Positions 1-64,000 of a stretch of 64,000 nucleotides of DNA are shown piece by piece. The stretch's first letter is position 1. The number at the start of each line of letters is the position of its first letter. The notes below the pieces were generated by a model, which saw only the letters and a program-made list of their open reading frames with translations, did not search any database and was not told where the DNA came from. Origin of the DNA: Maribacter hydrothermalis (GTDB lineage Bacteria; Bacteroidota; Bacteroidia; Flavobacteriales; Flavobacteriaceae); contig NZ_CP018760.1 in assembly GCF_001913155.1 (NCBI RefSeq), positions 3,534,001-3,598,000 on the forward strand. Reading direction: 5' to 3'. The translations under genes were made by a program, and so were the position numbers.

Positions 1-444
1 TTACGTTCACAAATGTTCGCTAAATCATTACCAATGGTATATGTAAAGGGAGCATTAAAACGTTTAGATATGTTACGTACGCAACCAGAGCTTAAAGCTA
101 AACTTTGGGAGAATGTAAACGCGTTACAAAACGGATTAAAAGAAAAAGGTTTTGATATTGGAACAACTACTAGTTGTGTAACTCCAGTTTATCTTAATGG
201 TAGCATCCCAGAGGCAATGGCATTAGTAAAAGATTTACGTGAAAATCACGGTATATTCTGTTCTATTGTTGTATATCCTGTAATACCTAAGGGGCTTATC
301 CTTCTACGTTTAATACCAACTGCTACACACACGTTGCAAGATGTCGAGGAAACATTGGCGGCATTCTCAGCTATTAGAGAGCGCTTGCAGAATGGTACTT
401 ATAAAAGATTATCAGCTGCAGTTGCAGCCGCAATGGGAGAATAA
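1..444 (+). CDS. Alpha-oxoamine synthase / serine palmitoyltransferase-like PLP enzyme, C-terminal part (5' truncated by window edge)
   Basis: The reading frame is open from base 1, so the true start lies upstream and only the last 147 or so residues are seen. The fold is the C-terminal small domain of class I/II PLP aminotransferases of the alpha-oxoamine synthase group (serine palmitoyltransferase, Kbl, BioF), which condense an amino acid with an acyl-CoA. The segments SIVVYPVIPKG and LLRLIPTATHT match the conserved C-terminal region of that group, where the Arg in LLRLIPTA contacts the substrate carboxylate. The catalytic lysine is outside the window. Serine palmitoyltransferase of sphingolipid synthesis is the likeliest role in a Bacteroidetes, but Kbl or BioF cannot be excluded. 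It faces the GNAT-like gene across a hairpin. Confidence 0.75.
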   Translation, partial: LRSQMFAKSLPMVYVKGALKRLDMLRTQPELKAKLWENVNALQNGLKEKGFDIGTTTSCVTPVYLNGSIPEAMALVKDLRENHGIFCSIVVYPVIPKGLILLRLIPTATHTLQDVEETLAAFSAIRERLQNGTYKRLSAAVAAAMGE

Positions 445-464
445 TCTCTTATTTAATACTATTA

Positions 465-502
465 AAAAAAGCCCGAAATCATAATTGACTTTGGGCTTTA
501 TA
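465..502. terminator. Bidirectional hairpin terminator between convergent genes
   Basis: AAAGCCC (468-474) pairs with GGGCTTT (493-499) around an 18-base loop. A-rich and T-rich flanks allow termination from both sides, which fits the two convergent genes. Confidence 0.7.
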
Positions 503-515
503 GTTTTGCTAATAT

Positions 516-1634
516 TTAAAGCGATTTTCTATACGTTCTTCTTCGCTTATAAACAACGGGGTCAAAATGCTTCCACATTTGTTTAATGGCTAAGTTCTCT
601 TCTAATTCTGGAGTTCTATAACACATATCTATTCCTTTTTCATTGAACGTTTTATAATATTCATTGAAAATTACAGCGGTAACACCCTTGTTTTGATAAT
701 CTGGGTGTATGCCTATTAAATAGAAAATAACATCTTTACTATTTTTCTTAGCATTTAACAGATGGAATAAACCGAATGGAAACAGCTTTCCTTTTGCTTT
801 TTGTAAAGCTTCGGAGAATGATGGCATCACTATGGCAAAAGCGATTAGTTTATCTTCCTTGTCCTTTATGAACTTAATGTACTCAGGGTTGATGAAGCTA
901 ATATATTTTTTCTTGAAATAAGCTTTCTGTATTTCTGTGATAGGTACAAAAGATGATAGGCTAGCATACGTTTCATTAAAAAGGTCAAACATTTCATCCG
1001 CCAAAGGCATAACTTCTTTTGTCTTTGTGAAGTTTACCTCTTTTAAACCGTAACGTCTTTTTACTAGATCATTCAATTTTGTAAAAAGAGCAGGATCTGC
1101 ATTTTTGGCAGGAAATTTATTTTCCATATATTCCTTTTCCTTTACAAAACCTAAATTTTCATAATGGTTTTTGTAATAAGGATGGTTGTACCAAGTAATC
1201 ATTGTCCCAATATGGTCAAAACCCTCCACTAAAACACCTACTTTGTCTAGGTTAGAAAAACCAACAGGGCCTTCCATATATTCTAAGTTGTTTTCATTAC
1301 CTATTTCAGCGACTTTCTCTAAAAGGGCTTTTGAGACTGCTGGATCATCAATAAAATCGAACCAGCCAAAACGCATTTTTTTAACATGCTGCTCATTTAT
1401 TTCAAGATGATTGATGACTGCGGCTACACGCCCTACAATTTTCTCTCCATCCATAGCAAGAAAAAACCATGCTTCGGCATCCTTAAAAACCGGATTTTTA
1501 TCCTTGTCAAAACTTTCCAGTTCATCATTAATAATGGGGGGCACCCAATATTTATTGTTTTTGTAAAGTGAGAAAGGAAATGTTACAAAGCGTTTTAAGT
1601 CTTGCTTTGTTTTAGCTTCATGTAGTGTAATCAT
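516..1634 (-). CDS. GNAT-fold acyltransferase-like protein, possible ceramide N-acyltransferase
   Basis: A 372-residue protein of a large uncharacterised family found in Bacteroidetes. It has a GNAT-like layout: an N-terminal part with FLAMDGEKIVGRVAAVINH (about residues 58-76), and a C-terminal acetyltransferase-like segment with LIGIHPDYQNKGVTAVIF, which resembles GNAT motif A (hydrophobic strand, then Q/R-x-x-G-x-G/A). There is no signal peptide or membrane segment. It lies convergent to the serine-palmitoyltransferase-like gene. Because bacterial ceramide synthases are GNAT-like, an N-acylation role in sphingolipid synthesis is a reasonable guess, but it is inference only. Confidence 0.55.
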   Translation of the reverse strand: MITLHEAKTKQDLKRFVTFPFSLYKNNKYWVPPIINDELESFDKDKNPVFKDAEAWFFLAMDGEKIVGRVAAVINHLEINEQHVKKMRFGWFDFIDDPAVSKALLEKVAEIGNENNLEYMEGPVGFSNLDKVGVLVEGFDHIGTMITWYNHPYYKNHYENLGFVKEKEYMENKFPAKNADPALFTKLNDLVKRRYGLKEVNFTKTKEVMPLADEMFDLFNETYASLSSFVPITEIQKAYFKKKYISFINPEYIKFIKDKEDKLIAFAIVMPSFSEALQKAKGKLFPFGLFHLLNAKKNSKDVIFYLIGIHPDYQNKGVTAVIFNEYYKTFNEKGIDMCYRTPELEENLAIKQMWKHFDPVVYKRRRTYRKSL

Positions 1635-1721
1635 TGAACTTCTTTAGAAGTATCAATATTAGGGATATTAATCAACAAAGTAAAGTTGAAGGATATGAAA
1701 ATTATGTAATTAAGATAAGTA

Positions 1722-2810
1722 TTAGAAATCTATCTCGCTACTATCTTTCTTTTTCTTCTTTTCGGCCTTTTTTAATTTTTTTAATTGTTTTTTTGAAGGA
1801 CCTAAATCAATATCTTCAGCGCCACTTCCTTTATTTTTCCTCTTTTTATCTATCTTCATGGCATCTTTGTCAATTGCGCCGCCATTTTGGTCTGCTTCCT
1901 GATCCTCAATTGGCTTTAGACTATCTTTATGGAAATCCATTCTATAAGATCCTCCAATGCCAAAAAAAATGCGCGATGGCGTATTTTTTAAACTTGCACC
2001 CATATTAAAATCTAACTGTAAATTTTCTTTTAATAAATGTGCTATACCTCCTCTAATCAATAAATCTGCATATCTATCACTTTGTATACCTTGGTGCTCT
2101 ACAAATACACTCCATTTTGGGTTTCTAAATGCATGAGATAAAGAAATAGTATAGCTAAGTTCTGGGTCGTCTGTGCTAATACGATCGTATGCGGTATTTG
2201 TGATCAATACAAACCTAGGTGTAAGTCTACTTTGTGTCGCAATCATACCTCGGTAAGATAATGTTGGTTCGCCAACATAAAAAGGGTTGTCTCCAAACAC
2301 AAAATTTGCACCACCATATAATGATACAGCCGGAAGCAAATTTTTAAACTGAAACTTATTGTTGGCTCGCCAACTGTATAAATTTGGTTTATTCGCTTCA
2401 GGATTTTTAAAAGGATCATAAATAAGATATTTTAACCCAAGTCTATTTCTAGAAAAATCTCTTCTTTTGGCAAGAAGGTTAAAATTAGAATAGGTAATAT
2501 CTTGATCTTGAAAAGTGCCTTCATAATTAAGCTCTAACCGCTCAAACAATAATCCGTATCGTAATGAAATGTCAGTGCCCCAGATGTCCGATTGGGTGTT
2601 TAATAAGGTGTGATCACGCTGCTCATAAAAAAGTCCCATTTCTGCCTGTACCACATTTTTTCCAACCGCATATGCACTTACCGAAACACCTGGTCGGTTA
2701 GAATTTATAACATCGGTATACTGTGAATTTCCCAATACAGGTAACAGAAGTAGAAAACTGAATATGTATAGATTTGATTTTGAGTAGGCAAATAGACTAT
2801 TCATGAACAA
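1722..2810 (-). CDS. Outer-membrane beta-barrel transporter-like protein (MetA-pathway family)
   Basis: A 362-residue secreted protein. Residues 1-30 form a signal peptide ending near LLLLPVLGNSQ. The mature part has repeated amphipathic beta strands (for example LRYGLLFERLELNYEG and FVLITNTAYDRIST) and resembles the Phenol_MetA_deg / transporter group common in flavobacteria. The last 60 residues are unusually rich in Lys, Asp and Glu and probably form a soluble tail. The substrate is unknown. Two start codons lie two residues apart (Met1 and Met3); either could be used. Confidence 0.6.
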   Translation of the reverse strand: MFMNSLFAYSKSNLYIFSFLLLLPVLGNSQYTDVINSNRPGVSVSAYAVGKNVVQAEMGLFYEQRDHTLLNTQSDIWGTDISLRYGLLFERLELNYEGTFQDQDITYSNFNLLAKRRDFSRNRLGLKYLIYDPFKNPEANKPNLYSWRANNKFQFKNLLPAVSLYGGANFVFGDNPFYVGEPTLSYRGMIATQSRLTPRFVLITNTAYDRISTDDPELSYTISLSHAFRNPKWSVFVEHQGIQSDRYADLLIRGGIAHLLKENLQLDFNMGASLKNTPSRIFFGIGGSYRMDFHKDSLKPIEDQEADQNGGAIDKDAMKIDKKRKNKGSGAEDIDLGPSKKQLKKLKKAEKKKKKDSSEIDF

Positions 2811-2891
2811 GATTTTATATTTATTTTAATACTATGATTCTATGTTATACAACGTGATAATTGTATTTTTGATATACATAAGCAGTAATAA

Positions 2892-3146
2892 ATGGCGTTT
2901 TTAAAAACTATATTGATAATTCTTTTGGTGTATTACCTACTAAAATTTTTAGTAAGGTTATATGCACCAAAAATTTTAAGCTACGCAGCTAAAAAAACTG
3001 AGTCTCATTTTAAACAAGCTTTTGATAATCAAAACGCTTCATACGAAGAACAAGTTGGTGATGTTATTATAAATAAAAAAACAACCAAGAAAAAGGCAGA
3101 TTCTGAAAAAGTAGGTGAATACATTGATTTTGAAGAGCTAGACTAG
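2892..3146 (+). CDS. DUF4834 family small membrane protein
   Basis: An 84-residue protein with one hydrophobic segment at residues 4-22 (LKTILIILLVYYLLKFLVR) followed by a charged, Lys-rich tail ending EYIDFEELD. This matches the short DUF4834 family of Bacteroidetes, whose function is unknown. It is followed 32 bases later by the YfhO-family gene and may head that operon. Confidence 0.7.
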   Translation: MAFLKTILIILLVYYLLKFLVRLYAPKILSYAAKKTESHFKQAFDNQNASYEEQVGDVIINKKTTKKKADSEKVGEYIDFEELD

Positions 3147-3178
3147 TTATCTTTGTCAAAACACTACTTACCTATATA

Positions 3179-5614
3179 ATGAAGCAAGGCTTAAAATTCT
3201 TTTTCATACATTTCTTTGTAATCGCATTTTTTATAATCGCCGCATTGGCATACTTCAGTCCTGTTCTGCAAGGTAAAGTGATGTACCAGCACGATATTGT
3301 CCAGTACACGGGCATGGCCAAGGAACAGAACGATTTTAGAAAAGCAAATGATCAAGAACCTTATTGGACAAATAGTGCTTTTGGAGGTATGCCAACATAT
3401 CAGTTAGGGGCAAACTATCCGCATAATTATGTTAAACAATTAGACCGTATAATTCGGTTTTTACCTAGACCTGCAGATTACCTTTTTTTATATTTTATTG
3501 GTTTTTACATTCTTCTTTGTTGTCTTAAAGTTGATTATAAATTGGCCATAATAGGTGCTTTTGCATTTGGTTTTTCCACATACCTCATAATTATATTAGG
3601 TGCAGGGCATAATTCAAAAGCCCATGCGGTTGCTTATTTACCGGTTCTTTTGGCAGGTATTGTACTGGTTTTTAGAAAAAAATATCTTTGGGGTTTTGTT
3701 CTTACTGCATTGGCAATGGCCTTAGAAATTTCGGCCAACCATTATCAAATGACCTATTACTTTATGCTACTTGTACTTGTATTGGGGATCGTTTATTTGA
3801 TTTATGCTATTGAGGAAAAAGAAATAAAACATTATTTCATTTCTGTTGGCCTATTATTAGTAGCGGTTACTTTGGGTATCGCTGCAAATGCTACAGGATT
3901 AATGGCAACAAAAGAGTATGCCGATTGGAGTACACGCGGTAAAAGTGAATTGACAATAAACCCTGATGGCTCCGCAAAAGAGGATACAGGTGGTCTTAGT
4001 AAAGAATACATAACGCAATGGAGTTATGGTATTTCCGAATCATTGAATTTATTTGTACCACGGCTTTTTGGTGGTGCAAGCCAAGAAAATTTAGGTGAAG
4101 ATTCAAAATCTTTTAATTATTTACTCGACAAAGGCTTACCAAGGTCAAGTGCTTTGGATTTTGTTAGTGGTTTACCTTTATATTGGGGAGAACAACCCAT
4201 TACCTCCGGGCCTGCATATTTAGGTGCCGTGATTTTCTTTCTTTTTATTTTAGGATTATTCTTAGTAAAAGGCAAACATAAATGGTGGCTGCTTATTGGC
4301 ACTATAATATCGTTGATATTGTCATGGGGAAAAAACTTTAGTGCGTTGACGGATTTTATGATCGACTATTTTCCTTTGTACGATAAGTTTAGAGCGGTGT
4401 CTTCTATACAAATTGTTTTAGAACTTTGTGTTCCCGTATTAGCAATTTTAGCATTGAAAAAATTGTTTATGGATAAAGTGCCACAAGCAGATAAAATGAA
4501 ATCTTTGAAGTTTGCTGCAGGTATTGTTTTTGGTTTAGGTGTGTTGTTGTTTGTATTGAAAGGAGCATTTCACTTTGTTGGTGCGGCCGATGATAATCTA
4601 CGAATGACAGGTTTAGAAGAGCTTCCAGAAATGTTACGTTTAGATCGTAAAGCTGTTTACACTAGTGATTTGTTACGCTCATTAGGTTTTGTATTAGTTA
4701 CCTCTCTTTTAATTTGGTTTTATTTAAAAGAGAAATTAATGATGAATATAGTAATCATTGCTATTGGGGTTTTAGTAGTAGTAGATTTAGTTGGGGTTGA
4801 TTTACGCTATGTTAACGACGATAATTTTGTATCTAAACGTAAAATGTTAGAACCTTTTAAAGAAACCGCTGCAGATAAATTGATAGCTGAAGACGATGGT
4901 GTATTTCGTGTTTTTGACCAAACTGACGGATTTGATTCTGCAAAAACAGCGTACTTCCATCAAAGTATTACAGGATATCATGCCGCGAAACCAGCTGGTA
5001 TGCAAGATTTGTTCAACTTCCATATTTATAATGGGAATCTTTCTGTATTGAATATGTTGAATATTAAATATGTAATTCAACAAGATAAAGAAGGAAATTC
5101 TTTTCCGATAGAAAATCCAAATGCTAATGGAAATGCATGGTTTATTAAAGAGCTTAAAACTGTTGAAAATGCTGATGTAGAAATTAAGGTATTAGATAGT
5201 TTAAATACCAAGAATGTTGCAGTTGTAAACACTTCTAAATTTAAAAATATTTCTGCAGGACAATTTATTGTAGATTCTACTGCCACTATTACATTAACTC
5301 ATTACCAACCCAATCAACTTACATATACCTTTAATAACGATAATGAAGGTGTTATAGTTTTTTCTGAGATGTACTATAAAAATGGTTGGATTGCAACTAT
5401 AGATGGTCGTGAAAGTGATTATTTTAAGGTCAATTATGTGCTCAGAGCTATGAAAGTACCTGCAGGTAAGCATACCATTGATTTTATATTTAAGCCAGAA
5501 GTTGTAGAAGTGGGCAGTAAAATTAGCTTGGCCAGTTCTATAGTATTAGGATTAGTAATCATTTGTGGATTAGGTTTTTCTTTTTGGAGGTCTAGAAAAG
5601 AAGAAAAAGCATAA
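3179..5614 (+). CDS. YfhO family integral membrane protein
   Basis: 811 residues with about a dozen membrane segments from residue 7 to about residue 540, then a soluble beta-rich domain with a final membrane segment near residues 780-800. The start contains the family-like run LQGKVMYQHDIVQYTGMA and an extracytoplasmic loop with QEPYWTNSAFGGMPTYQ, both typical of Bacteroidetes YfhO proteins. In Bacillus, YfhO takes part in glycosylating lipoteichoic acid, so a GT-C-like sugar transferase role at the membrane is plausible. The stop overlaps the next start by one base, which suggests translational coupling with the glycosyltransferase. Confidence 0.8.
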   Translation: MKQGLKFFFIHFFVIAFFIIAALAYFSPVLQGKVMYQHDIVQYTGMAKEQNDFRKANDQEPYWTNSAFGGMPTYQLGANYPHNYVKQLDRIIRFLPRPADYLFLYFIGFYILLCCLKVDYKLAIIGAFAFGFSTYLIIILGAGHNSKAHAVAYLPVLLAGIVLVFRKKYLWGFVLTALAMALEISANHYQMTYYFMLLVLVLGIVYLIYAIEEKEIKHYFISVGLLLVAVTLGIAANATGLMATKEYADWSTRGKSELTINPDGSAKEDTGGLSKEYITQWSYGISESLNLFVPRLFGGASQENLGEDSKSFNYLLDKGLPRSSALDFVSGLPLYWGEQPITSGPAYLGAVIFFLFILGLFLVKGKHKWWLLIGTIISLILSWGKNFSALTDFMIDYFPLYDKFRAVSSIQIVLELCVPVLAILALKKLFMDKVPQADKMKSLKFAAGIVFGLGVLLFVLKGAFHFVGAADDNLRMTGLEELPEMLRLDRKAVYTSDLLRSLGFVLVTSLLIWFYLKEKLMMNIVIIAIGVLVVVDLVGVDLRYVNDDNFVSKRKMLEPFKETAADKLIAEDDGVFRVFDQTDGFDSAKTAYFHQSITGYHAAKPAGMQDLFNFHIYNGNLSVLNMLNIKYVIQQDKEGNSFPIENPNANGNAWFIKELKTVENADVEIKVLDSLNTKNVAVVNTSKFKNISAGQFIVDSTATITLTHYQPNQLTYTFNNDNEGVIVFSEMYYKNGWIATIDGRESDYFKVNYVLRAMKVPAGKHTIDFIFKPEVVEVGSKISLASSIVLGLVIICGLGFSFWRSRKEEKA

Positions 5615-6885
5615 TGAGAAAGGTGCTGGTCATAACTTATTATTGGCCACCTGCTGGCGGACCAGGCGTACAGCGTTGGTTGAAATTTATAAAATACCTA
5701 AGAGATTTTGGGGTGGAACCAGTTCTTTATATTCCAGAAAATCCGCATTACCCTTTAATAGATAAATCTTTTTTAAAGGATATCCCTAAAAACCTTACTG
5801 TTTATAAACATCCTATAATGGAGCCTTATCGATTGGCTTCAATATTTTCAAGCAAGAAAACCAAACGAATAAGTTCTGGAATAATTCAGACTAAAAATCA
5901 ATCGTTTTTAGAAAAAGCTTTGCTGTGGGTACGTGGAAATTTATTTATTCCAGATGCAAGAAAATTTTGGGTAAAACCTTCAGTAGATTTTTTAAAAAGT
6001 GTTATAGAAAAAGAACAGATTGAAACTATAATTACTACAGGTCCACCACATAGTGTACATTTAATTGGATACTATTTAAAGAAAGAAAAACAACTAAATT
6101 GGATAGCAGATTTCCGTGACCCGTGGACAACAATTGGGTATCATAACAAATTGAAATTAACTTCTTCCTCAGCACAAAAACATAAAAGGTTGGAGTCAGA
6201 TGTATTGAATACTGCTGATAAAATTATAGTAACAAGTAAAACAACTAAATTAGAATTTGAGCATATAACCAAAAGACCAATACGTGTAATAACTAATGGG
6301 TATGATGGTGAAATAGTGTCGAATAACAAATTAGATGCTAAGTTTACCATATCGCATATAGGTTCCTTATTAAGCGGTCGAAATCCTAAGAATTTATGGA
6401 AGGTTTTAGCTGACTTAGTTAAGGAGAATAGTGAATTTAAAAAAGCACTTTGTCTTCAGTTTATTGGTGTGGTTAGTGATAATGTTTTACAAACTATCGA
6501 GGATGCTAAACTTTTGGAACATACTATAGTGTTGGGTTATGTATCGCATGAAGAGGCTTTGGCATATCAAAGGTCTTCTCAAATTCTATTGTTGGTAGAA
6601 ATAGATTCTGTAGAAACTAAAGGAATTATTCCCGGTAAAGTTTTCGAATATATGGCAGCAAATAGGCCTATTTTAGGTGTAGGCCCCCATAGCTGGGAAG
6701 TAGGTGAAATTGTAAAAGAAACTAAAACAGGGTGCATTTTTAATCATTTGGATGATATTGAGCTTAAAAACGTACTTTTAAATTGGTTTTCACAGTATCA
6801 GAAAGGGGAGTTGTCTGTTTCTTCTACTACTATTGAACACTATAGTAGAAGGGAACTTACTCGAAAACTAGCCAAATATATATAA
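5614..6885 (+). CDS. Family 4 glycosyltransferase
   Basis: A 423-residue GT-B glycosyltransferase. It starts with the N-terminal acceptor-domain signature YYWPPAGGPGVQRWLKF, common in group 1 (GT4) enzymes of flavobacterial polysaccharide clusters. The C-terminal donor domain has IGSLLSGRNPKNLW and the nucleotide-sugar part IIPGKVFEYMAANRPILG, where the Glu of FEYMA is the usual EX7E-type acid. It sits between YfhO and a Wzx-like flippase with one-base overlaps at both ends, so a role in building a surface glycan or lipid-linked sugar is likely. The sugar is unknown. Confidence 0.85.
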   Translation: MRKVLVITYYWPPAGGPGVQRWLKFIKYLRDFGVEPVLYIPENPHYPLIDKSFLKDIPKNLTVYKHPIMEPYRLASIFSSKKTKRISSGIIQTKNQSFLEKALLWVRGNLFIPDARKFWVKPSVDFLKSVIEKEQIETIITTGPPHSVHLIGYYLKKEKQLNWIADFRDPWTTIGYHNKLKLTSSSAQKHKRLESDVLNTADKIIVTSKTTKLEFEHITKRPIRVITNGYDGEIVSNNKLDAKFTISHIGSLLSGRNPKNLWKVLADLVKENSEFKKALCLQFIGVVSDNVLQTIEDAKLLEHTIVLGYVSHEEALAYQRSSQILLLVEIDSVETKGIIPGKVFEYMAANRPILGVGPHSWEVGEIVKETKTGCIFNHLDDIELKNVLLNWFSQYQKGELSVSSTTIEHYSRRELTRKLAKYI

Positions 6886-8339
6886 TGGGAATCGTACTTA
6901 AACAATCGTTGAACAATACCATTGTAACCTATATAGGTTTTGCAATTGGGGCAGTCAATACCTTGTTTTTGTATACTAGTTTTATGATGCCAGAAAATTA
7001 TGGTTTAATACAAGTAGTGACATCCGCAGCTTTAGTTCTAATGCCAATTCTGGCGTTTGGTGTACCAAATAGTCTAGTAAAATTTTATTCAAGTTTTAAA
7101 GACGAAAGTGCCAAAGATGGCTTTTTAACTTTAATGCTACTGCTTCCTTTGGTGCTAATAATTCCTATTGCCATGCTGAGTTATTTTGCCAATGAAGCAA
7201 TAGGAACTTTACTCGCAAAGGAGAATGATATTGTCAAAGGATATGTATGGCATATATTTTTTATTGGTATGGCCATGGCCTATTTTGAAGTGTTTTATGC
7301 TTGGGCTAGAATTGAAATGAAATCAATCTTCGGCAATTTTATGAAAGAGATTTTTTGTAGAATAGCGCAGACCGTTTTGCTGCTTCTTTTATGGTATAAG
7401 TTTATAGATATAACCTTTTTTATTAATGCCTTGGTGGGTTGTTATGTGTTAAGAACACTAATAATGAAATTATATGCTTACAAAATACGTAAACCTAAAC
7501 TCAATTTTCATTTTCCGGAGAATCTGGTAAGTATAGTAAAATATAGTGCTTTAATTATTTTAGGGGCTTCTACAGCTATCGTTTTAATGGAAGTAGATAA
7601 AGTAATGTTGAATAATTTTTTATCGCTTGATAATGTTGCTTTCTATGCGGTTGCTGGTTTTATAGCGTCAACAATAGCAGTGCCTACAAGAGCTATGCAC
7701 CAAATAACATACCCTTTAACAGCATCTTATTTAAATAACAAAAATATGTCCGCTCTTAAAGGTTTATATCAGAAAAGCTCATTGACCCTTTTTATTATTT
7801 CAGGTTTACTTTTTCTATTAATTCTATTAAACTTAAATGAGTTGTATCAGTTATTACCGGAAACCTATGCAGGCGGATTTATGATTGTTTTTTGGATAGG
7901 GTTGGCTAAGGTTTATGATGCTCTTTTAGGAAATAATAATTCTATTTTATATAACTCGGATTATTATCGTTCAATTTTGTTTTTTGGGGTTTTATTAGCA
8001 GGCTTGGCAGTCACTTTTAATTTATGGTTAATTCCTACTTATGGTATTGACGGTGCTGCGATAGCTAGCTTTACGGCATTTTTTATATACAATACACTGA
8101 AACTGATTTACGTAAATACGAAATTTAAAATACTGCCTTTTACCCATGAAACTTGGAAAGTATTTGGTTTACTTGTTGTTTTTGGAATACTATTTTCCTT
8201 ATTTACATTGCCTTTTCATCCTATTGCAAATATTGCAATTAAAAGTATTTTATTGATAGTGGCCTATGTGGGAGTATTATACAGATTTAAGATCTCTGAA
8301 GATTTATATGGCTTTATAAAGAAATATTTGCCCTTTTAG
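6885..8339 (+). CDS. Wzx-like polysaccharide flippase (MATE/MVF superfamily)
   Basis: 484 residues with 12-14 predicted membrane helices and almost no soluble domain, typical of oligosaccharide flippases that move lipid-linked glycans across the inner membrane. The N-terminal part (SLNNTIVTYIGFAIGAVNTL, residues 8-27) and the segment STAIVLMEVDKVMLNNF are characteristic of this group. It overlaps the glycosyltransferase stop by one base and completes the YfhO-GT4-flippase operon. The export substrate cannot be read from the sequence. Confidence 0.85.
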   Translation: MGIVLKQSLNNTIVTYIGFAIGAVNTLFLYTSFMMPENYGLIQVVTSAALVLMPILAFGVPNSLVKFYSSFKDESAKDGFLTLMLLLPLVLIIPIAMLSYFANEAIGTLLAKENDIVKGYVWHIFFIGMAMAYFEVFYAWARIEMKSIFGNFMKEIFCRIAQTVLLLLLWYKFIDITFFINALVGCYVLRTLIMKLYAYKIRKPKLNFHFPENLVSIVKYSALIILGASTAIVLMEVDKVMLNNFLSLDNVAFYAVAGFIASTIAVPTRAMHQITYPLTASYLNNKNMSALKGLYQKSSLTLFIISGLLFLLILLNLNELYQLLPETYAGGFMIVFWIGLAKVYDALLGNNNSILYNSDYYRSILFFGVLLAGLAVTFNLWLIPTYGIDGAAIASFTAFFIYNTLKLIYVNTKFKILPFTHETWKVFGLLVVFGILFSLFTLPFHPIANIAIKSILLIVAYVGVLYRFKISEDLYGFIKKYLPF

Positions 8340-8424
8340 TTTATTCCTTTTGCGCCTTTAATATATTTATTGAATTACATTTTTTAAAAAATAGTTAATA
8401 CGTAAATGTTATTGACTTGACAAT

Positions 8425-9291
8425 ATGCAATTGGTAGAAAAACATATGGCGGTATTAAGTAATGACGCAATAAGATTGCAAGAATATGGAGTAGGTGTTT
8501 TTGAAAGAATTGCAACAAAATCGGCCTTGAAGAAAGCCATTAAAAAGAAAATGATTTTTGTTAATGATAAAGTGGCAACTACGGCAACTTTTATTAAAGA
8601 AGGGGATAAAATTGAATATCGTTTCGACCAAAATGATGATACAAGAAAGAAATTTAGATTAAAACTCCCGATTATTTATGAAGATGATTATTTGGCGATA
8701 ATTAACAAACCCGCTGGTATAGTAGTAAGTGGAAATAATTTTAAGACCGTAGCTAATGCTTTATGTCAAAATTTAAACCCAAGTTCTATTCATGATGCCG
8801 CAAAACCACAACCTGCTCATCGTTTAGATTTTGCCACTACCGGACTATTGTTAATAGGTAAAACTAGTAGTGTAATTAAAGAGTTAAATAGATTATTTGA
8901 ATTTAAAGAAGTTCAAAAATCTTATTATGCTGTAACCATTGGGGCTATGGAACCAAAGGGGGAAGTTAATTTGCAAGTTGATGACAAAGAGGCCTGTTCC
9001 ATTTTTGAAGTATTAGAAACTATACCTTCGATAAGATTTAATTATTTGAATTTAGTAAAGTTGAGCCCTAAAACAGGTCGAAGACATCAATTAAGAAAAC
9101 ATATGCTGGCGATCGGAAATCCAATTTTAGGAGATGCAACTTACTTTAAGCAGGGTTTAATGTTAAAAGGCAAAGGATTGTATTTGCATGCTCAGTCCTT
9201 ACAGTTTATTCATCCTAAAACATATCAGGAAATGTATGTTGACACTACCTTACCTGTTAAATTTAATAAGTTATTTCGTAGTATTTCGTAA
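8425..9291 (+). CDS. RluA family RNA pseudouridine synthase
   Basis: 288 residues. An S4-like N-terminal region (about residues 20-75, with AIKKKMIFVNDKVA and EGDKIEYR) is followed by the pseudouridine synthase domain. The catalytic signature HRLDFATTGLLL carries the conserved Asp of RluA enzymes, and GRRHQLRKH is the downstream family motif. It isomerises specific uridines in rRNA or tRNA; the target position cannot be assigned. Two starts are possible, Met1 or Met8; Met1 is kept here. A strong hairpin follows the stop. Confidence 0.85.
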   Translation: MQLVEKHMAVLSNDAIRLQEYGVGVFERIATKSALKKAIKKKMIFVNDKVATTATFIKEGDKIEYRFDQNDDTRKKFRLKLPIIYEDDYLAIINKPAGIVVSGNNFKTVANALCQNLNPSSIHDAAKPQPAHRLDFATTGLLLIGKTSSVIKELNRLFEFKEVQKSYYAVTIGAMEPKGEVNLQVDDKEACSIFEVLETIPSIRFNYLNLVKLSPKTGRRHQLRKHMLAIGNPILGDATYFKQGLMLKGKGLYLHAQSLQFIHPKTYQEMYVDTTLPVKFNKLFRSIS

Positions 9292-9303
9292 CCAAAAGAA
9301 AAA

Positions 9304-9332
9304 CGCCGTAATGAATCATATTCATTACGGCG
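9304..9332. terminator. Perfect 13-bp-stem bidirectional terminator
   Basis: CGCCGTAATGAAT (9304-9316) is the exact reverse complement of 9320-9332, with a 3-base loop. A-rich sequence flanks it. It separates the convergent RluA gene and the repetitive secreted protein gene. Confidence 0.8.
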
Positions 9333-9361
9333 CTAAACAACTAACCAACCTAAAAACTATT

Positions 9362-10570
9362 TTAATTTCTTTTGTTACTTCTTGTTGTCGCTGACCTAGA
9401 GGTTGTACTTCTAGATGGTGCCTTATTAACCGTTCTACTACTTGTACTTCTACTAACCGTACTTTTAGTTCTAGACGGACTTGCAGTCGTTGATCTAGTA
9501 GAACTACTACGTTGAGTTCTCGTACTTGCTGTTCTAGTAGTTGCAGTTCTAGTAACTGGTTTTTTATACGTAGTAGTACTTCTTTTTACCGTTGTACTTC
9601 TTGGCTTGCTAACAACTTCTCTTTTAGTTACAGTTCTGCCTGAGTTGCTTCTTACAGCCGAATTATTTCCACGCTTTACTGTATTGTTATTGGATGAACT
9701 TCTAGCTACTGTTCCGCTTTGTGAATTTCTACCGCTATTGGTATTAGTTCGTTTTACAGTAGTCGATCTGGCTACTGTTGAATTTCTATTTGTTCTAGCA
9801 GTATTATTGTTAGCTAAAGTTCTATTGTTTCTTAAACCATTATCTCTCTTAGCAACAGTTCTATTACTTCTATAAGAATTATCTCTTACCGCTACACGCT
9901 TATCATTTCTGTAAATTGTGGCTCTTTCGTTTCTTACCTTATTATACCTGTGTTGTTTACCTACATGTACATAAGCTTTACGAAAGTTGTTTCTATATGG
10001 GTTATAATAGGTATATCGAATTGGGCTATAATATCTTCTATATGGACTGTTGAATACCAAACCAAAACCTATTGATGGTCTTACAAACCATCTATGAAAT
10101 GGTCTGTAAACATAATGTCTATTATAAACATTTATATATCCAGTATGGTAATCATAGAATCCTCTATTATTATAGTAAACATACATTCCACCTACGCTAC
10201 GAACACGGTTGTTTAAGTAATTGATATCTACATCGCCAATTTGACTTACACGACCATAATAATCGTAATAAATAGGTACATTTTCTACCTGTATTACTGC
10301 TCCGTAATCATCATATTGGGCATATGGGCTATAATCAAAACCGGAGTTGAATGTTACACCGTTTCTTTGAGCTGATATTTGATTTTCTATATAAAAATCA
10401 AATTCACCATCTGGATATACGGAAAATGTAATTCCATTTTCTACAAAAATAAATGAGTTGTCGTATCTATAAGCATTGCTGGTTGCAACCTTATCTTCGT
10501 TAATACCGGTAGCGAAAACACCTGTGGTGCCTAAAATCATCGCAGTAAAAAGGAGTACTAAGTTCTTCAT
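9362..10570 (-). CDS. Secreted low-complexity basic protein of unknown function
   Basis: 402 residues. I placed the start at the Met that opens a clean signal peptide (MKNLVLLFTAMILGTTGVFA); a longer frame to 10624 adds 18 residues without signal character. The mature N-terminal half is rich in Tyr, Asn and Phe with VYPDGEFDFYIE-type segments, perhaps a small folded domain. From about residue 190 to the end it is a low-complexity run of Ser, Thr, Arg, Lys and Asn with many TVKR, SRST and TTRT-type repeats and a strongly basic charge. I recognise no catalytic motif. It may bind polyanions at the cell surface, but that is speculation. Confidence 0.6.
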   Translation of the reverse strand: MKNLVLLFTAMILGTTGVFATGINEDKVATSNAYRYDNSFIFVENGITFSVYPDGEFDFYIENQISAQRNGVTFNSGFDYSPYAQYDDYGAVIQVENVPIYYDYYGRVSQIGDVDINYLNNRVRSVGGMYVYYNNRGFYDYHTGYINVYNRHYVYRPFHRWFVRPSIGFGLVFNSPYRRYYSPIRYTYYNPYRNNFRKAYVHVGKQHRYNKVRNERATIYRNDKRVAVRDNSYRSNRTVAKRDNGLRNNRTLANNNTARTNRNSTVARSTTVKRTNTNSGRNSQSGTVARSSSNNNTVKRGNNSAVRSNSGRTVTKREVVSKPRSTTVKRSTTTYKKPVTRTATTRTASTRTQRSSSTRSTTASPSRTKSTVSRSTSSRTVNKAPSRSTTSRSATTRSNKRN

Positions 10571-10732
10571 AATATAAGGTTTTAAATCTGCCCTTAAGCA
10601 GTGGTTTAGAATGTAACTATTCACATTCCCTTACATCATTACAAACAGCGTGCCAAAAATATTAACTACGTATTATGTTGTTGAAAACCAGTCTATTGTA
10701 TTTCCTTTTTAAAGATGCTATTTTATTAAAAC

Positions 10733-13513
10733 CTATAGTAACTTCTCTTTTAAATACCCTGCTGTATACGATTTTTTGTTATTTATAACCTCTTCAGGAG
10801 TTCCTTCAGCTAGTAATTGACCACCATTTTCTCCGCCTCTAGGGCCTAAATCAATGATATAATCGGCACATTTTATCAATTCAATATTATGTTCAATGAC
10901 CACTATAGAGTGTCCTTTTTTGATTAATGCATTAAATGATTTTAATAATTTTTGAATATCATGAAAGTGCAAACCAGTTGTAGGTTCATCAAAAATAAAC
11001 AGAGCTTTATCTTTTGTACTTCCTTTAATTAAGAAAGATGCTAATTTAATACGTTGCGCTTCACCACCGGATAGGGTAGAAGAAGACTGACCTAAAGTTA
11101 CATAGCCCAAACCAACATCTTGTAATGGTTTTAGCTTGGATACAATTTTGGTTTGCTCTCCTGTCTCAAAAAACTGAATAGCATCATCAATGGTCATATT
11201 AAGAACGGCATCAATATTTGCATTGTTAAAAGTAACTTCTAAAACTTCTTTTTTAAATCGCTTACCGCCACATGTTTCACATTCTAAATGAACATCGGCC
11301 ATAAATTGCATTTCTACGGTAATTTCACCTTCGCCTTTGCATTTTTCACAACGACCGCCATCTACATTAAAAGAAAAATGTTTTGCTTGGTAATTTCTTA
11401 TTTTACTTAATTTTTGGCTAGCATATAAATTTCTAATATCATCATAAGCCTTTATATAGGTAACAGGATTAGAACGAGAAGAACGCCCAATTGGGTTTTG
11501 GTCAACAAATTCTACATGTTTAATATGTTGAAACTGGCCTTCAACAGAAGTATGCTGACCTGCTTTTTCTCCATATCCACCCACTTCTTTTAAAATTATG
11601 GGATATAATAATTTCTTTACCAGAGTACTTTTTCCACTACCAGATACTCCCGTAACAACAGTAAGCATATCCAAAGGAAAAGTAACATCAATATTTTTAA
11701 GGTTATTTTCCCTAACTCCTTTAATGGTAATATGGTTCTTTGATGTTCTTCGTTCTTTAGGAATCTTAATTTCCATTTTACCATTTAGGTATTGCGCGGT
11801 AAGAGAATTTGATTTCAATATTTCATAAAGTGTACCTTGCGCGACCACTTTACCACCATGTGTGCCCGCTTCTGGCCCTATATCTATAACCATATCTGCA
11901 GCTTTCATGATATCTTCATCATGCTCTACAACTATAACGGTATTTCCTAAATTCCGTAATGAAATTAATACTTCAATTAGGTTCTCCGTATCTTTTGGGT
12001 GCAATCCTATGCTTGGTTCGTCTAAAATATACATAGAACCTACTAAGCTACTACCAAGAGAGGTTGCTAAATTTATTCTTTGACTTTCCCCGCCCGATAA
12101 GGTGTTAGATTTTCTATTAATAGTTAGGTAGTTTAAGCCAACTTTGTCTAAAAAACCTAATCGTGTATTTATTTCTATGAGTAGTCTTGCCGCAATAGTA
12201 GCATCACTATCGTTTAGTTTTAGATTAGTAAAGAAAACAATCAATTTTTCAATGGATAAGCCTACTAAAGAAGAAATTGATGCTCCGCCTACTTTTACAT
12301 AATCTGTTTCTGGGCGTAAACGTTTGCCATTACATATATTACATTTGGTTTTACCTCTGTATCTGGAAAGCATTACCCTATTCTGGATTTTGTAACTTTT
12401 TTCTTCCAGTATTCCAAAAAAGGAATGTAGCCCAGTAAAGTGGGCGTTACCGTCCCAAACCAATTGTTTTTGTTCCTCTGTAAGCTCAAACCACGGTTTA
12501 TGAATAGGAAAATCATATTTGTAAGCGGTATTTACAAGTTGATCGCGATAGGTACCCATGCTTTCGCCACGCCAAGCGAAAATTGCATTTTCATAAACAG
12601 ATAATGCTGTATTTGGAACTACTAAATCTTCATCTATACCAATAACATCGCCATAACCTTCACATTTAGGGCAAGCCCCATATGGATTGTTAAAACTGAA
12701 TAAGTGCACATTTGGTTCAAGAAACATCATGCCATCTAACTCAAACTTATTGCTAAATGGTGTTTGTTTTCCATCGGCCAGTTCTTCAATAATACATTCT
12801 CCTTTTCCTTCAAAAAAAGCGGTATCAATAGCATTAGCTAATCGATTAAAAAAATCTTCATCGTTTTTAGAAATGATCCTATCAATAACCAAATAGAAGT
12901 GCTTTCCTATATTTTCAGGCGCTTGATCTATTCGTAAAACTTCATCATTATACTTGATACGAGCGTAACCTTGTTTAGAAAATAGCTCTAAAGATTTTAT
13001 TGCATCCCTATCTTCACGAATAGTAATTGGTGCTAAGAGTAACAGTTTAGTTCCTTCAGCATACGTTTTTACATGGTTTACCACATCTGTAACCGTATGC
13101 TTTTTTACTTCGTTTCCTGAAATAGGAGAGAAGGTCTTGCCAATTCGAGCATATAAAAGTTTTATATAGTCGTAAATTTCTGTAGTCGTACCAACGGTAG
13201 ATCTAGGATTGGTAGAATTAACTTTTTGTTCAATTGCAATTGCTGGAGCTATGCCTTTTATATAGTCAACCTTTGGCTTGTCCAATTTACCTAAAAACTG
13301 CCTTGCGTAGGAAGAAAGACTTTCTACATATCGTCTTTGTCCTTCAGCATATAATGTATCAAAAGCTAAACTAGATTTCCCAGAACCAGATAATCCGGTA
13401 ATGACAACAAGTTTGTTTCTTGGGATAACTACATCAATATCTTTAAGATTGTGCAGTTTAGCGCCTTTAATAATGATGTTCTCTTTCGGATTTACTTCTG
13501 CTAGTGTGGGCAT
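10733..13513 (-). CDS. uvrA: Excinuclease ABC subunit A
   Basis: 926 residues, near the usual length for UvrA, the damage-sensing ATPase of nucleotide excision repair. Two ABC ATPase halves are visible: Walker [10 protein letters not shown] near residue 39 and GVSGSGKST in the second half. Each half has an LSGGE signature (LSGGESQR and LSGGEAQR). UvrA zinc-binding cysteine pairs are present: [24 protein letters not shown] and CETCGGKR. The ending [17 protein letters not shown] is characteristic. It acts in the cytoplasm with UvrB and UvrC. It is transcribed away from the divergent sigma factor gene. Confidence 0.97.
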
Positions 13514-13628
13514 AAAATTATCTAAGTTTGCAAAGATACGCTTTGCCTTTTTTCTGAACTAAAAAATGCAGTTTATCTAAAATATTGTAAGAAGTTTTCA
13601 CATTTTTATAAGACTATTTATTTTTTTA

Positions 13629-13636
13629 TATCTTTG
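13629..13636 (+). promoter_or_regulatory. Possible -7 box (TATCTTTG) before the first sigma factor gene
   Basis: TATCTTTG fits the Bacteroidetes -7 consensus TAnnTTTG and lies about 120 bases before the sigma factor start. No good TTG -33 box is present at standard spacing, so support is weak. Confidence 0.35.
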
Positions 13637-13755
13637 AGGCTCATTATTATTTAATACGCCTATAACGCAACATTACTTTTTTTAAGTTAGAATTTAACCA
13701 TTAGACCTTTGTTCATTGAATAGTAGGTCTGCATTTTAACCCTTAAAGTAACGTT

Positions 13756-14337
13756 ATGGTAGTACAGATTGAAGACTCTCAATTAGTAAAGCAATATATT
13801 CAAGGTGATGAAAGAGCTATAGAAGCTTTAATAAATCGTCATAATTCCCGTCTTACTGGTTTTATCTATTCTAAAGTAGGTGACCGCGAATTAACAGAGG
13901 ACATTTTTCAAGATACATTTATGAAAGTTATACGTACCTTAAAAAAAGGCGCATATAATGAAGAAGGCAAATTTTTACCTTGGGTAATGCGTATAGCACA
14001 TAATCTAGTTATTGATCATTTTAGAAAGCATAATAGAATGCCAATGTACAATAGTAGGGAAAGTTATAATATCTTTTCTTTATTAGATGACGATAAGTTA
14101 AATGCAGAAAAACAATTAATTAAGGAGCAAATTGATTCTGATTTAATTAAAATGATAAAAGAATTGCCGGAAGATCAGCAAGAGGTATTAGAAATGCGTA
14201 TATATAAGGACATGAGCTTCAAAGAAATTTCTGATAATACAGGTGTAAGTATTAATACGGCTTTAGGAAGAATGCGTTACGCTTTAATAAACCTTAGAAA
14301 GCTTGTTGAAGCAAATAATATTGTTTTAACGAATTAA
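13756..14337 (+). CDS. ECF-like sigma-70 family factor, copy 1
   Basis: 193 residues with sigma region 2 (residues about 22-90; IFQDTFMKVIRTL and WVMRIAHNLVIDHFRK) and region 4 (about 130-185; EMRIYKDMSFKEISDNTGVSI recognition helix region). Region 3 is absent, as in ECF sigma factors. It is very similar throughout to the sigma factor at 14950-15534 (for example the shared GVSINTALGRMRYALINLRK core), so the two arose by tandem duplication. No anti-sigma gene follows. Instead a 46-residue protein gene starts 75 bases after the stop. The target promoters are unknown. Confidence 0.9.
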   Translation: MVVQIEDSQLVKQYIQGDERAIEALINRHNSRLTGFIYSKVGDRELTEDIFQDTFMKVIRTLKKGAYNEEGKFLPWVMRIAHNLVIDHFRKHNRMPMYNSRESYNIFSLLDDDKLNAEKQLIKEQIDSDLIKMIKELPEDQQEVLEMRIYKDMSFKEISDNTGVSINTALGRMRYALINLRKLVEANNIVLTN

Positions 14338-14411
14338 TTGGTCGCAGGTCGAATGGATCTACTATCTTCATACATGTGTCGTTCTTTAGTTGAACCTAAA
14401 CAACAAGTACC

Positions 14412-14552
14412 ATGGAAAAAATTTACACAGAAGAAAATAATAATACAATTGTAAAAGCAAAACCGGAAACAATTAAGTTTTTACTTTCGTATTCTAAATC
14501 TTTAGAAATAACTGAAGCAAAAGGTTTGCAGTTTGAAAGCAACTTAAACTAG
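14412..14552 (+). CDS. Small protein (46 aa) paired with sigma factor copy 1
   Basis: An open frame of 47 codons starting MEKIYTEENNN and ending in a core TIKFLLSYSKSLE and tail FESNLN. It is too short for normal gene calls. It is clearly related to the 47-residue frame at 15603-15746, which shares the start MEKIY, the core TI-FLLSYS-(A/S)L, and the end -SFE--LN/FESNLN. Having the same protein in the same place behind each duplicated sigma factor argues that it is a real gene. It might regulate the sigma factor, but no evidence shows how. Confidence 0.7.
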   Translation: MEKIYTEENNNTIVKAKPETIKFLLSYSKSLEITEAKGLQFESNLN

Positions 14553-14572
14553 TATTTCCTCAATCATATATT

Positions 14573-14604
14573 AAACCCTTAGGTAAAGCCTAGGGGTTTT
14601 TTGG
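14573..14604 (+). terminator. Rho-independent terminator after the first sigma/small-protein unit
   Basis: AAACCCTTAGG pairs with CCTAGGGGTTT around a short loop and is followed by a T run. Confidence 0.75.
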
Positions 14605-14949
14605 TTTAAAATAGATTGTAATTGTCACTTGCCGATACTAAGCTTCTAATTGCTTGTAAGAAATCAATGTTTTTTACCCTACCCATAATACATGTATAGT
14701 ATTGCAATACTAATAATTAAGGGCTTTGGGTCATTATTACCCTTCCTACATTTTCTTGCTGAACTATCTGAAATCTTTTTTATTGTATGGAAATATACTT
14801 TTTCGATGTTTCACATCAAAAAAACGTGTTTTGACAACATACTTTTTTCAACAGCTCCCCTTTTCTCTAGTTTTATATCAGAAATAAAAAACAAACCAAT
14901 TAACTAAAAAGATTTTCCCAATCTTAACCAATTAAAGAATGTAACTCGT
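14605..14949. other. Intergenic region before the second sigma factor
   Basis: About 345 AT-rich bases between the first terminator and the second sigma gene. A 71-codon hydrophobic frame at 14692-14907 (+) has no recognisable family or ribosome site and is probably chance. I see no repeat shared with the region upstream of copy 1. The promoter of copy 2 must lie here, but I cannot place it. Confidence 0.5.
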
Positions 14950-15534
14950 ATGAAACTACAAATTGAAGACTCAGAATTAGTTAGGGATTATATCAGCGGT
15001 AACGAAAGTGCCCTTGAAGTTTTGATTAATCGTCATAACCAACGTATAACTAGTTTTATCTATTCTAAAGTGTTGGATAGGGATATTACAGAAGATATTT
15101 TTCAAGATACTTTTATTAAAGTAATTAAAACTTTAAAAAAAGGTAAGTATAGTGAAGAAGGTAAGTTTTTACCTTGGGTAATGAGGATTTCTCACAACCT
15201 AATTATTGATCACTTTAGAAGAAATAAGAGAATGCCAATGTTTGAAGGCAGTGATGACTTTAATATTTTCTCTGTTATTGGAGATGATAAGTTAAATGCC
15301 GAAAAACAATTAATTAAAAATCAAATAGATACTGACCTTAGACAACTGGTAGAGGAGTTGCCAGATGACCAAAAAGAAGTACTTTTAATGCGTATTTATA
15401 AGGATATGAGTTTTAAGGAAATTTCAGAAAATACGGGTGTAAGTATTAATACAGCGTTAGGTAGAATGCGATATGCATTAATTAACCTTAGAAAAATCAT
15501 TGAAAAAAACAATATAGTTCTTACGAATTCTTAG
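14950..15534 (+). CDS. ECF-like sigma-70 family factor, copy 2
   Basis: 194 residues, colinear with and highly similar to copy 1 at 13756-14337. Region 2 includes IFQDTFIKVIKTLKKG and WVMRISHNLIIDHFRR; region 4 includes MRIYKDMSFKEISENTGVSI. Differences cluster in the N-terminal region and the linker, while the DNA-reading helix is nearly unchanged, so both factors may recognise overlapping promoters. It is followed 68 bases later by the second small companion protein. No anti-sigma factor is adjacent. Confidence 0.9.
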   Translation: MKLQIEDSELVRDYISGNESALEVLINRHNQRITSFIYSKVLDRDITEDIFQDTFIKVIKTLKKGKYSEEGKFLPWVMRISHNLIIDHFRRNKRMPMFEGSDDFNIFSVIGDDKLNAEKQLIKNQIDTDLRQLVEELPDDQKEVLLMRIYKDMSFKEISENTGVSINTALGRMRYALINLRKIIEKNNIVLTNS

Positions 15535-15602
15535 AAGTACAAAATACAATAAACAATATTTCCAAATTTGCTGCGTTATTTTATTGTAACAACGTAGGAA
15601 GT

Positions 15603-15746
15603 ATGGAAAAAATTTACTCTAATTACCAAGAACAGACCGGATTTGACAAAGTATGTCCGAAGACTATCAACTTCTTATTGAGCTATTCTCTAGCACTTTA
15701 CGAATTTGAGTACAAAGATTTAAGTTTCGAAACATTTTTAAACTAA
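15603..15746 (+). CDS. Small protein (47 aa) paired with sigma factor copy 2
   Basis: A 48-codon frame starting MEKIYSNYQEQ with core TINFLLSYSLALYEF and end LSFETFLN. It is the paralogue of the frame at 14412-14552 and occupies the same position behind its sigma gene. Conservation after duplication (same start, same core, same ending, different middle) supports translation. The function is unknown. Confidence 0.7.
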   Translation: MEKIYSNYQEQTGFDKVCPKTINFLLSYSLALYEFEYKDLSFETFLN

Positions 15747-15750
15747 TATA

Positions 15751-15775
15751 AAACCCGCAATCAGCGGGTTTTTTT
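15751..15775. terminator. Bidirectional terminator that overlaps the nth stop codon
   Basis: AAACCCGC (15751-15758) pairs with GCGGGTTT (15764-15771) around a 5-base loop, followed by T residues. The stop codon of the convergent endonuclease III gene (15761-15763) lies in the loop of the same hairpin. Confidence 0.8.
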
Positions 15776-16423
15776 CTTTTTATAGTAGTCGTTGAGGACT
15801 GTTTTTCTTCCTATTGTTTTAGTGATTATATCTTTTTCTAAGTCCCATCCTCTTGCTGGTGAGTATTCTCGACCATACCATATAATTTGTAAATGAAGGT
15901 CATTCCAAATTTCTCTAGGAAATAATCTTTTAGCATCTTTTTCTGTTTGTACCACATTCTTACCGTTTGTAAACCCCCATCTATATAATAATCTATGAAT
16001 GTGCGTATCAACGGGAAAAGCTGGTATTCCAAATGCTTGCGAGATGACTACACTTGCGGTTTTATGACCTACTGCTGGTAATTCTTCTAAATATTCAAGC
16101 TCTTTAGGTACAATTCCATTATATTTATCAATCAATATTCTTGAAAGCCCATGTATGCCTTTTGCTTTCATTGGAGATAAACCTACGGGCTTAATTATTT
16201 CTCTAATTTCTTCCACGGTAAGTTTAACCATATCATACGGATTGTCCGCCTTGGCAAATAAAAGTGGAGTAATTTTATTTACGCGAACATCGGTACTTTG
16301 AGCAGACATCAAAACTGCAATTAGTAAGGTATATGGATCCTTATGATCTAATGGAACCGGAATTTCGGGATAAAGCTTCTGTAGTGTAGAAATTGTAAAA
16401 GCTATTTTTTCGGCCTTCGTCAT
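15761..16423 (-). CDS. nth: Endonuclease III-like DNA glycosylase/AP lyase lacking the Fe-S ligands
   Basis: 220 residues of the HhH-GPD base-excision repair family. The helix-hairpin-helix LPAVGHKTASVV contains the catalytic Lys, and PVDTHIHRLLYRWG contains the catalytic Asp of Nth. Canonical Nth ends with a C-x6-C-x2-C-x5-C cluster loop. Here the matching region reads WYGREYSPARGWDLEKDI and no cysteines are present, so the 4Fe-4S cluster appears lost. Lyase activity should be kept. The C-terminal KKKK tail is encoded across the shared terminator. Confidence 0.9.
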   Translation of the reverse strand: MTKAEKIAFTISTLQKLYPEIPVPLDHKDPYTLLIAVLMSAQSTDVRVNKITPLLFAKADNPYDMVKLTVEEIREIIKPVGLSPMKAKGIHGLSRILIDKYNGIVPKELEYLEELPAVGHKTASVVISQAFGIPAFPVDTHIHRLLYRWGFTNGKNVVQTEKDAKRLFPREIWNDLHLQIIWYGREYSPARGWDLEKDIITKTIGRKTVLNDYYKKKKTR

Positions 16424-16478
16424 TAATTGTTTAATTTTGAGTGATAAAATTTAAACACAAATTTATAAAACTAAATTT

Positions 16479-16934
16479 ATGAATACGTTAAAAGTTGGTG
16501 ATAAAGTACCTTCATTCACAGCTAAAGATCAAGATGGAAATACGATTAATTTAGATGATTTTAAAGGGAAAAAATTAATTGTCTTCTTCTATCCAAAAGC
16601 GAGCACACCTGGGTGTACCGCAGAAGCCTGTAATTTAAGAGATAATTATAAGGAATTGCAATCTAAAGGTTATGAACTTGTAGGGGTAAGTGCAGATTCT
16701 GAAAAAAAACAAGCAAAATTTAAGGATAAATATCAGTTTCCTTTTCCGTTATTGGCAGATGAGGATCATACGGTTATAAATGCATTCGGGGTTTGGGGAC
16801 CTAAGAAGTTTATGGGTCGTGAATACGATGGCATTCATAGAAAAACTTTTTTAGTGAATGGTAATGCTATTGTTACTAAAGTAATCGATAAAGTAAAAAC
16901 AAAAGATCATGCGGCCCAAATTTTAGAAGAGTAG
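16479..16934 (+). CDS. bcp: Thioredoxin-dependent thiol peroxidase (Bcp/PrxQ)
   Basis: 151 residues, the standard length. The peroxidatic motif FFYPKASTPGCTAEACNLRD carries the peroxidatic Cys and a second Cys five residues later, the PrxQ arrangement for an intramolecular disulphide. It reduces hydrogen and alkyl peroxides in the cytoplasm using thioredoxin. It is divergent from nth, with 55 bases between them, so both DNA- and peroxide-repair genes share a promoter region. Confidence 0.93.
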   Translation: MNTLKVGDKVPSFTAKDQDGNTINLDDFKGKKLIVFFYPKASTPGCTAEACNLRDNYKELQSKGYELVGVSADSEKKQAKFKDKYQFPFPLLADEDHTVINAFGVWGPKKFMGREYDGIHRKTFLVNGNAIVTKVIDKVKTKDHAAQILEE

Positions 16935-16946
16935 GGTAGTGTAAAT

Positions 16947-16982
16947 AAAAATGCGCTCATTATGTAAAGAGCGCATTTTTTT
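16947..16982. terminator. Hairpin terminator after bcp
   Basis: AAAAATGCGCTC pairs with GAGCGCATTTTT (16969-16980) with an 11-12-base loop and T run. It also serves the convergent gene at 17016. Confidence 0.8.
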
Positions 16983-17015
16983 TATGTTTAATTATATGAT
17001 AGTAAAAATCTATTA

Positions 17016-18476
17016 TTAAGATTCGTTAGCTTCCACTTCTATTGTTTTTCTTGTAAAAAGATTTTTCTCTTTAATGATTTCTGAAAGACCTTCAGGTAAC
17101 ATATCTTCCCAGCCGTCTTCATTATTCATAAGTTTCTTAAGAACATCTCTAGAGAAAATATCCATTACATCTGGTTCGTAGTCTATAATGTCCATTACCT
17201 TGCCATTGTATTTAAAGAATTTATATAATTCCTTCATACGAGGGTGAACCTTAACATTATTACTGGTCATTATTTGACCGGTATCTGGGTTTTTCATAGG
17301 ATATAAGTACACTTGTAAATCTTTAAAGAACAATTTACCAAATGCCTCAAGTATACCACCACTTAAGTGACGGTAGTATTTTTCGTCAAAAATGTCCACT
17401 AAATTATTGACACCCATAGTAAGTCCAATTCTATTTTTAGTGTAATTGTTAAAGTATTCTACCAACTTATAATATTCTTGGAATTTAGAAATCATAACCG
17501 AATGACCTAAAGAACAAAGCAATTCTGCTCTATCCATAAAATCTTGTTCATCAATTTCTCCGGATGCTTTTAAATTTGATAAGGTAATTTCAAATATGAC
17601 CATAGTGTTCTCTTGGTCAACACCTTTGTCGCGAATGAAAATGTCATAAGACTTTTCAAACATATCTAAATTAACCTTCGTAACTGGTCTAAAACTACCA
17701 CGTAACGCTAAAATATTTTTCTTGTAAAGTACGGCAGCTGGTAGTAGATTGTTGCCATCAGGACCAAACATTACAGCATCTGTCATATCATTTTTAATAA
17801 GCTGTAAACTCATTAAACGGTTGTCAACTTCTTTAAAATTAGGTCCAGAAAAGTTGACCATGTCAATTTCTAATGTATCCTTATCTATGTGGTCATATAA
17901 ATATTTTAGCATTTTTTTAGGCTTGTCATATTTATAAAAAGCACCATATATTAAGTTTACACCAAGAATACCTAAAGTTTCTTGTTGTAGCCTTGCCTCA
18001 TTTTGTTTAAACCGAATATGAAGAATAATTTCATCAAGTTCTTTTTGTTTTGGGTCTAATTGATAGCGTATTCCAATCCATCCATGACCTTTATAACGTT
18101 TGGAGAAATCAATTGTTGCCACAGTATTTGCGTATGAAAAGAACAATCTATCAGGGTGGTTTTCACGACTTATTCGTTCTTCCATTAACTGCATTTCATG
18201 ACTCAACATCGTTTTTAAACGAGCCTGTGTTACATACCTGCCATCTTTTTCAATACCATAAATGGCATCACTAAAATCTTTATCATAAGCGCTCATTGCT
18301 TTTGCAATGGTGCCAGAAGCTCCACCGGATCTAAAGAAATGACGAGCAGTTTCTTGTCCTGCCCCTATTTCTGCGAAGGTTCCATATATATCTGGATTTA
18401 GATTTATACGTAGGGTTTTCGCTTTTATCGAAGGAATATTCTCAAAGACACTATCTCTCTTTAATACCGATGCCAT
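17016..18476 (-). CDS. Conserved hypothetical protein, 486 aa, cytoplasmic
   Basis: I chose the ATG at 18476 (MASVLKRDS). An in-frame extension to 18581 begins with TTG and adds 35 residues of no clear character. The protein belongs to a widespread family often misnamed TonB-dependent receptor or nicotinate-nucleotide adenylyltransferase in databases; neither name is supported, because there is no signal peptide, plug or HxGH motif. Notable segments are YGTFAEIGAGQETARHFF, near the start and resembling a glycine-rich loop, and GHGWIGIRYQL. No catalytic site is recognisable. It is a single gene between two unrelated units. Confidence 0.7.
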   Translation of the reverse strand: MASVLKRDSVFENIPSIKAKTLRINLNPDIYGTFAEIGAGQETARHFFRSGGASGTIAKAMSAYDKDFSDAIYGIEKDGRYVTQARLKTMLSHEMQLMEERISRENHPDRLFFSYANTVATIDFSKRYKGHGWIGIRYQLDPKQKELDEIILHIRFKQNEARLQQETLGILGVNLIYGAFYKYDKPKKMLKYLYDHIDKDTLEIDMVNFSGPNFKEVDNRLMSLQLIKNDMTDAVMFGPDGNNLLPAAVLYKKNILALRGSFRPVTKVNLDMFEKSYDIFIRDKGVDQENTMVIFEITLSNLKASGEIDEQDFMDRAELLCSLGHSVMISKFQEYYKLVEYFNNYTKNRIGLTMGVNNLVDIFDEKYYRHLSGGILEAFGKLFFKDLQVYLYPMKNPDTGQIMTSNNVKVHPRMKELYKFFKYNGKVMDIIDYEPDVMDIFSRDVLKKLMNNEDGWEDMLPEGLSEIIKEKNLFTRKTIEVEANES

Positions 18477-18647
18477 TTTTTTACCTGTTTTACTTTTAAC
18501 AAAGTTATAAAGAATGGTTGTTACAATGGTCATTAGCCCGAAAAAATTGGGATAAGTTTCTGTTATAGTTTTTATTGCCAATTTAATACAGTGATCTTAT
18601 AAAATTCAACCTGTTACTTTATTAAAAAGGAATTAAATTTGTAACTC

Positions 18648-19424
18648 ATGAAGGATAATTTACGTGTTACTTTTTTGGGAACTGGAACTTCGCAGGGTAT
18701 TCCAATTATAGGGAGTACCCACCCTGTTTGTTTAAGTACAAATACTAAAGATAAACGGCTTAGAGTTTCTGTTTTGCTTTCATGGAAATCGTATAATTAT
18801 ATCATAGATTGTGGCCCCGATTTTCGTCAGCAAATGTTACTTCAGAATATTACACATTTAAATGGTATTCTATATACTCATGAGCATTCTGACCATACTG
18901 CTGGACTTGATGATATAAGACCTTTTTTCTTTAAGCAAGGAGATATTCCCATATACGCCCATAAAAGGGTAGTAAAATCATTGAAAAAACGTTTTGGGTA
19001 TATTTTAAAAAAGAAAGATAAATACCCTGGTGCACCCTCAGTTGAGATAAACAAAGTAAAAAATAATCATTCGTTTGTAATCGGAGATAAGGAGGTGATA
19101 CCTATAAATGTATTGCATAACAAGCTTCAGGTGTTTGGTTATCGAGTAGGGGATTTTTCGTATTTAACTGATGTAAAAACTGTTAAGAAAAAAGAGATTA
19201 ATAAAATAATAGGCACTAAAGTTTTGGTAGTTAGTGCTTTACGGATAGATCCTCATATTTCACATTTTAATTTAGAGGAGGCCTTAGATTTTATTAAAAA
19301 AGTGAATCCGGAGAAAGCCTATTTAACACATATTAGCCATATGTTAGGTTTTCATGATGAAGTAGAAAAAAAACTACCGAAAAATGTACATTTGGCCTAT
19401 GATAATTTAACTATCAACCTATAA
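18648..19424 (+). CDS. MBL-fold metal-dependent hydrolase (PhnP/RNase Z-like)
   Basis: 258 residues with the metallo-beta-lactamase fold. The N-terminal FLGTGTSQGIP and the metal motif THEHSDHTAGLDD (HxHxDH) are present, with further ligands in YLTDVKTV (Asp) and the HISHMLG His near the end. The layout matches PhnP-type phosphodiesterases and RNase Z relatives found in Bacteroidetes. The substrate, probably a cyclic phosphodiester or nucleotide, is not known. The next gene starts 2 bases after the stop, so they are likely co-transcribed. Confidence 0.8.
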   Translation: MKDNLRVTFLGTGTSQGIPIIGSTHPVCLSTNTKDKRLRVSVLLSWKSYNYIIDCGPDFRQQMLLQNITHLNGILYTHEHSDHTAGLDDIRPFFFKQGDIPIYAHKRVVKSLKKRFGYILKKKDKYPGAPSVEINKVKNNHSFVIGDKEVIPINVLHNKLQVFGYRVGDFSYLTDVKTVKKKEINKIIGTKVLVVSALRIDPHISHFNLEEALDFIKKVNPEKAYLTHISHMLGFHDEVEKKLPKNVHLAYDNLTINL

Positions 19425-19426
19425 TT

Positions 19427-19921
19427 ATGAGAAGTAAAATATTTCTTTACCTATTTTTATTTATGTCATTGATTTGCCTTTATCTTGTTGTAAGCAGCGG
19501 CAAAATGGCTAAAGCGAATTCGGCAAGAGTTACGAAATTAGAAAATGAAATAAACCTTTTAAAAGATTCTGTCCAAGAGTCTAATTTAAAGGTAATGGAT
19601 ATGCAATATTTCTCTTTAGAGAATAATGATGACGCACTGGCTTATTTTGAACATCTTAATATAGATGATCCTGCACGGTATATAGCTGACAAGCTGCTAG
19701 AAACTAATACCAAAAAAGGGGATAATCCTTTAGTGCCTTACGAAGGAATGCAGAATGATTTTAAAATTAATAAAATTAAAATATTAAACCACAAATGGAT
19801 TTTAACCGATTTTTCTGATGGAAAATACTGGGGCGAACTTTTAATAAAGTATGAGCTAAAAGATGATTTAGGGGTTGATTTTATCTTACTAGACCACTTG
19901 TTATATACAGAAAGCAATTAG
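19427..19921 (+). CDS. Hypothetical membrane-anchored protein
   Basis: 164 residues. Residues 4-22 form an N-terminal signal anchor (KIFLYLFLFMSLICLYLVV), followed by a short predicted coiled coil (residues 33-55, heptad Leu/Ile/Val in RVTKLENEINLLKDSV), then a small globular domain with DGKYWGELLIKYELKDD. I recognise no family beyond flavobacterial hypotheticals. It is 2 bases behind the MBL hydrolase and overlaps the convergent esterase stop by 4 bases. Confidence 0.6.
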   Translation: MRSKIFLYLFLFMSLICLYLVVSSGKMAKANSARVTKLENEINLLKDSVQESNLKVMDMQYFSLENNDDALAYFEHLNIDDPARYIADKLLETNTKKGDNPLVPYEGMQNDFKINKIKILNHKWILTDFSDGKYWGELLIKYELKDDLGVDFILLDHLLYTESN

Positions 19922-20577
19922 GTTTTATCTGTAATCCATTTTTTTAATGAATAGAAATTTTGGGGAGCAACACCATGCCCTGCAGGAAATTCCTCATAGG
20001 TATGTGTTATACCCAACTTAGTCAGTAATTCCGGTACTAACCTAGCCCAGTCTACAGGTATAACCTGGTCCATGTCTCCATGAGAGGCATAGATGCTCAA
20101 GCTATTAAAATCGTTTTCTTGGTACGACTCTAAAAGGATTTTTTCATTGATATATCCACTTAAAGCAATTACATTTTTTACTTTGTCAGGATATGATAAT
20201 GCAACGGCGTAACTAAGAATGGTTCCTTGACTAAAGCCTAAAAGATTTACATTAGTTTCATCTAGACCATAAGTAGTACAGGCTTCATTAATGAATTTTT
20301 TGATTTTATCCCGAGATTCAGTAGCTTGGACATCATCACTCCATTTACCCTTGTCATCGTCGAAATTTATGGCATACCACGCGTACCCGTAAGGTTGTAG
20401 AATGTAAGGTGCTCTTATGGCAATTATGCATAATTCCTTTGGCAATTCGGGGGCAAAAGAAAATAGGTCTTCTTCGTTACTACCGTAACCATGTAGCATA
20501 AAAAGTACTGGTGGCTTTTTATCGGTAAGGTTAGATGGTCTAATAATGTGTTCTAAAGATAGGGGAGCTGTTGTCAT
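19918..20577 (-). CDS. Phospholipase/carboxylesterase-type alpha/beta hydrolase
   Basis: 219 residues of the LysoPLA2/YpfH-type serine hydrolase group. The nucleophile elbow LLGFSQGTILS has the catalytic Ser, HGDMDQVIPV supplies the Asp, and PAGHGVAPQN the His. The oxyanion segment is FMLHGYGSNEEDL. It hydrolyses carboxylic esters, with lysophospholipids or acyl esters as likely substrates. No signal peptide. It starts 4 bases after the small membrane protein gene upstream, suggesting one transcription unit with it and the dihydroorotase-like gene. Confidence 0.85.
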   Translation of the reverse strand: MTTAPLSLEHIIRPSNLTDKKPPVLFMLHGYGSNEEDLFSFAPELPKELCIIAIRAPYILQPYGYAWYAINFDDDKGKWSDDVQATESRDKIKKFINEACTTYGLDETNVNLLGFSQGTILSYAVALSYPDKVKNVIALSGYINEKILLESYQENDFNSLSIYASHGDMDQVIPVDWARLVPELLTKLGITHTYEEFPAGHGVAPQNFYSLKKWITDKT

Positions 20578-20581
20578 TATA

Positions 20582-20911
20582 TTATTGAATAAAAGTGAAC
20601 CATTTTTGAAAATACGAACCCAAAACGGGAACCGCTTGTTCTTTGTTAGCCAATAGGCCTAAAAAGGCATAAAACCAAAGTACGATATAGAATATATAAA
20701 GTCCATAAAAGCCATATGCATTACCCCATTGTGCGTTTAATATAGCAAAAGCAAGAAAGATAATATGAAGTCCGAAAGCCTGTCTTGTGTGAAAACGGGC
20801 AAATTTGTGTTTTGGTTCTGAATTCATACTAATTGCAATTAGTGCTCCTACAATTGTAAGGTAGGCTACAATGGCGGTTGTTTTTCCAGGTAATTCGGGA
20901 GCTTTCTCCAT
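20582..20911 (-). CDS. Small DUF4870-like membrane protein
   Basis: 109 residues with three hydrophobic helices (about 11-27, 48-65 and 70-90). The central motif KFARFHTRQAFGLHI is typical of the DUF4870/Tic20-like group of small membrane proteins of unknown function. It lies 1 base after the dihydroorotase-like gene and 4 bases before the esterase gene. Confidence 0.65.
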   Translation of the reverse strand: MEKAPELPGKTTAIVAYLTIVGALIAISMNSEPKHKFARFHTRQAFGLHIIFLAFAILNAQWGNAYGFYGLYIFYIVLWFYAFLGLLANKEQAVPVLGSYFQKWFTFIQ

Positions 20912-20912
20912 G

Positions 20913-22172
20913 TTACTTATTTAATATCAATTGGTTATTTGCAATAGATCCAACTACTTTTCCTTTCATTGGTTTGCCGATTGCCATGGAGTTTTTACTG
21001 GAGCTAAGGATCTGATCTTCTGAAAATTTATAAGCGTCATCTGTAGTAAAAAGAGAAAGGTTGGCAGGTTGTTCAACTTTCAATTCTGGCTCTTTTATTC
21101 CGAAAACTGATCTTCCTTTTGTTAGTAGTTCAATGGTATCTTCAATACCTAAAAGTTCGTTCAGCATACCAAAGGTGCTTTCTAGACCTATTGTGCCAAA
21201 ACAAGCATTATCAAACTCCACATGCTTAAGTTCAACATTCAATGGTGTGTGATCAGATGTTACAAAATCTATAGTTCCGTTTTTTACTCCTTTTTGAAGT
21301 GCCTTTATATCTACTGCCGTTCTCAGTGGCGGCATTACTTTATATTGTGTGTCAAAATCTTCAAGAGCTTCATCGGAAATAACTAAATTGTGTACCGCTA
21401 CACTACAGTAAACCTGTAGTCCTTTTTTCTTTGCATCTGCGATTAACTTTACTGAATTTGCTGTTGAAATGGTAGGTATAAATAATTTTCCGCCGGTATA
21501 CTCTAAAATAAATAAATCTCTCGCAATCTGTAATTCTTCCGCTAGGGTTGGTATACCTTTTAAGCCAAGTTTGGTACTTGTAATTCCTTCGTTTACGATA
21601 CCTTTTCCCGAAATACTTGTATCCATGGGAAAAGAAAATACTAAGCCGTCAAAATTTTGAGCATATTGTAATGCAATTTTTAAAAGATTGGCGTTGGTTA
21701 AAGGGTGTTTATAATCATAAAATCCTATTGCGCCAGCATTTTTCATGTCATAAAGTTCCGCAAGTGCTTGGCTTTCACCTTTTACGGTTAAATTACCTAA
21801 AGGATGCAGTTTTGTTAAAAAATCTTTTGCAGCATTTTTTAAATAAACAATATCAGATGATGAATCTGGCGTAGGGTGGCTACTGGTATTTAAAATAATA
21901 TCTGTAAAACCACTTTTTGCAGCAGTTAACAATCCATTTTCAATAGTCTCACGCTCCTCATAACCAGGCTCCCCAAAACTTACACCGCTATCAAACCAAC
22001 CCAATGAAACATGCAAGTTTTTTTCATTGATTATATTAGTTTTCCCTTTAGGTTCTATGGAAGTTTCAATGGCCGCAATTACCCCATTTTTAATTAGGAT
22101 ATCTCTTTTTTTAAGGTGCAGACTCTTAATTTTGCTATGTACTATCGTTACTGATTTTAAGAGTATGTTCAT
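20913..22172 (-). CDS. Dihydroorotase-like amidohydrolase, probably catalytically inactive
   Basis: 419 residues, full length for a type I dihydroorotase (pyrimidine step 3), with recognisable family landmarks: SFGEPGYEERETIENG, GIVNEGITSTKLGL and DFVTSDHTPL. However, the first metal motif DxHxH is replaced by DSGVS, so both histidines are gone. The later histidines that complete the zinc site also appear lost (HxST is replaced by PTISTANS), although the Asp of SDHTP is kept. This pattern matches non-catalytic DHO subunits that support aspartate transcarbamoylase in some bacteria. A structural role is inferred; a true dihydroorotase should exist elsewhere. Confidence 0.75.
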   Translation of the reverse strand: MNILLKSVTIVHSKIKSLHLKKRDILIKNGVIAAIETSIEPKGKTNIINEKNLHVSLGWFDSGVSFGEPGYEERETIENGLLTAAKSGFTDIILNTSSHPTPDSSSDIVYLKNAAKDFLTKLHPLGNLTVKGESQALAELYDMKNAGAIGFYDYKHPLTNANLLKIALQYAQNFDGLVFSFPMDTSISGKGIVNEGITSTKLGLKGIPTLAEELQIARDLFILEYTGGKLFIPTISTANSVKLIADAKKKGLQVYCSVAVHNLVISDEALEDFDTQYKVMPPLRTAVDIKALQKGVKNGTIDFVTSDHTPLNVELKHVEFDNACFGTIGLESTFGMLNELLGIEDTIELLTKGRSVFGIKEPELKVEQPANLSLFTTDDAYKFSEDQILSSSKNSMAIGKPMKGKVVGSIANNQLILNK

Positions 22173-22198
22173 AGGTTTGTGGGCGGTTCGTTACTAGT

Positions 22199-24112
22199 TT
22201 ATTTTAAGAATTTTTGTAGTACTGTTTCAATGAAAACAAATGCTAGTGCTAAAATAGCAAACCATTTCCAAAACTCGTTTATGGCATTGTTTTTTTGGTT
22301 TTCAATAAAGTAATTAGACAATGATGTTTCACTGTTAGCTAATGGTAGTTGAGTGTAAAGTAATTCGCTTTCCTTTCTATTATCATTAAAACTAATATGT
22401 CTTATAATGTTATTATTATGTATAATAGTATAAATTCCCGCTTCTTTTGGATTCTCTATAAAACTGATTTGTACTTTTTTTGGTAAAACCTGCTGTTGCG
22501 GTATAAACTCATTTTCCTTGTTCGCTATTTTAATAATATCGTCTTGCTGAAGGGTAATAGGCAAATCAATGGAAATTTCATCACCTAGCGTACCATATAA
22601 TGGTAACAGTTTTAAACTATTTATACCCATGTTGTAAAAGGTGGGTACAATTAAAGGCGAGTTTCTAAAATTAGAATTTTCATCATTTAATGCTGCAGAA
22701 AAGAAATAGGCATTATTGCTTCCCGATAAAAAAGGGGCTTTGTTTTGAAATTCTAATGCAACAGAAGCGTTAGTTGTTAACTTATAAAGCTGTTTAACTT
22801 TTGGGAATTGAAAATCGGAAACCTGTTTTTCAAATACATTAAAAAATAATGGATGTTCTATTTTAACGGTTGATATTGGAATTTCTTGATTTATACTAGT
22901 TGAATAGGTAGTGTTGTATGCCGATGCTAATTCGTTGTAAGTTGAGATATCACCATCAATTGCAGGTATTAAAACAAAACTTCCACCATTGGTATTTAAT
23001 AATTTTATTGAAGCTATAAGCGAGCTAGATAATTTAGGAATCTCATTAATAATAATCAAATCTTGATTTTCAATAGTACTATAGTTTAATTGAGATAGCG
23101 TGCTTGTAGTAATATTGAATTCATCATTAGCGTAAATTCGATTTAAAAAATTTGATGGAATAGTGCTGATTACTAGGACGTTAATTTTAGGTTTTTTGTC
23201 GATGTTGAAATAAAATTCGTTGTCATAATTTAATCCGTTATCGGTAATGGCGATTTTTCCTAAAATAATATCTTTAGCATTTATCGTAAACCGGACTTCG
23301 GCCTTTTTATTTTTATCGAATTTAGCGGCGGTTTTAGCAATCAACGTTTCTTCGTTATATAGTGATACAGGTATAGTTTCTTCATTGGAATTGGTAGCTA
23401 ATTGAGCAACAATTTCAATTGTTTCTGTAGTACTGTTACTTACAAAAACCGAATCAATGGCTGTATTTATTATAGTACTTGTTAATGGTTTAATATAACT
23501 TATGTTGATGGTATTGGTTGAGTCTATTACAGCTGGAATACCCATTCGTTGTTGAAAATCACTTATAATAACAAGATTTTTCTGTGCAAAATTATTATCG
23601 GAAAAGTAAGTATTGCCCTTTAAAATTAGTTCAGAAAAATCTAATTGTTGTGAGGACGTCTCAAGGTTTAATAAGTCATTTTGTATGTCTTTTATGTTTA
23701 CCCCTTTAAACTCCTGTTTATTAGTAAATAAAGTAAATTTTTCATTTTCAGGAATGTATTTAATGAATTCTTGGATGGCATTTTTAAAAAGGTTGCCGTT
23801 ATCAATTCTTGCATCCATACTATAAGAATCGTCTAGATAGAAAACCGTTTCTTTTTCTTGTAATGCAGTTTCATTTGCTAAAAAAGGTTGAGCAAAGGCT
23901 AGTACTAAGGCGGTTAGTAGGCCTAGTCTGGTAAAAAGTAATAGCCATTTTTTTAAGGTGCTACTTTTTCTTGATTCAGAAACTACCTGTTTTAAGAACT
24001 TTACATTGGTAAAAGGTGTTTTCTTAAAACGACGTAATTGAAAAAGATGAATTAATATAGGAATGATAAGAAGTAAAAGACCCCAAAGAAGTTCTGGATA
24101 TTTGAATTGCAT
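22199..24112 (-). CDS. BatA-domain membrane protein (aerotolerance N-terminal family)
   Basis: 637 residues. The N-terminus (FKYPELLWGLLLLIIPILIH, then LRRFKKTPFTNVKFLK) is the BatA/BatB-type aerotolerance domain with two membrane helices at about 8-22 and 58-75. Then comes a von Willebrand factor A-like segment (YLDDSYSMDARID, a D-x-S-x-S-like MIDAS variant, about 92-104), a long extracytoplasmic region and a final helix near residue 620. In Bacteroidetes this family sits in Bat operons or alone. Its function in stress tolerance is only suggested by homology. It is 26 bases upstream of the dihydroorotase-like gene. Confidence 0.8.
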   Translation of the reverse strand: MQFKYPELLWGLLLLIIPILIHLFQLRRFKKTPFTNVKFLKQVVSESRKSSTLKKWLLLFTRLGLLTALVLAFAQPFLANETALQEKETVFYLDDSYSMDARIDNGNLFKNAIQEFIKYIPENEKFTLFTNKQEFKGVNIKDIQNDLLNLETSSQQLDFSELILKGNTYFSDNNFAQKNLVIISDFQQRMGIPAVIDSTNTINISYIKPLTSTIINTAIDSVFVSNSTTETIEIVAQLATNSNEETIPVSLYNEETLIAKTAAKFDKNKKAEVRFTINAKDIILGKIAITDNGLNYDNEFYFNIDKKPKINVLVISTIPSNFLNRIYANDEFNITTSTLSQLNYSTIENQDLIIINEIPKLSSSLIASIKLLNTNGGSFVLIPAIDGDISTYNELASAYNTTYSTSINQEIPISTVKIEHPLFFNVFEKQVSDFQFPKVKQLYKLTTNASVALEFQNKAPFLSGSNNAYFFSAALNDENSNFRNSPLIVPTFYNMGINSLKLLPLYGTLGDEISIDLPITLQQDDIIKIANKENEFIPQQQVLPKKVQISFIENPKEAGIYTIIHNNNIIRHISFNDNRKESELLYTQLPLANSETSLSNYFIENQKNNAINEFWKWFAILALAFVFIETVLQKFLK

Positions 24113-24218
24113 TCCTGTAATTGATTAAGCAAAGATAATTATTTAGTATGTATAAGGTTCTAAGTAAGTAACTATTATTTTGAAAATTGAAATTTCTTTA
24201 ATCAAGCTCTTATGAGAT

Positions 24219-25226
24219 TTAGCAGAAAAAGAAATACGCTTTAGAGTCCTTTAGTTCTAAATTTGTAAAGAAAGCTCTAATGCTTATTTGTTCTTCTTCA
24301 TTGGCTACGGTAATGATACTTATTGGGTTTTCAATTTTTTTAAGTTCTGAATAATGCGATAGTATTGTCCCATAAATATCTTTTCCAATTTTCTTGGGAT
24401 TATCACAAACCCAATAAAAAGGAATGTTTTTTTGTACTAAGGACTTGGCTATCGTTTTTCCCTTTTTGCCAGCGCCCCAAACCACTAGGTTATGGGGTAA
24501 TTTGTATTCTAATTTTAAGAAGTAGCGAAGTTTTATTTCCAAAAAATAGTTTTGTGCATAATGCTCACTAGTCCGTGATGTTCTGTTATCATAATCTCGC
24601 CAGTAGTGTAGGGTAGTGGTACAGGGTATACATTTTAATTTTGCTTCATAGAAACGAAATGCAAGGTCGTAGTCTTCGGGATAAGTGTTGGGGTTAAATG
24701 CGCCACAAATATCAAAATCGGTTCTATGCACCATCCAGCAAGGCGAAGGTATTACACATTCTTTATAGATTTCATCAAAGTTTGTTCCTTTGGAGGTTAA
24801 TCCATTCAACCATTTCTCATATCTGTCATAACCATCATTTACCCCGTTTTTAGAGAAGTATTTTACCTTACCAATAGCGAGACTTCCTTTTCCATTATGG
24901 TGTAATGAAGTAACCATTATTTGTATCCGTTCTGGCGCCATATAGTCATCGGCATCCATTCTGGTAATATACTTACCCGTACTATTAAGGTATGCTTTAC
25001 GTAGCGCTGTAATGATACCCAACTCGTTGTTGGTTAGGATTTTAAAGCGATTATCTGCTGCGGCAAATTTAAGTGCAATTGCCAGACTGTTATCAGTAGA
25101 ACCATCATTTACGGCAACAACTTCCCAATGTTCATAGGTTTGTAAATGAATCGATGTTAAACATTCCTCAAAATAATCTGCTACATTTTTAAAAGGAATT
25201 AAAATACTTACTAAGGGTTTTGTCAT
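24219..25226 (-). CDS. Family 2 glycosyltransferase with an added C-terminal nucleotide-binding-like domain
   Basis: 335 residues. The first 230 form a GT2 (GT-A) domain: SILIPFKNVADYFEECL, VNDGSTDNS, and the metal-binding TRMDADDY. The DYDLAFRF segment provides the acid near the acceptor site. Residues from about 245 form an extra part, LVVWGAGKKGKTIAKSL, with a glycine-rich Rossmann-like loop, continuing to the end. Similar tails are fused to some sugar-modifying transferases. It is the last gene before tRNA-Ser and the island, so it marks the left core-genome flank. Confidence 0.8.
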   Translation of the reverse strand: MTKPLVSILIPFKNVADYFEECLTSIHLQTYEHWEVVAVNDGSTDNSLAIALKFAAADNRFKILTNNELGIITALRKAYLNSTGKYITRMDADDYMAPERIQIMVTSLHHNGKGSLAIGKVKYFSKNGVNDGYDRYEKWLNGLTSKGTNFDEIYKECVIPSPCWMVHRTDFDICGAFNPNTYPEDYDLAFRFYEAKLKCIPCTTTLHYWRDYDNRTSRTSEHYAQNYFLEIKLRYFLKLEYKLPHNLVVWGAGKKGKTIAKSLVQKNIPFYWVCDNPKKIGKDIYGTILSHYSELKKIENPISIITVANEEEQISIRAFFTNLELKDSKAYFFFC

Positions 25227-25313
25227 ATTGGGAAGGTAATAAATAACTGAAATTCAACCTTTTTAATTGTTCGGAATTTATGATGATTTTCATTGATGAA
25301 AAATAATTAAGAA

Positions 25314-25349
25314 AAGGTTTTAATAGCTAAGAAAACCTTTATATATTTG
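25314..25349 (+). promoter_or_regulatory. Promoter region of tRNA-Ser
   Basis: TATATTTG (25342-25349) matches the Bacteroidetes -7 consensus TAnnTTTG, 36 bases before the mature tRNA. A 9-bp inverted repeat, AAAGGTTTT (25314-25322) and AAAACCTTT (25332-25340), covers the -33 to -10 area; whether it has a role is unknown. Confidence 0.5.
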
Positions 25350-25384
25350 CACCCGCATTCAGGGAATACCTGATGAGGCACTCA

Positions 25385-25469
25385 GGAGAAATGGCAGAGT
25401 GGTCGAATGCGGCAGTCTTGAAAACTGTTGAGGGTCACACCTCCGGGGGTTCGAATCCCTCTTTCTCCG
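25385..25469 (+). tRNA. tRNA-Ser (anticodon TGA)
   Basis: An 85-base class II tRNA. The acceptor stem GGAGAAA (25385-25391) pairs with TTTCTCC (25462-25468). The T arm has loop TTCGAAT (25450-25456), and the anticodon loop CTTGAAA gives anticodon TGA. A long variable arm is present, as expected for Ser. The CCA end is not encoded. The last bases (25458-25470) form one copy of the island attachment repeat, so the integrated island leaves the gene intact. Confidence 0.95.
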
Positions 25470-25470
25470 C
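25458..25470 (+). other. Attachment site attL (13-bp repeat in tRNA-Ser 3' end)
   Basis: CCTCTTTCTCCGC here is repeated exactly at 40821-40833. The pair flanks the integrase and all the mobile cargo. Confidence 0.85.
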
Positions 25471-25492
25471 GGAAAGTCCTATAAACGGCAAC

Positions 25493-25527
25493 AAAAACCC
25501 TCTAAATCATTGATTTAGAGGGTTTTT
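25493..25527 (+). terminator. Strong terminator after tRNA-Ser, inside the island
   Basis: A 13-bp perfect stem, ACCCTCTAAATCA (25497-25509) with 25511-25523, a 1-base centre, and A and T runs on each side. It lies 27 bases beyond the attL repeat, so it came with the island. Confidence 0.85.
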
Positions 25528-25579
25528 CATTTTTATTGATTTCATTTAATACCATTTACTTACAAACAAAAAGGGCAGC

Positions 25580-25721
25580 ATTCGGTGTCACTTTTATTCT
25601 CTTCTCAACTGACACCGAATGAATCATAAACAATTGATATTATGATACTTATGTGTGTTTAGGTTTGTTTTTTATTTCTTACATTTAAGTGAATCAAAAA
25701 TAAATTAGGTGTCACTTTCAT
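25580..25721. promoter_or_regulatory. Possible recombinase arm-type sites (GGTGTCA repeats)
   Basis: ATTCGGTGTCA (25580-25590) is inverted perfectly at 25610-25620, and GGTGTCACTTT recurs directly at 25584-25594 and 25708-25718, the last overlapping the integrase GTG start. Three copies between attL and the integrase suggest binding sites for the recombinase, an excisionase or an autoregulator. Confidence 0.45.
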
Positions 25722-26920
25722 TATCAATACTATTTTATATCAAGAAAAGCAAAGCAGATTCAACTGGTAAATCGAATATTTACCTAAGAATTACTGCTGA
25801 AGGAAAAAGAGCTGAATGTAGCATATATAGAAAAGTTAAGTCTGATCGTTGGAATCCTAAATCTCAGCGAGCTCTAGGTAACTCAGCAGATGCAAATGAA
25901 ATTAATCGACAAATCGATTTAATAAAAAATAAAATATATAAAATACAGCAAGAGTATTTAGTTAATGATAAGAGATTCGATGCAGTTGACCTTCGTGATG
26001 CCTATTTGGGAAAAGGAAAAGCTCTTAAAATGCTCTTAGAAATTTTCCAAGAGCACAACGATAAAGTAGAAAGTCTTATTGGAAAAGATTTTGCCTCAGG
26101 CACGGCAGAACGGTATCGAACTTGCAAAAAACACGTTGCAGGGTTTATAAAGCAGAAATACAAGAAAAATGATATTCCTGTACAGCAAGTAGACCATAAG
26201 TTCATTACTGGTCTTGAATACTACCTTAAAACTACTCGCAAGTGCGCTCATAACTCTGCTATTAAGTATATCACCAACTTTAAAAAGATTATCCGAATTG
26301 CGCATGCTAATGATTGGATAGACAAAGATCCTTTCTTACATTGGAAAGCCAAACTTAAAATTGTGGAGCGTGAATTCTTAACAGAAGAAGAAATTCAGCG
26401 AATCATCGAATTGGATTTTAAGATTGAACGTCTTGACCAGGTTCGTGATATTTTTATCTTTTGTTGTTTTACAGGTCTGGCCTATGCAGATGTTAAAAAA
26501 CTAAATAAAGTTGATATTGTTATAGGTTCTGATGGTGAGGAATGGGTTAAAACAAAACGCTCTAAAACAGATACCAGAAGTAATATTCCCATTCTGCCTA
26601 TTGCTAAAGTAATTATCGAAAAGTATAAAGACAATGAGCTACTGAAAGAAAAAAAGTTAGTACTTCCTGTATTGAGCAATCAGAAAATGAATGCATATAT
26701 AAAAGAGATTGCAACATTGGCCGGAATCACTAAAAATCTAACTTTTCATTTAGCACGACATACTTTTGCGACCACGGTTACCCTTACAAATGGTGTACCG
26801 ATAGAATCAGTCAGTAAAATGCTAGGTCATACCAATCTTAAAACCACGCAACATTATGCTAAGATTTTAGATATGAAAGTGAGTAAGGATATGGAAGTTT
26901 TAAGGAATAAGTTTAAGTGA
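25709..26920 (+). CDS. Tyrosine recombinase (site-specific integrase) of Bacteroidetes type
   Basis: 403 residues, GTG start. An N-terminal arm-type DNA-binding region (1-95) is followed by a SAM-like core-binding domain (about 105-205) and the catalytic domain (about 215-395). The box II motif HLARHTFATT supplies His and Arg, MLGHTNLKTTQHYAK supplies the last His/Lys region and the nucleophile Tyr. The first Arg of the family, usually in TGLRxxE, is replaced: the text is TGLAYADV, as in IntDOT-type enzymes. It integrates and excises the island at tRNA-Ser. Confidence 0.93.
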   Translation: MSLSLSILFYIKKSKADSTGKSNIYLRITAEGKRAECSIYRKVKSDRWNPKSQRALGNSADANEINRQIDLIKNKIYKIQQEYLVNDKRFDAVDLRDAYLGKGKALKMLLEIFQEHNDKVESLIGKDFASGTAERYRTCKKHVAGFIKQKYKKNDIPVQQVDHKFITGLEYYLKTTRKCAHNSAIKYITNFKKIIRIAHANDWIDKDPFLHWKAKLKIVEREFLTEEEIQRIIELDFKIERLDQVRDIFIFCCFTGLAYADVKKLNKVDIVIGSDGEEWVKTKRSKTDTRSNIPILPIAKVIIEKYKDNELLKEKKLVLPVLSNQKMNAYIKEIATLAGITKNLTFHLARHTFATTVTLTNGVPIESVSKMLGHTNLKTTQHYAKILDMKVSKDMEVLRNKFK

Positions 26921-26927
26921 TTTTTTT

Positions 26928-26975
26928 ATCGTAACGAGGGTAGAAATGTTGAAAAATTACCTTCGTTTTTACGAT
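26928..26975 (+). terminator. Imperfect hairpin after the integrase
   Basis: ATCGTAACGAGGGTA pairs imperfectly with TACCTTCGTTTTTACGAT. There is no clear T run after it, so termination is only possible. Confidence 0.4.
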
Positions 26976-27087
26976 GTGGGTAAAACTTACGCTCGCTAAT
27001 TTTAATTTTTTATCACAAATTTTTCTTTAAAATGATAATCATACTGCGTATAATCTGCGCCAACCCATTCAGACTAAAAGCTTCTCA

Positions 27088-27744
27088 TTATTTTTTATCT
27101 CTCATTTGCTTTAGATGATTGACATAGCCAGAAATTGGACTAGTCCTTTTTGGTTCTTCTAGGTTAAAATTATTCTTAGCAAAAATCTTAGCTATTATTT
27201 GCCAGTTTTCTGTTTTCCATTTCTTTAGTTTAATGTAGGTGTAGAATTTTCTTGCTTCCATTTCTGGCCAATCATTTTTTTTAAAAAATAAAAAAACTTC
27301 ATCTTCATTAAAAATAGCTAAGGCCTTTTTATTTAAGTTTTCTTTTGTTTTTAGTTTATTATAAGGTACCAAATTTTGGCTGGGTTCTGGAACGCACTTG
27401 TCCAAATTTTGGACTTCCTGTGTACCAGTAGTTGTCCCATTTTTGGGACACACTAAAGTTATTTTAATTTTAGAACCTATCAAGGGATGATATGATGGGT
27501 AATACGTAAGATATTCCCAATTATGAAGGTCATGTAAATGATTATGATAGGTTGTTTTAGATTTGATTTTCGCTCGTTCCATTATTATTTCCCGATTGAT
27601 TGTCAGGGTTTCTGCGAAAAATTTACGATTCCATAAATGAAAAAATGCTAGGTATAAAGTGATATGCCCTTGCTTAATACGTTCATCATTATAAAACGTT
27701 TCCAAGACGGTGTTAAAATGTGCGATGTAGTTTACCTTCCCCAT
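27088..27744 (-). CDS. Mobile-element protein with winged-helix-like N-terminus
   Basis: 218 residues. I recognise it only as a type common in Bacteroidetes mobile elements, often called a transcriptional regulator. The first 100 residues (GHITLYLAFFHLWNRKFF, then REIIMERAKIKSKTTYHNHL) look like the winged helix of replication or regulatory proteins, with a helical C-terminal half ending near HLKQMRDKK. It overlaps the upstream BfmA-like gene by one base (ATG in the TAATG junction), so the two are translated together. A role in mobilisation or replication is inferred. Confidence 0.55.
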   Translation of the reverse strand: MGKVNYIAHFNTVLETFYNDERIKQGHITLYLAFFHLWNRKFFAETLTINREIIMERAKIKSKTTYHNHLHDLHNWEYLTYYPSYHPLIGSKIKITLVCPKNGTTTGTQEVQNLDKCVPEPSQNLVPYNKLKTKENLNKKALAIFNEDEVFLFFKKNDWPEMEARKFYTYIKLKKWKTENWQIIAKIFAKNNFNLEEPKRTSPISGYVNHLKQMRDKK

Positions 27745-28175
27745 TAGTCATCAGTGCTTGGGTATTTGCTTTCTTGAAAACCTGCCTTGCTTATGGGAAG
27801 GCCTTTTTCCTTATCTCTATCCGTATATTTTTTTTCTAATATTAGTTTTTTCTTGGATGGTTCAACTTGCTCAAAAAGAGATTGCAGCATTGCAACAGTA
27901 GGTTTGGTTTGGGTCTTTTCAATGTCTTTCATTATGGCAATCATTCCATTCATTCGTTTTTTAATAAGTAATGAAATGCGCTTTTCAAGAGTTTCCATAC
28001 TTGGACCAATTGACTCAGCCGGTGAAATTTTATTTTCATTGAAAAAATCCATCATTAGAAGTAATGTCATTGATTGTGATTTCGACAACATTTTACTAAA
28101 TTTTCTAAATTCAAGAGCTACCGATTTTTTAATCTTTAGTGTTTCAAATTTTTCTTTTTTAAATCTCTTATCCAT
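27744..28175 (-). CDS. BfmA/BtgA family mobilisation protein
   Basis: 143 residues, basic and helical. The N-terminus FETLKIKKSVALEFRKFSK resembles a ribbon-helix-helix region, and the middle has KRISLLIKKRMNGMIAIMKD. Size and layout fit BfmA/BtgA, accessory DNA-binding proteins that assist nicking at oriT in Bacteroides mobilisable elements. No relaxase gene is present nearby. It is upstream of and coupled to the 218-residue gene. Confidence 0.6.
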   Translation of the reverse strand: MDKRFKKEKFETLKIKKSVALEFRKFSKMLSKSQSMTLLLMMDFFNENKISPAESIGPSMETLEKRISLLIKKRMNGMIAIMKDIEKTQTKPTVAMLQSLFEQVEPSKKKLILEKKYTDRDKEKGLPISKAGFQESKYPSTDD

Positions 28176-28203
28176 AGTTTTTAGTAAAATAATTACCTGT
28201 TAA

Positions 28204-29067
28204 TGGTGGTCTTTGAGTGTTTTTAGTAAAAAACAGCGTTTTATATAAAAAACCATAAACTCAGAAATCTCTCCTAGGTCCTATAAACATTAAGTTAATA
28301 GGTGAAATCGTATAACCGAAACATCGCGTAGCGTGTTACCCTCTTGCTATTCCGATTCCTTCATTTCATTTCAGAATTTCACTACTTTTCAACCATAGTT
28401 GAAATGCTATTCGAGATTCTTTTTAAGCCTTTTTTTTTAGTAATAAAGTGAAGTTAATTATTTATAAATAACTGTTAATCAATTAAATAAAATAATTTTA
28501 ATATTCATTATAGATGGTTTTATTTGATGTGATTTGGTATGATTTTTCTATTAAAATCACCTACTTATTATATCTTGAGCGTTTTCCTTTTCTTTTGGTA
28601 TTAAATTCTATGTATTCTTTTAGTCACCCAATTTATTTGTGGTAAAATGATTCAGATTAGAGCTCAATTCAATATCATTCACTTACTTCCCATAGCGCCA
28701 TCGCCGTTACCTTTTCGGTAACTGATGCTAAAATTGTGAGAGAGTAAGAACTTATAAAAGTGAAGCCTGCCCTGAGCGCAGTCGAATGGGTGAGCGAACG
28801 ATTATGCAGTTCGTCTCGGTCAGAATTTTTTTCTTTGTGTAGAAAAAGGTTGTAGTAATCGTTTTACTAGGCGAACGCTGTCGCTTTTTCTGCGACAGGG
28901 TTCAAGATTGTTTAGTGAACCTCTTTTCTCGGAATGTAGCTTTTCGCAAAATGTAGAGGAAAGGGGTGGAGCGGGTTGTGATTATCGACTGCTCTGGTTT
29001 TTGATTAAGATTTCAGGAGAGTAGGTTAATGCTATCAACATATTAATCCATAACAAAAATTCTATTT
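28204..29067. other. 864-base gene-free region inside the island
   Basis: No convincing coding frame. I see hairpins GTTACC/GGTAAC (28706-28722) and CTGTCGC/GCGACAG (28878-28898), and at 28772-28792 a CCCTGAGCGCAGTCGAATGGG stretch, a sequence type often dispersed in flavobacterial genomes. The region lies between mobilisation-type genes and the reverse transcriptase, so an oriT or a non-coding RNA would fit, but neither can be shown. Confidence 0.4.
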
Positions 29068-30603
29068 CTATTTAGATTTAGGCAACAAGCTTTCATGAAA
29101 CTTCATCAAATTATTAAATTGTTTCCAAAATTTTTTACTCTGCTTTTTGATAACATCCTTACCATCATTTAAGGACTTCATACTTTCATTCGCTTTATAA
29201 ATATAACTTAGGTAATTACCCCAATAATATTTTTTCGTACGCTCATAGTTAGTTGGGTCGGTTTTAGACGGGTGGTATATTAATTTTCGGTTCGCACCTC
29301 TATGTGTAAAACGTTTATACAACCTTGATTTAAACAAGCTTTTATCAGGATTCTTGCTATGAATTGCCAATGAGGTAGATTTTTTAAATGATCTTTTCAT
29401 TGATCTATAAAATTTAGAGAAACCAGAATTTTTAATGAGAACTCTTTGACCATCGAATGAAAAACCTAAATACTCTAAACATTTATTATAATTATGGTCT
29501 TTGAAATCTTCATCAATTTCGAACCCCTTAAATACACCATCTATTTTCTCAAATCTGTATAAAGCAGTTTTTGAAGGATGTATTTCTAGTTTTGCCAAAT
29601 TCTTGACTTTATCTCTTATAAATTTCAATATTTCATCTTCATGTTTTTGCTCACATACTATTATTAAATCATCACTATACCTTTGATAATAACCACCTAT
29701 GGCTTCAACCTTATTATAAACTTCTTGGTCAAAATCTAACATATAAACATTAGCTAAAGTTGCGCTAATTGGACTACCTTGTGGAATACCTTTTTTATTT
29801 CGAGCAGAAATAACCAAATTCAAATTATTTTGTAAAAATTCTTTTTTAGTGCAGTAAGCAATTGCATTTTTCTCCTTGAAATAATGATTGGATTTTATAC
29901 CAATTCTTTTAATTTCTTTTACTTTAGAAGAGTTAGGCACACCTTTTTCCACCAGCATTGTTCCTTTATAGCTGTTGAATAATTGATCTCCTTCTACATA
30001 ATGTAATTTAGTTAAGGCCTTAAAAACGTTAAAGTGATGTTCAGGTAATGTTTTTTTATCAAGAACTTTGCACCATTGCTTTTTCAATATTTTATGGTCT
30101 AAATTGTCAAAAAACGCAGTAACATCTGCGACAATAGCGGAGAGTTTTACGTTTTCATTTTTTTTAATAAACTCAAAAGTACTTTTTGCAAAATCTATAT
30201 TACATTTATTTTTATCAGAACCGGTTTCTATTGGTATTTTTCTATACGCAACTATGGAATGATTGAAGTTTTTAACTTTCAGAAGTGCCTCATATTTATC
30301 GCTTAGTAAGTGGTTGTAGTATGAAAACACTATGGAATCCAGATGAGATGCATAATATATATGTCTAACTTTTGGTTTTTTTATTATCCGCATACGTTCA
30401 CCTTTTTTGTTTCTATCTAGGTTAACTGTATCCGCCCGATATTTCCGACTTATTATACACTTGTGAATTAAGGGTAAAAAACTGTGTTCTTTAATACATT
30501 TTTCATCTTCCACATATTCTTTTATCCATTTGTAATCCTTATTGGATAAAGGTTCTCCTATATGTGGATATCGTTTTAATTTATACCAATCTTCAGTTTC
30601 CAT
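29068..30603 (-). CDS. Reverse transcriptase, candidate antiviral (DRT/UG-type)
   Basis: 511 residues with a complete RT palm. Motif A is IVADVTAFFDNLDH (Asp160, Asp166), motif B is KGIPQGSPISATLANVY (from 271), motif C is YSDD (309-312), and LEYLGFSFDG resembles the later palm region. The N-terminus YPHIGEPLS and the stretch YYASHLDSIVFSYY recall unknown-group (UG) RTs of the Drt2 kind. There is no maturase, HNH or integrase domain, which argues against a group II intron, and no msr/msd was found, which argues against a retron. It follows the defence operon on the same strand after about 400 gene-poor bases. An antiviral role is inferred. Confidence 0.75.
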   Translation of the reverse strand: METEDWYKLKRYPHIGEPLSNKDYKWIKEYVEDEKCIKEHSFLPLIHKCIISRKYRADTVNLDRNKKGERMRIIKKPKVRHIYYASHLDSIVFSYYNHLLSDKYEALLKVKNFNHSIVAYRKIPIETGSDKNKCNIDFAKSTFEFIKKNENVKLSAIVADVTAFFDNLDHKILKKQWCKVLDKKTLPEHHFNVFKALTKLHYVEGDQLFNSYKGTMLVEKGVPNSSKVKEIKRIGIKSNHYFKEKNAIAYCTKKEFLQNNLNLVISARNKKGIPQGSPISATLANVYMLDFDQEVYNKVEAIGGYYQRYSDDLIIVCEQKHEDEILKFIRDKVKNLAKLEIHPSKTALYRFEKIDGVFKGFEIDEDFKDHNYNKCLEYLGFSFDGQRVLIKNSGFSKFYRSMKRSFKKSTSLAIHSKNPDKSLFKSRLYKRFTHRGANRKLIYHPSKTDPTNYERTKKYYWGNYLSYIYKANESMKSLNDGKDVIKKQSKKFWKQFNNLMKFHESLLPKSK

Positions 30604-31001
30604 AATTTAAAAATAGGGCCAGATACTATTAGTAGCAGGTTTGAAATGTACATGCCTTTCGAAGCTTTCACTCAAATTGAGCTATTGCGACGCTACTCTT
30701 TTCAGGTATAGAAATTGTTATCTTTGTAGAAACCATCTTAAACATCATTAAAATGCTTGGACAATTAAACAGTAAACACAACTTCAGGACACCAAAGGTA
30801 TTGACACCGTTGGCAACCATCTCCATTTCTGCTATTACAGGCAGATATTTGGAAAATGGTATTATCCTTCCAATCTAACTTATATCTTAGAAAGTTTAAC
30901 GGAGTAAAACGTAACATTCCGACCTTCTGGCCCATTTTATAATTTTTTAATAATTACTTCTCTACTTCTCTACTTCTCTACTTCTCTACTTCTCTACTTC
31001 T
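30604..31001. other. 400-base region between the PLD gene and the reverse transcriptase
   Basis: It lies directly upstream of the reverse transcriptase on its own strand, where RT-based defence systems often encode their template RNA. I see no strong long hairpin by eye. On the + strand, TATCTTTG (30719-30726) resembles a -7 box and precedes a 41-codon frame (30753-30878). An 8-bp tandem repeat fills its far end. Confidence 0.5.
30753..30878 (+). CDS. Possible small ORF (41 aa), low support
   Basis: Starts MLGQLNSKHNFRT and ends GRYLENGIILPI. It has a TAnnTTTG box 27 bases upstream but no known family and no ribosome site of note. It runs opposite to the RT operon, so it may be chance within an RNA-coding region. 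Confidence 0.2.
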   Translation: MLGQLNSKHNFRTPKVLTPLATISISAITGRYLENGIILPI

Positions 31002-31018
31002 CTACTTCTTTACTTTTG
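30955..31018. repeat. 8-bp tandem repeat (TACTTCTC)n at the 3' end of the PLD gene
   Basis: Six perfect TACTTCTC copies run from 30955 to 31002, then two altered copies from 31003 to 31018. The stop codon (31002-31004) falls at the junction, and the last residues of the PLD protein are read from the altered copies. Copy number in such arrays can change by slippage. Confidence 0.85.
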
Positions 31019-31823
31019 TTTTCTTCCACTCCCGCTCCATCTCAAACTCATACACTTCTACACAATTATCACACAATGGCTCATTTATTTCAGTATTTGT
31101 TTCCATACCACATCTATGGCAATACTTCTCTTCGTAATCAGGGTTTTTAAATTTATTCCATTCCAAAAAGCACTTCGAACAAAAAGGCTGATTTGGGTAA
31201 AATGAAATTTCTGTGTTTGAGCACCTAATACAGTAACCATGCTTTGTATTACAGAAATCATGAAAAGATTTAAAAGTATTTATATCTAGCACCTCTCCAT
31301 TAATAAAAACAGTCTTGGCATTAGCTTCAAGAATGAATGGTCGTTTGGGAATTATATTTTTTATTCTTTCAATATCAATATTGCTGTCTTGGCCTAAGAA
31401 AATACCTTTTAAAAGATATTCTAAGCACTCAAAATACATTTCGTCATCTTCTTCTCTATTTATATCTACACCTATCTCATAATTATGGTTAGATGATTTG
31501 GTTAAATTCATGGTTGAGATTACCCCAACTTCTTCGTTGATATAAAATTTTGCATGTAAATTTTTAACTGCAACGAATTCTACATTAGGAAGGGATTTTA
31601 AAAACTCCCTGGAGCCGTTTGAAATACCTGATTTAAAATTCGATTTATCTGATTGTCTGTACACAATTATTTTAACTACTTCGGACTTTAAGGAATTAAA
31701 TGCCTTCATCATGTCCTCATCTAAATCTATATATGGAGAAACTATAAACACAAATTTATTAGCGTTTCTTATTTCAGATTCAATTGCATGTCTTAAATCT
31801 CTATCGGTAATCAGTTCTGCCAT
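31002..31823 (-). CDS. Phospholipase D-like protein with C-terminal zinc ribbons
   Basis: 273 residues. The first 170 form a single PLD-like half: VFIVSPYIDLDEDM, then NLHAKFYINEEVGVISTMN, an HxK-x-(N/S)-type motif with His and Lys. From about 190 two paired-cysteine units occur: CIRCSNTE with CSKCF, and CHRCGMETN with CDNC, typical zinc ribbons for nucleic acid binding. With only one HxK motif it would act as a dimer, as in Nuc-type nucleases. It begins 3 bases after the GIY-YIG stop and closes the four-gene operon. It resembles DrmC of DISARM in domain type, but not in partners. Confidence 0.8.
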   Translation of the reverse strand: MAELITDRDLRHAIESEIRNANKFVFIVSPYIDLDEDMMKAFNSLKSEVVKIIVYRQSDKSNFKSGISNGSREFLKSLPNVEFVAVKNLHAKFYINEEVGVISTMNLTKSSNHNYEIGVDINREEDDEMYFECLEYLLKGIFLGQDSNIDIERIKNIIPKRPFILEANAKTVFINGEVLDINTFKSFHDFCNTKHGYCIRCSNTEISFYPNQPFCSKCFLEWNKFKNPDYEEKYCHRCGMETNTEINEPLCDNCVEVYEFEMEREWKKTKVKK

Positions 31824-31826
31824 ATT

Positions 31827-33035
31827 TTAATATTTCTTCAATTTAACAGATTCAGCATCATAATAATAATCACTAACGCTACCATCTTTTATTTTACTAA
31901 CCATTTCATCAATAATAAAAATAGGTACTAAGAACCATTCATTCGGTTTAACAGGCTTTCCAAAACGGTCTTTAATTTCAATATCTAATTTAGCTGAATA
32001 GAAAAACTTATGAATGATGTTTTCTAATTTCACTCGGTTTATGTTCGCTAATTTATAAGTTGCCACAACTTCTACCTCTGCCATGAGAAAAGTAGGGTCG
32101 TTTTTTGCATTAGAAATACGTTTTTTAACTTTGCCACCGGTAACTCCTATTTTATGGACGACGTCTTTATTTTCTTTAACTATAGGGTTATTAGAGAAGC
32201 TACGCAAAACGTAAATTGTTCCACTTTCTTGGTCATCTTCACTAGTTTCATCTGAAAACAATGGACCTAAAGATGTATCTGTTATAAATCTACTAGTCTC
32301 ATCTTTATACATTGCTCTAATCAATGATCGAAGTAAAATATTACTTTCTGTACCATTAGAGTATATAACACGTAAACGTGCATCATCCTCTCCGTTTGGA
32401 GCTTTAAAGGTTTCCCCAATTTCGGCTATATGTGCTATCTGTCCACCTACAATAAGAAACTGTGCTTGCCTTAAGCTTGTTTTGGTAAATCCTGCATCTT
32501 TTCGAAACCTTATTGTTTCTCTTAAACCCGTATCAATCTCTCTTTTTATTTGTTCAAAAAAAGGTTTAAATTTTTCAAAGTCTTCACATAAAGTTCTATT
32601 AGCAAACTCTTCAACTGCTCTTTTTTCTGCACGAGTCTTAACGTGTTTAAGATTTGTTATTGAGTCTTTTTCTGCCTCAACTCCTAAAAGATTTAATAGC
32701 TCATCATCATCTAAATCATCTGATATTTCAATAGTTTTTTTAAAATTACCAGATAAAACATTTTGATAATCAATGTCTTTTAACAAATCAATAAACTCTT
32801 GTTTCTCTTTAATTTTTTCTAGTCTAACTGCGTATAATCTTTCAAAAATATCATTTTCTTCACCGTGAAGAGGTAGTCGTTTGTGCTCTTCAATAAATTT
32901 TTGAATCTCCTCAAAACCTGCAATAACGCGTTCCTCTAAGGCTGTAAATATGGCTTTCTTTTTAACTTCTACCTCTACTCCTAAAGCCGCTAACAACTCA
33001 TCATCCTCAACCGTGAATTTGTCTTTCTTAGCCAT
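31827..33035 (-). CDS. GIY-YIG nuclease with an N-terminal repeat module
   Basis: 402 residues. The C-terminal GIY-YIG domain (about 271-375) has the strands TIYVLRS and KIGVT, an Arg-rich helix KKRISNA, the catalytic-type Glu in KLENIIHKFF (Glu338) and Asn365 in NEWF; it is closest to T5orf172-type domains. The N-terminal half carries a repeated acidic element, DDELLAALGVEVE (11-23) and DDELLNLLGVEAE (110-122), linked by helices, which could be a docking module. It overlaps the helicase gene by 8 bases. As the likely effector nuclease it may cut unmethylated DNA; this is inferred from its neighbours. Confidence 0.85.
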   Translation of the reverse strand: MAKKDKFTVEDDELLAALGVEVEVKKKAIFTALEERVIAGFEEIQKFIEEHKRLPLHGEENDIFERLYAVRLEKIKEKQEFIDLLKDIDYQNVLSGNFKKTIEISDDLDDDELLNLLGVEAEKDSITNLKHVKTRAEKRAVEEFANRTLCEDFEKFKPFFEQIKREIDTGLRETIRFRKDAGFTKTSLRQAQFLIVGGQIAHIAEIGETFKAPNGEDDARLRVIYSNGTESNILLRSLIRAMYKDETSRFITDTSLGPLFSDETSEDDQESGTIYVLRSFSNNPIVKENKDVVHKIGVTGGKVKKRISNAKNDPTFLMAEVEVVATYKLANINRVKLENIIHKFFYSAKLDIEIKDRFGKPVKPNEWFLVPIFIIDEMVSKIKDGSVSDYYYDAESVKLKKY

Positions 33036-35088
33036 TTTGTTCTTCTGATTTTTTTCTTGCTAAATAAGCGATTGCTTGTGCCATTTTTTGCTCATATGGG
33101 TCAGCAGATTTTATATCCGGTAATCTACCTCTTTCATTTTTAAATTTTAAAGCTCGCCTAGCTAAGATCCTTGCATCTTCTATTGACATATTTGGCTTTT
33201 TAGCTGATATTACTTCTGCCATTGCCTTTAAACTTTTTTCATTCATTGACTTTGAAAGGATTGAGTATGCTTCGCTAAAAGGATTAATACTATCTATCCA
33301 ATCTACATCTAAATGCCTAACATCTAAAGCGAATTTACGTATACCATCGATTAAAGAAGTATTCGTTTTGATATTGTCTTCATTACCAGTATTAATGGCT
33401 TGTTTAGCCATTTGAGTAATATTTAAAGCAGCTACAGCATGTTGTCGTATTGCTTCAATATCTTCATCATCAATCTCTGGATATTTTTCCTTAATAATTT
33501 TACCTAATCTTACTTGAGTTAATTCTTGAGGAACTAATTCTTCATCAAATAAACCACGACCAATTGCTTCTTTATCTTGCGCAAAAGCAGCAATGACCTC
33601 GCTCAAATCTTCTTTGCAAATTCGCTTAGCATCTTCTCCCTCTGGCATAGCTAAGCCTTTAATTTCTACTTGATATTCTCCCTTCTCTTCATTCCATCCT
33701 ACATTTTCTTTATTCGGGTCGTAACCACCTTCACCATAATCATATCCATCTTCTGGATTATTTTGAGGGTTTTTAGGTGTAAAGTTCATTTTAGGAATTA
33801 AAACTTGTTCCATTAACAAACTTGCAGATATTGCCTTTAAAGTATCATTTACTGCATCTGTTACAGAGTCTTCAGTAGCATCCACTTCTGCTATTAAGTT
33901 TGTAAATCTTGCATGAGTTTTATTAGGCGCATCACGTGTGGCACGTCCAATAATTTGTACAATCTCTGTTAAACTAGAACGATACCCAATTGTTAATGCG
34001 TGCTCGCACCATATCCAATCAAAACCTTCTTTAGCCATCCCTAAAGCAATAATAATATCTACATGATCACGATTACTTTTGATTTCGGACATTCTAAGAG
34101 CAGCCTGAACTATAGGACGTTTTGATGGATCATCATCTACTAGGTTTGCCACTTTAATTATTTTGCCTGAATTTGTCTTTATAAGATTAAAACCAGTAGA
34201 TTCTTCAATCCCTTGCCATTCACCTAATTCATTTAATATATTATCTACTTCTTGTTGTTTAAATCGGGTACCACCAATACTTTCTCTTGAATTGACATTA
34301 GGAATATGTATGATTGTTTTTTCCTCTGGATTTAAAACTTTAGTAATGTCATCTGTATATGCTCCACTATAAAAGTAATATCCAATATTCAACGTTTTTA
34401 AATACTCGTAACCACTTAATTGCTCATAATAAGTATAAGTTACGGGCACAAACTTTAACTCATCATCTGGCATTAAAACAGGATTTGCGTCTCCTCTAAA
34501 ATAAGAGCCTGTCATTGCTACAATATGTACTTTATCCCTTTCAATAAAATCTTTAAGCTGAGAACCAAGTACATTATCTTCACTTGCACTTACGTGATGA
34601 AATTCATCTATAGCAATAAGTCTATTATCAAAAACATCTATACCAAAGCGCTCTACTGCAAAACGTAATGTAGCGTGAGTGCAAACTAAAACTTTATCTG
34701 TACTTTCTAAAAAGGCTTTTACTGATTTTACCTTACCACCATCTTCACCTGGTGAATTACATAAATTCCATTTTGGTGTCACTTCCCAATCATAGTAAAA
34801 TCCATAATTAGACAATGATTCATTATTAAAACTAGAACCTATTGATTTTTCCGGAACAGCAATTATAACTTGCTTAATATCTTGATTGTTTAGTTTATCT
34901 AAAGCGATAAACATTAAGGCACGACTTTTACCAGATGCAGGTGGTGATTTAATTAATAAATATTGTTCACCTCGTTTCTCATAAGCAAGCTCTTGCATTG
35001 CACGCATACCTAACTCATTAGACGTAATAGAGCTGCCGTTATTATTATAATTTACTGTTATAGTAGGTATGTTTTTTTCTTTATTCAT
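33028..35088 (-). CDS. Superfamily 2 DEAD/DEAH-type helicase
   Basis: 686 residues. Walker A SPPASGKS (48-55), Walker B DEFH (161-164), motif III TGS near 193, and motif VI QIIGRATR (378-385) mark both RecA-like lobes. The C-terminal third (about 440-686) is helical, without DUF1998 or other known domain, and probably binds partners. It likely translocates on DNA and passes substrate to the nuclease, as type I and III restriction helicases do, though here the nuclease is a separate protein. It starts 4 bases after the methyltransferase stop. Confidence 0.88.
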   Translation of the reverse strand: MNKEKNIPTITVNYNNNGSSITSNELGMRAMQELAYEKRGEQYLLIKSPPASGKSRALMFIALDKLNNQDIKQVIIAVPEKSIGSSFNNESLSNYGFYYDWEVTPKWNLCNSPGEDGGKVKSVKAFLESTDKVLVCTHATLRFAVERFGIDVFDNRLIAIDEFHHVSASEDNVLGSQLKDFIERDKVHIVAMTGSYFRGDANPVLMPDDELKFVPVTYTYYEQLSGYEYLKTLNIGYYFYSGAYTDDITKVLNPEEKTIIHIPNVNSRESIGGTRFKQQEVDNILNELGEWQGIEESTGFNLIKTNSGKIIKVANLVDDDPSKRPIVQAALRMSEIKSNRDHVDIIIALGMAKEGFDWIWCEHALTIGYRSSLTEIVQIIGRATRDAPNKTHARFTNLIAEVDATEDSVTDAVNDTLKAISASLLMEQVLIPKMNFTPKNPQNNPEDGYDYGEGGYDPNKENVGWNEEKGEYQVEIKGLAMPEGEDAKRICKEDLSEVIAAFAQDKEAIGRGLFDEELVPQELTQVRLGKIIKEKYPEIDDEDIEAIRQHAVAALNITQMAKQAINTGNEDNIKTNTSLIDGIRKFALDVRHLDVDWIDSINPFSEAYSILSKSMNEKSLKAMAEVISAKKPNMSIEDARILARRALKFKNERGRLPDIKSADPYEQKMAQAIAYLARKKSEEQNG

Positions 35089-35092
35089 TGTC

Positions 35093-37840
35093 TTATTTTT
35101 CAGAAGTCATCTTAGTATAGAGTTGAAATAATTTTTCTAAACGCTCCGTATCGTTTTTAAATTTACGACCTATGTAAATACGTTCCAGCACTTCATCATT
35201 GCGTTTATGCGCTTGGCGTAAATCTTCTGGCATTTTATCTGGATTATATAAATCTGCAATAGTTGCAGGGAAATGGCGCTCCCTAGAAATTAATATCTCT
35301 TCTACGCAAGTTGTTAGGTCTTCCTTATTTTTTTTTGTCAAAGTTGGTATTGGAAAGGTGTTCCAACCAAGTGTATTTGAGTAATTAAAGTCGGTTCTGA
35401 GCTTGCCACAGATAGAGTCAATCCAAACATAATGCAATTTTGATACTATAATTGCAAAATTCCATAACGCAGCATTAAACAAAGCAAAATTTCGGTTTGT
35501 GATTATATTACCAGGCTTTAAAAAACCACAAGGTAAAATATTGCGATTTCCCGAAGAAACGGCTGGAACAACAATTAATAATTCATTGCCATTTTGTCTT
35601 TTTTCATCAAAACGATGTGGATAATCTGCCCCCTTTTGAGTAGCAGCTTTTTTACTTGCTAATCGCATTTCTTTAACAGCTTCTATCCTGTCATTAATTT
35701 TTCTAATACGTTTTGCAGTATCGATATCTTTATCATTAATCCATAGGCAATATCTTACTTTGTCCGATATAAGTTCTGAAGAGCCATATATTCTTTTTAC
35801 ATATTTGACTTTTTCTGTCTGGCTCAGTTTTAAGGATGTTAGCTCATCTTTATCAAGTAACAGATTTCCTCCATCTACAGGTTTACTGCCAAACGTCATC
35901 TCATCAACACCAGAAAGAGGCTTTGATAATTTTCGAACTATTACATCTTGACCATCGATCAAGTATGCATTTATAAAATTCACTTTCTTTTCTACTGTTT
36001 CATTGCTATCATTAATGGAGAAAAGTCTATTATAATTACTACTTGATTTTGAGATTCCAACAATAATTACCGTTACACCCGCATTATAACTGGCAAGATT
36101 TGCCCATTTAAAAGATGTATGTGCAAAATTTATTTTATGTCCAGCCTTAAAGATTATTGGCCATAAAATGGGTACGTGTTGACCTTGGCAAATAGAGTTA
36201 GTCGAAACGAATGCGGAGGCTGCATCAGTATTATTAGCAAATTCTGCAGCTTTCATAAACCAACCACTTACATAATCAAGGGTTTTCCATTGTTTTGTGT
36301 ATTTAGAAAAAATGGATTCTAAATCTGCTTTTTGCTCTTTGGATTGCCAAGTAGAGCCAAGATATGGCGGGTTTCCACAGATATAAGTTTCGCCGCCTTC
36401 ATTATCAAAATCTATTTCGGCTTGATCTAATGGTGTAGAAAACAAATCGTCTCCTAATAATTTTACTCCAGTTCCCATTGGTGGGCATACTGACAACCAA
36501 TTAATTGTTAATGCATTCCCTTTTGTAATCCAATTTTGGGCATCTAGTGGCAAAAACTCTGCAAGTGCAAGACTCTGACCTCTATATAAAACATCACATT
36601 GGTATTCAGCTATAATTAATGCTAAGCGTGCTACTTCTGCTGAAAAGTCTTTTAATTCAATACCCCTAAAGTTAGTTAATGGTATTTCACTTGCTTTATT
36701 TTTTTCTCCTCGTTTTAGGTTAATCTCATTTTCAATTTTACGCATTTCTTTATACGCAATCACTAGGAAATTACCAGAACCACAAGCAGGGTCAAATACA
36801 CGTATACGAGCCATACGGTTGCGTAGATTTAGTAATTTTCGACTGTTATCTTCTGCCTTTTCTAAGTGCTCACGTAAATCATCTAAAAACAATGGATTTA
36901 ACACCTTTAATATATTTGGAACAGAAGTGTAATGCATCCCTAATGAACCACGTTCATCTTCGTCTGCAACAGCTTGTATCATTGACCCAAATATATCTGG
37001 GTTAATTTGCTTCCAATCTAAACTACCTACATGTAACAAATAAGAACGTGCTATTTTGGTAAACTTAGGCACATCAATAGAACCTGAAAAAAGCTCCCCA
37101 TTTACATAGGGGAATTTTTTACCCCAAACTTTTATTTTTTCTTCATCACGATTTTCGAGTTTAGTATCCATCGCCCTAAAAATCTCACTAATAACCTCGT
37201 GAGTATTAGATGCATTTGAATCACTAATTTTTTGAACGGTATCTGTAAAAAGGTCGTCTTCTCTAAATATATCTGTATCCTCAGCAAAAAAACAAAAGAT
37301 TAAGCGTGCTAAAAAGTGGTTCATGTCTGGACGTCGCTCTATACTTGTCCATTCGGGATTATGTTCTAATAACTCAACATACAATTTATTTAAACGACTG
37401 GTTGCTTTTATATCAAATGCGCTTTCACGTATTTGTTTTACTGTGGTAATATTTGCTAGAGAAAGAAAAAAGCCAAAATAATTATGAAAATCTTCATACT
37501 CACAAGCTACAGTTTCACCACTAAATATGTTTTCAGCCTGAAAATCTAATCCATCTGTTGCCAAAATATATTCTGCTTTACTTTTAGTGGTTGAAGGACT
37601 TTTACGAAGTACATCTAAAGTTTCAGAAACTTTCCCTTTTTTACAAGTTGCAATATGAATGTTATTTCGTTGTAAAATAGCACCATCAACATCTGTTTTA
37701 TTAGAAGAACCGCTTCTTAACTTCTTTATAGTGGTATCTTTATTACCAAAAGCCTCTAAAAAGAGAAAAGGAAATTCTTTAGCTTCAAAGGGCTGTAGGG
37801 CAAGTTCTGATACTGCTTCTTCTATTTCTACTGCGTTCAT
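35093..37840 (-). CDS. MmeI-like N6-adenine DNA methyltransferase without an active nuclease site
   Basis: 915 residues with type IIL (MmeI-like) layout: N-terminal region, helical linker (about 100-330), methyltransferase (motif I VFDPACGSGNFLV at 348-360, catalytic NPPY at 490-493) and a target-recognition region (about 600-880). MmeI carries a D-x-E-x-K nuclease at its N-terminus. Here the matching stretch reads DGAILQ..., then IATCKK, so the acidic residue of ExK is gone. It therefore probably only methylates. It is the first gene of the operon whose helicase and nuclease are separate. Confidence 0.85.
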   Translation of the reverse strand: MNAVEIEEAVSELALQPFEAKEFPFLFLEAFGNKDTTIKKLRSGSSNKTDVDGAILQRNNIHIATCKKGKVSETLDVLRKSPSTTKSKAEYILATDGLDFQAENIFSGETVACEYEDFHNYFGFFLSLANITTVKQIRESAFDIKATSRLNKLYVELLEHNPEWTSIERRPDMNHFLARLIFCFFAEDTDIFREDDLFTDTVQKISDSNASNTHEVISEIFRAMDTKLENRDEEKIKVWGKKFPYVNGELFSGSIDVPKFTKIARSYLLHVGSLDWKQINPDIFGSMIQAVADEDERGSLGMHYTSVPNILKVLNPLFLDDLREHLEKAEDNSRKLLNLRNRMARIRVFDPACGSGNFLVIAYKEMRKIENEINLKRGEKNKASEIPLTNFRGIELKDFSAEVARLALIIAEYQCDVLYRGQSLALAEFLPLDAQNWITKGNALTINWLSVCPPMGTGVKLLGDDLFSTPLDQAEIDFDNEGGETYICGNPPYLGSTWQSKEQKADLESIFSKYTKQWKTLDYVSGWFMKAAEFANNTDAASAFVSTNSICQGQHVPILWPIIFKAGHKINFAHTSFKWANLASYNAGVTVIIVGISKSSSNYNRLFSINDSNETVEKKVNFINAYLIDGQDVIVRKLSKPLSGVDEMTFGSKPVDGGNLLLDKDELTSLKLSQTEKVKYVKRIYGSSELISDKVRYCLWINDKDIDTAKRIRKINDRIEAVKEMRLASKKAATQKGADYPHRFDEKRQNGNELLIVVPAVSSGNRNILPCGFLKPGNIITNRNFALFNAALWNFAIIVSKLHYVWIDSICGKLRTDFNYSNTLGWNTFPIPTLTKKNKEDLTTCVEEILISRERHFPATIADLYNPDKMPEDLRQAHKRNDEVLERIYIGRKFKNDTERLEKLFQLYTKMTSEK

Positions 37841-37890
37841 AAAATTGTAATACTTCGTTTAATTAATTTAAACATATAATTACTAGGAAG

Positions 37891-38499
37891 CTAAAACTCC
37901 GTACATGTGATGCTTTGAATAATTAAATTTTCCAAGGAATCATCTCGATTGTCTAAAATATGACGAATAGAATTACCTATCATACCAACTTCAGAACTTC
38001 CTGTCCTAGCACCGTTAGCAGTTTTCCAAATAATTTTAAGCCTTACATTATTGGCAGAGTTATTTGTAACCAAATAGGCCTTATAACTTCCTATTTCTGC
38101 CACTTGCACGTCTACACAAAAATCATATTTTCCGAGGGTATAAATACCTATGTGAACTTTGCCATTAATTTGTTTGAAGTCTATTGTCTTAGGAAAAGCA
38201 TTACCAACACCGGCTACAACGGCAATAAAATCTTCAATATTCTCAGCATCAGTTTTTAGTTGTTTGAATTCTAAAATTTCTTCAGGAGAAAAGTCTTCTG
38301 ATTCTTTTAAAATCTCTTCTATTTCATCGGCAATGTCTTCTGCATCATCTTTTAACTCTTCACACGCGTCCTCATCCATTATTGCTTCTTTAAAATCACC
38401 TATGATTCTGGAAAGATTTCGATTGAAGTCGTCGGGGCTTTGAAAACCTGAACACGGGATTAAAAAACTTAGAAAAAATAAGGTGATTAAAGTTTTCAT
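37891..38499 (-). CDS. Secreted protein, third gene of the AbiE operon
   Basis: 202 residues. Residues 1-20 form a signal peptide (MKTLITLFFLSFLIPCSG, with Cys but no classic lipobox because Pro precedes it). An acidic helical stretch with many Asp/Glu follows (about 38-85), then a beta-rich C-terminal half with GKVHIGIYTLGKYDFCV. I do not recognise the family. Its ATG touches the stop of the toxin gene (TAAATG), so it is translated from the same messenger. A secreted partner in an abortive infection operon is odd; it could also belong to the next operon. Confidence 0.6.
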   Translation of the reverse strand: MKTLITLFFLSFLIPCSGFQSPDDFNRNLSRIIGDFKEAIMDEDACEELKDDAEDIADEIEEILKESEDFSPEEILEFKQLKTDAENIEDFIAVVAGVGNAFPKTIDFKQINGKVHIGIYTLGKYDFCVDVQVAEIGSYKAYLVTNNSANNVRLKIIWKTANGARTGSSEVGMIGNSIRHILDNRDDSLENLIIQSITCTEF

Positions 38500-39291
38500 T
38501 TATTTTATTTTGGTCATTAGTTCATTTTTAAGCCACCCAAAAGCAGCTTCGTGATTGTATTCAATTTCTGGTCGCAACAAAGCTTCCATATCTCCTGTAA
38601 AATTAGGGTCGTTCTCTTTTTCCTCTATATTCATTAAAAACTCTTTTCTACTTGGTGTTTTGTCCACGGAGAACTTCATGTATTCATTAAAGCATTGGAT
38701 GATAGCATCATGGTCTAATTTCAAATTCAATCTAGAATAATCTAAATCAAACAAATCGCGACCTTTGCTACGTTGGTATAATGCCCTAAGCTTAGTACCT
38801 AAAAGTTCATTGATGTTGTACGTTCGAATATTAGCGCTTCCTTTAAACCAATCGCTTTGCACCTCAAAAGGAAATTCAACCCATGGTAGTACATTAAAAT
38901 GCTCTTTACAATTAATTTCTAATTTTAAGCGCAGTCTAATACCCTCATATTCAGAAGTAAAACGATATAATGCTTTTGCTCCATGTCCTCCGATTTTAGT
39001 GCTTCTTTTTTCTTCAAAAAATGTAATGACTTCATTGAGACGTTGCATTATTGGTTTTATTGGACCTTCTTTAATTTGAACCAAATCGATATCTTCAGAA
39101 TATCTTGGCGCAGGATTTAGATACAATTTATGCAAAGCAGTTCCACCCCTAAAGGCTAGATTTTCTCTTAGAAAATTATCAGAGAAAATTTCTACTAATG
39201 CTCTGCTAATTACAAGGTCTTGTTCTACTTGATAAAACTGTTTCCAAGGGGCTTGTTTTTGCCATTTTGCTATGTAGGGCTTTGGAATCAT
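38500..39291 (-). CDS. AbiEii/AbiGii-type nucleotidyltransferase toxin
   Basis: 263 residues of the type IV toxin-antitoxin group. FRGGTALHKLYLN is the GG(S/T)xLxK motif and RYSEDIDLVQ is the DxD metal-binding motif of the nucleotidyltransferase fold. The following Lys/Asp-rich segment LGTKLRALYQRSKGRDLFDL is also conserved in this family. Related enzymes (MenT-type) block growth by modifying tRNA or other targets with nucleotides. It overlaps its antitoxin gene by 4 bases (ATGA), the normal arrangement. Confidence 0.9.
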   Translation of the reverse strand: MIPKPYIAKWQKQAPWKQFYQVEQDLVISRALVEIFSDNFLRENLAFRGGTALHKLYLNPAPRYSEDIDLVQIKEGPIKPIMQRLNEVITFFEEKRSTKIGGHGAKALYRFTSEYEGIRLRLKLEINCKEHFNVLPWVEFPFEVQSDWFKGSANIRTYNINELLGTKLRALYQRSKGRDLFDLDYSRLNLKLDHDAIIQCFNEYMKFSVDKTPSRKEFLMNIEEKENDPNFTGDMEALLRPEIEYNHEAAFGWLKNELMTKIK

Positions 39292-40079
39292 AAATCGTTT
39301 TCCAGTTTTATATTCACATCAACTTTCCAGTGATTATTAATGGCTCCAGGTCTCTCTTTTGATTTTGGACTCAATAACACCGGATAGTATTTTGATGCCT
39401 TTAAGCATTCCATAATTGGTACATATAAATTAGATTCAACTTGTAGTGCTGACTCTAACAAAAAACCAAAACGTTGTAGGGTGCTTTTGTGAGGATACCA
39501 ACTTAATAAGTCGTTTATGTCTTGAACGGTAATCTCTTCTGATAACTCTTCTAGAATGGCTAACATTCTATTAATTCCACCCAACTTAGTTTGATGACTA
39601 ATTAAATCTGCAGCGGTTAGCGCTGGACTTGAAATTTTAAAAATACCTGCGTCCGATTTTTTTTCTAAAATGTTTTTTGTTGGCCATTTTGAAGTTGTAA
39701 AAAAATGGATGTCCAGCGATGATTTTTTAATGTTAGGAAATTGGTTATCCGTCATCACATATTCCCGTTGCACTTGTTGATGTCCTGCACCGTGAAATTT
39801 TGCAGCGGAATAAAAGCCCAGGTAATACTTACTATCCAAATAGTTAAAAAGTTTATCTGCAAATAATTGTATAGGAAGCTGTTCTTGTTTTGAATATCTT
39901 GGTGGAATGATTAGGTAAAATCCTTTTCTTAGATTTATAATTTCCTTTTTTGTTACCAATCGAGAGAGCTCTCGCGTTAAAGCAGTTTCTGTTTTATGAC
40001 ACTTTTGTATAAGTTCATCCCAGGAAAATGAGTACTCTTCAACCGATTGTAATTGCTTTATGTAGTCTGAAATATCCAA
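39288..40079 (-). CDS. AbiEi-type antitoxin and autorepressor
   Basis: 263 residues. The N-terminal winged helix (about 1-60; TALTRELSRLVTKKEIINLRKGFYL) and C-terminal domain match AbiEi. In the studied systems AbiEi represses its own promoter by binding inverted repeats and neutralises toxicity. The frame starts with TTG and no ATG lies nearby, so the exact start is uncertain. An inverted repeat, TACCA-N5-TGGTA, sits 26 bases upstream as a candidate operator. Confidence 0.85.
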   Translation of the reverse strand: MDISDYIKQLQSVEEYSFSWDELIQKCHKTETALTRELSRLVTKKEIINLRKGFYLIIPPRYSKQEQLPIQLFADKLFNYLDSKYYLGFYSAAKFHGAGHQQVQREYVMTDNQFPNIKKSSLDIHFFTTSKWPTKNILEKKSDAGIFKISSPALTAADLISHQTKLGGINRMLAILEELSEEITVQDINDLLSWYPHKSTLQRFGFLLESALQVESNLYVPIMECLKASKYYPVLLSPKSKERPGAINNHWKVDVNIKLENDL

Positions 40080-40103
40080 TTCAAAAGTAATATTTTTAGA
40101 AAG

Positions 40104-40120
40104 ATACCACTTTATGGTAT
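40104..40120. promoter_or_regulatory. Candidate AbiEi operator
   Basis: ATACCA (40104-40109) and TGGTAT (40115-40120) form a perfect inverted repeat with a 5-base centre, just upstream of the antitoxin. Two related sites lie at 40534-40548 and 40575-40590. Confidence 0.5.
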
Positions 40121-40203
40121 TAATCTCATTATTTTACTATAATATATTTAAATTTAATCAATATTAAGGATTGCCTACTAACACGAAATAATATCAATTT
40201 AAT

Positions 40204-40530
40204 ATGAGAATCCTCTTCATCTGCTCCGCAAATAAGCAACGCTCTAAAACGGCTGAGGATTACTTTGCTTCAAAATTTCCAGAACACGAATTTTTGAGCG
40301 CAGGAACAAATAGTAAAATTTGCAGAAAAGAAGGTACGACTGAACTAACTGAAGTTTTATTAGAGTGGGCTGATAAAGTCTATGCTATGGAAAAGAAACA
40401 TCTTGACCAGATTCAAAAGCATACTGGGTCGAAATATTATACGAAAGTCACGGTTTTAAACATTCCAGATATTTATGGATATTATGACAAAGGGCTATTA
40501 AAGATTTTGGACGAGAGAATCATGCTTTAA
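40204..40530 (+). CDS. Low-molecular-weight protein tyrosine phosphatase-like protein
   Basis: 108 residues, shorter than the usual 150-160 of LMW-PTPs. The N-terminus FICSANKQRSKTAE contains a C-x5-R-S/T P-loop, the catalytic signature, and IPDIYGYYD near residue 87 matches the Asp loop in place. ADKVYAMEKKHLDQI aligns with the middle. It could dephosphorylate a phosphotyrosine or act on another phosphate group. It is divergent from the AbiE genes and is the last island gene before attR. Confidence 0.65.
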   Translation: MRILFICSANKQRSKTAEDYFASKFPEHEFLSAGTNSKICRKEGTTELTEVLLEWADKVYAMEKKHLDQIQKHTGSKYYTKVTVLNIPDIYGYYDKGLLKILDERIML

Positions 40531-40533
40531 AAC

Positions 40534-40590
40534 TACCAATATAATGGTCGTTTCATGCCTTAAACTGTGATATCTACCAGTATAGTGGTA
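40534..40590. promoter_or_regulatory. Pair of TACCA-N6-TGGT sites downstream of the phosphatase gene
   Basis: TACCAATATAATGGT (40534-40548) and TACCAGTATAGTGGTA (40575-40590) have the same half-sites as the AbiE operator candidate but one extra central base. Confidence 0.4.
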
Positions 40591-40820
40591 ATATATTGTT
40601 GGTTAGATCTATAGATTAGAAGTCATGATTGAACAAAATAGACTTAAAGGGGCTTTGAAAAATATAATTTGCTCCCTTTTCTGCCGATTTGAACCCATGG
40701 ATAGTATAAAACTGCCTATACTCCCAAACTTTTGTTAAATAGGGGCATATTTGGTGGACGTATAATTTGATGCGGCTATTAAGCCCTTAAAACAATGGCA
40801 AAATGAGATTTTGGTTAGTT

Positions 40821-40833
40821 CCTCTTTCTCCGC
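40821..40833 (+). other. Attachment site attR
   Basis: CCTCTTTCTCCGC, an exact 13-bp copy of the tRNA-Ser 3' end at 25458-25470. Confidence 0.85.
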
Positions 40834-40856
40834 ATAGGAATTTCTAAATTCTGTTC

Positions 40857-40890
40857 AAAGCCTGTAAACAATATGTTTACAGGCTTTTTT
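40857..40890 (+). terminator. Hairpin terminator just outside attR
   Basis: AAAGCCTGTAAAC (40857-40869) pairs with GTTTACAGGCTTT (40875-40887) and a T run follows. Lying 24 bases beyond the repeat, it is probably the original tRNA-Ser terminator, moved away by the island. Confidence 0.8.
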
Positions 40891-41006
40891 TTGTCTTCAT
40901 TTAAAGTATTTAATATCCAATTTTTAAATACTGATTGTTTTCAAATGACGGAAAGTTTCATAAAGGAATAGGGAAATGTTTAATTCATTAAAAATTAAAA
41001 ATTATT

Positions 41007-41038
41007 TTGTTTAATGTTATTTAAAATTAATTAAACAT
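41007..41038. promoter_or_regulatory. Shared operator, site 1 (TTGTTTA-N18-TAAACAT)
   Basis: TTGTTTA at 41007-41013 and TAAACAT at 41032-41038, 18 bases apart. It lies 57 bases before the small-protein gene that opens the photolyase-region operon. Four further sites have the same half-sites and spacing. Confidence 0.75.
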
Positions 41039-41094
41039 TTTGTATTTTTACTATTAAATTCTAGAAACTAATTTCTAAATATTAGAAAGCAACT

Positions 41095-41256
41095 ATGTTC
41101 GGATTATTCAAAAAGAAAACAGAGAAAGAAAAATTACAAACTCAATATGAAAAGCTTTTAAAAGAAGCGCACACTTTATCTACTACAAATAGGAAGATGA
41201 GCGACCAAAAAACTTTCGAAGCAGAAGAAATAATGAAACAGCTGGAAAAGCTGTGA
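41095..41256 (+). CDS. Lacal_2735 family small protein
   Basis: 53 residues, MFGLFKKKTEKEKLQ at the start and a helical, heptad-like middle (KLQTQYEKLLKEAHTL). This is the short flavobacterial Lacal_2735 family of unknown function. It sits 57 bases after operator site 1 and 18 bases before the next gene, so it is the first gene of the operon. Confidence 0.75.
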   Translation: MFGLFKKKTEKEKLQTQYEKLLKEAHTLSTTNRKMSDQKTFEAEEIMKQLEKL

Positions 41257-41274
41257 TACTAAGTTCTATTTAAA

Positions 41275-41676
41275 ATGGCAGAGGATAAAAAACCCGATAC
41301 TGTAGTTTTCAATAATGAGTCCAAAAAATATGATGCAGCTCTTAAACCCTATGCAACTTCTGTTGGTGCACCAGTAATAACACCTACCGATACTATTGCT
41401 TGGAAAAATAGAAGTATCAATAAAATAAATCACAAGTACAAAACAAAATACTTAGAACTTAAGGCCGAGTACGAAACAATGATGCAGGAGTTCCAATACA
41501 ACAAACTTGTATTGAATGCAACTATTTCGTTTGAACCTATTGTAGGCGAACTATATCATTTATACAAGAAAGAGAATGGGGAATCCTTTCTTTCTATTAT
41601 AGAACCAGAACAGTGTAAATTTAATTTTATTGGTAGTTTTTATTTTAATGCAGACCAAATTTGGGAGAAATTATAG
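41275..41676 (+). CDS. DUF2452 domain protein
   Basis: 133 residues matching DUF2452: KPDTVVFNNESKKYDAALKP at the N-terminus, a helical middle (KINHKYKTKYLELKAEYETMM), and an Asp/Glu-rich end with FNFIGSFYFNADQIWEKL. The function is unknown. It is found with photolyase-region genes in this locus, and its stop is 6 bases before the TIGR03643 gene. Confidence 0.75.
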   Translation: MAEDKKPDTVVFNNESKKYDAALKPYATSVGAPVITPTDTIAWKNRSINKINHKYKTKYLELKAEYETMMQEFQYNKLVLNATISFEPIVGELYHLYKKENGESFLSIIEPEQCKFNFIGSFYFNADQIWEKL

Positions 41677-41682
41677 ATTAAA

Positions 41683-41970
41683 ATGGGTGACACAAAACAA
41701 TTTACAGAGCGAGAACTAGATCGCATTATTGAAATGGCTTGGGAAGATCGCACACCTTTTGAAGCACTATTATTTCAATTTAAAATACCTGAAAAAGAGG
41801 TAATTAAAATTATGCGAGGTAATCTTAAAGAATCTAGTTTTAAGCGTTGGCGCAAACGCGTTAATAGTGGTGTTAGTAGTAAGCATTTAAAAAAGCGAAG
41901 TGATGAAATCACACGTTTTAAATGCACCAGGCAACGTGCCATTTCAGGAAATAAAATAAGTAAGCGTTAA
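41683..41970 (+). CDS. TIGR03643 family protein
   Basis: 95 residues. The signature ELDRIIEMAWEDRTPFEALL, followed by a helix-turn-helix-like FQFKIPEKEVIKIMRGNL, matches TIGR03643, a small family that often neighbours photolyase and cryptochrome genes. The role is unknown; DNA binding is possible from the helix arrangement. Its stop overlaps the next start by one base. Confidence 0.8.
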   Translation: MGDTKQFTERELDRIIEMAWEDRTPFEALLFQFKIPEKEVIKIMRGNLKESSFKRWRKRVNSGVSSKHLKKRSDEITRFKCTRQRAISGNKISKR

Positions 41971-43085
41971 TGAAGTTCGCAACTCATACTCCTGTTCATT
42001 TTCCTACTAATTTCGGGGCTATTTTAAATAGAATTGCAGCAATTGATCCTATTAATTATGGACCTACACGAAATTATATTGATGGTGCGGTAAGTTATTT
42101 ATCACCCTATATCTCGCGTGGTGTAATTTCTACAAAATTTGTATATGAACAATTATTAAGCAGAGGCTTTCACCCTGGGCCTTGTATGAAATTTATCCAG
42201 GAACTTGCTTGGCGAGATTATTGGCAACAAGTATGGATCGCTAAAGGTGACGCCATAAACACGGATATAAAACAAGCACAAACACCTGTACATACGACTA
42301 ATATATCCAGTGCCATTGTTCATGCAAATACGGGAATAAAAGTTATTGATAATGCTGTAGACCAATTGTACACTACAGGATATATCCACAATCATTTACG
42401 TATGTATTTGGCATCTATTGCTTGTAATATTGCTCAAAATCATTGGAAAACTCCAGCGCAATGGATGTACTATTATTTATTAGATGCAGATTGGGCAAGT
42501 AATGCTCTTAGCTGGCAATGGGTTGCAGGTGCTAATAGCAATAAAAAGTATTATGCAAATCAAGAGAATATAAACACCTTTTGCTACAGCAACCAAACCA
42601 ATACTTTTTTGGATGTTTCTTATGACGAATTCGAAAGCTTAGACGTACCTGAAATCTTAAAAACTACCGAAGTCTTTAATTGTATTTCATCATTACCACC
42701 AAAAACGAACATCGTTGTAAACGAAGAATTACCCACTTGTATTTATAATTTCTACAATTTAGATCCTATTTGGAAAAATGACATATCGGCAAATCGTATT
42801 TTTATATTGGAGCCATCACATTTTAATCAGTATCCTATTTCTAAAAACACGATAGATTTTATTTTAAATCTTGCTAAGAATATAACAGGTATTCAAATAT
42901 ATGTAGGCGAATTTAATGAGCTACTATGTGATTATAAGCACCTAAATATATATTTTAAAGAGCATCCGCTAAACAAACACTATAATGGTATTGAAGAACC
43001 TAGGGATTGGATGTTTAATGTTCACGGTTATTACCCTTCATTTTTTGCTTTTTGGAAAAAATGTAAAAAGCAAATTCATTTTTGA
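41970..43085 (+). CDS. Photolyase-related FAD-binding protein with reversed domain order
   Basis: 371 residues. Unlike photolyases, it begins with the FAD-binding helical domain (about 18-215): SYLSPYISRGVIS, ELAWRDYWQQVW, TGYIHNHLRMYLASIA and WQWVAGANSNKKYY are the FAD-contacting segments. The alpha/beta antenna-like domain follows at about 255-371 (RIFILEPSHFNQYP, GIQIYVGEFNELL). This is a circular permutation. Substrate and activity are unknown; blue-light sensing or repair is inferred. It is coupled to its neighbours by overlaps of 1 and 4 bases. Confidence 0.75.
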   Translation: MKFATHTPVHFPTNFGAILNRIAAIDPINYGPTRNYIDGAVSYLSPYISRGVISTKFVYEQLLSRGFHPGPCMKFIQELAWRDYWQQVWIAKGDAINTDIKQAQTPVHTTNISSAIVHANTGIKVIDNAVDQLYTTGYIHNHLRMYLASIACNIAQNHWKTPAQWMYYYLLDADWASNALSWQWVAGANSNKKYYANQENINTFCYSNQTNTFLDVSYDEFESLDVPEILKTTEVFNCISSLPPKTNIVVNEELPTCIYNFYNLDPIWKNDISANRIFILEPSHFNQYPISKNTIDFILNLAKNITGIQIYVGEFNELLCDYKHLNIYFKEHPLNKHYNGIEEPRDWMFNVHGYYPSFFAFWKKCKKQIHF

Positions 43086-43423
43086 ACAAGGAGCCTTTAA
43101 ATATTGTTTGGTTACAACGTGATTTTAAATCGCAAGACCATCGGCTTTTATTTAAGGCTGGGCTTTCTGGTATCCCTTATCGTATTATATATTTGTGTGA
43201 GCACTCACTTGTTGAATATTCCATTACTAGCCCAAGATATTTACAGTTTATTTATCTTTCTATCTTAACATTAAATAGAATACTGGCTCCTTTTAATAGA
43301 AGGGTCGCTATTTTGTGTATAAACTATAGCCATGGATTACCCTTTCCCAATCGTGAAATTACAAGAAGGCCAGGTTTAACAAGAGATAAAATATGGGACA
43401 CAAAAAGCGTATTTCTTTATTAA
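43082..43423 (+). pseudogene. Photolyase remnant with a large internal deletion
   Basis: 113 residues, TTG start. The first 78 or so match the N-terminus of DASH/CPD-type photolyases (NIVWLQRDFKSQDHRLL, then a PFNRRVAIL-type strand). The last 30 (LPFPNREITRRPGLTRDKIWD) look like a photolyase C-terminus. About 300 intervening residues with the FAD site are missing, so it cannot act as a photolyase. It still overlaps the preceding gene by 4 bases, consistent with an in-frame deletion in an operon. Confidence 0.6.
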
Positions 43424-43467
43424 TAGACAAAAAACGAATAGTGAATAAACACATAAATAAAAACTAA

Positions 43468-44100
43468 ATGATGTATACCAAGGAAGCTATAGAAAACATG
43501 GACCGTATTACAAGGTTAAAATTATTCAATGCTATTTCGGGTATAAAATCTGCAAATCTTATTGGGACTATTGGTACTAACGGAACTACTAATTTGGCTA
43601 TCTTTAACTCAGTAGTTCATATAGGTAGTGACCCCGCTCTTGTGGGATTTATCTCTAGACCACAAACCTCTGAAGTTGGCCATACGTTAAGGAATATTCA
43701 AGAAAACGGACATTATACGATAAACCATGTGCATCCTGAATTTATTAAAAATGCCCATTATACCTCAGCAAAGTTTGAGGCACACCTATCAGAATTTAAA
43801 CAGTGTAAATTAACCGAGGAGTATACTAAAGGTTTCCAAGCACCTTTTGTAAAGGAAAGTACATTTAAAATGGGTGTGCTGTTTAAAGAGGCGATAGAAA
43901 TTAAGCTAAACGGTACCTTTTTGGTAATTGGCGAAATTGATCATGTTATGTTACCTAAAAATTCTTTTGTTGATGATGATATTAATTTAGAGCTTACAAA
44001 GAGCGTTGGTGTTTCGGGGTTGAATACTTATTATTCTTTAAAGAAACTTGAAAAACATCCTTTTGTAAGAATACATGAAGTGCCTAAATTTTTAGAATGA
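43468..44100 (+). CDS. Flavin reductase family protein (flavoredoxin-like)
   Basis: 210 residues with the FMN-binding split-barrel fold. [21 protein letters not shown] and [18 protein letters not shown] contain the conserved FMN-contact segments, and HFV-type residues GVSGLNTYY mark the end region. It supplies reduced flavin or uses FMN in electron transfer, which fits a neighbourhood of FAD photolyases. It is followed by a 4-base-overlapping DUF2256 gene. Confidence 0.8.
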
Positions 44101-44225
44101 AGAAACAACACCTACCTCAAAAAATATGTATCGTATGTGAGAAACCCTTCACCTGGCGAAAAAAATGGGAAAAGAATTGGGAAGAGGTAAAATATTGTAG
44201 TGAACGTTGTAGAAGAAATAAATGA
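44097..44225 (+). CDS. DUF2256 small zinc-ribbon-like protein
   Basis: 42 residues with two cysteine pairs, CIVC and CSERC, around an aromatic, basic middle (FTWRKKW). This matches DUF2256, a tiny family that travels with photolyase and TIGR03643 genes. It overlaps the flavin reductase stop by 4 bases (ATGA), so it is the last gene of this operon. Confidence 0.85.
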
Positions 44226-44379
44226 ATAAATTAAAGATAACTTCAAATTTCCGGTCACGCTATTATATTAAAATCGAAAGTTTATTGTTTATAGGCTTGC
44301 TCCAAAAAATTAAGGTCCCATTTTAAGAATACTTTGTGCCTATTTTGGGATGTTTTTAAAAGTTCACCTGATAATAGAA

Positions 44380-44639
44380 AATTAAAAATTTTTACTCACT
44401 ATCGAAATCTTGATTTAAAGCCTTGTGTGCTGGCCGTTAGGTAGTTTACTCGATAATCGAGATTTAAAAGCTCCGAGGTTTGCCTCCAAATGAAAGTATT
44501 TCTTCCGATAAATCCCTCATAGGCTGGCCCTAAAGGAGTTTACTCGATAATCGAGATTTAAATGCTCCGACGCATGCGTCGAAATATTAATTATGTTTTC
44601 AATTCAATGCCTCGCGGGCTTGTCCCGAGGTTATTTACT
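44380..44639. repeat. Tandem 94-95-nt repeat units (copies A and B) with CTCGATAATCGAG palindromes
   Basis: Palindromes at 44449-44461 and 44543-44555 are 94 bases apart. Copy B also holds the perfect palindrome CGACGCATGCGTCG (44568-44581) and ends CCCGAGGTTATTTACT. A worn earlier copy lies at about 44391-44440. The next gene's stop codon (44635-44637) lies inside the repeat end. The 409-base region 44226-44634 holds nothing else I can see. Confidence 0.75.
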
Positions 44640-45084
44640 GTTTTTTGTTTAGATTCTTTGATGTCTTAAAAAGTTGCATGAAAGTAAGCGTAAGAATCAA
44701 CGTCGTGGCAATTCCCATTATTGCAACAGTAAAGAATACCATACCTTCAAGATTTAAATTTTCGAATCTATTTTCAAAGAGTTGCGTTAAAAAATCTGTA
44801 TTAATTTCAGTTGCATAAAAGGCAAAAAAGAGTGTAAATATAAGGGTGCCCATAAAACCAGTAATTAATCCCGTAGAAAATCCTTTGGCATAATTAAATT
44901 TTTGACCTTCTTCAAGAACCCGATATTTTATCGCCTCGTAAATTCCAAATCCTGTAATTACTACGTTGAATAGACTATAAAAAACTTGGGTATGAAGGTT
45001 AATCAAGGATAAGATTAAAAAATAAGCAATTAAGGAACCACTCGTTGCTAATCCAAAACGTATAGGTAAACTGAAATTTCTCAT
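44635..45084 (-). CDS. DUF4199 membrane protein
   Basis: 149 residues with four predicted membrane helices (about 12-30, 38-50, 72-95 and 118-138). The stretch IYEAIKYRVLEEGQKFNYAK is typical of DUF4199. The function is unknown. It is divergent from the photolyase-like gene, with operator site 2 between them, and its stop lies within repeat copy B. Confidence 0.7.
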   Translation of the reverse strand: MRNFSLPIRFGLATSGSLIAYFLILSLINLHTQVFYSLFNVVITGFGIYEAIKYRVLEEGQKFNYAKGFSTGLITGFMGTLIFTLFFAFYATEINTDFLTQLFENRFENLNLEGMVFFTVAIMGIATTLILTLTFMQLFKTSKNLNKKQ

Positions 45085-45154
45085 GACTTTTTAGGTATAA
45101 ATTTATGATTAAAACTACTTGCTATTATGCTTGCCAAAATAGGAATCGCTATCT

Positions 45155-45186
45155 TTGTTTAAAGATATATCAAAAAAAATAAACAA
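45155..45186. promoter_or_regulatory. Shared operator, site 2 (TTGTTTA-N18-TAAACAA)
   Basis: TTGTTTA 45155-45161 and TAAACAA 45180-45186. It lies 30 bases before the photolyase gene and 71 from the divergent DUF4199 gene. A TATATTTT box follows at 45190-45197. Confidence 0.8.
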
Positions 45187-45215
45187 AATTATATTTTTAC
45201 GTATTTTCATTCAAA

Positions 45216-46706
45216 ATGAAACAAATAAACCTCGTATTTCCACACCAATTATTTAAAGAATCTCCAATTTTTGAAGTAAACACAACTGTTTACTTAATTG
45301 AGGAATATTTATTCTTTAAGCACTATCCATTTCACAAACAAAAAATTGCCTTTCATAGAGCAACTATGAAAAGATATGCAAATTTTCTTCAAAAAAATAA
45401 AAATTTGGAGGTACATTATATTGAAGCCATAGCAGATAATTCTGACATTCGATTACTTATTCCTGAATTAAAAAGTAAAGGTGTTGAACATATCAATTAT
45501 ATTGACCCTACAGATAATTGGCTACAAAAACATATAAAAAAAGCGTGTTTAGATAACGATATATCAACTACAATTTATAACTCGCCCTTGTTTCTAAATA
45601 ACAAAGAAGACTTATTGACTAGTTTTTTTAGAACGGGTAAAAAGAAATATCATCAAACTACTTTTTACACGGAACAGCGAAAAGAACGAAATATACTAAT
45701 TGAAGCGGATGATAAACCTACAGGTGGTAAATGGACATTTGATTCTGAAAATCGAAAGAAATATCCAGCTAAGAAAACACCTCCTTCTATTCAATTTCCA
45801 GATGCGGATGATTATTACAAAGAAGCTAAAGCTTATGTGGAAAAGAACTTTTTAACTCATTTGGGAACTATTACGGAACATTCTTTATATCCAACTAGTT
45901 TTGAGGCCACTAAAGTATGGCTCGATCAATTTTGTGAGGAGCGATTTATAAACTTTGGCGCATTTGAAGATGCTATCGTTGCCGAAAATTCAATACTAAA
46001 CCACAGTGTTTTAACACCTATGCTTAATGTAGGCTTAATTACTCCAAAAGAAATTATTGATATTTGCTTGAACTATGCTAAACAAAATAAGGTGCCTGTT
46101 AATTCTACCGAAGGCTTTGTGCGTCAAATTATTGGTTGGCGAGAATTTATAAGAGGTATTTATGAAGCTAGGGGTAACGAACAGCGTACGACGAATTTCT
46201 GGAAATTTAAAAAGAAAATTCCTGACTCATTTTATAATGGTACTACCGGTATTCCTCCTATAGATCAAACGATAAAAAAGGTTTTACAAACGGGATACTG
46301 TCATCATATTGAACGCCTAATGGTGCTAGGTAATTTTATGATGTTATGTGAGTTTGATCCGGACGAAGTCTACAAATGGTTTATGGAACTTTTTATCGAT
46401 GCCTATGACTGGGTTATGGTACCGAACATTTATGGCATGAGCCAATTTGCAGATGGTGGTTTAATGGCAACTAAACCTTATATAAGCGGTAGTAACTATC
46501 TGATGAAAATGAGCGATTATATGAAAGGAGAATGGCAAGCGACCTGGGATGGTCTTTTTTGGCGTTTTATGCATACTCATCGCGATTTCTTTCTGTCTAA
46601 TCCCCGCTTAAGCATGTTAGTACATATGTTTGATAAATTATCCAATGATAAGAAGCAAACGCATTTAGAAAATGCAGAAAATTTTTTACAAACTTTAAAC
46701 TCGTAA
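45216..46706 (+). CDS. FeS-BCP-type photolyase/cryptochrome homologue lacking the Fe-S cysteines
   Basis: 496 residues of the bacterial 6-4 photolyase/CryB (PhrB) family. The antenna domain covers about 1-130; the FAD domain has GFVRQIIGWREFIRG, GYCHHIERLMVLGNF, FMELFIDAYDWVMVPN and GLMATKPYISGSNYL. The cluster loop that in PhrB carries C-x2-C and a further Cys is replaced by KMSDYMKGEWQATWDGL, with no cysteine. It probably still binds FAD. Because relatives repair 6-4 photoproducts, repair or light signalling is expected. It is the first gene of its operon, after operator site 2. Confidence 0.85.
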   Translation: MKQINLVFPHQLFKESPIFEVNTTVYLIEEYLFFKHYPFHKQKIAFHRATMKRYANFLQKNKNLEVHYIEAIADNSDIRLLIPELKSKGVEHINYIDPTDNWLQKHIKKACLDNDISTTIYNSPLFLNNKEDLLTSFFRTGKKKYHQTTFYTEQRKERNILIEADDKPTGGKWTFDSENRKKYPAKKTPPSIQFPDADDYYKEAKAYVEKNFLTHLGTITEHSLYPTSFEATKVWLDQFCEERFINFGAFEDAIVAENSILNHSVLTPMLNVGLITPKEIIDICLNYAKQNKVPVNSTEGFVRQIIGWREFIRGIYEARGNEQRTTNFWKFKKKIPDSFYNGTTGIPPIDQTIKKVLQTGYCHHIERLMVLGNFMMLCEFDPDEVYKWFMELFIDAYDWVMVPNIYGMSQFADGGLMATKPYISGSNYLMKMSDYMKGEWQATWDGLFWRFMHTHRDFFLSNPRLSMLVHMFDKLSNDKKQTHLENAENFLQTLNS

Positions 46707-46743
46707 AAACTATGAAAATAGGATCATTGAAAATTACCTTCTT

Positions 46744-47097
46744 ATGAATATCTTAGGCATGGCCGTATTTCTATCTAGTAGTGCTTTCTATTTCTATGGT
46801 GTAAATTGTTTAATCTCTAAACACATGGTACATGAGTTTATAAGGTTTGGACTCGGTAAAAAAAGTAGGTTATTAACGGGATATTTGCAATTACTTGGCG
46901 CTAGTGGTTTATTGTATGGTTTCTTTTTTTCACCCGTTTTGGTTTTTATCGCCTCTACCGGGTTAACAGTATTAATGATCTTAGGGTTCGCAGTACGCAT
47001 TAAAATTAAAGACAGTCTAATGCTAGCTATGCCATCTTTAATATTCGCTTTCATTAATCTATATATTTGTATAGAATATTACAAGATGCTATTCTAA
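46744..47097 (+). CDS. DoxX-like membrane protein, copy 1
   Basis: 117 residues with four hydrophobic helices (about 5-18, 42-58, 64-82 and 92-110) and a DoxX-like middle GKKSRLLTGYLQLLGASGLLYG. It lies 37 bases after the photolyase-like gene and is likely in its operon. DoxX proteins are tied to redox stress, but no activity is shown here. A similar gene lies on the other strand 8 bases further on. Confidence 0.65.
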   Translation: MNILGMAVFLSSSAFYFYGVNCLISKHMVHEFIRFGLGKKSRLLTGYLQLLGASGLLYGFFFSPVLVFIASTGLTVLMILGFAVRIKIKDSLMLAMPSLIFAFINLYICIEYYKMLF

Positions 47098-47104
47098 GTT
47101 ATAC

Positions 47105-47467
47105 TTATACAAAGGCTATAAAAAGACACATTACTAAAAATAGTGCTGCAGGTAAGGATTTGATCAAGGGGTCTTTTATTTTAATATGCATAAGTATAGA
47201 ACCGGTTAAAAGTGCTGCCAATCCTAAAGCTGCAGGTTGTTTTAAAAATGGATGCCATATTGATAAAACAAGTAAGATGGCTAAGGTGACCTTAAGAAAG
47301 CCAATAAGATAGCAGATTCCGGTAGACAGACCGTAGACGTGAAATTCTTCGATAATTGTGGTTGCATTCCCTCCACGCCAACGTGTCGGTTTTTTATTCT
47401 GAACTAGCCATACGTTTAAAATACTTATACTTACGATAACTTGAAGAGCACTAATTACATAATCCAT
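47105..47467 (-). CDS. DoxX-like membrane protein, copy 2
   Basis: 120 residues with four hydrophobic helices and GLSTGICYLIGFLKVTLAILL in the second part. It is a distant relative of the convergent copy at 46744. It starts 91 bases from operator site 3, which it shares with the divergent hypothetical gene at 47642. Confidence 0.65.
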   Translation of the reverse strand: MDYVISALQVIVSISILNVWLVQNKKPTRWRGGNATTIIEEFHVYGLSTGICYLIGFLKVTLAILLVLSIWHPFLKQPAALGLAALLTGSILMHIKIKDPLIKSLPAALFLVMCLFIAFV

Positions 47468-47557
47468 ATCCTACAATTATTATTGGTTTCTATTTTTTGA
47501 ATTTATATATCATTGAAAAGTTAAGTGTAATCACTTTCCGTTATAAAAATACTAATT

Positions 47558-47589
47558 TTGTTTATTATTTTATGTAAATTGTTAAACAA
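47558..47589. promoter_or_regulatory. Shared operator, site 3 (TTGTTTA-N18-TAAACAA)
   Basis: TTGTTTA 47558-47564 and TAAACAA 47583-47589, between the DoxX-like gene and a hypothetical gene, both transcribed away from it. Confidence 0.8.
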
Positions 47590-47641
47590 ATATCTGTAAA
47601 TCTATAGTAGAAATATTAAAAATTTTAAAACACAACAAGGC

Positions 47642-48067
47642 ATGTTATTTAATACCAGTTATCTTCATAAAGAATATACTAAAGAAAGTGTACGGGTAGT
47701 AGGTGAAGCTTTTTCTTTTTCCGAAATGTTAAAGCTCGGTGTTATAGGTTCCGGTAGGTTGATTATAAAAGAATTAATCACAAAACTGCGACCAAAAAAT
47801 CTGCAACTAATTGCCATTAATTATTCAAATATTGAGCTACGACCAAAAGGCATTGTAGTGCATTCTTCGCCAGGACTTGACCGTTATTCTTGGATAATTC
47901 CGTATTATCGTTTAGTTAATTATAATACGCAAACGTTCAGTATCCACTCCAACGGAAATTTTATAAAATTTTCTAGAAATAGGAACTACCTTGATAATAA
48001 AAAGTTTATTGATAAAATGAGTGATTTTAAAAATAACTTTTTAAACCTAACCTATTATGATTCGTAG
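47642..48067 (+). CDS. Conserved hypothetical protein
   Basis: 141 residues, no signal peptide. It contains a beta-rich middle (LQLIAINYSNIELRPKGIVV) and an aromatic, basic end (FIKFSRNRNYLDNKKFID). I recognise no family. It starts 53 bases after operator site 3 and precedes the CIA30 gene by 60 bases. Confidence 0.55.
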   Translation: MLFNTSYLHKEYTKESVRVVGEAFSFSEMLKLGVIGSGRLIIKELITKLRPKNLQLIAINYSNIELRPKGIVVHSSPGLDRYSWIIPYYRLVNYNTQTFSIHSNGNFIKFSRNRNYLDNKKFIDKMSDFKNNFLNLTYYDS

Positions 48068-48127
48068 TACTAGTAAACAAAGTAAATATAACCGCAAATA
48101 ATTCTACTCAATATACCTTTAGTAATT

Positions 48128-48619
48128 ATGACTTCAGTACCTATTTTTGATTTTAAAATAACAAGTGATACTAATCATTGGACCATTGTTGATGACGTGG
48201 TCATGGGTGGTAAATCATCAGGAAAATTCACTTTAAATAAAGAAGGGAATGGTGTTTTTGAAGGTGACATTTCACTAGAAAACAATGGTGGGTTTTCTTT
48301 GTTGCGCTATCGGTTTAATAAAATAGGTACCAAACAATATTCAAAAATTATATTGAAGGTTAAAGGTGATGGAAAAACGTATCAGTTCAGAATTAAAAGT
48401 AAGACAACTGATGATTATGCTTACATAAGTTTTTTTAATACTTCAAAAGATTGGGAAACTATAACGGTATCTTTAGCTTCTATGTATCCGGCATTTAGAG
48501 GGCGTAAGCTCAATTTTTCAAATTATGATCAAGAATCTATTGAAGAAATTGCATTTTTAATTGGGAATAAAAAAGAAGAGAATTTTAAGTTAGAAATTGA
48601 TTCTATCGTTTTAAAATAG
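48128..48619 (+). CDS. CIA30 family protein
   Basis: 163 residues matching the CIA30 (complex I intermediate-associated protein 30) beta-sandwich: WTIVDDVVMGGKSSGKF, FEGDISLENNGGFSLLRY and VKGDGKTYQFRIK. In bacteria its function is not established; it may bind sugars or ligands. There is no signal peptide. It is the second gene after operator site 3. Confidence 0.8.
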   Translation: MTSVPIFDFKITSDTNHWTIVDDVVMGGKSSGKFTLNKEGNGVFEGDISLENNGGFSLLRYRFNKIGTKQYSKIILKVKGDGKTYQFRIKSKTTDDYAYISFFNTSKDWETITVSLASMYPAFRGRKLNFSNYDQESIEEIAFLIGNKKEENFKLEIDSIVLK

Positions 48620-48740
48620 TTGCTGTAGTTTGTGTTTAGTAATACTTAATAAAGTGAACATAGACTCCCTTCAGAAATAAGAGCGGTCATTATGCGATTC
48701 TATTTCAAAATCTAAAGGAATCTTTAAATAATTATAGTAA

Positions 48741-49265
48741 TTACAAGTGCTTTGTAATTTTTGAGCTTATAGGTTTGGTAATGGAGTAGTAGTAATCAAT
48801 TAAATTTCCTTGTTCATCAACTAAATACTTTTGAAAATTCCATTTTACACTAGAATTTTTTTTACCATTTAGTTCTTTTGTTGTAAGCCATTGGTATAAT
48901 GGGTGTTGCTTACTGCCTTTTACAGCTATTTTTTCTGTTAGTAAAAAGGTAATACCAAAATTCAGTTCACAAAATTCTTGAATTTGCGAGGAACTTCCAG
49001 GCTCTTGTTTCCCAAATTGGTTACAGGGAACACCAATGACCACGAGTTTATCAGCATACATATCGCTCAGCTTTTGAAGTTCCTTATATTGATTCGTAAA
49101 TCCGCATTCGGAGGCCACATTTACAAAGAGTATCTTCTTCCCTTTAAAATCGTTCAATGAAATTGGTTGGCCGGTTAAGCTCTTTATAGCGATATCATAA
49201 ATAGATTTCTTTTTTATTTTTGTAGCAGCTCTTGTTGGCAATTTTGCTTTATCTGTTGTTTTCAT
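48741..49265 (-). CDS. Glutathione peroxidase-type thiol peroxidase
   Basis: 174 residues. The peroxidatic Cys lies in NVASECGFTNQYKEL, with Gln in GVPCNQFGKQEP and Trp/Asn in VKWNFQKYLV, completing the GPx catalytic tetrad. CNQF also holds the resolving-type Cys of thioredoxin-dependent bacterial forms. It reduces peroxides. It follows folE on the same strand across 232 bases that contain repeat copy C. Confidence 0.85.
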   Translation of the reverse strand: MKTTDKAKLPTRAATKIKKKSIYDIAIKSLTGQPISLNDFKGKKILFVNVASECGFTNQYKELQKLSDMYADKLVVIGVPCNQFGKQEPGSSSQIQEFCELNFGITFLLTEKIAVKGSKQHPLYQWLTTKELNGKKNSSVKWNFQKYLVDEQGNLIDYYYSITKPISSKITKHL

Positions 49266-49399
49266 AGCTATTTATATTTTTAAGGTCACCATCTTGGAGT
49301 CTTTCATTATTTTTTGGTAAACGATTTAATTTATGCAATCATAAAGAGCGTGTTTTGGGTGCTTATATTTTAGGGTTTAACTTATGCATTTATTTTGAT

Positions 49400-49500
49400 T
49401 TTTGCTCGATCATCGAGATTTAAATACCCAGACGCTTAAGTGAAAACTTAATTAATTTTTGAATTAAATGCTTTGCGGCTTGCCCCGAGGTTGTTTGCTA
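49400..49500. repeat. Repeat copy C (CTCGATCATCGAG)
   Basis: Palindrome at 49405-49417, then a 94-nt unit ending CCCCGAGGTTGTTTGC. As with copy B, the neighbouring minus-strand gene (folE) has its stop codon (49498-49500) inside the unit end. It is the main content of the 232-base gap between folE and the peroxidase gene. Confidence 0.75.
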
Positions 49501-50196
49501 TTGGTTTAAATAATTCTGTAATTCAGAAATTTTGTTTGGGGTATTGAACACTCCACCATAAAATGACGTTACAGTCGTAGAAGTATCATCTTTGATTCCT
49601 CTAGAAGAAACACACAAATGTTTTGCGTCTATGATCACTGCAATATCTTCGGTATCCAATACCTTGTTTAATTCTGCCGCTATTTGGTTTGTTAGTCGCT
49701 CCTGTACTTGTGGCCGCTTTGCATAATATTGTACTATTCTATTCAGCTTAGATAGTCCTATTACTTTACCGGATGAGATGTATGCAATATGTGCCTTTCC
49801 TATAATAGGAACAAAATGATGTTCACAATTAGAATAAAAGCTAATGTTTTTCTCAACTAGCATGTGATTATATCGATATTTATTTTCAAACAAGGTAACC
49901 TTTGGTTTATTTGCCGGGTTTAGACCCGAAAAAAGCTCTTCAATATACATTTTGGCAACTCTATTCGGAGTACCTTTTAATGAATCATCTGTAAGGTCTA
50001 GCCCCATTACATCCATAATTTGACCGAATAATTCAGAAATTTTTTCTCTTTTTTCTATGTCACTTAAAAAAGGTGCATTAGGTTTCATTGGTGTTTCTAA
50101 ACCTGTATTTAAGTGATCTTCTCCTATTTCATCAATAGAAAGGTCGCTAATTGTGCTAATATTGGTAAGTGCTGTATTTTCTGTTTTTAACTTCAT
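49498..50196 (-). CDS. folE: GTP cyclohydrolase I
   Basis: 232 residues. The zinc and active-site residues are in FYSNCEHHFVPIIGKAHIAY (Cys, His, His) and KHLCVSSRGI (Cys, His region), and KVIGLSKLNRIV is the family signature. It converts GTP to dihydroneopterin triphosphate, the first step of folate and tetrahydropterin synthesis. About 40 N-terminal residues are less conserved. It is divergent from the CDP-alcohol transferase gene with operator site 4 between them. A PTPS-type gene nearby suggests a tetrahydropterin branch. Confidence 0.93.
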   Translation of the reverse strand: MKLKTENTALTNISTISDLSIDEIGEDHLNTGLETPMKPNAPFLSDIEKREKISELFGQIMDVMGLDLTDDSLKGTPNRVAKMYIEELFSGLNPANKPKVTLFENKYRYNHMLVEKNISFYSNCEHHFVPIIGKAHIAYISSGKVIGLSKLNRIVQYYAKRPQVQERLTNQIAAELNKVLDTEDIAVIIDAKHLCVSSRGIKDDTSTTVTSFYGGVFNTPNKISELQNYLNQ

Positions 50197-50306
50197 CTTG
50201 TATTAAGTAAAAATATAGTTTGTTGTGCTTTAAAATAGTTATACGCTTGTAGTGCGTTCTTTTGTACTAGAAAAGAAGTCTCACTATCGTATTCAAATTT
50301 ACAATT

Positions 50307-50338
50307 TTGTTTAATTAAATAATATAATAATTAAACAA
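50307..50338. promoter_or_regulatory. Shared operator, site 4 (TTGTTTA-N18-TAAACAA), extended to a 15-bp-arm palindrome
   Basis: TTGTTTA 50307-50313 and TAAACAA 50332-50338. The arms extend as AATTTTGTTTAATTA and its exact complement. A -7 box TACTTTTG (50345-50352) follows. It serves folE (minus strand) and the CDP-alcohol transferase gene (plus strand). Confidence 0.85.
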
Positions 50339-50455
50339 AATTAATACTTTTGTGCTTTTACTATTTAGTAAGCTATGGTATACTTATTTTTAATAAAATG
50401 GTTCATTAACAAAGAGGTTATTGATAAGGTAAAAATCTAGATTTAAAAATATAGT

Positions 50456-51217
50456 ATGTCCAAATTACCTTTAGAACATAGATTTTTAGACCTTTCGGAT
50501 TATGGGAGGTATTTTGGAAAATCTATTGCTAATTCACTAAAAGAAACTTCATTTACTCCTATAGATGTCACCATTTGGTTTATCATTTCGGGTTTACTGG
50601 CCATTGTTTTTATTTTATTGGAACTTTACTGGGGAGCTGCTTTTTTTTTAATTTTTAAATCTATTTTGGATGCTGCTGATGGAGAATTGGCAAGGGTAAA
50701 AAAAACACCTTCGCATACGGGTCGCTATCTAGATTCTATTGCAGATATTATTTTAAATATTTTCATTTTTACTGCGCTTTGGTATTCCTCACAAGCTAGT
50801 TTTATTTCATGTTTTCTTGGCTTTTTAGCTATTCAACTACAAGGTACTTTATACAATTACTATTACGTTATCTTAAGAAATAATTTAAATGGCGATACAA
50901 CGAGTAGGGTATTTGAAATTGATTGTCCCATTGCTATGAAAGGGGAAAAGCAAAAAAATGTAAACTTGCTTTTTAGAATTTATAAAGTGCTTTACGGGGT
51001 TTTTGATAAAACAATTTATAGACTGGACCCAACAGCTGCTAAAAGTAAAAGATTCCCTAAATTACTAATGACCGGGGTATCTACATTTGGACTTGGTTTT
51101 CAGCTTTTTGTTATCAGTGCTATGCTCGTTTTAGGGTTTAAAGAATTTATTTTTTCTTTCTTTTTGTGGTACTCGATACTGATTTTTGTTTTTATTGGTA
51201 TTCGAAAACTACTGTAG
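50456..51217 (+). CDS. CDP-alcohol phosphatidyltransferase family protein
   Basis: 253 residues with the complete CDP-alcohol signature D-G-x2-A-R-x8-G-x3-D-x3-D in DAADGELARVKKTPSHTG, then RYLDSIAD (about 79-104). Six or so membrane helices surround it. It joins a CDP-activated lipid group to an alcohol, but the alcohol (inositol, glycerophosphate, other) cannot be told. It is divergent from folE across operator site 4, so the two genes are likely co-regulated. Confidence 0.85.
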   Translation: MSKLPLEHRFLDLSDYGRYFGKSIANSLKETSFTPIDVTIWFIISGLLAIVFILLELYWGAAFFLIFKSILDAADGELARVKKTPSHTGRYLDSIADIILNIFIFTALWYSSQASFISCFLGFLAIQLQGTLYNYYYVILRNNLNGDTTSRVFEIDCPIAMKGEKQKNVNLLFRIYKVLYGVFDKTIYRLDPTAAKSKRFPKLLMTGVSTFGLGFQLFVISAMLVLGFKEFIFSFFLWYSILIFVFIGIRKLL

Positions 51218-51274
51218 TTTGGATCATATTATTTTAAGACTGCTTTATACCATGCTCTATTTTCAAGACTCATT

Positions 51275-51688
51275 TTATGAATAAGGGTATTCCACAAAGT
51301 TTCTTGGTGTTTCATATAGTTTAATTTTTAAATCAAATTGAGATTCAATTTCTGGTCTTAAAATGTTATAAACGACTATTGCTATATTTTCGGCCGTAGG
51401 ATTAAGATTTGTAAACTCTTCGGTATCTAGGTTAAGGTTTCTATGATCAAACCTATTCAGGATTTTTTCTTTTATTAGGTCAGACAAAATCTTGGTGTCT
51501 ATTACATAACCCGTTTCTGGATTACATAAACCAATTACCTTTACTTCTAATTCGTAATTATGACCATGGTAATTGGGGTTGTTGCATTTGCCAAAAATTT
51601 TTTTGTTTTTTTCGTCACTCCATTCCTTATTATGTAAACGGTGTGCTGCATTAAAATGTTCACACCTTACAATCGCAATCTTTTTCAT
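51275..51688 (-). CDS. 6-pyruvoyl-tetrahydropterin synthase-type protein
   Basis: 137 residues. The zinc histidines lie in CEHFNAAHRLHN and YHGHNYELEV, and the FGKCNNPNYHGH stretch with the catalytic Cys resembles eukaryotic PTPS more than typical QueD. It acts on 7,8-dihydroneopterin triphosphate, the product of FolE. It is divergent from the FAD oxidoreductase, with operator site 5 between them. A queuosine role (QueD) is the main alternative. Confidence 0.8.
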   Translation of the reverse strand: MKKIAIVRCEHFNAAHRLHNKEWSDEKNKKIFGKCNNPNYHGHNYELEVKVIGLCNPETGYVIDTKILSDLIKEKILNRFDHRNLNLDTEEFTNLNPTAENIAIVVYNILRPEIESQFDLKIKLYETPRNFVEYPYS

Positions 51689-51745
51689 TTATATAGGGGG
51701 TTATAGTTGTAAAATATATTCTTGGTCGTAAAAGTATTTTAATTA

Positions 51746-51777
51746 TTGTTTACTATTTTATAAAATTTGTTAAACAT
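51746..51777. promoter_or_regulatory. Shared operator, site 5 (TTGTTTA-N18-TAAACAT)
   Basis: TTGTTTA 51746-51752 and TAAACAT 51771-51777, 58 bases from the PTPS gene and 56 from the FAD oxidoreductase start. A TAGTTTTG box (51791-51798) with a TTG 21 bases before it (51767-51769) gives a plausible promoter for the plus-strand gene. Confidence 0.8.
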
Positions 51778-51832
51778 AAATTAAAAAGCTTAGTTTTGTA
51801 TTTTTAAAGTGTGGAGTACCAATTACAATAAA

Positions 51833-53086
51833 ATGAAAAATTCTAATCTTAAAGTACATATTGTAGGCGCAGGTATTAGCGGACTGGTTGCCGCTGCCGT
51901 TCTTGAACAAAATGGATATTCGCCTGTGATTATTGAAGCTACCAATAGCGTTGGAGGTAGAGTAAAAACCGCTATCGTAGATGGTTATCAACTAGATCAC
52001 GGTTTCCAGGTATTACTTTCGGCATACCCAGCAGCTAAAAAGTATCTTGATTTTGATTCGTTAGAATTGCAAACATTCCTACCTGGTGCCGTTATTTTTA
52101 AATATGGGAAAGAGTTGACCATTGGTGACCCTTTAAGAGATGTCTCTTTTTTATTTTCTACATTATTTTCTGGGATAGGAAATTTTTCCGATAAAATTAA
52201 AATACTAAAGCTAAACAGGAGATTAAAGAAAAAATCATTGTCGTCCATATTTTCGGAAAATGAGCAAACTACATTATTGTATTTAAGGCAATTAGGCTTT
52301 TCCAACGAAATTATCGAAGACTTTTTTACCCCATTTTTTAGCGGTATTTTTCTTGAAAACAAACTAAATACATCCAGCAGAATGTTTGAGTTTGTTTATA
52401 AGATGTTCGGAGAAGGTTATGCTACTATACCTAAAGCGGGAATAGGTGCTATTCCAAAACAGTTAGCTAAAAATTTAAACCATACGGTGTTTAAATTTAA
52501 CACGAAAGTGGCAACTGTACTAGACGGACAAATAGAACTGGAAAATGGTGAAAAGTTAGCAAGTGACTATACCATAGTAGCTACGGAAGCTAGTAACTTA
52601 ATTCCCAATTTAAAAAATCAAAAAACGGAATGGAAATCGTCAGATACTATCTATTTTGAAACAACAAAGCGGGTAATCAATAAACCGCTAATAGGTCTTG
52701 TTCCTGTAAATGGATCGCTAATTAATTCTATTTTTTATCCTACAAGTCTTGGGACTATTTCTAAAAATTCTAAAGAGTTACTTTCTGTAACGATAGTTGA
52801 TAATCAAAACCTACCAACTAAAATTCTTATTGAGCGTGTGCAACAAGAATTAAAGCGATACTGCGCAATAGAATCCTGCAGTTTTATTAAACACTACAAA
52901 ATTCCTAATTCATTGCCAGTACTGAACAATTTGCAATATGATATGTTACCTTCGGAAACCCGTTTAAATACAGGTGTTTTTCTTGCAGGTGATACCTTAC
53001 TTAATGGCTCTCTTAATGCAGCAATGATTGCTGGGGAAATGGCTGCGCTTGGTGTCGTAGAAGCAATTACAAATACCAAACGTTAA
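51833..53086 (+). CDS. FAD-dependent amine oxidase/phytoene desaturase-like oxidoreductase
   Basis: 417 residues. I start at the ATG at 51833 (MKNSNLKVHIVGAG), which begins right before the dinucleotide-binding motif; a frame extending to 51809 adds eight residues. VGAGISGLVAAAVLEQNGY is the FAD-binding GxGxxG, followed by EATNSVGGRVKT. The C-terminal GVFLAGDTLLNGSLNAAM is the second FAD segment. Family members include protoporphyrinogen oxidase and carotenoid-type desaturases; the substrate is open. It is in the putative regulon through site 5. Confidence 0.8.
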   Translation: MKNSNLKVHIVGAGISGLVAAAVLEQNGYSPVIIEATNSVGGRVKTAIVDGYQLDHGFQVLLSAYPAAKKYLDFDSLELQTFLPGAVIFKYGKELTIGDPLRDVSFLFSTLFSGIGNFSDKIKILKLNRRLKKKSLSSIFSENEQTTLLYLRQLGFSNEIIEDFFTPFFSGIFLENKLNTSSRMFEFVYKMFGEGYATIPKAGIGAIPKQLAKNLNHTVFKFNTKVATVLDGQIELENGEKLASDYTIVATEASNLIPNLKNQKTEWKSSDTIYFETTKRVINKPLIGLVPVNGSLINSIFYPTSLGTISKNSKELLSVTIVDNQNLPTKILIERVQQELKRYCAIESCSFIKHYKIPNSLPVLNNLQYDMLPSETRLNTGVFLAGDTLLNGSLNAAMIAGEMAALGVVEAITNTKR

Positions 53087-53146
53087 GAATTTATAGCGCT
53101 ATTTTTAGACTGGAGCCGTATGATAATAAAGCATTATTAAGTACTA

Positions 53147-53341
53147 TTAACTATTTTCAACAATCTTTATTTCCTCGTACTTTAAGCCGTATAACTTGTA
53201 TACCATAGTATCAATTGCCGTATCTGTTTGGGAAATTTGGGTTTGTAAGGCCTGTGCTTTTTGTTTGTTTTCTTCAAAGAGGTCCAACCACCCAAACTCA
53301 TCTTTTCTTGTTAATGCCGTTATAATTCCAAATAGAACCAT
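53147..53341 (-). pseudogene. C-terminal remnant of a type IIG restriction-modification protein
   Basis: The frame from about 53320 to 53147 encodes LFEENKQKAQALQTQISQT, then DTMVYKLYGLKYEEIKIVE, which is the classic C-terminal end of Eco57I-like bifunctional restriction-methylation enzymes. No matching body precedes it. It overlaps the end of the DsbA-like gene by 44 bases. The N-terminal remnant of the same family lies at 59440-59780. Confidence 0.6.
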
Positions 53342-54239
53342 TTTTTATTGTCATTTTTTTCAATGTACCAGCGTTGGAAAGCTCATTCAATAAATTTTCA
53401 CTTTCGATTCTTGGAGTACCCGAAAGTTCTGAGTACTCTTTTGCCGTGAGCGAATGATATAAAGAAAAGAGTGTTTCCCAATTTTTAACATATTCACTTT
53501 TTGTAACATTAGGGTCCAATTTTAGAATGGCCATTTCATAAAAAGCATAGGGCCTGCTACCATAAACAATTTCTTTATTTCCCGAATCGTCAATAAAGAA
53601 TAAGGTTGGAAATCCTCGTACGCCCAATTCTTTTCCCAATTTCAAATCTTCTTCAAACAGTACTTTTGCTGCCCCTTCAAAATCACTTTTCAATTGCTCA
53701 CTATGTAGTCCAACATTTTTAGCAGCAATAGCCAAATTTTCCCATTTGGCAATATTTTTCTTCTGAAGAAAAACCATTTCCCTTATTTCCCGAAGAAATA
53801 GAATTGCTTTTTCATTGTTTTGAATTTGTGCTGCTTTAAATGCAATGGATGGTGGATAAGATGATTCTAAAGGATCTATCAACCATAAATCTCCGTCAAT
53901 GGGCATATCGTAATACACACTCACTTCGTCCCAATGGCTTGCCACATCCGATGGTTTTCCAATACCTCCGCTATTGTAACTCCAATTGGGCAATAACCCT
54001 CCCATTCTATATTCTATTGTAATAGAATTGCCATATTCCAATTTTAGTTTACGTAATTGTGGTTCTATTCCCCAACAGGATGAGCAAATGGGGTCTGTAT
54101 AGTAAATTACCGTAATGGATTTCTTAGTGGATTGCATGTCACTTTGTAATACGGTATCCGTACTTTGGTCAGATGTTTTGCAGATGCCGGTTTCTATGTC
54201 GCATAAAAGCGGATTATTTTCTGATGTTTCGATTTTCAT
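53298..54239 (-). CDS. DsbA/FrnE family thioredoxin-fold protein
   Basis: 313 residues. After a 40-residue leader with two cysteines (LLCDIETGICKT) comes a thioredoxin-fold domain with the CSSC active site in YTDPICSSCWGIEP, and VRGFPTLFFID as the cis-Pro loop. This matches the FrnE/DsbA-like group, including ClpXP adapter SpxH relatives. The C-terminal 60 residues look like an extra helical part with a LSGTPRIESENLLNEL stretch. It likely carries out thiol-disulphide exchange in the cytoplasm, as no signal peptide is seen. Confidence 0.8.
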   Translation of the reverse strand: MKIETSENNPLLCDIETGICKTSDQSTDTVLQSDMQSTKKSITVIYYTDPICSSCWGIEPQLRKLKLEYGNSITIEYRMGGLLPNWSYNSGGIGKPSDVASHWDEVSVYYDMPIDGDLWLIDPLESSYPPSIAFKAAQIQNNEKAILFLREIREMVFLQKKNIAKWENLAIAAKNVGLHSEQLKSDFEGAAKVLFEEDLKLGKELGVRGFPTLFFIDDSGNKEIVYGSRPYAFYEMAILKLDPNVTKSEYVKNWETLFSLYHSLTAKEYSELSGTPRIESENLLNELSNAGTLKKMTIKNGSIWNYNGINKKR

Positions 54240-54409
54240 ATTTTCTTCTTTTTAATTGCATCAACTAGAAATAATATCAAAAAGCCAAATCGAAAATAAA
54301 CAAGAAATTCAATTCTTGTGTCATTAGATGTAAAATGGCTCTTAAAAAATAGGGAGTAAAAAAAGGATAACTAATTTTAGTTATCCTCTTCGCAAAATAA
54401 AACTAAATT

Positions 54410-54808
54410 TTAAAGGGACGTTGCTCCTGCTACTGCTACAGTATGGTCATTTTCTACTGAACTTCCACTTACCCCAATAGCTCCGATAATTTTGCCTGAA
54501 GCGTTTTTAATTGGAACGCCTCCTGGAAATGTAATCAATCCATCATTTGAGTGTTCAATATTAAACAATGGTTGGCCTGGCTGAGATAATTCGCCAATTA
54601 ATCCGGTGTTCATGTCAAAATACCTAGCAGTTTTTGCTTTTTTAATAGAGATGTCGAGTGAACCCAACCATGCACCGTCCATACGGCCAAATGCTACCAA
54701 GTTAGCTCCTGAATCGACGATTGCAATGTTCATTTTAGTATCTATTGCTGTAGATTTTTTTTTTGCTGCTGCAATTGCTTTTTCTGCTTGTTCTAATGTA
54801 ATATTCAT
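54410..54808 (-). CDS. HbpS/GlcG-like heme-binding protein
   Basis: 132 residues with the GlcG/HbpS fold: [53 protein letters not shown]. Relatives bind heme or act as sensors, or occur with glycolate oxidation genes. No signal peptide, so cytoplasmic. It is alone between the DsbA-like gene and the M14 peptidase. Confidence 0.8.
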
Positions 54809-54913
54809 AATGAACTATTCTAATTGTTAGTATATTTTCAAACTGAAAACTGTTTTTACCATTTCAGGATTGTGATATCTTTAGGTGTTGAATGCTATAA
54901 ATTTTTAATTACT

Positions 54914-57577
54914 TTAATGGTACAAGGAATTAAACAACATCTTAAAGGTGCCAAAGGTTTGACCGCGCCATTGAGGACTGAAACCGAACAAGACAATTGA
55001 ACCTTTACCCTGATTAATCTGCAAAGCTGCGGCATTTCCTTTTAAATGTTCCTCTCCGGTTAAATAACCCGAACGAAGAATAGTAGCGGTTTCAGGATAA
55101 CTCACGAGAACTGAACCTTGAAAACCATTTTTTGTCTTAAAAACGGGACTGTTGTTAAAATAAATGTCCGTTTCCTTGGAAACACCGCTCATGATAGCAT
55201 TATCTTGATTGATTTTAGCACGAAATAATGAACCGCTACCATAGAAATCACCACGGTTTTTGTCTTTAACTACGTTTTCGACCTGTAGGTTTAAATGCTT
55301 AATAGCGAATTCGGTACTCTCATTTAAAAAAACCAACTTCCCTCCATCTGCGACAAAAGACTTTAAAGCATTTACACCTTCTTCTTCAATACCTCCGGCA
55401 TACTTTTCAAGTGTTTCATCCTTAGAATATCCATGTAGAATAAAACTATCCTTGTTCTCGCCCCCACGTCTAGCGGTACCTATTGAAGGGAAGATGACAA
55501 CATCATAATTTTTAATCGTTTTGCCATCCTTAAAAGCGTTATTATAGAGTAGGTCCACATCATATTCATGTTCTTCAAGTAGCCATTGGGTCCAACCTAC
55601 ATCATAAAGACTACCGTGCCAAGGTTGATAAAGCCCAATTCGAAGTCGGTTTAACGACTTACCGGAATTTGTCTTTGTCCACTGCCCTGGTATATTTAGT
55701 TCTTTTACCCATGTGCTCAACGTATTCTTATCAATACCCGAAACTATGTACTGACCATTGGAACGGGAGTTATAGCCGTTCTTATGATGAGTCACTTTTC
55801 CTCCATTCTTTAAAGCTCGATTGATCAAAATATAAGAATGGTTTACCGTTGGGTCTAAAACTAAAAAAGAACCGGAACCTTCAATTGCCTTAGTGGGAGA
55901 GACTATTCCTGCGGCTACGGCATTAGCAGTAAATTCGGCTTTTTTGTTCGCATCCCATTTCGTTGGCACACCTTTTACAGGGGTCATTGCTTGAACCGTT
56001 TTGTCTGATAGAGGATCTGCTATCGGGTGAACATCAACTCCCATGGAATAGGGCAATGTCCAGCCGGCTACATCATAAGGAACTTTTAGTTCATCGCCTT
56101 GCATAATATGTGGATATTCCTGGATGCCTAAAATTTCTGGAACAAGATTTCCAAATACTTGATTCGTAGGAATAACCCATGTCCCAGCCTGATAAGATAA
56201 TTCTCCTATGGTCGTTTCCTTTGTAAACTGATTTATTTTTACCCCATTAAAAGCTAATCTACGTAACATAGTAACAGCATTGTTTGGGTCATCTTGCTCT
56301 TGAGGAATTATATAAGCAGCGGGAGATGCTTCAGGATAATTCTCAATGGTCTCCATGCCCGCTTTATATCGATTATAGAGAATATCTTCTCGGTTATTTT
56401 TCGCGTATTTCAACACACCATAATTTACCGCCACCATGTATTCTACTTGATCGCTCAAATTCCACTGACCACCTTTCCATGGACTTACCAATAAATTTCG
56501 AGCACGGAACGTCCCTAATTTTTCCAAAACTTTTTCCTCTGCAATTTTATAGGGCTCACCCCATTGATTTTGACCGCCATCGACCTCTGTCCAGTAAGCA
56601 ATGGTATTATGGTACATATTTATATAATCATTATAACCCGTGTAGTAGGCATCATATGCTTCGCCTAAATGTGTGGCACCTGTAAGGCCCCTTGTTTCTA
56701 ATTCTTGAGCCATCTGCATTCCTAAAGTGTTCATTTCTCGCAGAATTCGTGGAGGGGTATGGACCCCTACTGGAGATGCAAAAGGTGGAAGCCATATTCT
56801 ATGATAATCTGTTTGTTCGGAACTATGACCTTGTTGATGATGAACATGAAGAATTTCCGGTTCCCAATTACGCCAGGTATGAGCCAGTACTTTAGATTCT
56901 TGCATATTCAACATATACCCATCTCTATTGTTATCATGTCCTACATACTTTTGATACACCTTGTTGAGCGGTGCCGTAGGATGATCGGTGTTTTTAATTT
57001 CCTTATACCAATCCACAACAATGTTTTGTCCGTCAGGATTTAAGGTAGGCCATAACACTAGTATTGTATTTTCAAAGAAATATTTAAACTCCTCTTGGTT
57101 CATGGTCATCAATTCATAGGCAAATTGATTGGTGTGTTGAGAACCTGCTATTTCACCTGCATGTAGACCTCCATTTATATCTATAAAAACGGGCTGGTCT
57201 TTAATCAACTCCTTTAAATTTTCCTCACTCAAACCTTCGGGATGAGCAATCCGCATGTTATTTTCTCTAAATTTCTCTAAATTTTTTAAATTTTGTGGGG
57301 TTGAAATAACGCTTATGTACCAAGGTCGTTCTTCACTGGTATGTCCTACTTGCACTATTTCCATCCGGTTACTAGCCTCTGCCAATTTCATGAAATAATC
57401 TATAGACTGTTCATAATTGATTAAATGGTAAGTAGCCCCTACCTCATGGCCAAATACAGATTCCGGTGAGGGAATATTTTGCGCGTAAAGATTAGTTTTT
57501 GCTAAAAAGCTGAAAATTAGAATAGTAAATGAGATTAATCTTAGAATCTGTTTCTGGTTATATTTTTTGTTTCCCAT
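54914..57577 (-). CDS. Secreted M14 family zinc carboxypeptidase-like protein
   Basis: 887 residues. I use the ATG at 57577 (MGNKKYNQKQILRL), which opens a signal peptide ending near LYAQN; a frame up to 57661 adds 28 residues without this. The M14 domain (about 50-400) has the zinc motif HAGEIAGS (HxxE) and a distal His in EILHVHHQQGHSS. The C-terminal half (about 560-887) resembles a glutamine-amidotransferase-like domain, with VDVVIFPSIG and SFVADGGKLVFLN. It is exported and probably trims peptides. The neighbouring oxygenase is unrelated. Confidence 0.82.
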   Translation of the reverse strand: MGNKKYNQKQILRLISFTILIFSFLAKTNLYAQNIPSPESVFGHEVGATYHLINYEQSIDYFMKLAEASNRMEIVQVGHTSEERPWYISVISTPQNLKNLEKFRENNMRIAHPEGLSEENLKELIKDQPVFIDINGGLHAGEIAGSQHTNQFAYELMTMNQEEFKYFFENTILVLWPTLNPDGQNIVVDWYKEIKNTDHPTAPLNKVYQKYVGHDNNRDGYMLNMQESKVLAHTWRNWEPEILHVHHQQGHSSEQTDYHRIWLPPFASPVGVHTPPRILREMNTLGMQMAQELETRGLTGATHLGEAYDAYYTGYNDYINMYHNTIAYWTEVDGGQNQWGEPYKIAEEKVLEKLGTFRARNLLVSPWKGGQWNLSDQVEYMVAVNYGVLKYAKNNREDILYNRYKAGMETIENYPEASPAAYIIPQEQDDPNNAVTMLRRLAFNGVKINQFTKETTIGELSYQAGTWVIPTNQVFGNLVPEILGIQEYPHIMQGDELKVPYDVAGWTLPYSMGVDVHPIADPLSDKTVQAMTPVKGVPTKWDANKKAEFTANAVAAGIVSPTKAIEGSGSFLVLDPTVNHSYILINRALKNGGKVTHHKNGYNSRSNGQYIVSGIDKNTLSTWVKELNIPGQWTKTNSGKSLNRLRIGLYQPWHGSLYDVGWTQWLLEEHEYDVDLLYNNAFKDGKTIKNYDVVIFPSIGTARRGGENKDSFILHGYSKDETLEKYAGGIEEEGVNALKSFVADGGKLVFLNESTEFAIKHLNLQVENVVKDKNRGDFYGSGSLFRAKINQDNAIMSGVSKETDIYFNNSPVFKTKNGFQGSVLVSYPETATILRSGYLTGEEHLKGNAAALQINQGKGSIVLFGFSPQWRGQTFGTFKMLFNSLYH

Positions 57578-57719
57578 TATTACGGTTTTTAAATACGTTA
57601 TATTTTTACAACTTTCACTTTTATTTTTTAAAACCAACCCAACAAATTGGTTTGCAATCATCCAAAAATAATTTGTTGATATTTAGTTATTTATGGTATT
57701 TACCAAGTTACCAATTCTT

Positions 57720-58721
57720 TTAATAACTCAATTTCTGTTTTTTCATGGCACGGCGATAATTCATCGCCACTGCATCGAATTTTAAATGTAGCTCTTCAGT
57801 GAAGTCGAAGGGAACTTGCTCGGGTCGTTGCGATTCAACAATACGTTTGTCTTGATCAAAAATGACTTGTTCAAATTCTTGTAAAATTGTGTCTGGCTCA
57901 TCCTGGTCATAATTACGACCGATAATACAAAAACCACGACATTTATTTTGTGAGATAGGTTGTGAGGTAAAAAAGTAGACCATGCCTTTTTCTTTACCCC
58001 ATCCTAAGCGAAGTACAATAGTATAGGGTAAATGCAGTTCGTACACACTTCTTCTCTCTGGTTGTACCACATCGTCATTTGCAAAAATGGGAAAGTCATC
58101 GCTATTGGTTGCTTCGGGCCGTACCACGGAATAATGTAAGACCGAATCTTTCACGGTCACTTTACAATCAGGCACTTTTGGTCGCTCAGGATCTCCTAGT
58201 AATCCAGGATGTACCCACGGGAAGTGACCGAAATCAGTGAAATTTTCTACTTGTCTGGAGCTATCGCTATTCCAATCGAATGGCCCTGTATTTACCAATT
58301 TCCAATCAGCGTTTTCGTACTCGGGTATATTAGGAAGATCATAAACCGGTTCTTTTAAGGCAACCCATACCAATCCGAATTTTTCTTGGCAATGATAACT
58401 AGGGGTTTTTGCCTTACTAGGGATTTTCGCGTCCGGATCCTGCGGAATCTTTACACAGGTACCTTTTTTGTCAAATTGCCAAGCGTGGTAGGGGCAAACC
58501 AGACAATCGTCTTTTATCCACCCTAAAGACAAAGCAGTTCCTCGGTGGATGCATACATCACGCATTGCATGTACCTCGCCGTCAGAGGTTCGCCAAACAA
58601 CCACGGCTTCGTCTAAAAGAAAAGTACCAAATGGAGTATCGGCCTTTATCTCATTGCTATATCCTACTGGATGCCAGCATGCATAAAGTTTTTCTGGAAA
58701 TACAATTTTAGCATTGTTCAT
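57720..58721 (-). CDS. Rieske non-heme iron aromatic ring-hydroxylating oxygenase, alpha subunit
   Basis: 333 residues, a small VanA/phthalate-dioxygenase-type size. The Rieske motif is CIHRGTALSLGWIKDDCLVC, then PYHAW, giving Cys-x-His and Cys-x2-His. The iron site is in ENFTDFGHFPWVHPG (D-x2-H-x4-H). It oxidises an aromatic or similar substrate using electrons from an unseen reductase. It is divergent from a TetR regulator, with palindromes between, so is likely induced by its substrate. Confidence 0.85.
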   Translation of the reverse strand: MNNAKIVFPEKLYACWHPVGYSNEIKADTPFGTFLLDEAVVVWRTSDGEVHAMRDVCIHRGTALSLGWIKDDCLVCPYHAWQFDKKGTCVKIPQDPDAKIPSKAKTPSYHCQEKFGLVWVALKEPVYDLPNIPEYENADWKLVNTGPFDWNSDSSRQVENFTDFGHFPWVHPGLLGDPERPKVPDCKVTVKDSVLHYSVVRPEATNSDDFPIFANDDVVQPERRSVYELHLPYTIVLRLGWGKEKGMVYFFTSQPISQNKCRGFCIIGRNYDQDEPDTILQEFEQVIFDQDKRIVESQRPEQVPFDFTEELHLKFDAVAMNYRRAMKKQKLSY

Positions 58722-58741
58722 AAGTGGTAGTATTAGTATTA

Positions 58742-58799
58742 ATATTTACATCAACAACTGTTGATGTAAATATATCCATTTGTTTTTAATAAACAAATG
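58742..58799. promoter_or_regulatory. Operator region between the oxygenase and TetR genes
   Basis: A perfect inverted repeat with 15-bp arms, ATATTTACATCAACA (58742-58756) and its complement (58759-58773), with a 2-base centre. A second, 9-bp arm pair CATTTGTTT (58777-58785) and AAACAAATG (58791-58799) follows. Both lie between divergent genes, as expected for a TetR-controlled pair. Confidence 0.75.
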
Positions 58800-58843
58800 T
58801 GTCTTAATTTTCTGGTTATTGGACTAATTGTATATTTATACAA

Positions 58844-59422
58844 ATGAAAAAAAGAACAAAAAGGGAACGCTTTTTGAAAGTAGCTCTTCAATTAATTCAT
58901 AAAAAAGGTTTTAAAGCAACAACCATGCGCGATATTGCACATGAGCTTAATTTTGATGTTGCCAATGTTTACAACTATATAGATTCAAAACAGTCTTTAC
59001 TAGATACCTTTCTTTTCAGTATTCAAGATGAGTTTCAAGATTCAATTGATTTTATTGTAGCATCGACCCATACTTCAAAAGAAAAGTTACTACTAGTAGT
59101 AACTTCGTATATTGAAATTACAGCTAGAAGACCTTTTGAGCAAGCTCTGCTTGCCAATGAATGGCGTAATTTAAAAGAACCAAGACTTCATGAGTTCTTG
59201 AATCGCCGTGAAGGGTTTGAAAACAAAGTGAAAACAATTATTCAAGAAGGAATCACAAATGGAGAGTTTAGAAAAATAGATGTAGAAATTACAACACAAA
59301 TAATACTGTCTAGCCTTCGTTGGGTTTATCTTAGTTATATTAATCCTCAATCAAAAATAAATTCTGAAATTATAGAACTAGAGTTGACTAATTTTATTAG
59401 CGCTGCGGTTATTAAAAATTAA
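58844..59422 (+). CDS. TetR/AcrR family transcriptional regulator
   Basis: 192 residues. The N-terminal HTH (about 8-55) includes ALQLIHKKGFKATTMRDIAHEL and NVYNYIDSKQSLL, the TetR recognition helix. The C-terminal ligand domain is all-helical. It probably represses the divergent Rieske oxygenase gene and itself through the perfect palindrome at 58742-58773. Confidence 0.88.
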   Translation: MKKRTKRERFLKVALQLIHKKGFKATTMRDIAHELNFDVANVYNYIDSKQSLLDTFLFSIQDEFQDSIDFIVASTHTSKEKLLLVVTSYIEITARRPFEQALLANEWRNLKEPRLHEFLNRREGFENKVKTIIQEGITNGEFRKIDVEITTQIILSSLRWVYLSYINPQSKINSEIIELELTNFISAAVIKN

Positions 59423-59439
59423 TATGGAGCACTATAGTT

Positions 59440-59780
59440 TTTTGATAAATCGAACGCCTGTTTACGTATGCTTTCCAAGTCCTTGGTCATGGTGCCTTTT
59501 CATTCAATAACACCAATGGCAATATCATTGTCTAAGATGTCGCCATCTGCCTTGCACAAATTATTTTGGTCCTTGTATTCTGCAACTAAATTATAGTATA
59601 GTTTGCCTTAGTCTTTAGGGTGTAGTTCAATATATTCACGAACAACTCGGTTAAAAATATACCCCGATATTCTTCTCCTTTTGAGCTGCGTATATTGTCT
59701 TGTATGGTGGGGTTTGAAAAGTATTTCCGGTATTTTTTATATGTCTTGTCTACCTCTGCGGAGTTTTGTAAAACAAGGCG
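59440..59780 (-). pseudogene. N-terminal remnant of a type IIG restriction-modification protein
   Basis: Read on the minus strand, the frame from about 59756 gives EVDKTYKKYRKYFSNPTIQD, then FLTELFVNILNYTLK, the N-terminus of Eco57I-like enzymes. A stop and a frameshift follow, then KADGDILDNDIAIGVIE, with the D and E of the PD-(D/E)xK nuclease and a second stop where Leu is expected, then KGTMTKDLESIRKQAFD. At least two lesions kill the gene. The C-terminus of the same family lies at 53147-53341. Confidence 0.65.
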
Positions 59781-60034
59781 CGACTTAAGTACTGAAAGTT
59801 AAAATAATGCCATTATAATTATAAAATGTTTGTTTAGCTAAAGTAACAGATGATTATACTTTTCAATAAATAATTTTCTCAGAGGTTATACATTAAACTA
59901 TACCGTACTTACGGGAAACCGTATTGTTGGGGTAAGGATATTTTTAAACGGAATTAAATGGGTAAATTCAACAAAATTTATAAGCCCAAATTACGAGAGT
60001 ATCTTTTCTTCTTGAAAATGAAAGATAGCGTATA
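59781..60034. other. Short gene-free stretch before the adenosine deaminase
   Basis: 254 bases with no coding frame or repeat that I can support. Confidence 0.5.
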
Positions 60035-61060
60035 CTATTTTTTTAACGATGCAAAATAATCCTTAACCTCACCAATGCGCTTTTGTTTAGCATCTGCGTT
60101 TAACCAACTAGCCTTAAATGCATTTACGGCCAATTGCTGAATTTGGTCTAAAGTTAAATGTAGGGCTTTGGCGGTTTCATAATAATTTTCGTTCATATAC
60201 CCACCAAAATAGGCAGGGTCGTCGGAATGTATGGTGGCTATAATTCCCTTTTTTAGCATTTCTGATACTGGGTGCTCTTCCATTTTCTGTATCACTTTTA
60301 ATGCAACATTACTAGTAGGGCAGAGGGTAAGTGGGATTTTTTCTTCCACTAATCTTTTTACCAATGCATCGTCGTCTAAACATCTATTTCCATGGTCAAT
60401 GCGTACTACTTTCAACAGGTCCAACGCTTCCCAAATATAGGCTGACGGACCTTCTTCACCGGCATGGGCTACTAGTTGATATCCTTGTTGTGCCGATGCT
60501 TTAAATACACGTTGAAACTTACTTGGCGGATTTCCTAGTTCGGATGAGTCTAAACCTACACCGTCTATAATATGCTTAAAGGGGAGCGATGATTCTAATG
60601 TTTTAAAGGCTTCTTCTTCACTTAAATGACGTAAATAGCTCATAATTAGTTTGTAAGAGATACCGAATTCACTTTTTGCTTTTTCTAATGCCTTATGTAT
60701 TCCGGTAATAACAATAGGAAAAGGAACCCTTCTATCCGTATGTGTTTGTGGGTCAAAAAATAGTTCTACATGTATTACATTCTGGCTATGCACTTTTTTT
60801 AAGTACGCCCAGGTTAAATCAAAGAAATCTTGTTCGTGTAACAGTGCTTGTGCGCCTGCATAATAGATGTCTAAAAATTCCTGAAGATTATTAAATTTAT
60901 AGGCTTTTTTTAACGATGCTATAGATTTGTACGGTAAGGTTATCTGATTTCGTTGAGCTATTTTGAACATAAGCTCCGGTTCAAAACTTCCCTCAATATG
61001 TAAATGCAGCTCTGCTTTTGGAATGCCTTGTATAATATTTTTAAGTTCTGATGATTCCAT
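60035..61060 (-). CDS. add: Adenosine deaminase
   Basis: 341 residues. The metal motif LHLHIEGSFEPEL (HxH), the catalytic HAGEEGP (His, Glu), DHGNRCLDD and SDDPAYFGGY (metal Asp) match adenosine deaminases. It converts adenosine to inosine in purine salvage; adenine deaminase is a less likely alternative of this family. A single gene, with repeat copies D downstream of its promoter side (61145-61270). Confidence 0.85.
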   Translation of the reverse strand: MESSELKNIIQGIPKAELHLHIEGSFEPELMFKIAQRNQITLPYKSIASLKKAYKFNNLQEFLDIYYAGAQALLHEQDFFDLTWAYLKKVHSQNVIHVELFFDPQTHTDRRVPFPIVITGIHKALEKAKSEFGISYKLIMSYLRHLSEEEAFKTLESSLPFKHIIDGVGLDSSELGNPPSKFQRVFKASAQQGYQLVAHAGEEGPSAYIWEALDLLKVVRIDHGNRCLDDDALVKRLVEEKIPLTLCPTSNVALKVIQKMEEHPVSEMLKKGIIATIHSDDPAYFGGYMNENYYETAKALHLTLDQIQQLAVNAFKASWLNADAKQKRIGEVKDYFASLKK

Positions 61061-61144
61061 TTTGTGTTGTACGTTGAGGGATTATTTTACAAATTTACAC
61101 ATTCGCGTGGTAATGTAGATTTTGTACCCTGTTGCGTATTTAGA

Positions 61145-61270
61145 AATTTTTTTACTCGATAATCGAGATATAAGTGCTCCGAGGTTTGACTAAAAATTAA
61201 GATATTTCTTCCTATAAAAACCTCATGGCCTTGCCCTGAGGTTGTTTACTTGATAATGGAGATTTAATTG
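61145..61270. repeat. Repeat copies D and D2 (94-nt spacing)
   Basis: CTCGATAATCGAG at 61155-61167, and a worn copy CTTGATAATGGAG at 61249-61261, exactly 94 bases further on, each preceded by TTTA. CCCTGAGGTTGTTTACT joins the units as in copies A-C. This fills the 255-base gap between add and the DUF6326-like gene. Confidence 0.75.
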
Positions 61271-61315
61271 CGCTGACCCTTGCAAATATTTAACCTCATT
61301 TGTCTGGTAAAGGCC

Positions 61316-61699
61316 TTAAAGGGGTTTATTAGCTGCTGTGACACCTATGATTGCGACCAAAGTGCATATTTCTACAACGCTAAAAAAAATGTAATGCAGC
61401 ATATTGTCCCCAGTAACTAAACTACCAAATTGAACCACTAGCATTAAAACGGCGACAGTTATTGTAAGTATTTTATTCAACCTATTTTTAAGAACAGTGG
61501 ATAGCACAATCATGAGCATAGGTATTTCCATAATTATCGCAAACTTTAGAAGGAATTCCTCGTTAAATTGGATACCATCTACCTCACCTGTAAGTAGTTG
61601 ATTTAGAAATACGGAATTATAAATGGAGAATACATCGCAAAAAAGGTAGTTAGCGGTTAAAAATATCCAAAGTGTACTTTGTAGCTGTTTCGTTTTCAT
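61316..61699 (-). CDS. Small membrane protein, DUF6326-like
   Basis: 127 residues with four predicted helices (about 8-24, 48-64, 72-90 and 100-120). LWIFLTANYLFCDVFSIYNS and the ending AIIGVTAANKP resemble DUF6326. No function is known. It precedes the Crp-like regulator by 114 bases on the same strand in the opposite order of transcription, so is separate. Confidence 0.55.
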   Translation of the reverse strand: MKTKQLQSTLWIFLTANYLFCDVFSIYNSVFLNQLLTGEVDGIQFNEEFLLKFAIIMEIPMLMIVLSTVLKNRLNKILTITVAVLMLVVQFGSLVTGDNMLHYIFFSVVEICTLVAIIGVTAANKPL

Positions 61700-61813
61700 G
61701 CTGTTGTCGTTGCTATTGTCAAATTTAAAACCGACATGTGCATCGGTTAAGTTTGTTGCAAAACTAGAAATGAAAACGTGTTGATAACGTTCACTTAAGT
61801 GAAGAAATGGAGA

Positions 61814-62392
61814 TTATACGTTCTTATCTATAATTCTAGAACGTATTCTGCTTAGTGATTGCGGTTTTACGCCAATAAAACTAGCCAGCTGGTGTTGTGG
61901 TATGCGCTGTATAAGGTCGGGCCTATTTTTTAATAAACTTAGATAGCGTTGTTCTGGAGTAGATGTTTTAAACTGGTCAAAATCTATTTGTTGTTTTGCT
62001 AAAAGCTCTTCGGATAAAATTCGACACAAGGTTTCAAATTTTGGAAATTTCTTAAAAATTTCACTTTCCATATCTGGGTTAGAAATTACTAGAATGGAAT
62101 CTTCATTACAGGCTATATAATGTTCAGACGGTTTTTTGCTAATTACACTATGTGGTGTAACACCTTCCATTTCAGTATAAAAAGCTGTAGTTTTTTCTTC
62201 GCCGTCAATAACGTAATAAGTTCTAATGCATCCTTTTAGAACAAAATAACCTTCATTACTACGTTGTCCTTCCTTAAGCAAAATAGCACCCTTTTTTTTA
62301 GTGTGAAAAATATTCAGGGTAATTAGATTTTCTTTTTCAGCGTCATCAAGGGTAAGGTAGTTTGATATAAAATTGAATAATAAATTATGCAT
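61814..62392 (-). CDS. Crp/Fnr-like transcriptional regulator
   Basis: 192 residues. The cyclic-nucleotide-binding beta barrel covers about 20-120 (KGAILLKEGQRSNEGYFVLKG), then a C-terminal helix-turn-helix with IPQHQLASFIGVKPQSLSRI. The PRxA/RAA phosphate cassette of CRP is not seen, so the ligand is probably not cAMP. It may regulate the downstream small membrane protein gene. Confidence 0.82.
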   Translation of the reverse strand: MHNLLFNFISNYLTLDDAEKENLITLNIFHTKKKGAILLKEGQRSNEGYFVLKGCIRTYYVIDGEEKTTAFYTEMEGVTPHSVISKKPSEHYIACNEDSILVISNPDMESEIFKKFPKFETLCRILSEELLAKQQIDFDQFKTSTPEQRYLSLLKNRPDLIQRIPQHQLASFIGVKPQSLSRIRSRIIDKNV

Positions 62393-62540
62393 CTTGTTTT
62401 CTTATCAATTTTTTAATCAATTCATCTTATGGATGAAAACTGTTAGATTTTATTTTTCTAAAACTTTTCAAAGGAGGCTTATCAACTTAACCATTTTAAT
62501 ACATTGAATATGCAGACCAATATTCGTACTACCTGTGGTA

Positions 62541-62924
62541 TTACAAAACGTAGTTGTTAAATAGGTCTACCAACTCCTTTTCAGGGTCTAAACTTAATCC
62601 CGAACGCGTGGTAGAGCTTTGTATAACGGTGCTTCTGCAAGCTGTTAACCACCCAAACCGGTCAGGTAGATCTAGCTTTCCTATTGGTCCGCCATTGGAG
62701 TTTCCTTCACAAATTAATTTCCAAGCTTTTAAATAATCATTTAGTATTTCATACTCAATTTCTGGTGAAAATGCTTTTAGTTTCTCCTTATCAATATGGT
62801 ATTTTATATCCAAAAACTTAGTTCGTTTACAGAAAAGAATAACGCCTACATTAAAGAATTCTTCTCGTTCTACTTTGGGAACGATACGTACTATCGCAAA
62901 TTTAAATGTTTGTCTATCTTGCAT
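62541..62924 (-). CDS. DUF3037 protein
   Basis: 127 residues matching DUF3037: FKFAIVRIVPKVEREEFFNVGVILF near the start and ACRSTVIQSSTTRSGL near the end. The function is unknown; the family commonly sits with HipA-like kinases. It overlaps the kinase gene by 11 bases, so they are translated together. Confidence 0.8.
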   Translation of the reverse strand: MQDRQTFKFAIVRIVPKVEREEFFNVGVILFCKRTKFLDIKYHIDKEKLKAFSPEIEYEILNDYLKAWKLICEGNSNGGPIGKLDLPDRFGWLTACRSTVIQSSTTRSGLSLDPEKELVDLFNNYVL

Positions 62925-63693
62925 CTTCCGCTTCTTTTACTAAAACATCGATCATAGATAGCTTAGTAGTGATAAATTTAATGTAAGCCGTCCTTTTTTC
63001 ATTCGCATTTAAAACATCGGATTCACTCGTTAGCCAATCTTCGGGTATTTTTGAAACTATTTCCGTTATTTTTTCAAGTGTAATGAATTGTTGAATTTCG
63101 GATGCAGCTTCAGTTAGGGCAGTGGCTTGTTGTAAAAGTACATGGTCTTTTATAAATGGGAATGTTCTAGAAAGATGACTTTCCCATGTTTCCCAATTAT
63201 GATGAAAATAGAAGCTTGCACCATTATCTATCACCCATAGCTCATTATGCCAATACAAGAGATTTGCATTCTTGGCCGTTCGGTCTATATTACTTATTAA
63301 ACTATCTAAAACAACAACTTTTGAAGCTGTTATGGCATCTGCCTTTGATATTAACGGGTCAAAAGTTATGGCACCGGATAAAAAGTGCAAACCAAGATTT
63401 AGCCCAACACTAAACTTTAATAAATCTTGAATTTCCTCATCGGGTTCCGTTTGTCTAAAGGAATCTTCTAAATTCATAAATACCAACTCTGGTACTTTTA
63501 AACCAATAGCACGTGCCAATTCGCCACCAATAAATTCTGAAATGAGCGATTTTTTACCTTGCCCTGACCCTCTAAATTTAAGCACGTACAAGAAATCGTC
63601 ATCTGCTTTTACAATAGCAGGCATAGAACCGCCTTCCCGCAAAGGCTGTAAATATTGAACAACATCTACTGTTCTAATATCAAGTGTATTCAT
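62914..63693 (-). CDS. HipA-like kinase
   Basis: 259 residues, shorter than HipA toxins (about 440). Conserved kinase parts are the ATP-binding Lys region VLKFRGSGQGKKSLISEF, the catalytic-loop SNIDRTAKNANLL (Asp and Asn) and the metal motif VIDNGASF. This short type always pairs with DUF3037 and may not be a toxin. It has no HipB-like antitoxin next to it. Its substrate is unknown. Confidence 0.78.
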   Translation of the reverse strand: MNTLDIRTVDVVQYLQPLREGGSMPAIVKADDDFLYVLKFRGSGQGKKSLISEFIGGELARAIGLKVPELVFMNLEDSFRQTEPDEEIQDLLKFSVGLNLGLHFLSGAITFDPLISKADAITASKVVVLDSLISNIDRTAKNANLLYWHNELWVIDNGASFYFHHNWETWESHLSRTFPFIKDHVLLQQATALTEAASEIQQFITLEKITEIVSKIPEDWLTSESDVLNANEKRTAYIKFITTKLSMIDVLVKEAEDAR

Positions 63694-63738
63694 ACTTGCT
63701 AAGGTAGCGTTTGTGTAGTTATCAATTTGTATAATGCT

Positions 63739-64000
63739 TTAAATGACATTGGCTATAGTCTCAAGAATATAGTGCAAAGCCCCAACAATGATCGCAAGCG
63801 CAATTATTATTACCAGTCTGATCAGAAATGAATTGTTATTGTTTTGTACCCTTTTTTTTAGATAGAAAATATCTAATAAAATAAAGAGTAATGCTATAAT
63901 ACAACCAATAATTACACCTACATAAAGTAAAACAAAATCGTGAATACTATTTAAAAACGTAAACTCACTGGTTTCGGACTTGGAAACTGGTCCTAAAACA
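63739..64000 (-). CDS. Partial membrane protein cut by the window edge
   Basis: An open minus-strand frame runs from 63999 to a stop at 63739-63741, giving 86 C-terminal residues. Two hydrophobic helices (VLLYVGVIIGCIIALLFIL and LVIIIALAIIVGALHYIL) flank a basic loop YLKKRVQNNNN. The start is beyond the window. I do not recognise the family. Confidence 0.5.
   Translation of the reverse strand, partial: VLGPVSKSETSEFTFLNSIHDFVLLYVGVIIGCIIALLFILLDIFYLKKRVQNNNNSFLIRLVIIIALAIIVGALHYILETIANVI

Follow-up and report, generated by a model that had tools for sequence, protein, structure and literature searches.

CarH-type MerR regulators contact DNA through a TnnACA core, written in full as nAnnTnnACAn, according to the parts of the published reports drawn on here (PMC8156234, PMC9304148). 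In Pseudomonas, the class II LitR proteins PplR1 (P. putida) and PmlR2 (P. mendocina) belong to a light-induced regulon, and repressor sites are placed over the -35 element and between the start and the ATG, as given in the sections of PMC9758184 used here.

In this work, a 64-kb stretch of the Maribacter hydrothermalis chromosome (hereafter the window) was analysed, in which five, possibly six, inverted repeats are most probably the operators of one CarH/LitR-like MerR protein, a light-released dark repressor of the AdoCbl type; we put the probability of this reading at roughly 80%. We infer that this MerR physically binds the sites, represses from them, is loaded with AdoCbl and is released by light. 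In the dark, the protein, most likely AdoCbl-loaded, would sit on the operator, which overlaps or adjoins the Bacteroidetes -7 box TAnnTTTG, and so keep RNA polymerase out; in the light the adenosylcobalamin cofactor would be broken and the promoters freed.

Proposed operator sites in the window

An initial annotation of the window had reported five exactly spaced copies of an inverted repeat, and these proved to be real: at five places (Table 1), exactly 18 bases separate TTGTTTA from a downstream TAAACAA or TAAACAT, giving eight strand matches, while the mean over 100 shuffles that kept the dinucleotide composition of the window was 0.00 and the maximum 0, excluding chance. Four of the five sites lie between divergent genes, as had been described, the remaining one (41007) standing 5' of the Lacal_2735, DUF2452 and DUF2805 genes, and the gene names given at that stage agree with Pfam wherever they were tested. 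The possible sixth operator, with one mismatch, has an HhH-GPD endonuclease III-like gene (-) on one side and an AhpC/TSA peroxiredoxin gene (+) on the other, and another genome (G011) contains an exact site whose interior resembles this one. This site had been overlooked initially, as had three further exact places elsewhere in the genome.

The operator is 32 bp long and consists of an outward-facing core pair, TGTnnA-N18-TnnACA, whose centres are 21 bp apart if a half-site is taken as 11 bp. The TAAACA arms contain the CarH TnnACA core by construction; the outer A of nAnnTnnACAn is present in 35/58 asymmetric sites, in 40/84 arms of symmetric sites and in the right arm of three of the five exact window sites. 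A match of each arm to the full 11-bp CarH half-site was also considered and abandoned, the recount supporting the TnnACA core alone.

Table 1 Proposed operators and neighbouring genes in the window (positions of the 64-kb stretch).
Feature	Position	Strand	Description or basis
Operator 1	41007..41038	+	TTGTTTA-N18-TAAACAT, 5' of Lacal_2735/DUF2452/DUF2805 genes
Operator 2	45155..45186	.	TTGTTTA-N18-TAAACAA, flanked by DUF4199 (-) and photolyase (+)
Operator 3	47558..47589	.	flanked by DoxX2 (-) and hypothetical/CIA30 (+)
Operator 4	50307..50338	.	flanked by folE (-) and CDP-alcohol phosphatidyltransferase (+)
Operator 5	51746..51777	.	flanked by PTPS (-) and FAD/amine oxidoreductase (+)
Possible sixth operator	16427..16458	.	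one mismatch, TTGTTTA-N18-TAAACAC
Small protein (Lacal_2735 of the initial annotation), 53 aa	41095..41256	+	name by eye
DUF2452 protein	41275..41676	+	Pfam
DUF2805/TIGR03643 protein	41683..41970	+	Pfam
Photolyase-type FAD-binding domain protein (PF03441)	41970..43085	+	Pfam, sole domain found
Flavin reductase-like protein	43468..44100	+	Pfam
Small protein, presumably DUF2256-like	44097..44225	+	by eye
DUF4199 protein	44635..45084	-	Pfam
Deoxyribodipyrimidine photolyase-related protein	45216..46706	+	DPRP + FAD_binding_7
DoxX-like protein 1	46744..47097	+	Pfam
DoxX-like protein 2	47105..47467	-	Pfam
Hypothetical protein (hyp47642)	47642..48067	+	zero Pfam matches
CIA30 domain protein	48128..48619	+	Pfam
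Glutathione peroxidase	48741..49265	-	Pfam
GTP cyclohydrolase I (folE)	49498..50196	-	Pfam
CDP-alcohol phosphatidyltransferase	50456..51217	+	Pfam
6-pyruvoyl tetrahydropterin synthase-like (PTPS)	51275..51688	-	Pfam
FAD-dependent amine oxidase-type oxidoreductase	51833..53086	+	Pfam

The candidate regulator heads a carotenoid operon

The repeats had been attributed to a single regulator, perhaps MerR/CarH-like, encoded outside the window, a view supported as far as computation goes by domains, an own operator and co-occurrence in 296 genomes. A MerR-type gene was indeed found at an additional site, which lies across the merR start. The gene (G000:C1:3217284-3218207; 299 aa from its probable ATG) opens a merR-crtI-crtB-crtZ carotenoid operon on the same chromosome, ~0.36 Mb from the first window site, and is the sole match to the candidate in its own genome (G000:C1:3217287-3218207). 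The protein has an N-terminal MerR winged-helix domain (PF13411, 2.3e-13; PF00376, 1.9e-08) and a four-helix bundle B12-binding_2 domain (PF02607, 4.3e-10), and its best matches among solved structures are to Thermus CarH (3whp/5c8d, E 5e-15); the NCBIfam CarH equivalog cut-off was missed (74.1 vs 400 bits). A site with one mismatch at N18 was found in 30/30 merR loci of the genus (L110-L139, own genome included) and recurs in three loci from other families, where the identity is 43-51%. TAnnTTTG is fused to the 5' arm in 39 of the 41 merR loci with a site at no more than two mismatches. MliR of Bizionia is another protein, described in the cited part of PMC9478572 as a MerR-like regulator of iron that lacks a sensor domain.

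Promoter layout and mode of action

A -7-like box was found at three placements relative to the operator start, namely -5 (merR), +15 (proteorhodopsin, 13/18) and +36 (type A), at two of which it is inside or fused to the operator, fitting a steric block. In type A, TAnnTTTR lies exactly 4 nt past the 3' arm in 42 of the 58 asymmetric sites (expected 0.1), the distance also seen for the -7-like TATTTTTA of operator 1, and a TTG at a spacer of 19-22 occurs in just 9/68 type A promoters. A -7 box 3-6 nt past the distal arm is the commoner layout (68/153 gene-facing vs 0/67 others). The proposal that each gene-facing arm carries a fused TAnnTTTG turned out to be weak outside merR (22/153 gene-facing vs 3/67 in other orientations; background, 7.6% of TTTG preceded by TAnn), the 110-site set for the fused-box count omitting sites less than 40 nt from a locus end. 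In the window, the fused box is present on both arms of operator 2 and absent at operators 1 and 5.

A -7 box fixed at 4 nt past the 3' arm, mostly without a -33 TTG, would suit an activator too, since the operator then stands just 5' of the -7 box in place of the missing -33. It is possible, albeit unlikely, that the same CarH-like MerR binds but mainly activates type A promoters and represses merR alone. The steric block suggested by two of the three box placements argues against this, as do the LitR and CarH proteins reported as repressors, with sites over the -35 and between start and ATG, in the cited parts of PMC9758184 and PMC8156234, and we prefer a repressor.

Conservation of the B12-binding features

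The Wx9EH motif is kept in 46/46 aligned MerRs and the His of the ExH lower-ligand motif in 45/46 (genus 34/34, all reading EIH[DE]IG; same-type loci 5/5; distant 6/7), with the final G of D/ExHx2G/P missing in two of the five other same-type loci. The genome also encodes a corrinoid adenosyltransferase (PF01923, E 1.4e-58). At the position of the GG of the Rossmann B12 motif, a column picked by eye, the GG is absent in 34/34 genus members, with GR in its place (LGR or other), and SxT/V as written was not matched, though the Ser is kept in 34/34. The apparently missing GG raises the prospect of a degenerate B12 pocket, with a LitR sensing light or stress via another partner, or redox or B12 status, instead of AdoCbl photolysis. 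The class II LitR of Pseudomonas relies on a short LOV partner (PMC9758184, in the part cited), and the PAS-UbiA protein downstream of two sister-clade sites would be in keeping with such a partner. Given the kept Wx9EH and ExH His and the adenosyltransferase, we consider this reading improbable, slightly more so than activation, and favour an AdoCbl-loaded protein.

Co-occurrence of motif and candidate regulator

Among 296 genomes of the order, the exact motif was present in 103/125 MerR-strong, 0/23 MerR-weak and 4/148 MerR-less genomes (uncorrected for phylogeny), the cut between strong and weak, E 1e-42, having been chosen after the scores had been seen. The corresponding site totals were 270, 0 and 4, compared to 36, 2 and 15 for the control, and the exact site was absent in 22 of the 125 MerR-strong genomes.

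A TetR_C_23 protein (L021:8928-9581) has an exact site in its own promoter, between tetR and htpG, and many photolyase loci, judged by eye, have sites 5' of similar TetR-like frames, which would fit TetR as the regulator and merR as a mere target. However, 25 of the 26 TetR+ genomes without a strong MerR lack the motif (1/26 with it), 30/38 strong-MerR genomes without TetR contain it (TetR cut E 1e-15, some matches outside the family being just ~35% identical), and the half-site change in a sister clade tracks the MerR helix. TetR was hence rejected as regulator on genome co-occurrence, and we regard it as very unlikely.

The sister-clade pattern, WTGTATA-N18-TATACAW, was found in 17/23 weak-MerR, 12/125 strong-MerR and 17/148 MerR-less genomes (uncorrected for phylogeny), with site totals of 57, 12 and 20 vs 5, 15 and 13 for the control; all 17 weak-MerR genomes with it have a MerR at E <= 2.1e-16. 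The recognition helix reads RIWEKRY in 34/34 genus members and RxWE[K/Q]RY in 5/5 other same-type loci, K or Q replacing R of the family RxWERRY. Its sequence separates the two operator types with zero exceptions (40 vs 14 loci; L157 and L204 had no scorable MerR frame), the change between the two clades amounting to one evolutionary event, and 12 of the 67 scored MerR loci have neither N18 operator type near merR. Many sister-clade sites precede gene families shared with TTGTTTA-type sites. Two of the sister-clade sites are those with the PAS-UbiA protein downstream.

In relatives, an N18 site stands 5' of 18/27 proteorhodopsin genes, compared to 0-3 for other gaps, and in proteorhodopsin genomes it was found in 17/22 with a MerR at E < 1e-70 vs 1/5 others. 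The 27 remained after 3/30 rhodopsin loci without RYxDW had been excluded, and include one (L240) with almost zero upstream DNA.

Motif frequency and conservation

The whole genome contains eight exact places, five in the window and three elsewhere, and zero exact copies of the reversed-pattern control. Exact copies are rare in the rest of the genome, and the pattern being as common elsewhere by chance, envisaged in the initial annotation as a refutation, did not materialise. When one mismatch is tolerated, the pattern occurs no more often in the genome (25/24) than the reversed control does (25/23). Because the control is equally frequent, single-mismatch matches count only with other support; their number in this genome was dropped as evidence, and intergenic matches near 123827, 867992 and 1799000, without such support, are not claimed. 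In 36 genus genomes, 176 exact matches were found vs 19 for the reversed control, and in 80 photolyase loci scanned at gaps 10-26 the exact arms were counted 16 times with the N18 spacing, compared to 0-1 for each other gap and zero for gap 12. Although the equal single-mismatch count would suit repeats arising by chance or from general AT-rich intergenic or promoter-like composition, not from a regulon, this origin has a negligible probability and was rejected on shuffles, reversed-pattern and gap controls, the N18-specific spacing and the near-absence from MerR-less genomes.

Conservation in relatives, on which the regulon idea had been made to depend, held for several window genes and was seldom or never seen for others (80 loci; orthologues with less than 200 nt of upstream DNA or less than half of the query aligned were left out). 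A site is conserved 5' of DUF2452 (14/17), hyp47642 (20/33), DoxX2 (2/4), PTPS (1/1), FAD oxidoreductase (2/7) and Lacal_2735 (13/35). It is seldom 5' of the FAD-domain protein (4/41), DUF2805 (3/52), photolyase (2/79), flavin reductase (1/46) or folE (1/22), and was not found at GPx (0/23), CIA30 (0/12) or DoxX1 (0/4); DUF4199 and the CDP-alcohol gene have zero orthologues in this set.

The regulon is proposed to be a programme of light protection and light use, including photolyases, cryptochrome, carotenoids, pterin synthesis (folE, PTPS), flavin/FAD enzymes, peroxidases, fasciclin surface proteins, merR itself and, where relatives have it, proteorhodopsin.

Implications and comparison with known systems

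Marine flavobacteria are important proteorhodopsin users, and we know of no regulator tying proteorhodopsin expression to light. We lean towards the view that in Flavobacteriales the light lifestyle as a whole, proteorhodopsin included, is controlled by one CarH-like lineage via a new operator architecture, in which the half-sites face outward at a distance of two helical turns and have switched with the recognition helix between clades at fixed spacing. If so, this lineage would supply the transcriptional connection so far missing between light, proteorhodopsin and vitamin B12 in marine flavobacteria, and the response to light would depend on the supply of vitamin B12; one protein, one DNA motif and a list of target promoters are named here. 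It would also be a clear case of operator and recognition helix changing jointly while spacing stays fixed, and would add to the CarH fold a novel arrangement of the operator, possibly of use in optogenetics.

Outward-facing TGT...ACA sites bound by a MerR-like domain are known from GlnR/TnrA (TGTNA-N7-TNACA). Compared to the operator here, their gap is shorter by 13 bp, their regulon concerns nitrogen and they lack a B12 domain. Among the papers listed from an open PubMed Central library, neither the motif nor a Bacteroidetes CarH regulon was found, and the light-response literature may contain an earlier report. Similar to the operon described here, bacterium GF1 has a MerR with a vitamin B12-binding domain 5' of phytoene/carotene hydroxylase (zeaxanthin) genes, whose operator and regulon are not named in the cited part of PMC6974559.

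The Pseudomonas LitR regulon is similar in content, with photolyase, cryptochrome, SDR, FAD oxidoreductase, folE and its own gene (PMC9758184, in the part cited). Its operator, T(G/A)TACA-N12-TGTA(C/T)A, which we read as inward-facing, has a gap shorter than the N18 here (same part of PMC9758184), and its pattern is matched neither by TGTTTA-N18-TAAACA nor by TGTATA-N18-TATACA of the sister clade. Class II LitR retains the helix bundle alone, and PmlR2 works with a LOV partner, according to the same source.

The CarH operator consists of 3-4 tandem 11-bp direct repeats, whereas here an inverted, outward-facing pair of 7-bp arms spans N18; the apparent loss of the GG of the B12 motif, at least eight genome sites and the TAnnTTTG promoters are further differences. 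Shared with CarH of Thermus thermophilus, Bacillus megaterium and Myxococcus are the MerR domain, the four-helix bundle with Wx9EH, the ExH His, the TnnACA core, the adjoining carotenoid genes and an operator placed over the promoter.

Occurrence of the proposed operator

The initial annotation had proposed that five copies of TTGTTTA-N18-TAAACA(A/T) mark one regulon in the photolyase and pterin region of the window; re-scanning found all five exact and correctly placed, and 100 shuffles of the 64-kb window gave a mean of 0.00 exact copies. A whole-genome scan, which it had suggested, returned the exact site at eight places in the 4.27-Mb genome, five of them within 10.8 kb of window sequence, and no exact copy of the reversed pattern that served as control. 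With up to one mismatch, forward pattern and control were equally frequent in this genome (25/24 versus 25/23), so single-mismatch sites were used only where context or conservation supported them.

Proposed operator sites (genome coordinates unless a window or a fetched locus of a relative, L, is named)
Site	Position	Context
Exact	window 41007, 45155, 47558, 50307, 51746	photolyase and pterin gene region
Exact	661137	upstream of a fasciclin protein gene
Exact	713780	between a TetR gene (ABC1-like gene behind, named by eye) and htpG
Exact	3200577	upstream of another fasciclin protein gene
One mismatch	3218176	merR start
One mismatch	3862408	operon with SDR and cryptochrome/photolyase genes last; first gene without Pfam match
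One mismatch	3891313	second folE, 12 nt upstream of what is probably its actual start
One mismatch	663142 and 663250	further fasciclin-like protein (by eye)
One mismatch	window 16427	between endonuclease III-like and peroxiredoxin genes
TGTATA operator	L208 2465, L216 2470, L224 2475	between umuDC-like and rhodopsin-carotene dioxygenase genes

Two further features of the window were seen by eye. A 113-aa frame (43082-43423), short and without Pfam match, resembles the N-terminal part of a photolyase and is perhaps a remnant adjoining the FAD-domain-only protein at 41970-43085. At 35093-40079, genes that we take to encode a DNA methyltransferase and an AbiEi/AbiEii pair form a defence-like block next to the light cluster.

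The candidate regulator

A candidate regulator gene, of the kind that the initial annotation had suggested looking for near additional sites, lies at the merR start site, which spans the beginning of a 307-aa reading frame; the true start is probably an ATG eight codons in, giving 299 aa. The protein, whose sequence has no other match in this genome, combines MerR_1 and B12-binding_2 domains (Pfam), its nearest solved structures are Thermus CarH, and a corrinoid adenosyltransferase gene is encoded in the same genome. Downstream on the same strand lie genes resembling phytoene desaturase, phytoene synthase and carotene hydroxylase (crt names given by eye from sequence). Using the motif definition in PMC9304148, W-x9-EH was present in all 46 aligned MerR proteins and the ExH histidine in 45/46, and the GG of the published B12 motif was absent at the column chosen by eye in this alignment.

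Among 296 genomes of the order that are at least 90% complete, counted irrespective of shared ancestry, the exact motif TTGTTTA-N18-TAAACAA was found in 103/125 genomes with a strong MerR match (E < 1e-42, a cut-off chosen after the list was seen; 270 sites versus 36 for the control). The 23 genomes with a weak match had 0 sites (control 2), and those with no match had the motif in 4/148 (4 sites versus 15). Within the window's own family it occurred in 64/69 MerR genomes versus 0/4 MerR-less ones. The TetR whose promoter bears a site was scored likewise, ancestry again ignored: with strong MerR the motif occurred in 73/87 genomes with TetR and 30/38 without; lacking strong MerR, these figures were 1/26 and 3/145.

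The site at merR itself

All 30 merR loci returned by the MerR search (our genome and 29 of the same genus) carry an N18 site one mismatch away from the motif, with an 18-base interior that varies. In a larger locus set it stands, with at most two mismatches, at 41 merR genes; in 39 of these the last three bases of the Bacteroidetes -7 box TAnnTTTG are the TTG of the 5' arm, and the start codon mostly overlaps or abuts the 3' arm, the arrangement that a self-repressor would have. The layout recurs in other families at 51% (L141) and 43% (L144) protein identity, and in L142 (44%) the site stands upstream of TACTTTTG instead. We count against autoregulation the 12 of 67 scored MerR loci, including L143, L145, L147, L202, L203 and L205, in which neither type of N18 operator stands close to merR.

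In five genomes (G305, G136, G207, G211 and G263) an exact operator lies just past the merR stop, so that the crt genes may be controlled separately. In family f14, a two-mismatch N18 site (TTGTCTA/TGAACAA) lies at the start of the G049 merR (L146:2864-2896), and an exact copy follows some 1.5 kb further downstream (+1475 from the merR start); in another f14 genome, G063, an exact copy is likewise found on that side (G063:C52:10031).

A proposed variant operator in the sister clade

Upstream of merR in the weak-MerR loci L148-L152, though not in L147, lies TGTATA-N18-TATACA. WTGTATA-N18-TATACAW was found in 17/23 weak-MerR genomes (57 sites versus 5 control), 12/125 strong-MerR genomes (12 versus 15) and 17/148 genomes without MerR (20 versus 13). 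All 17 weak-MerR genomes with E <= 2.1e-16 carry it, and the six lacking it have E >= 9.6e-7. Where the own operator was scorable and the frame long enough to align, 40 MerR loci with TGTTTA operators had the helix KAHTIR[IVA]WE and 14 with TGTATA operators one of LRTWE[NK]RY type, a difference that reflects one split in the tree and thus counts as one event.

Twenty hand-picked regions, covering 23/57 sister sites, contained PTPS-folE/SDR, FAD-binding photolyase-type protein, fasciclin, merR, glutathione peroxidase, DUF2452 and cryptochrome/photolyase genes, as well as a flavin reductase gene preceded by one resembling the SRPBCC gene; in four (L219, L220, L222 and L226) none of the known gene set stood beside the site. 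Also present was a rhodopsin-carotene dioxygenase pair divergent from umuDC-like genes (identified with Pfam in L208 and by eye in L216 and L224); the operator lies between them, an arrangement that would place error-prone repair and light harvesting under common control. Directly 3' of two TGTATA operators, L221:2565-3842 encodes a fusion of a PAS domain with a UbiA-type prenyltransferase. G147 (family f11) has four TGTATA-N18-TATACA sites and no MerR match in an assembly that is 90% complete, from which the gene may therefore be missing.

Association with proteorhodopsin

Rhodopsin (PF01036) had no match in the window's own genome and matched in 59/249 family genomes. From the best 30 loci by score we retained the 27 with RYVDW, a motif of proton pumps. 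TTGTTTA-N18-TAAACAW (at most one mismatch, either strand, up to 400 nt upstream) preceded 18/27 of these best-scoring genes, with 0-3 matches for each other gap within 10-26. Six genes have two such sites, overlapping in L231. The site was present in 17/22 of these genomes with MerR at E < 1e-70 versus 1/5 without, the exception being G463 (73% complete).

Operator geometry and proposed mechanism

We classed 110 sites as asymmetric (58), symmetric (42) or other (10). Asymmetric sites share the consensus TTGTTTAAc-N14-gTTAAACAT; in 42/58, TAnnTTTR follows at a distance of exactly 4 nt, and in 13 of the 18 rhodopsin genes with a site this -7-like box falls inside the operator at offset 15. Overall, the box takes one of three positions counted from the operator start, about -5, +15 or +36, in steps of about two turns; since the -5 class overlaps the arm, it adds no independent support for phasing. 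With half-sites of 11 bp, the 32 bp would divide as 11+10+11, the two centres being 21 bp apart.

The best reading of these data is that the regulator acts as a dark repressor released by light: bound in the dark, it would sterically block the promoter. In favour of such a block are the three differing -7 positions, two of which lie in the operator or are fused to it, and the presence of a site at the start of merR itself. At type A promoters, where the operator stands just upstream of the -7 box, the fixed 4-nt distance to that box and the missing -33 element would also suit activation by the same regulator, against which the same -7 positions weigh. The light and B12 steps are proposed from homology and regulon content.

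Comparison with known systems

PMC6974559 already noted, in bacterium GF1, that zeaxanthin genes are preceded by the gene of a MerR with a B12 domain, and PMC5932025 describes photolyase genes as forming a proximity cluster that is enriched in Flavobacteriia with proteorhodopsin. Searches of open-access PubMed Central, outside which most subscription papers and preprints lie, turned up no description of the operator, its regulon or the proteorhodopsin connection. CarH contacts nAnnTnnACAn (PMC8156234), of which TnnACA is the marked segment (PMC9304148); the TAAACA arm agrees with TnnACA, and the outer A, present in 35/58 asymmetric and 40/84 symmetric arms, is barely above base-composition expectation. 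The tandem direct repeats of CarH and the Pseudomonas sequence T(G/A)TACA-N12-TGTA(C/T)A (PMC9758184) both differ in layout from the sites here. The measured light regulon of Pseudomonas LitR is similar in content to the present gene set (PMC9758184).
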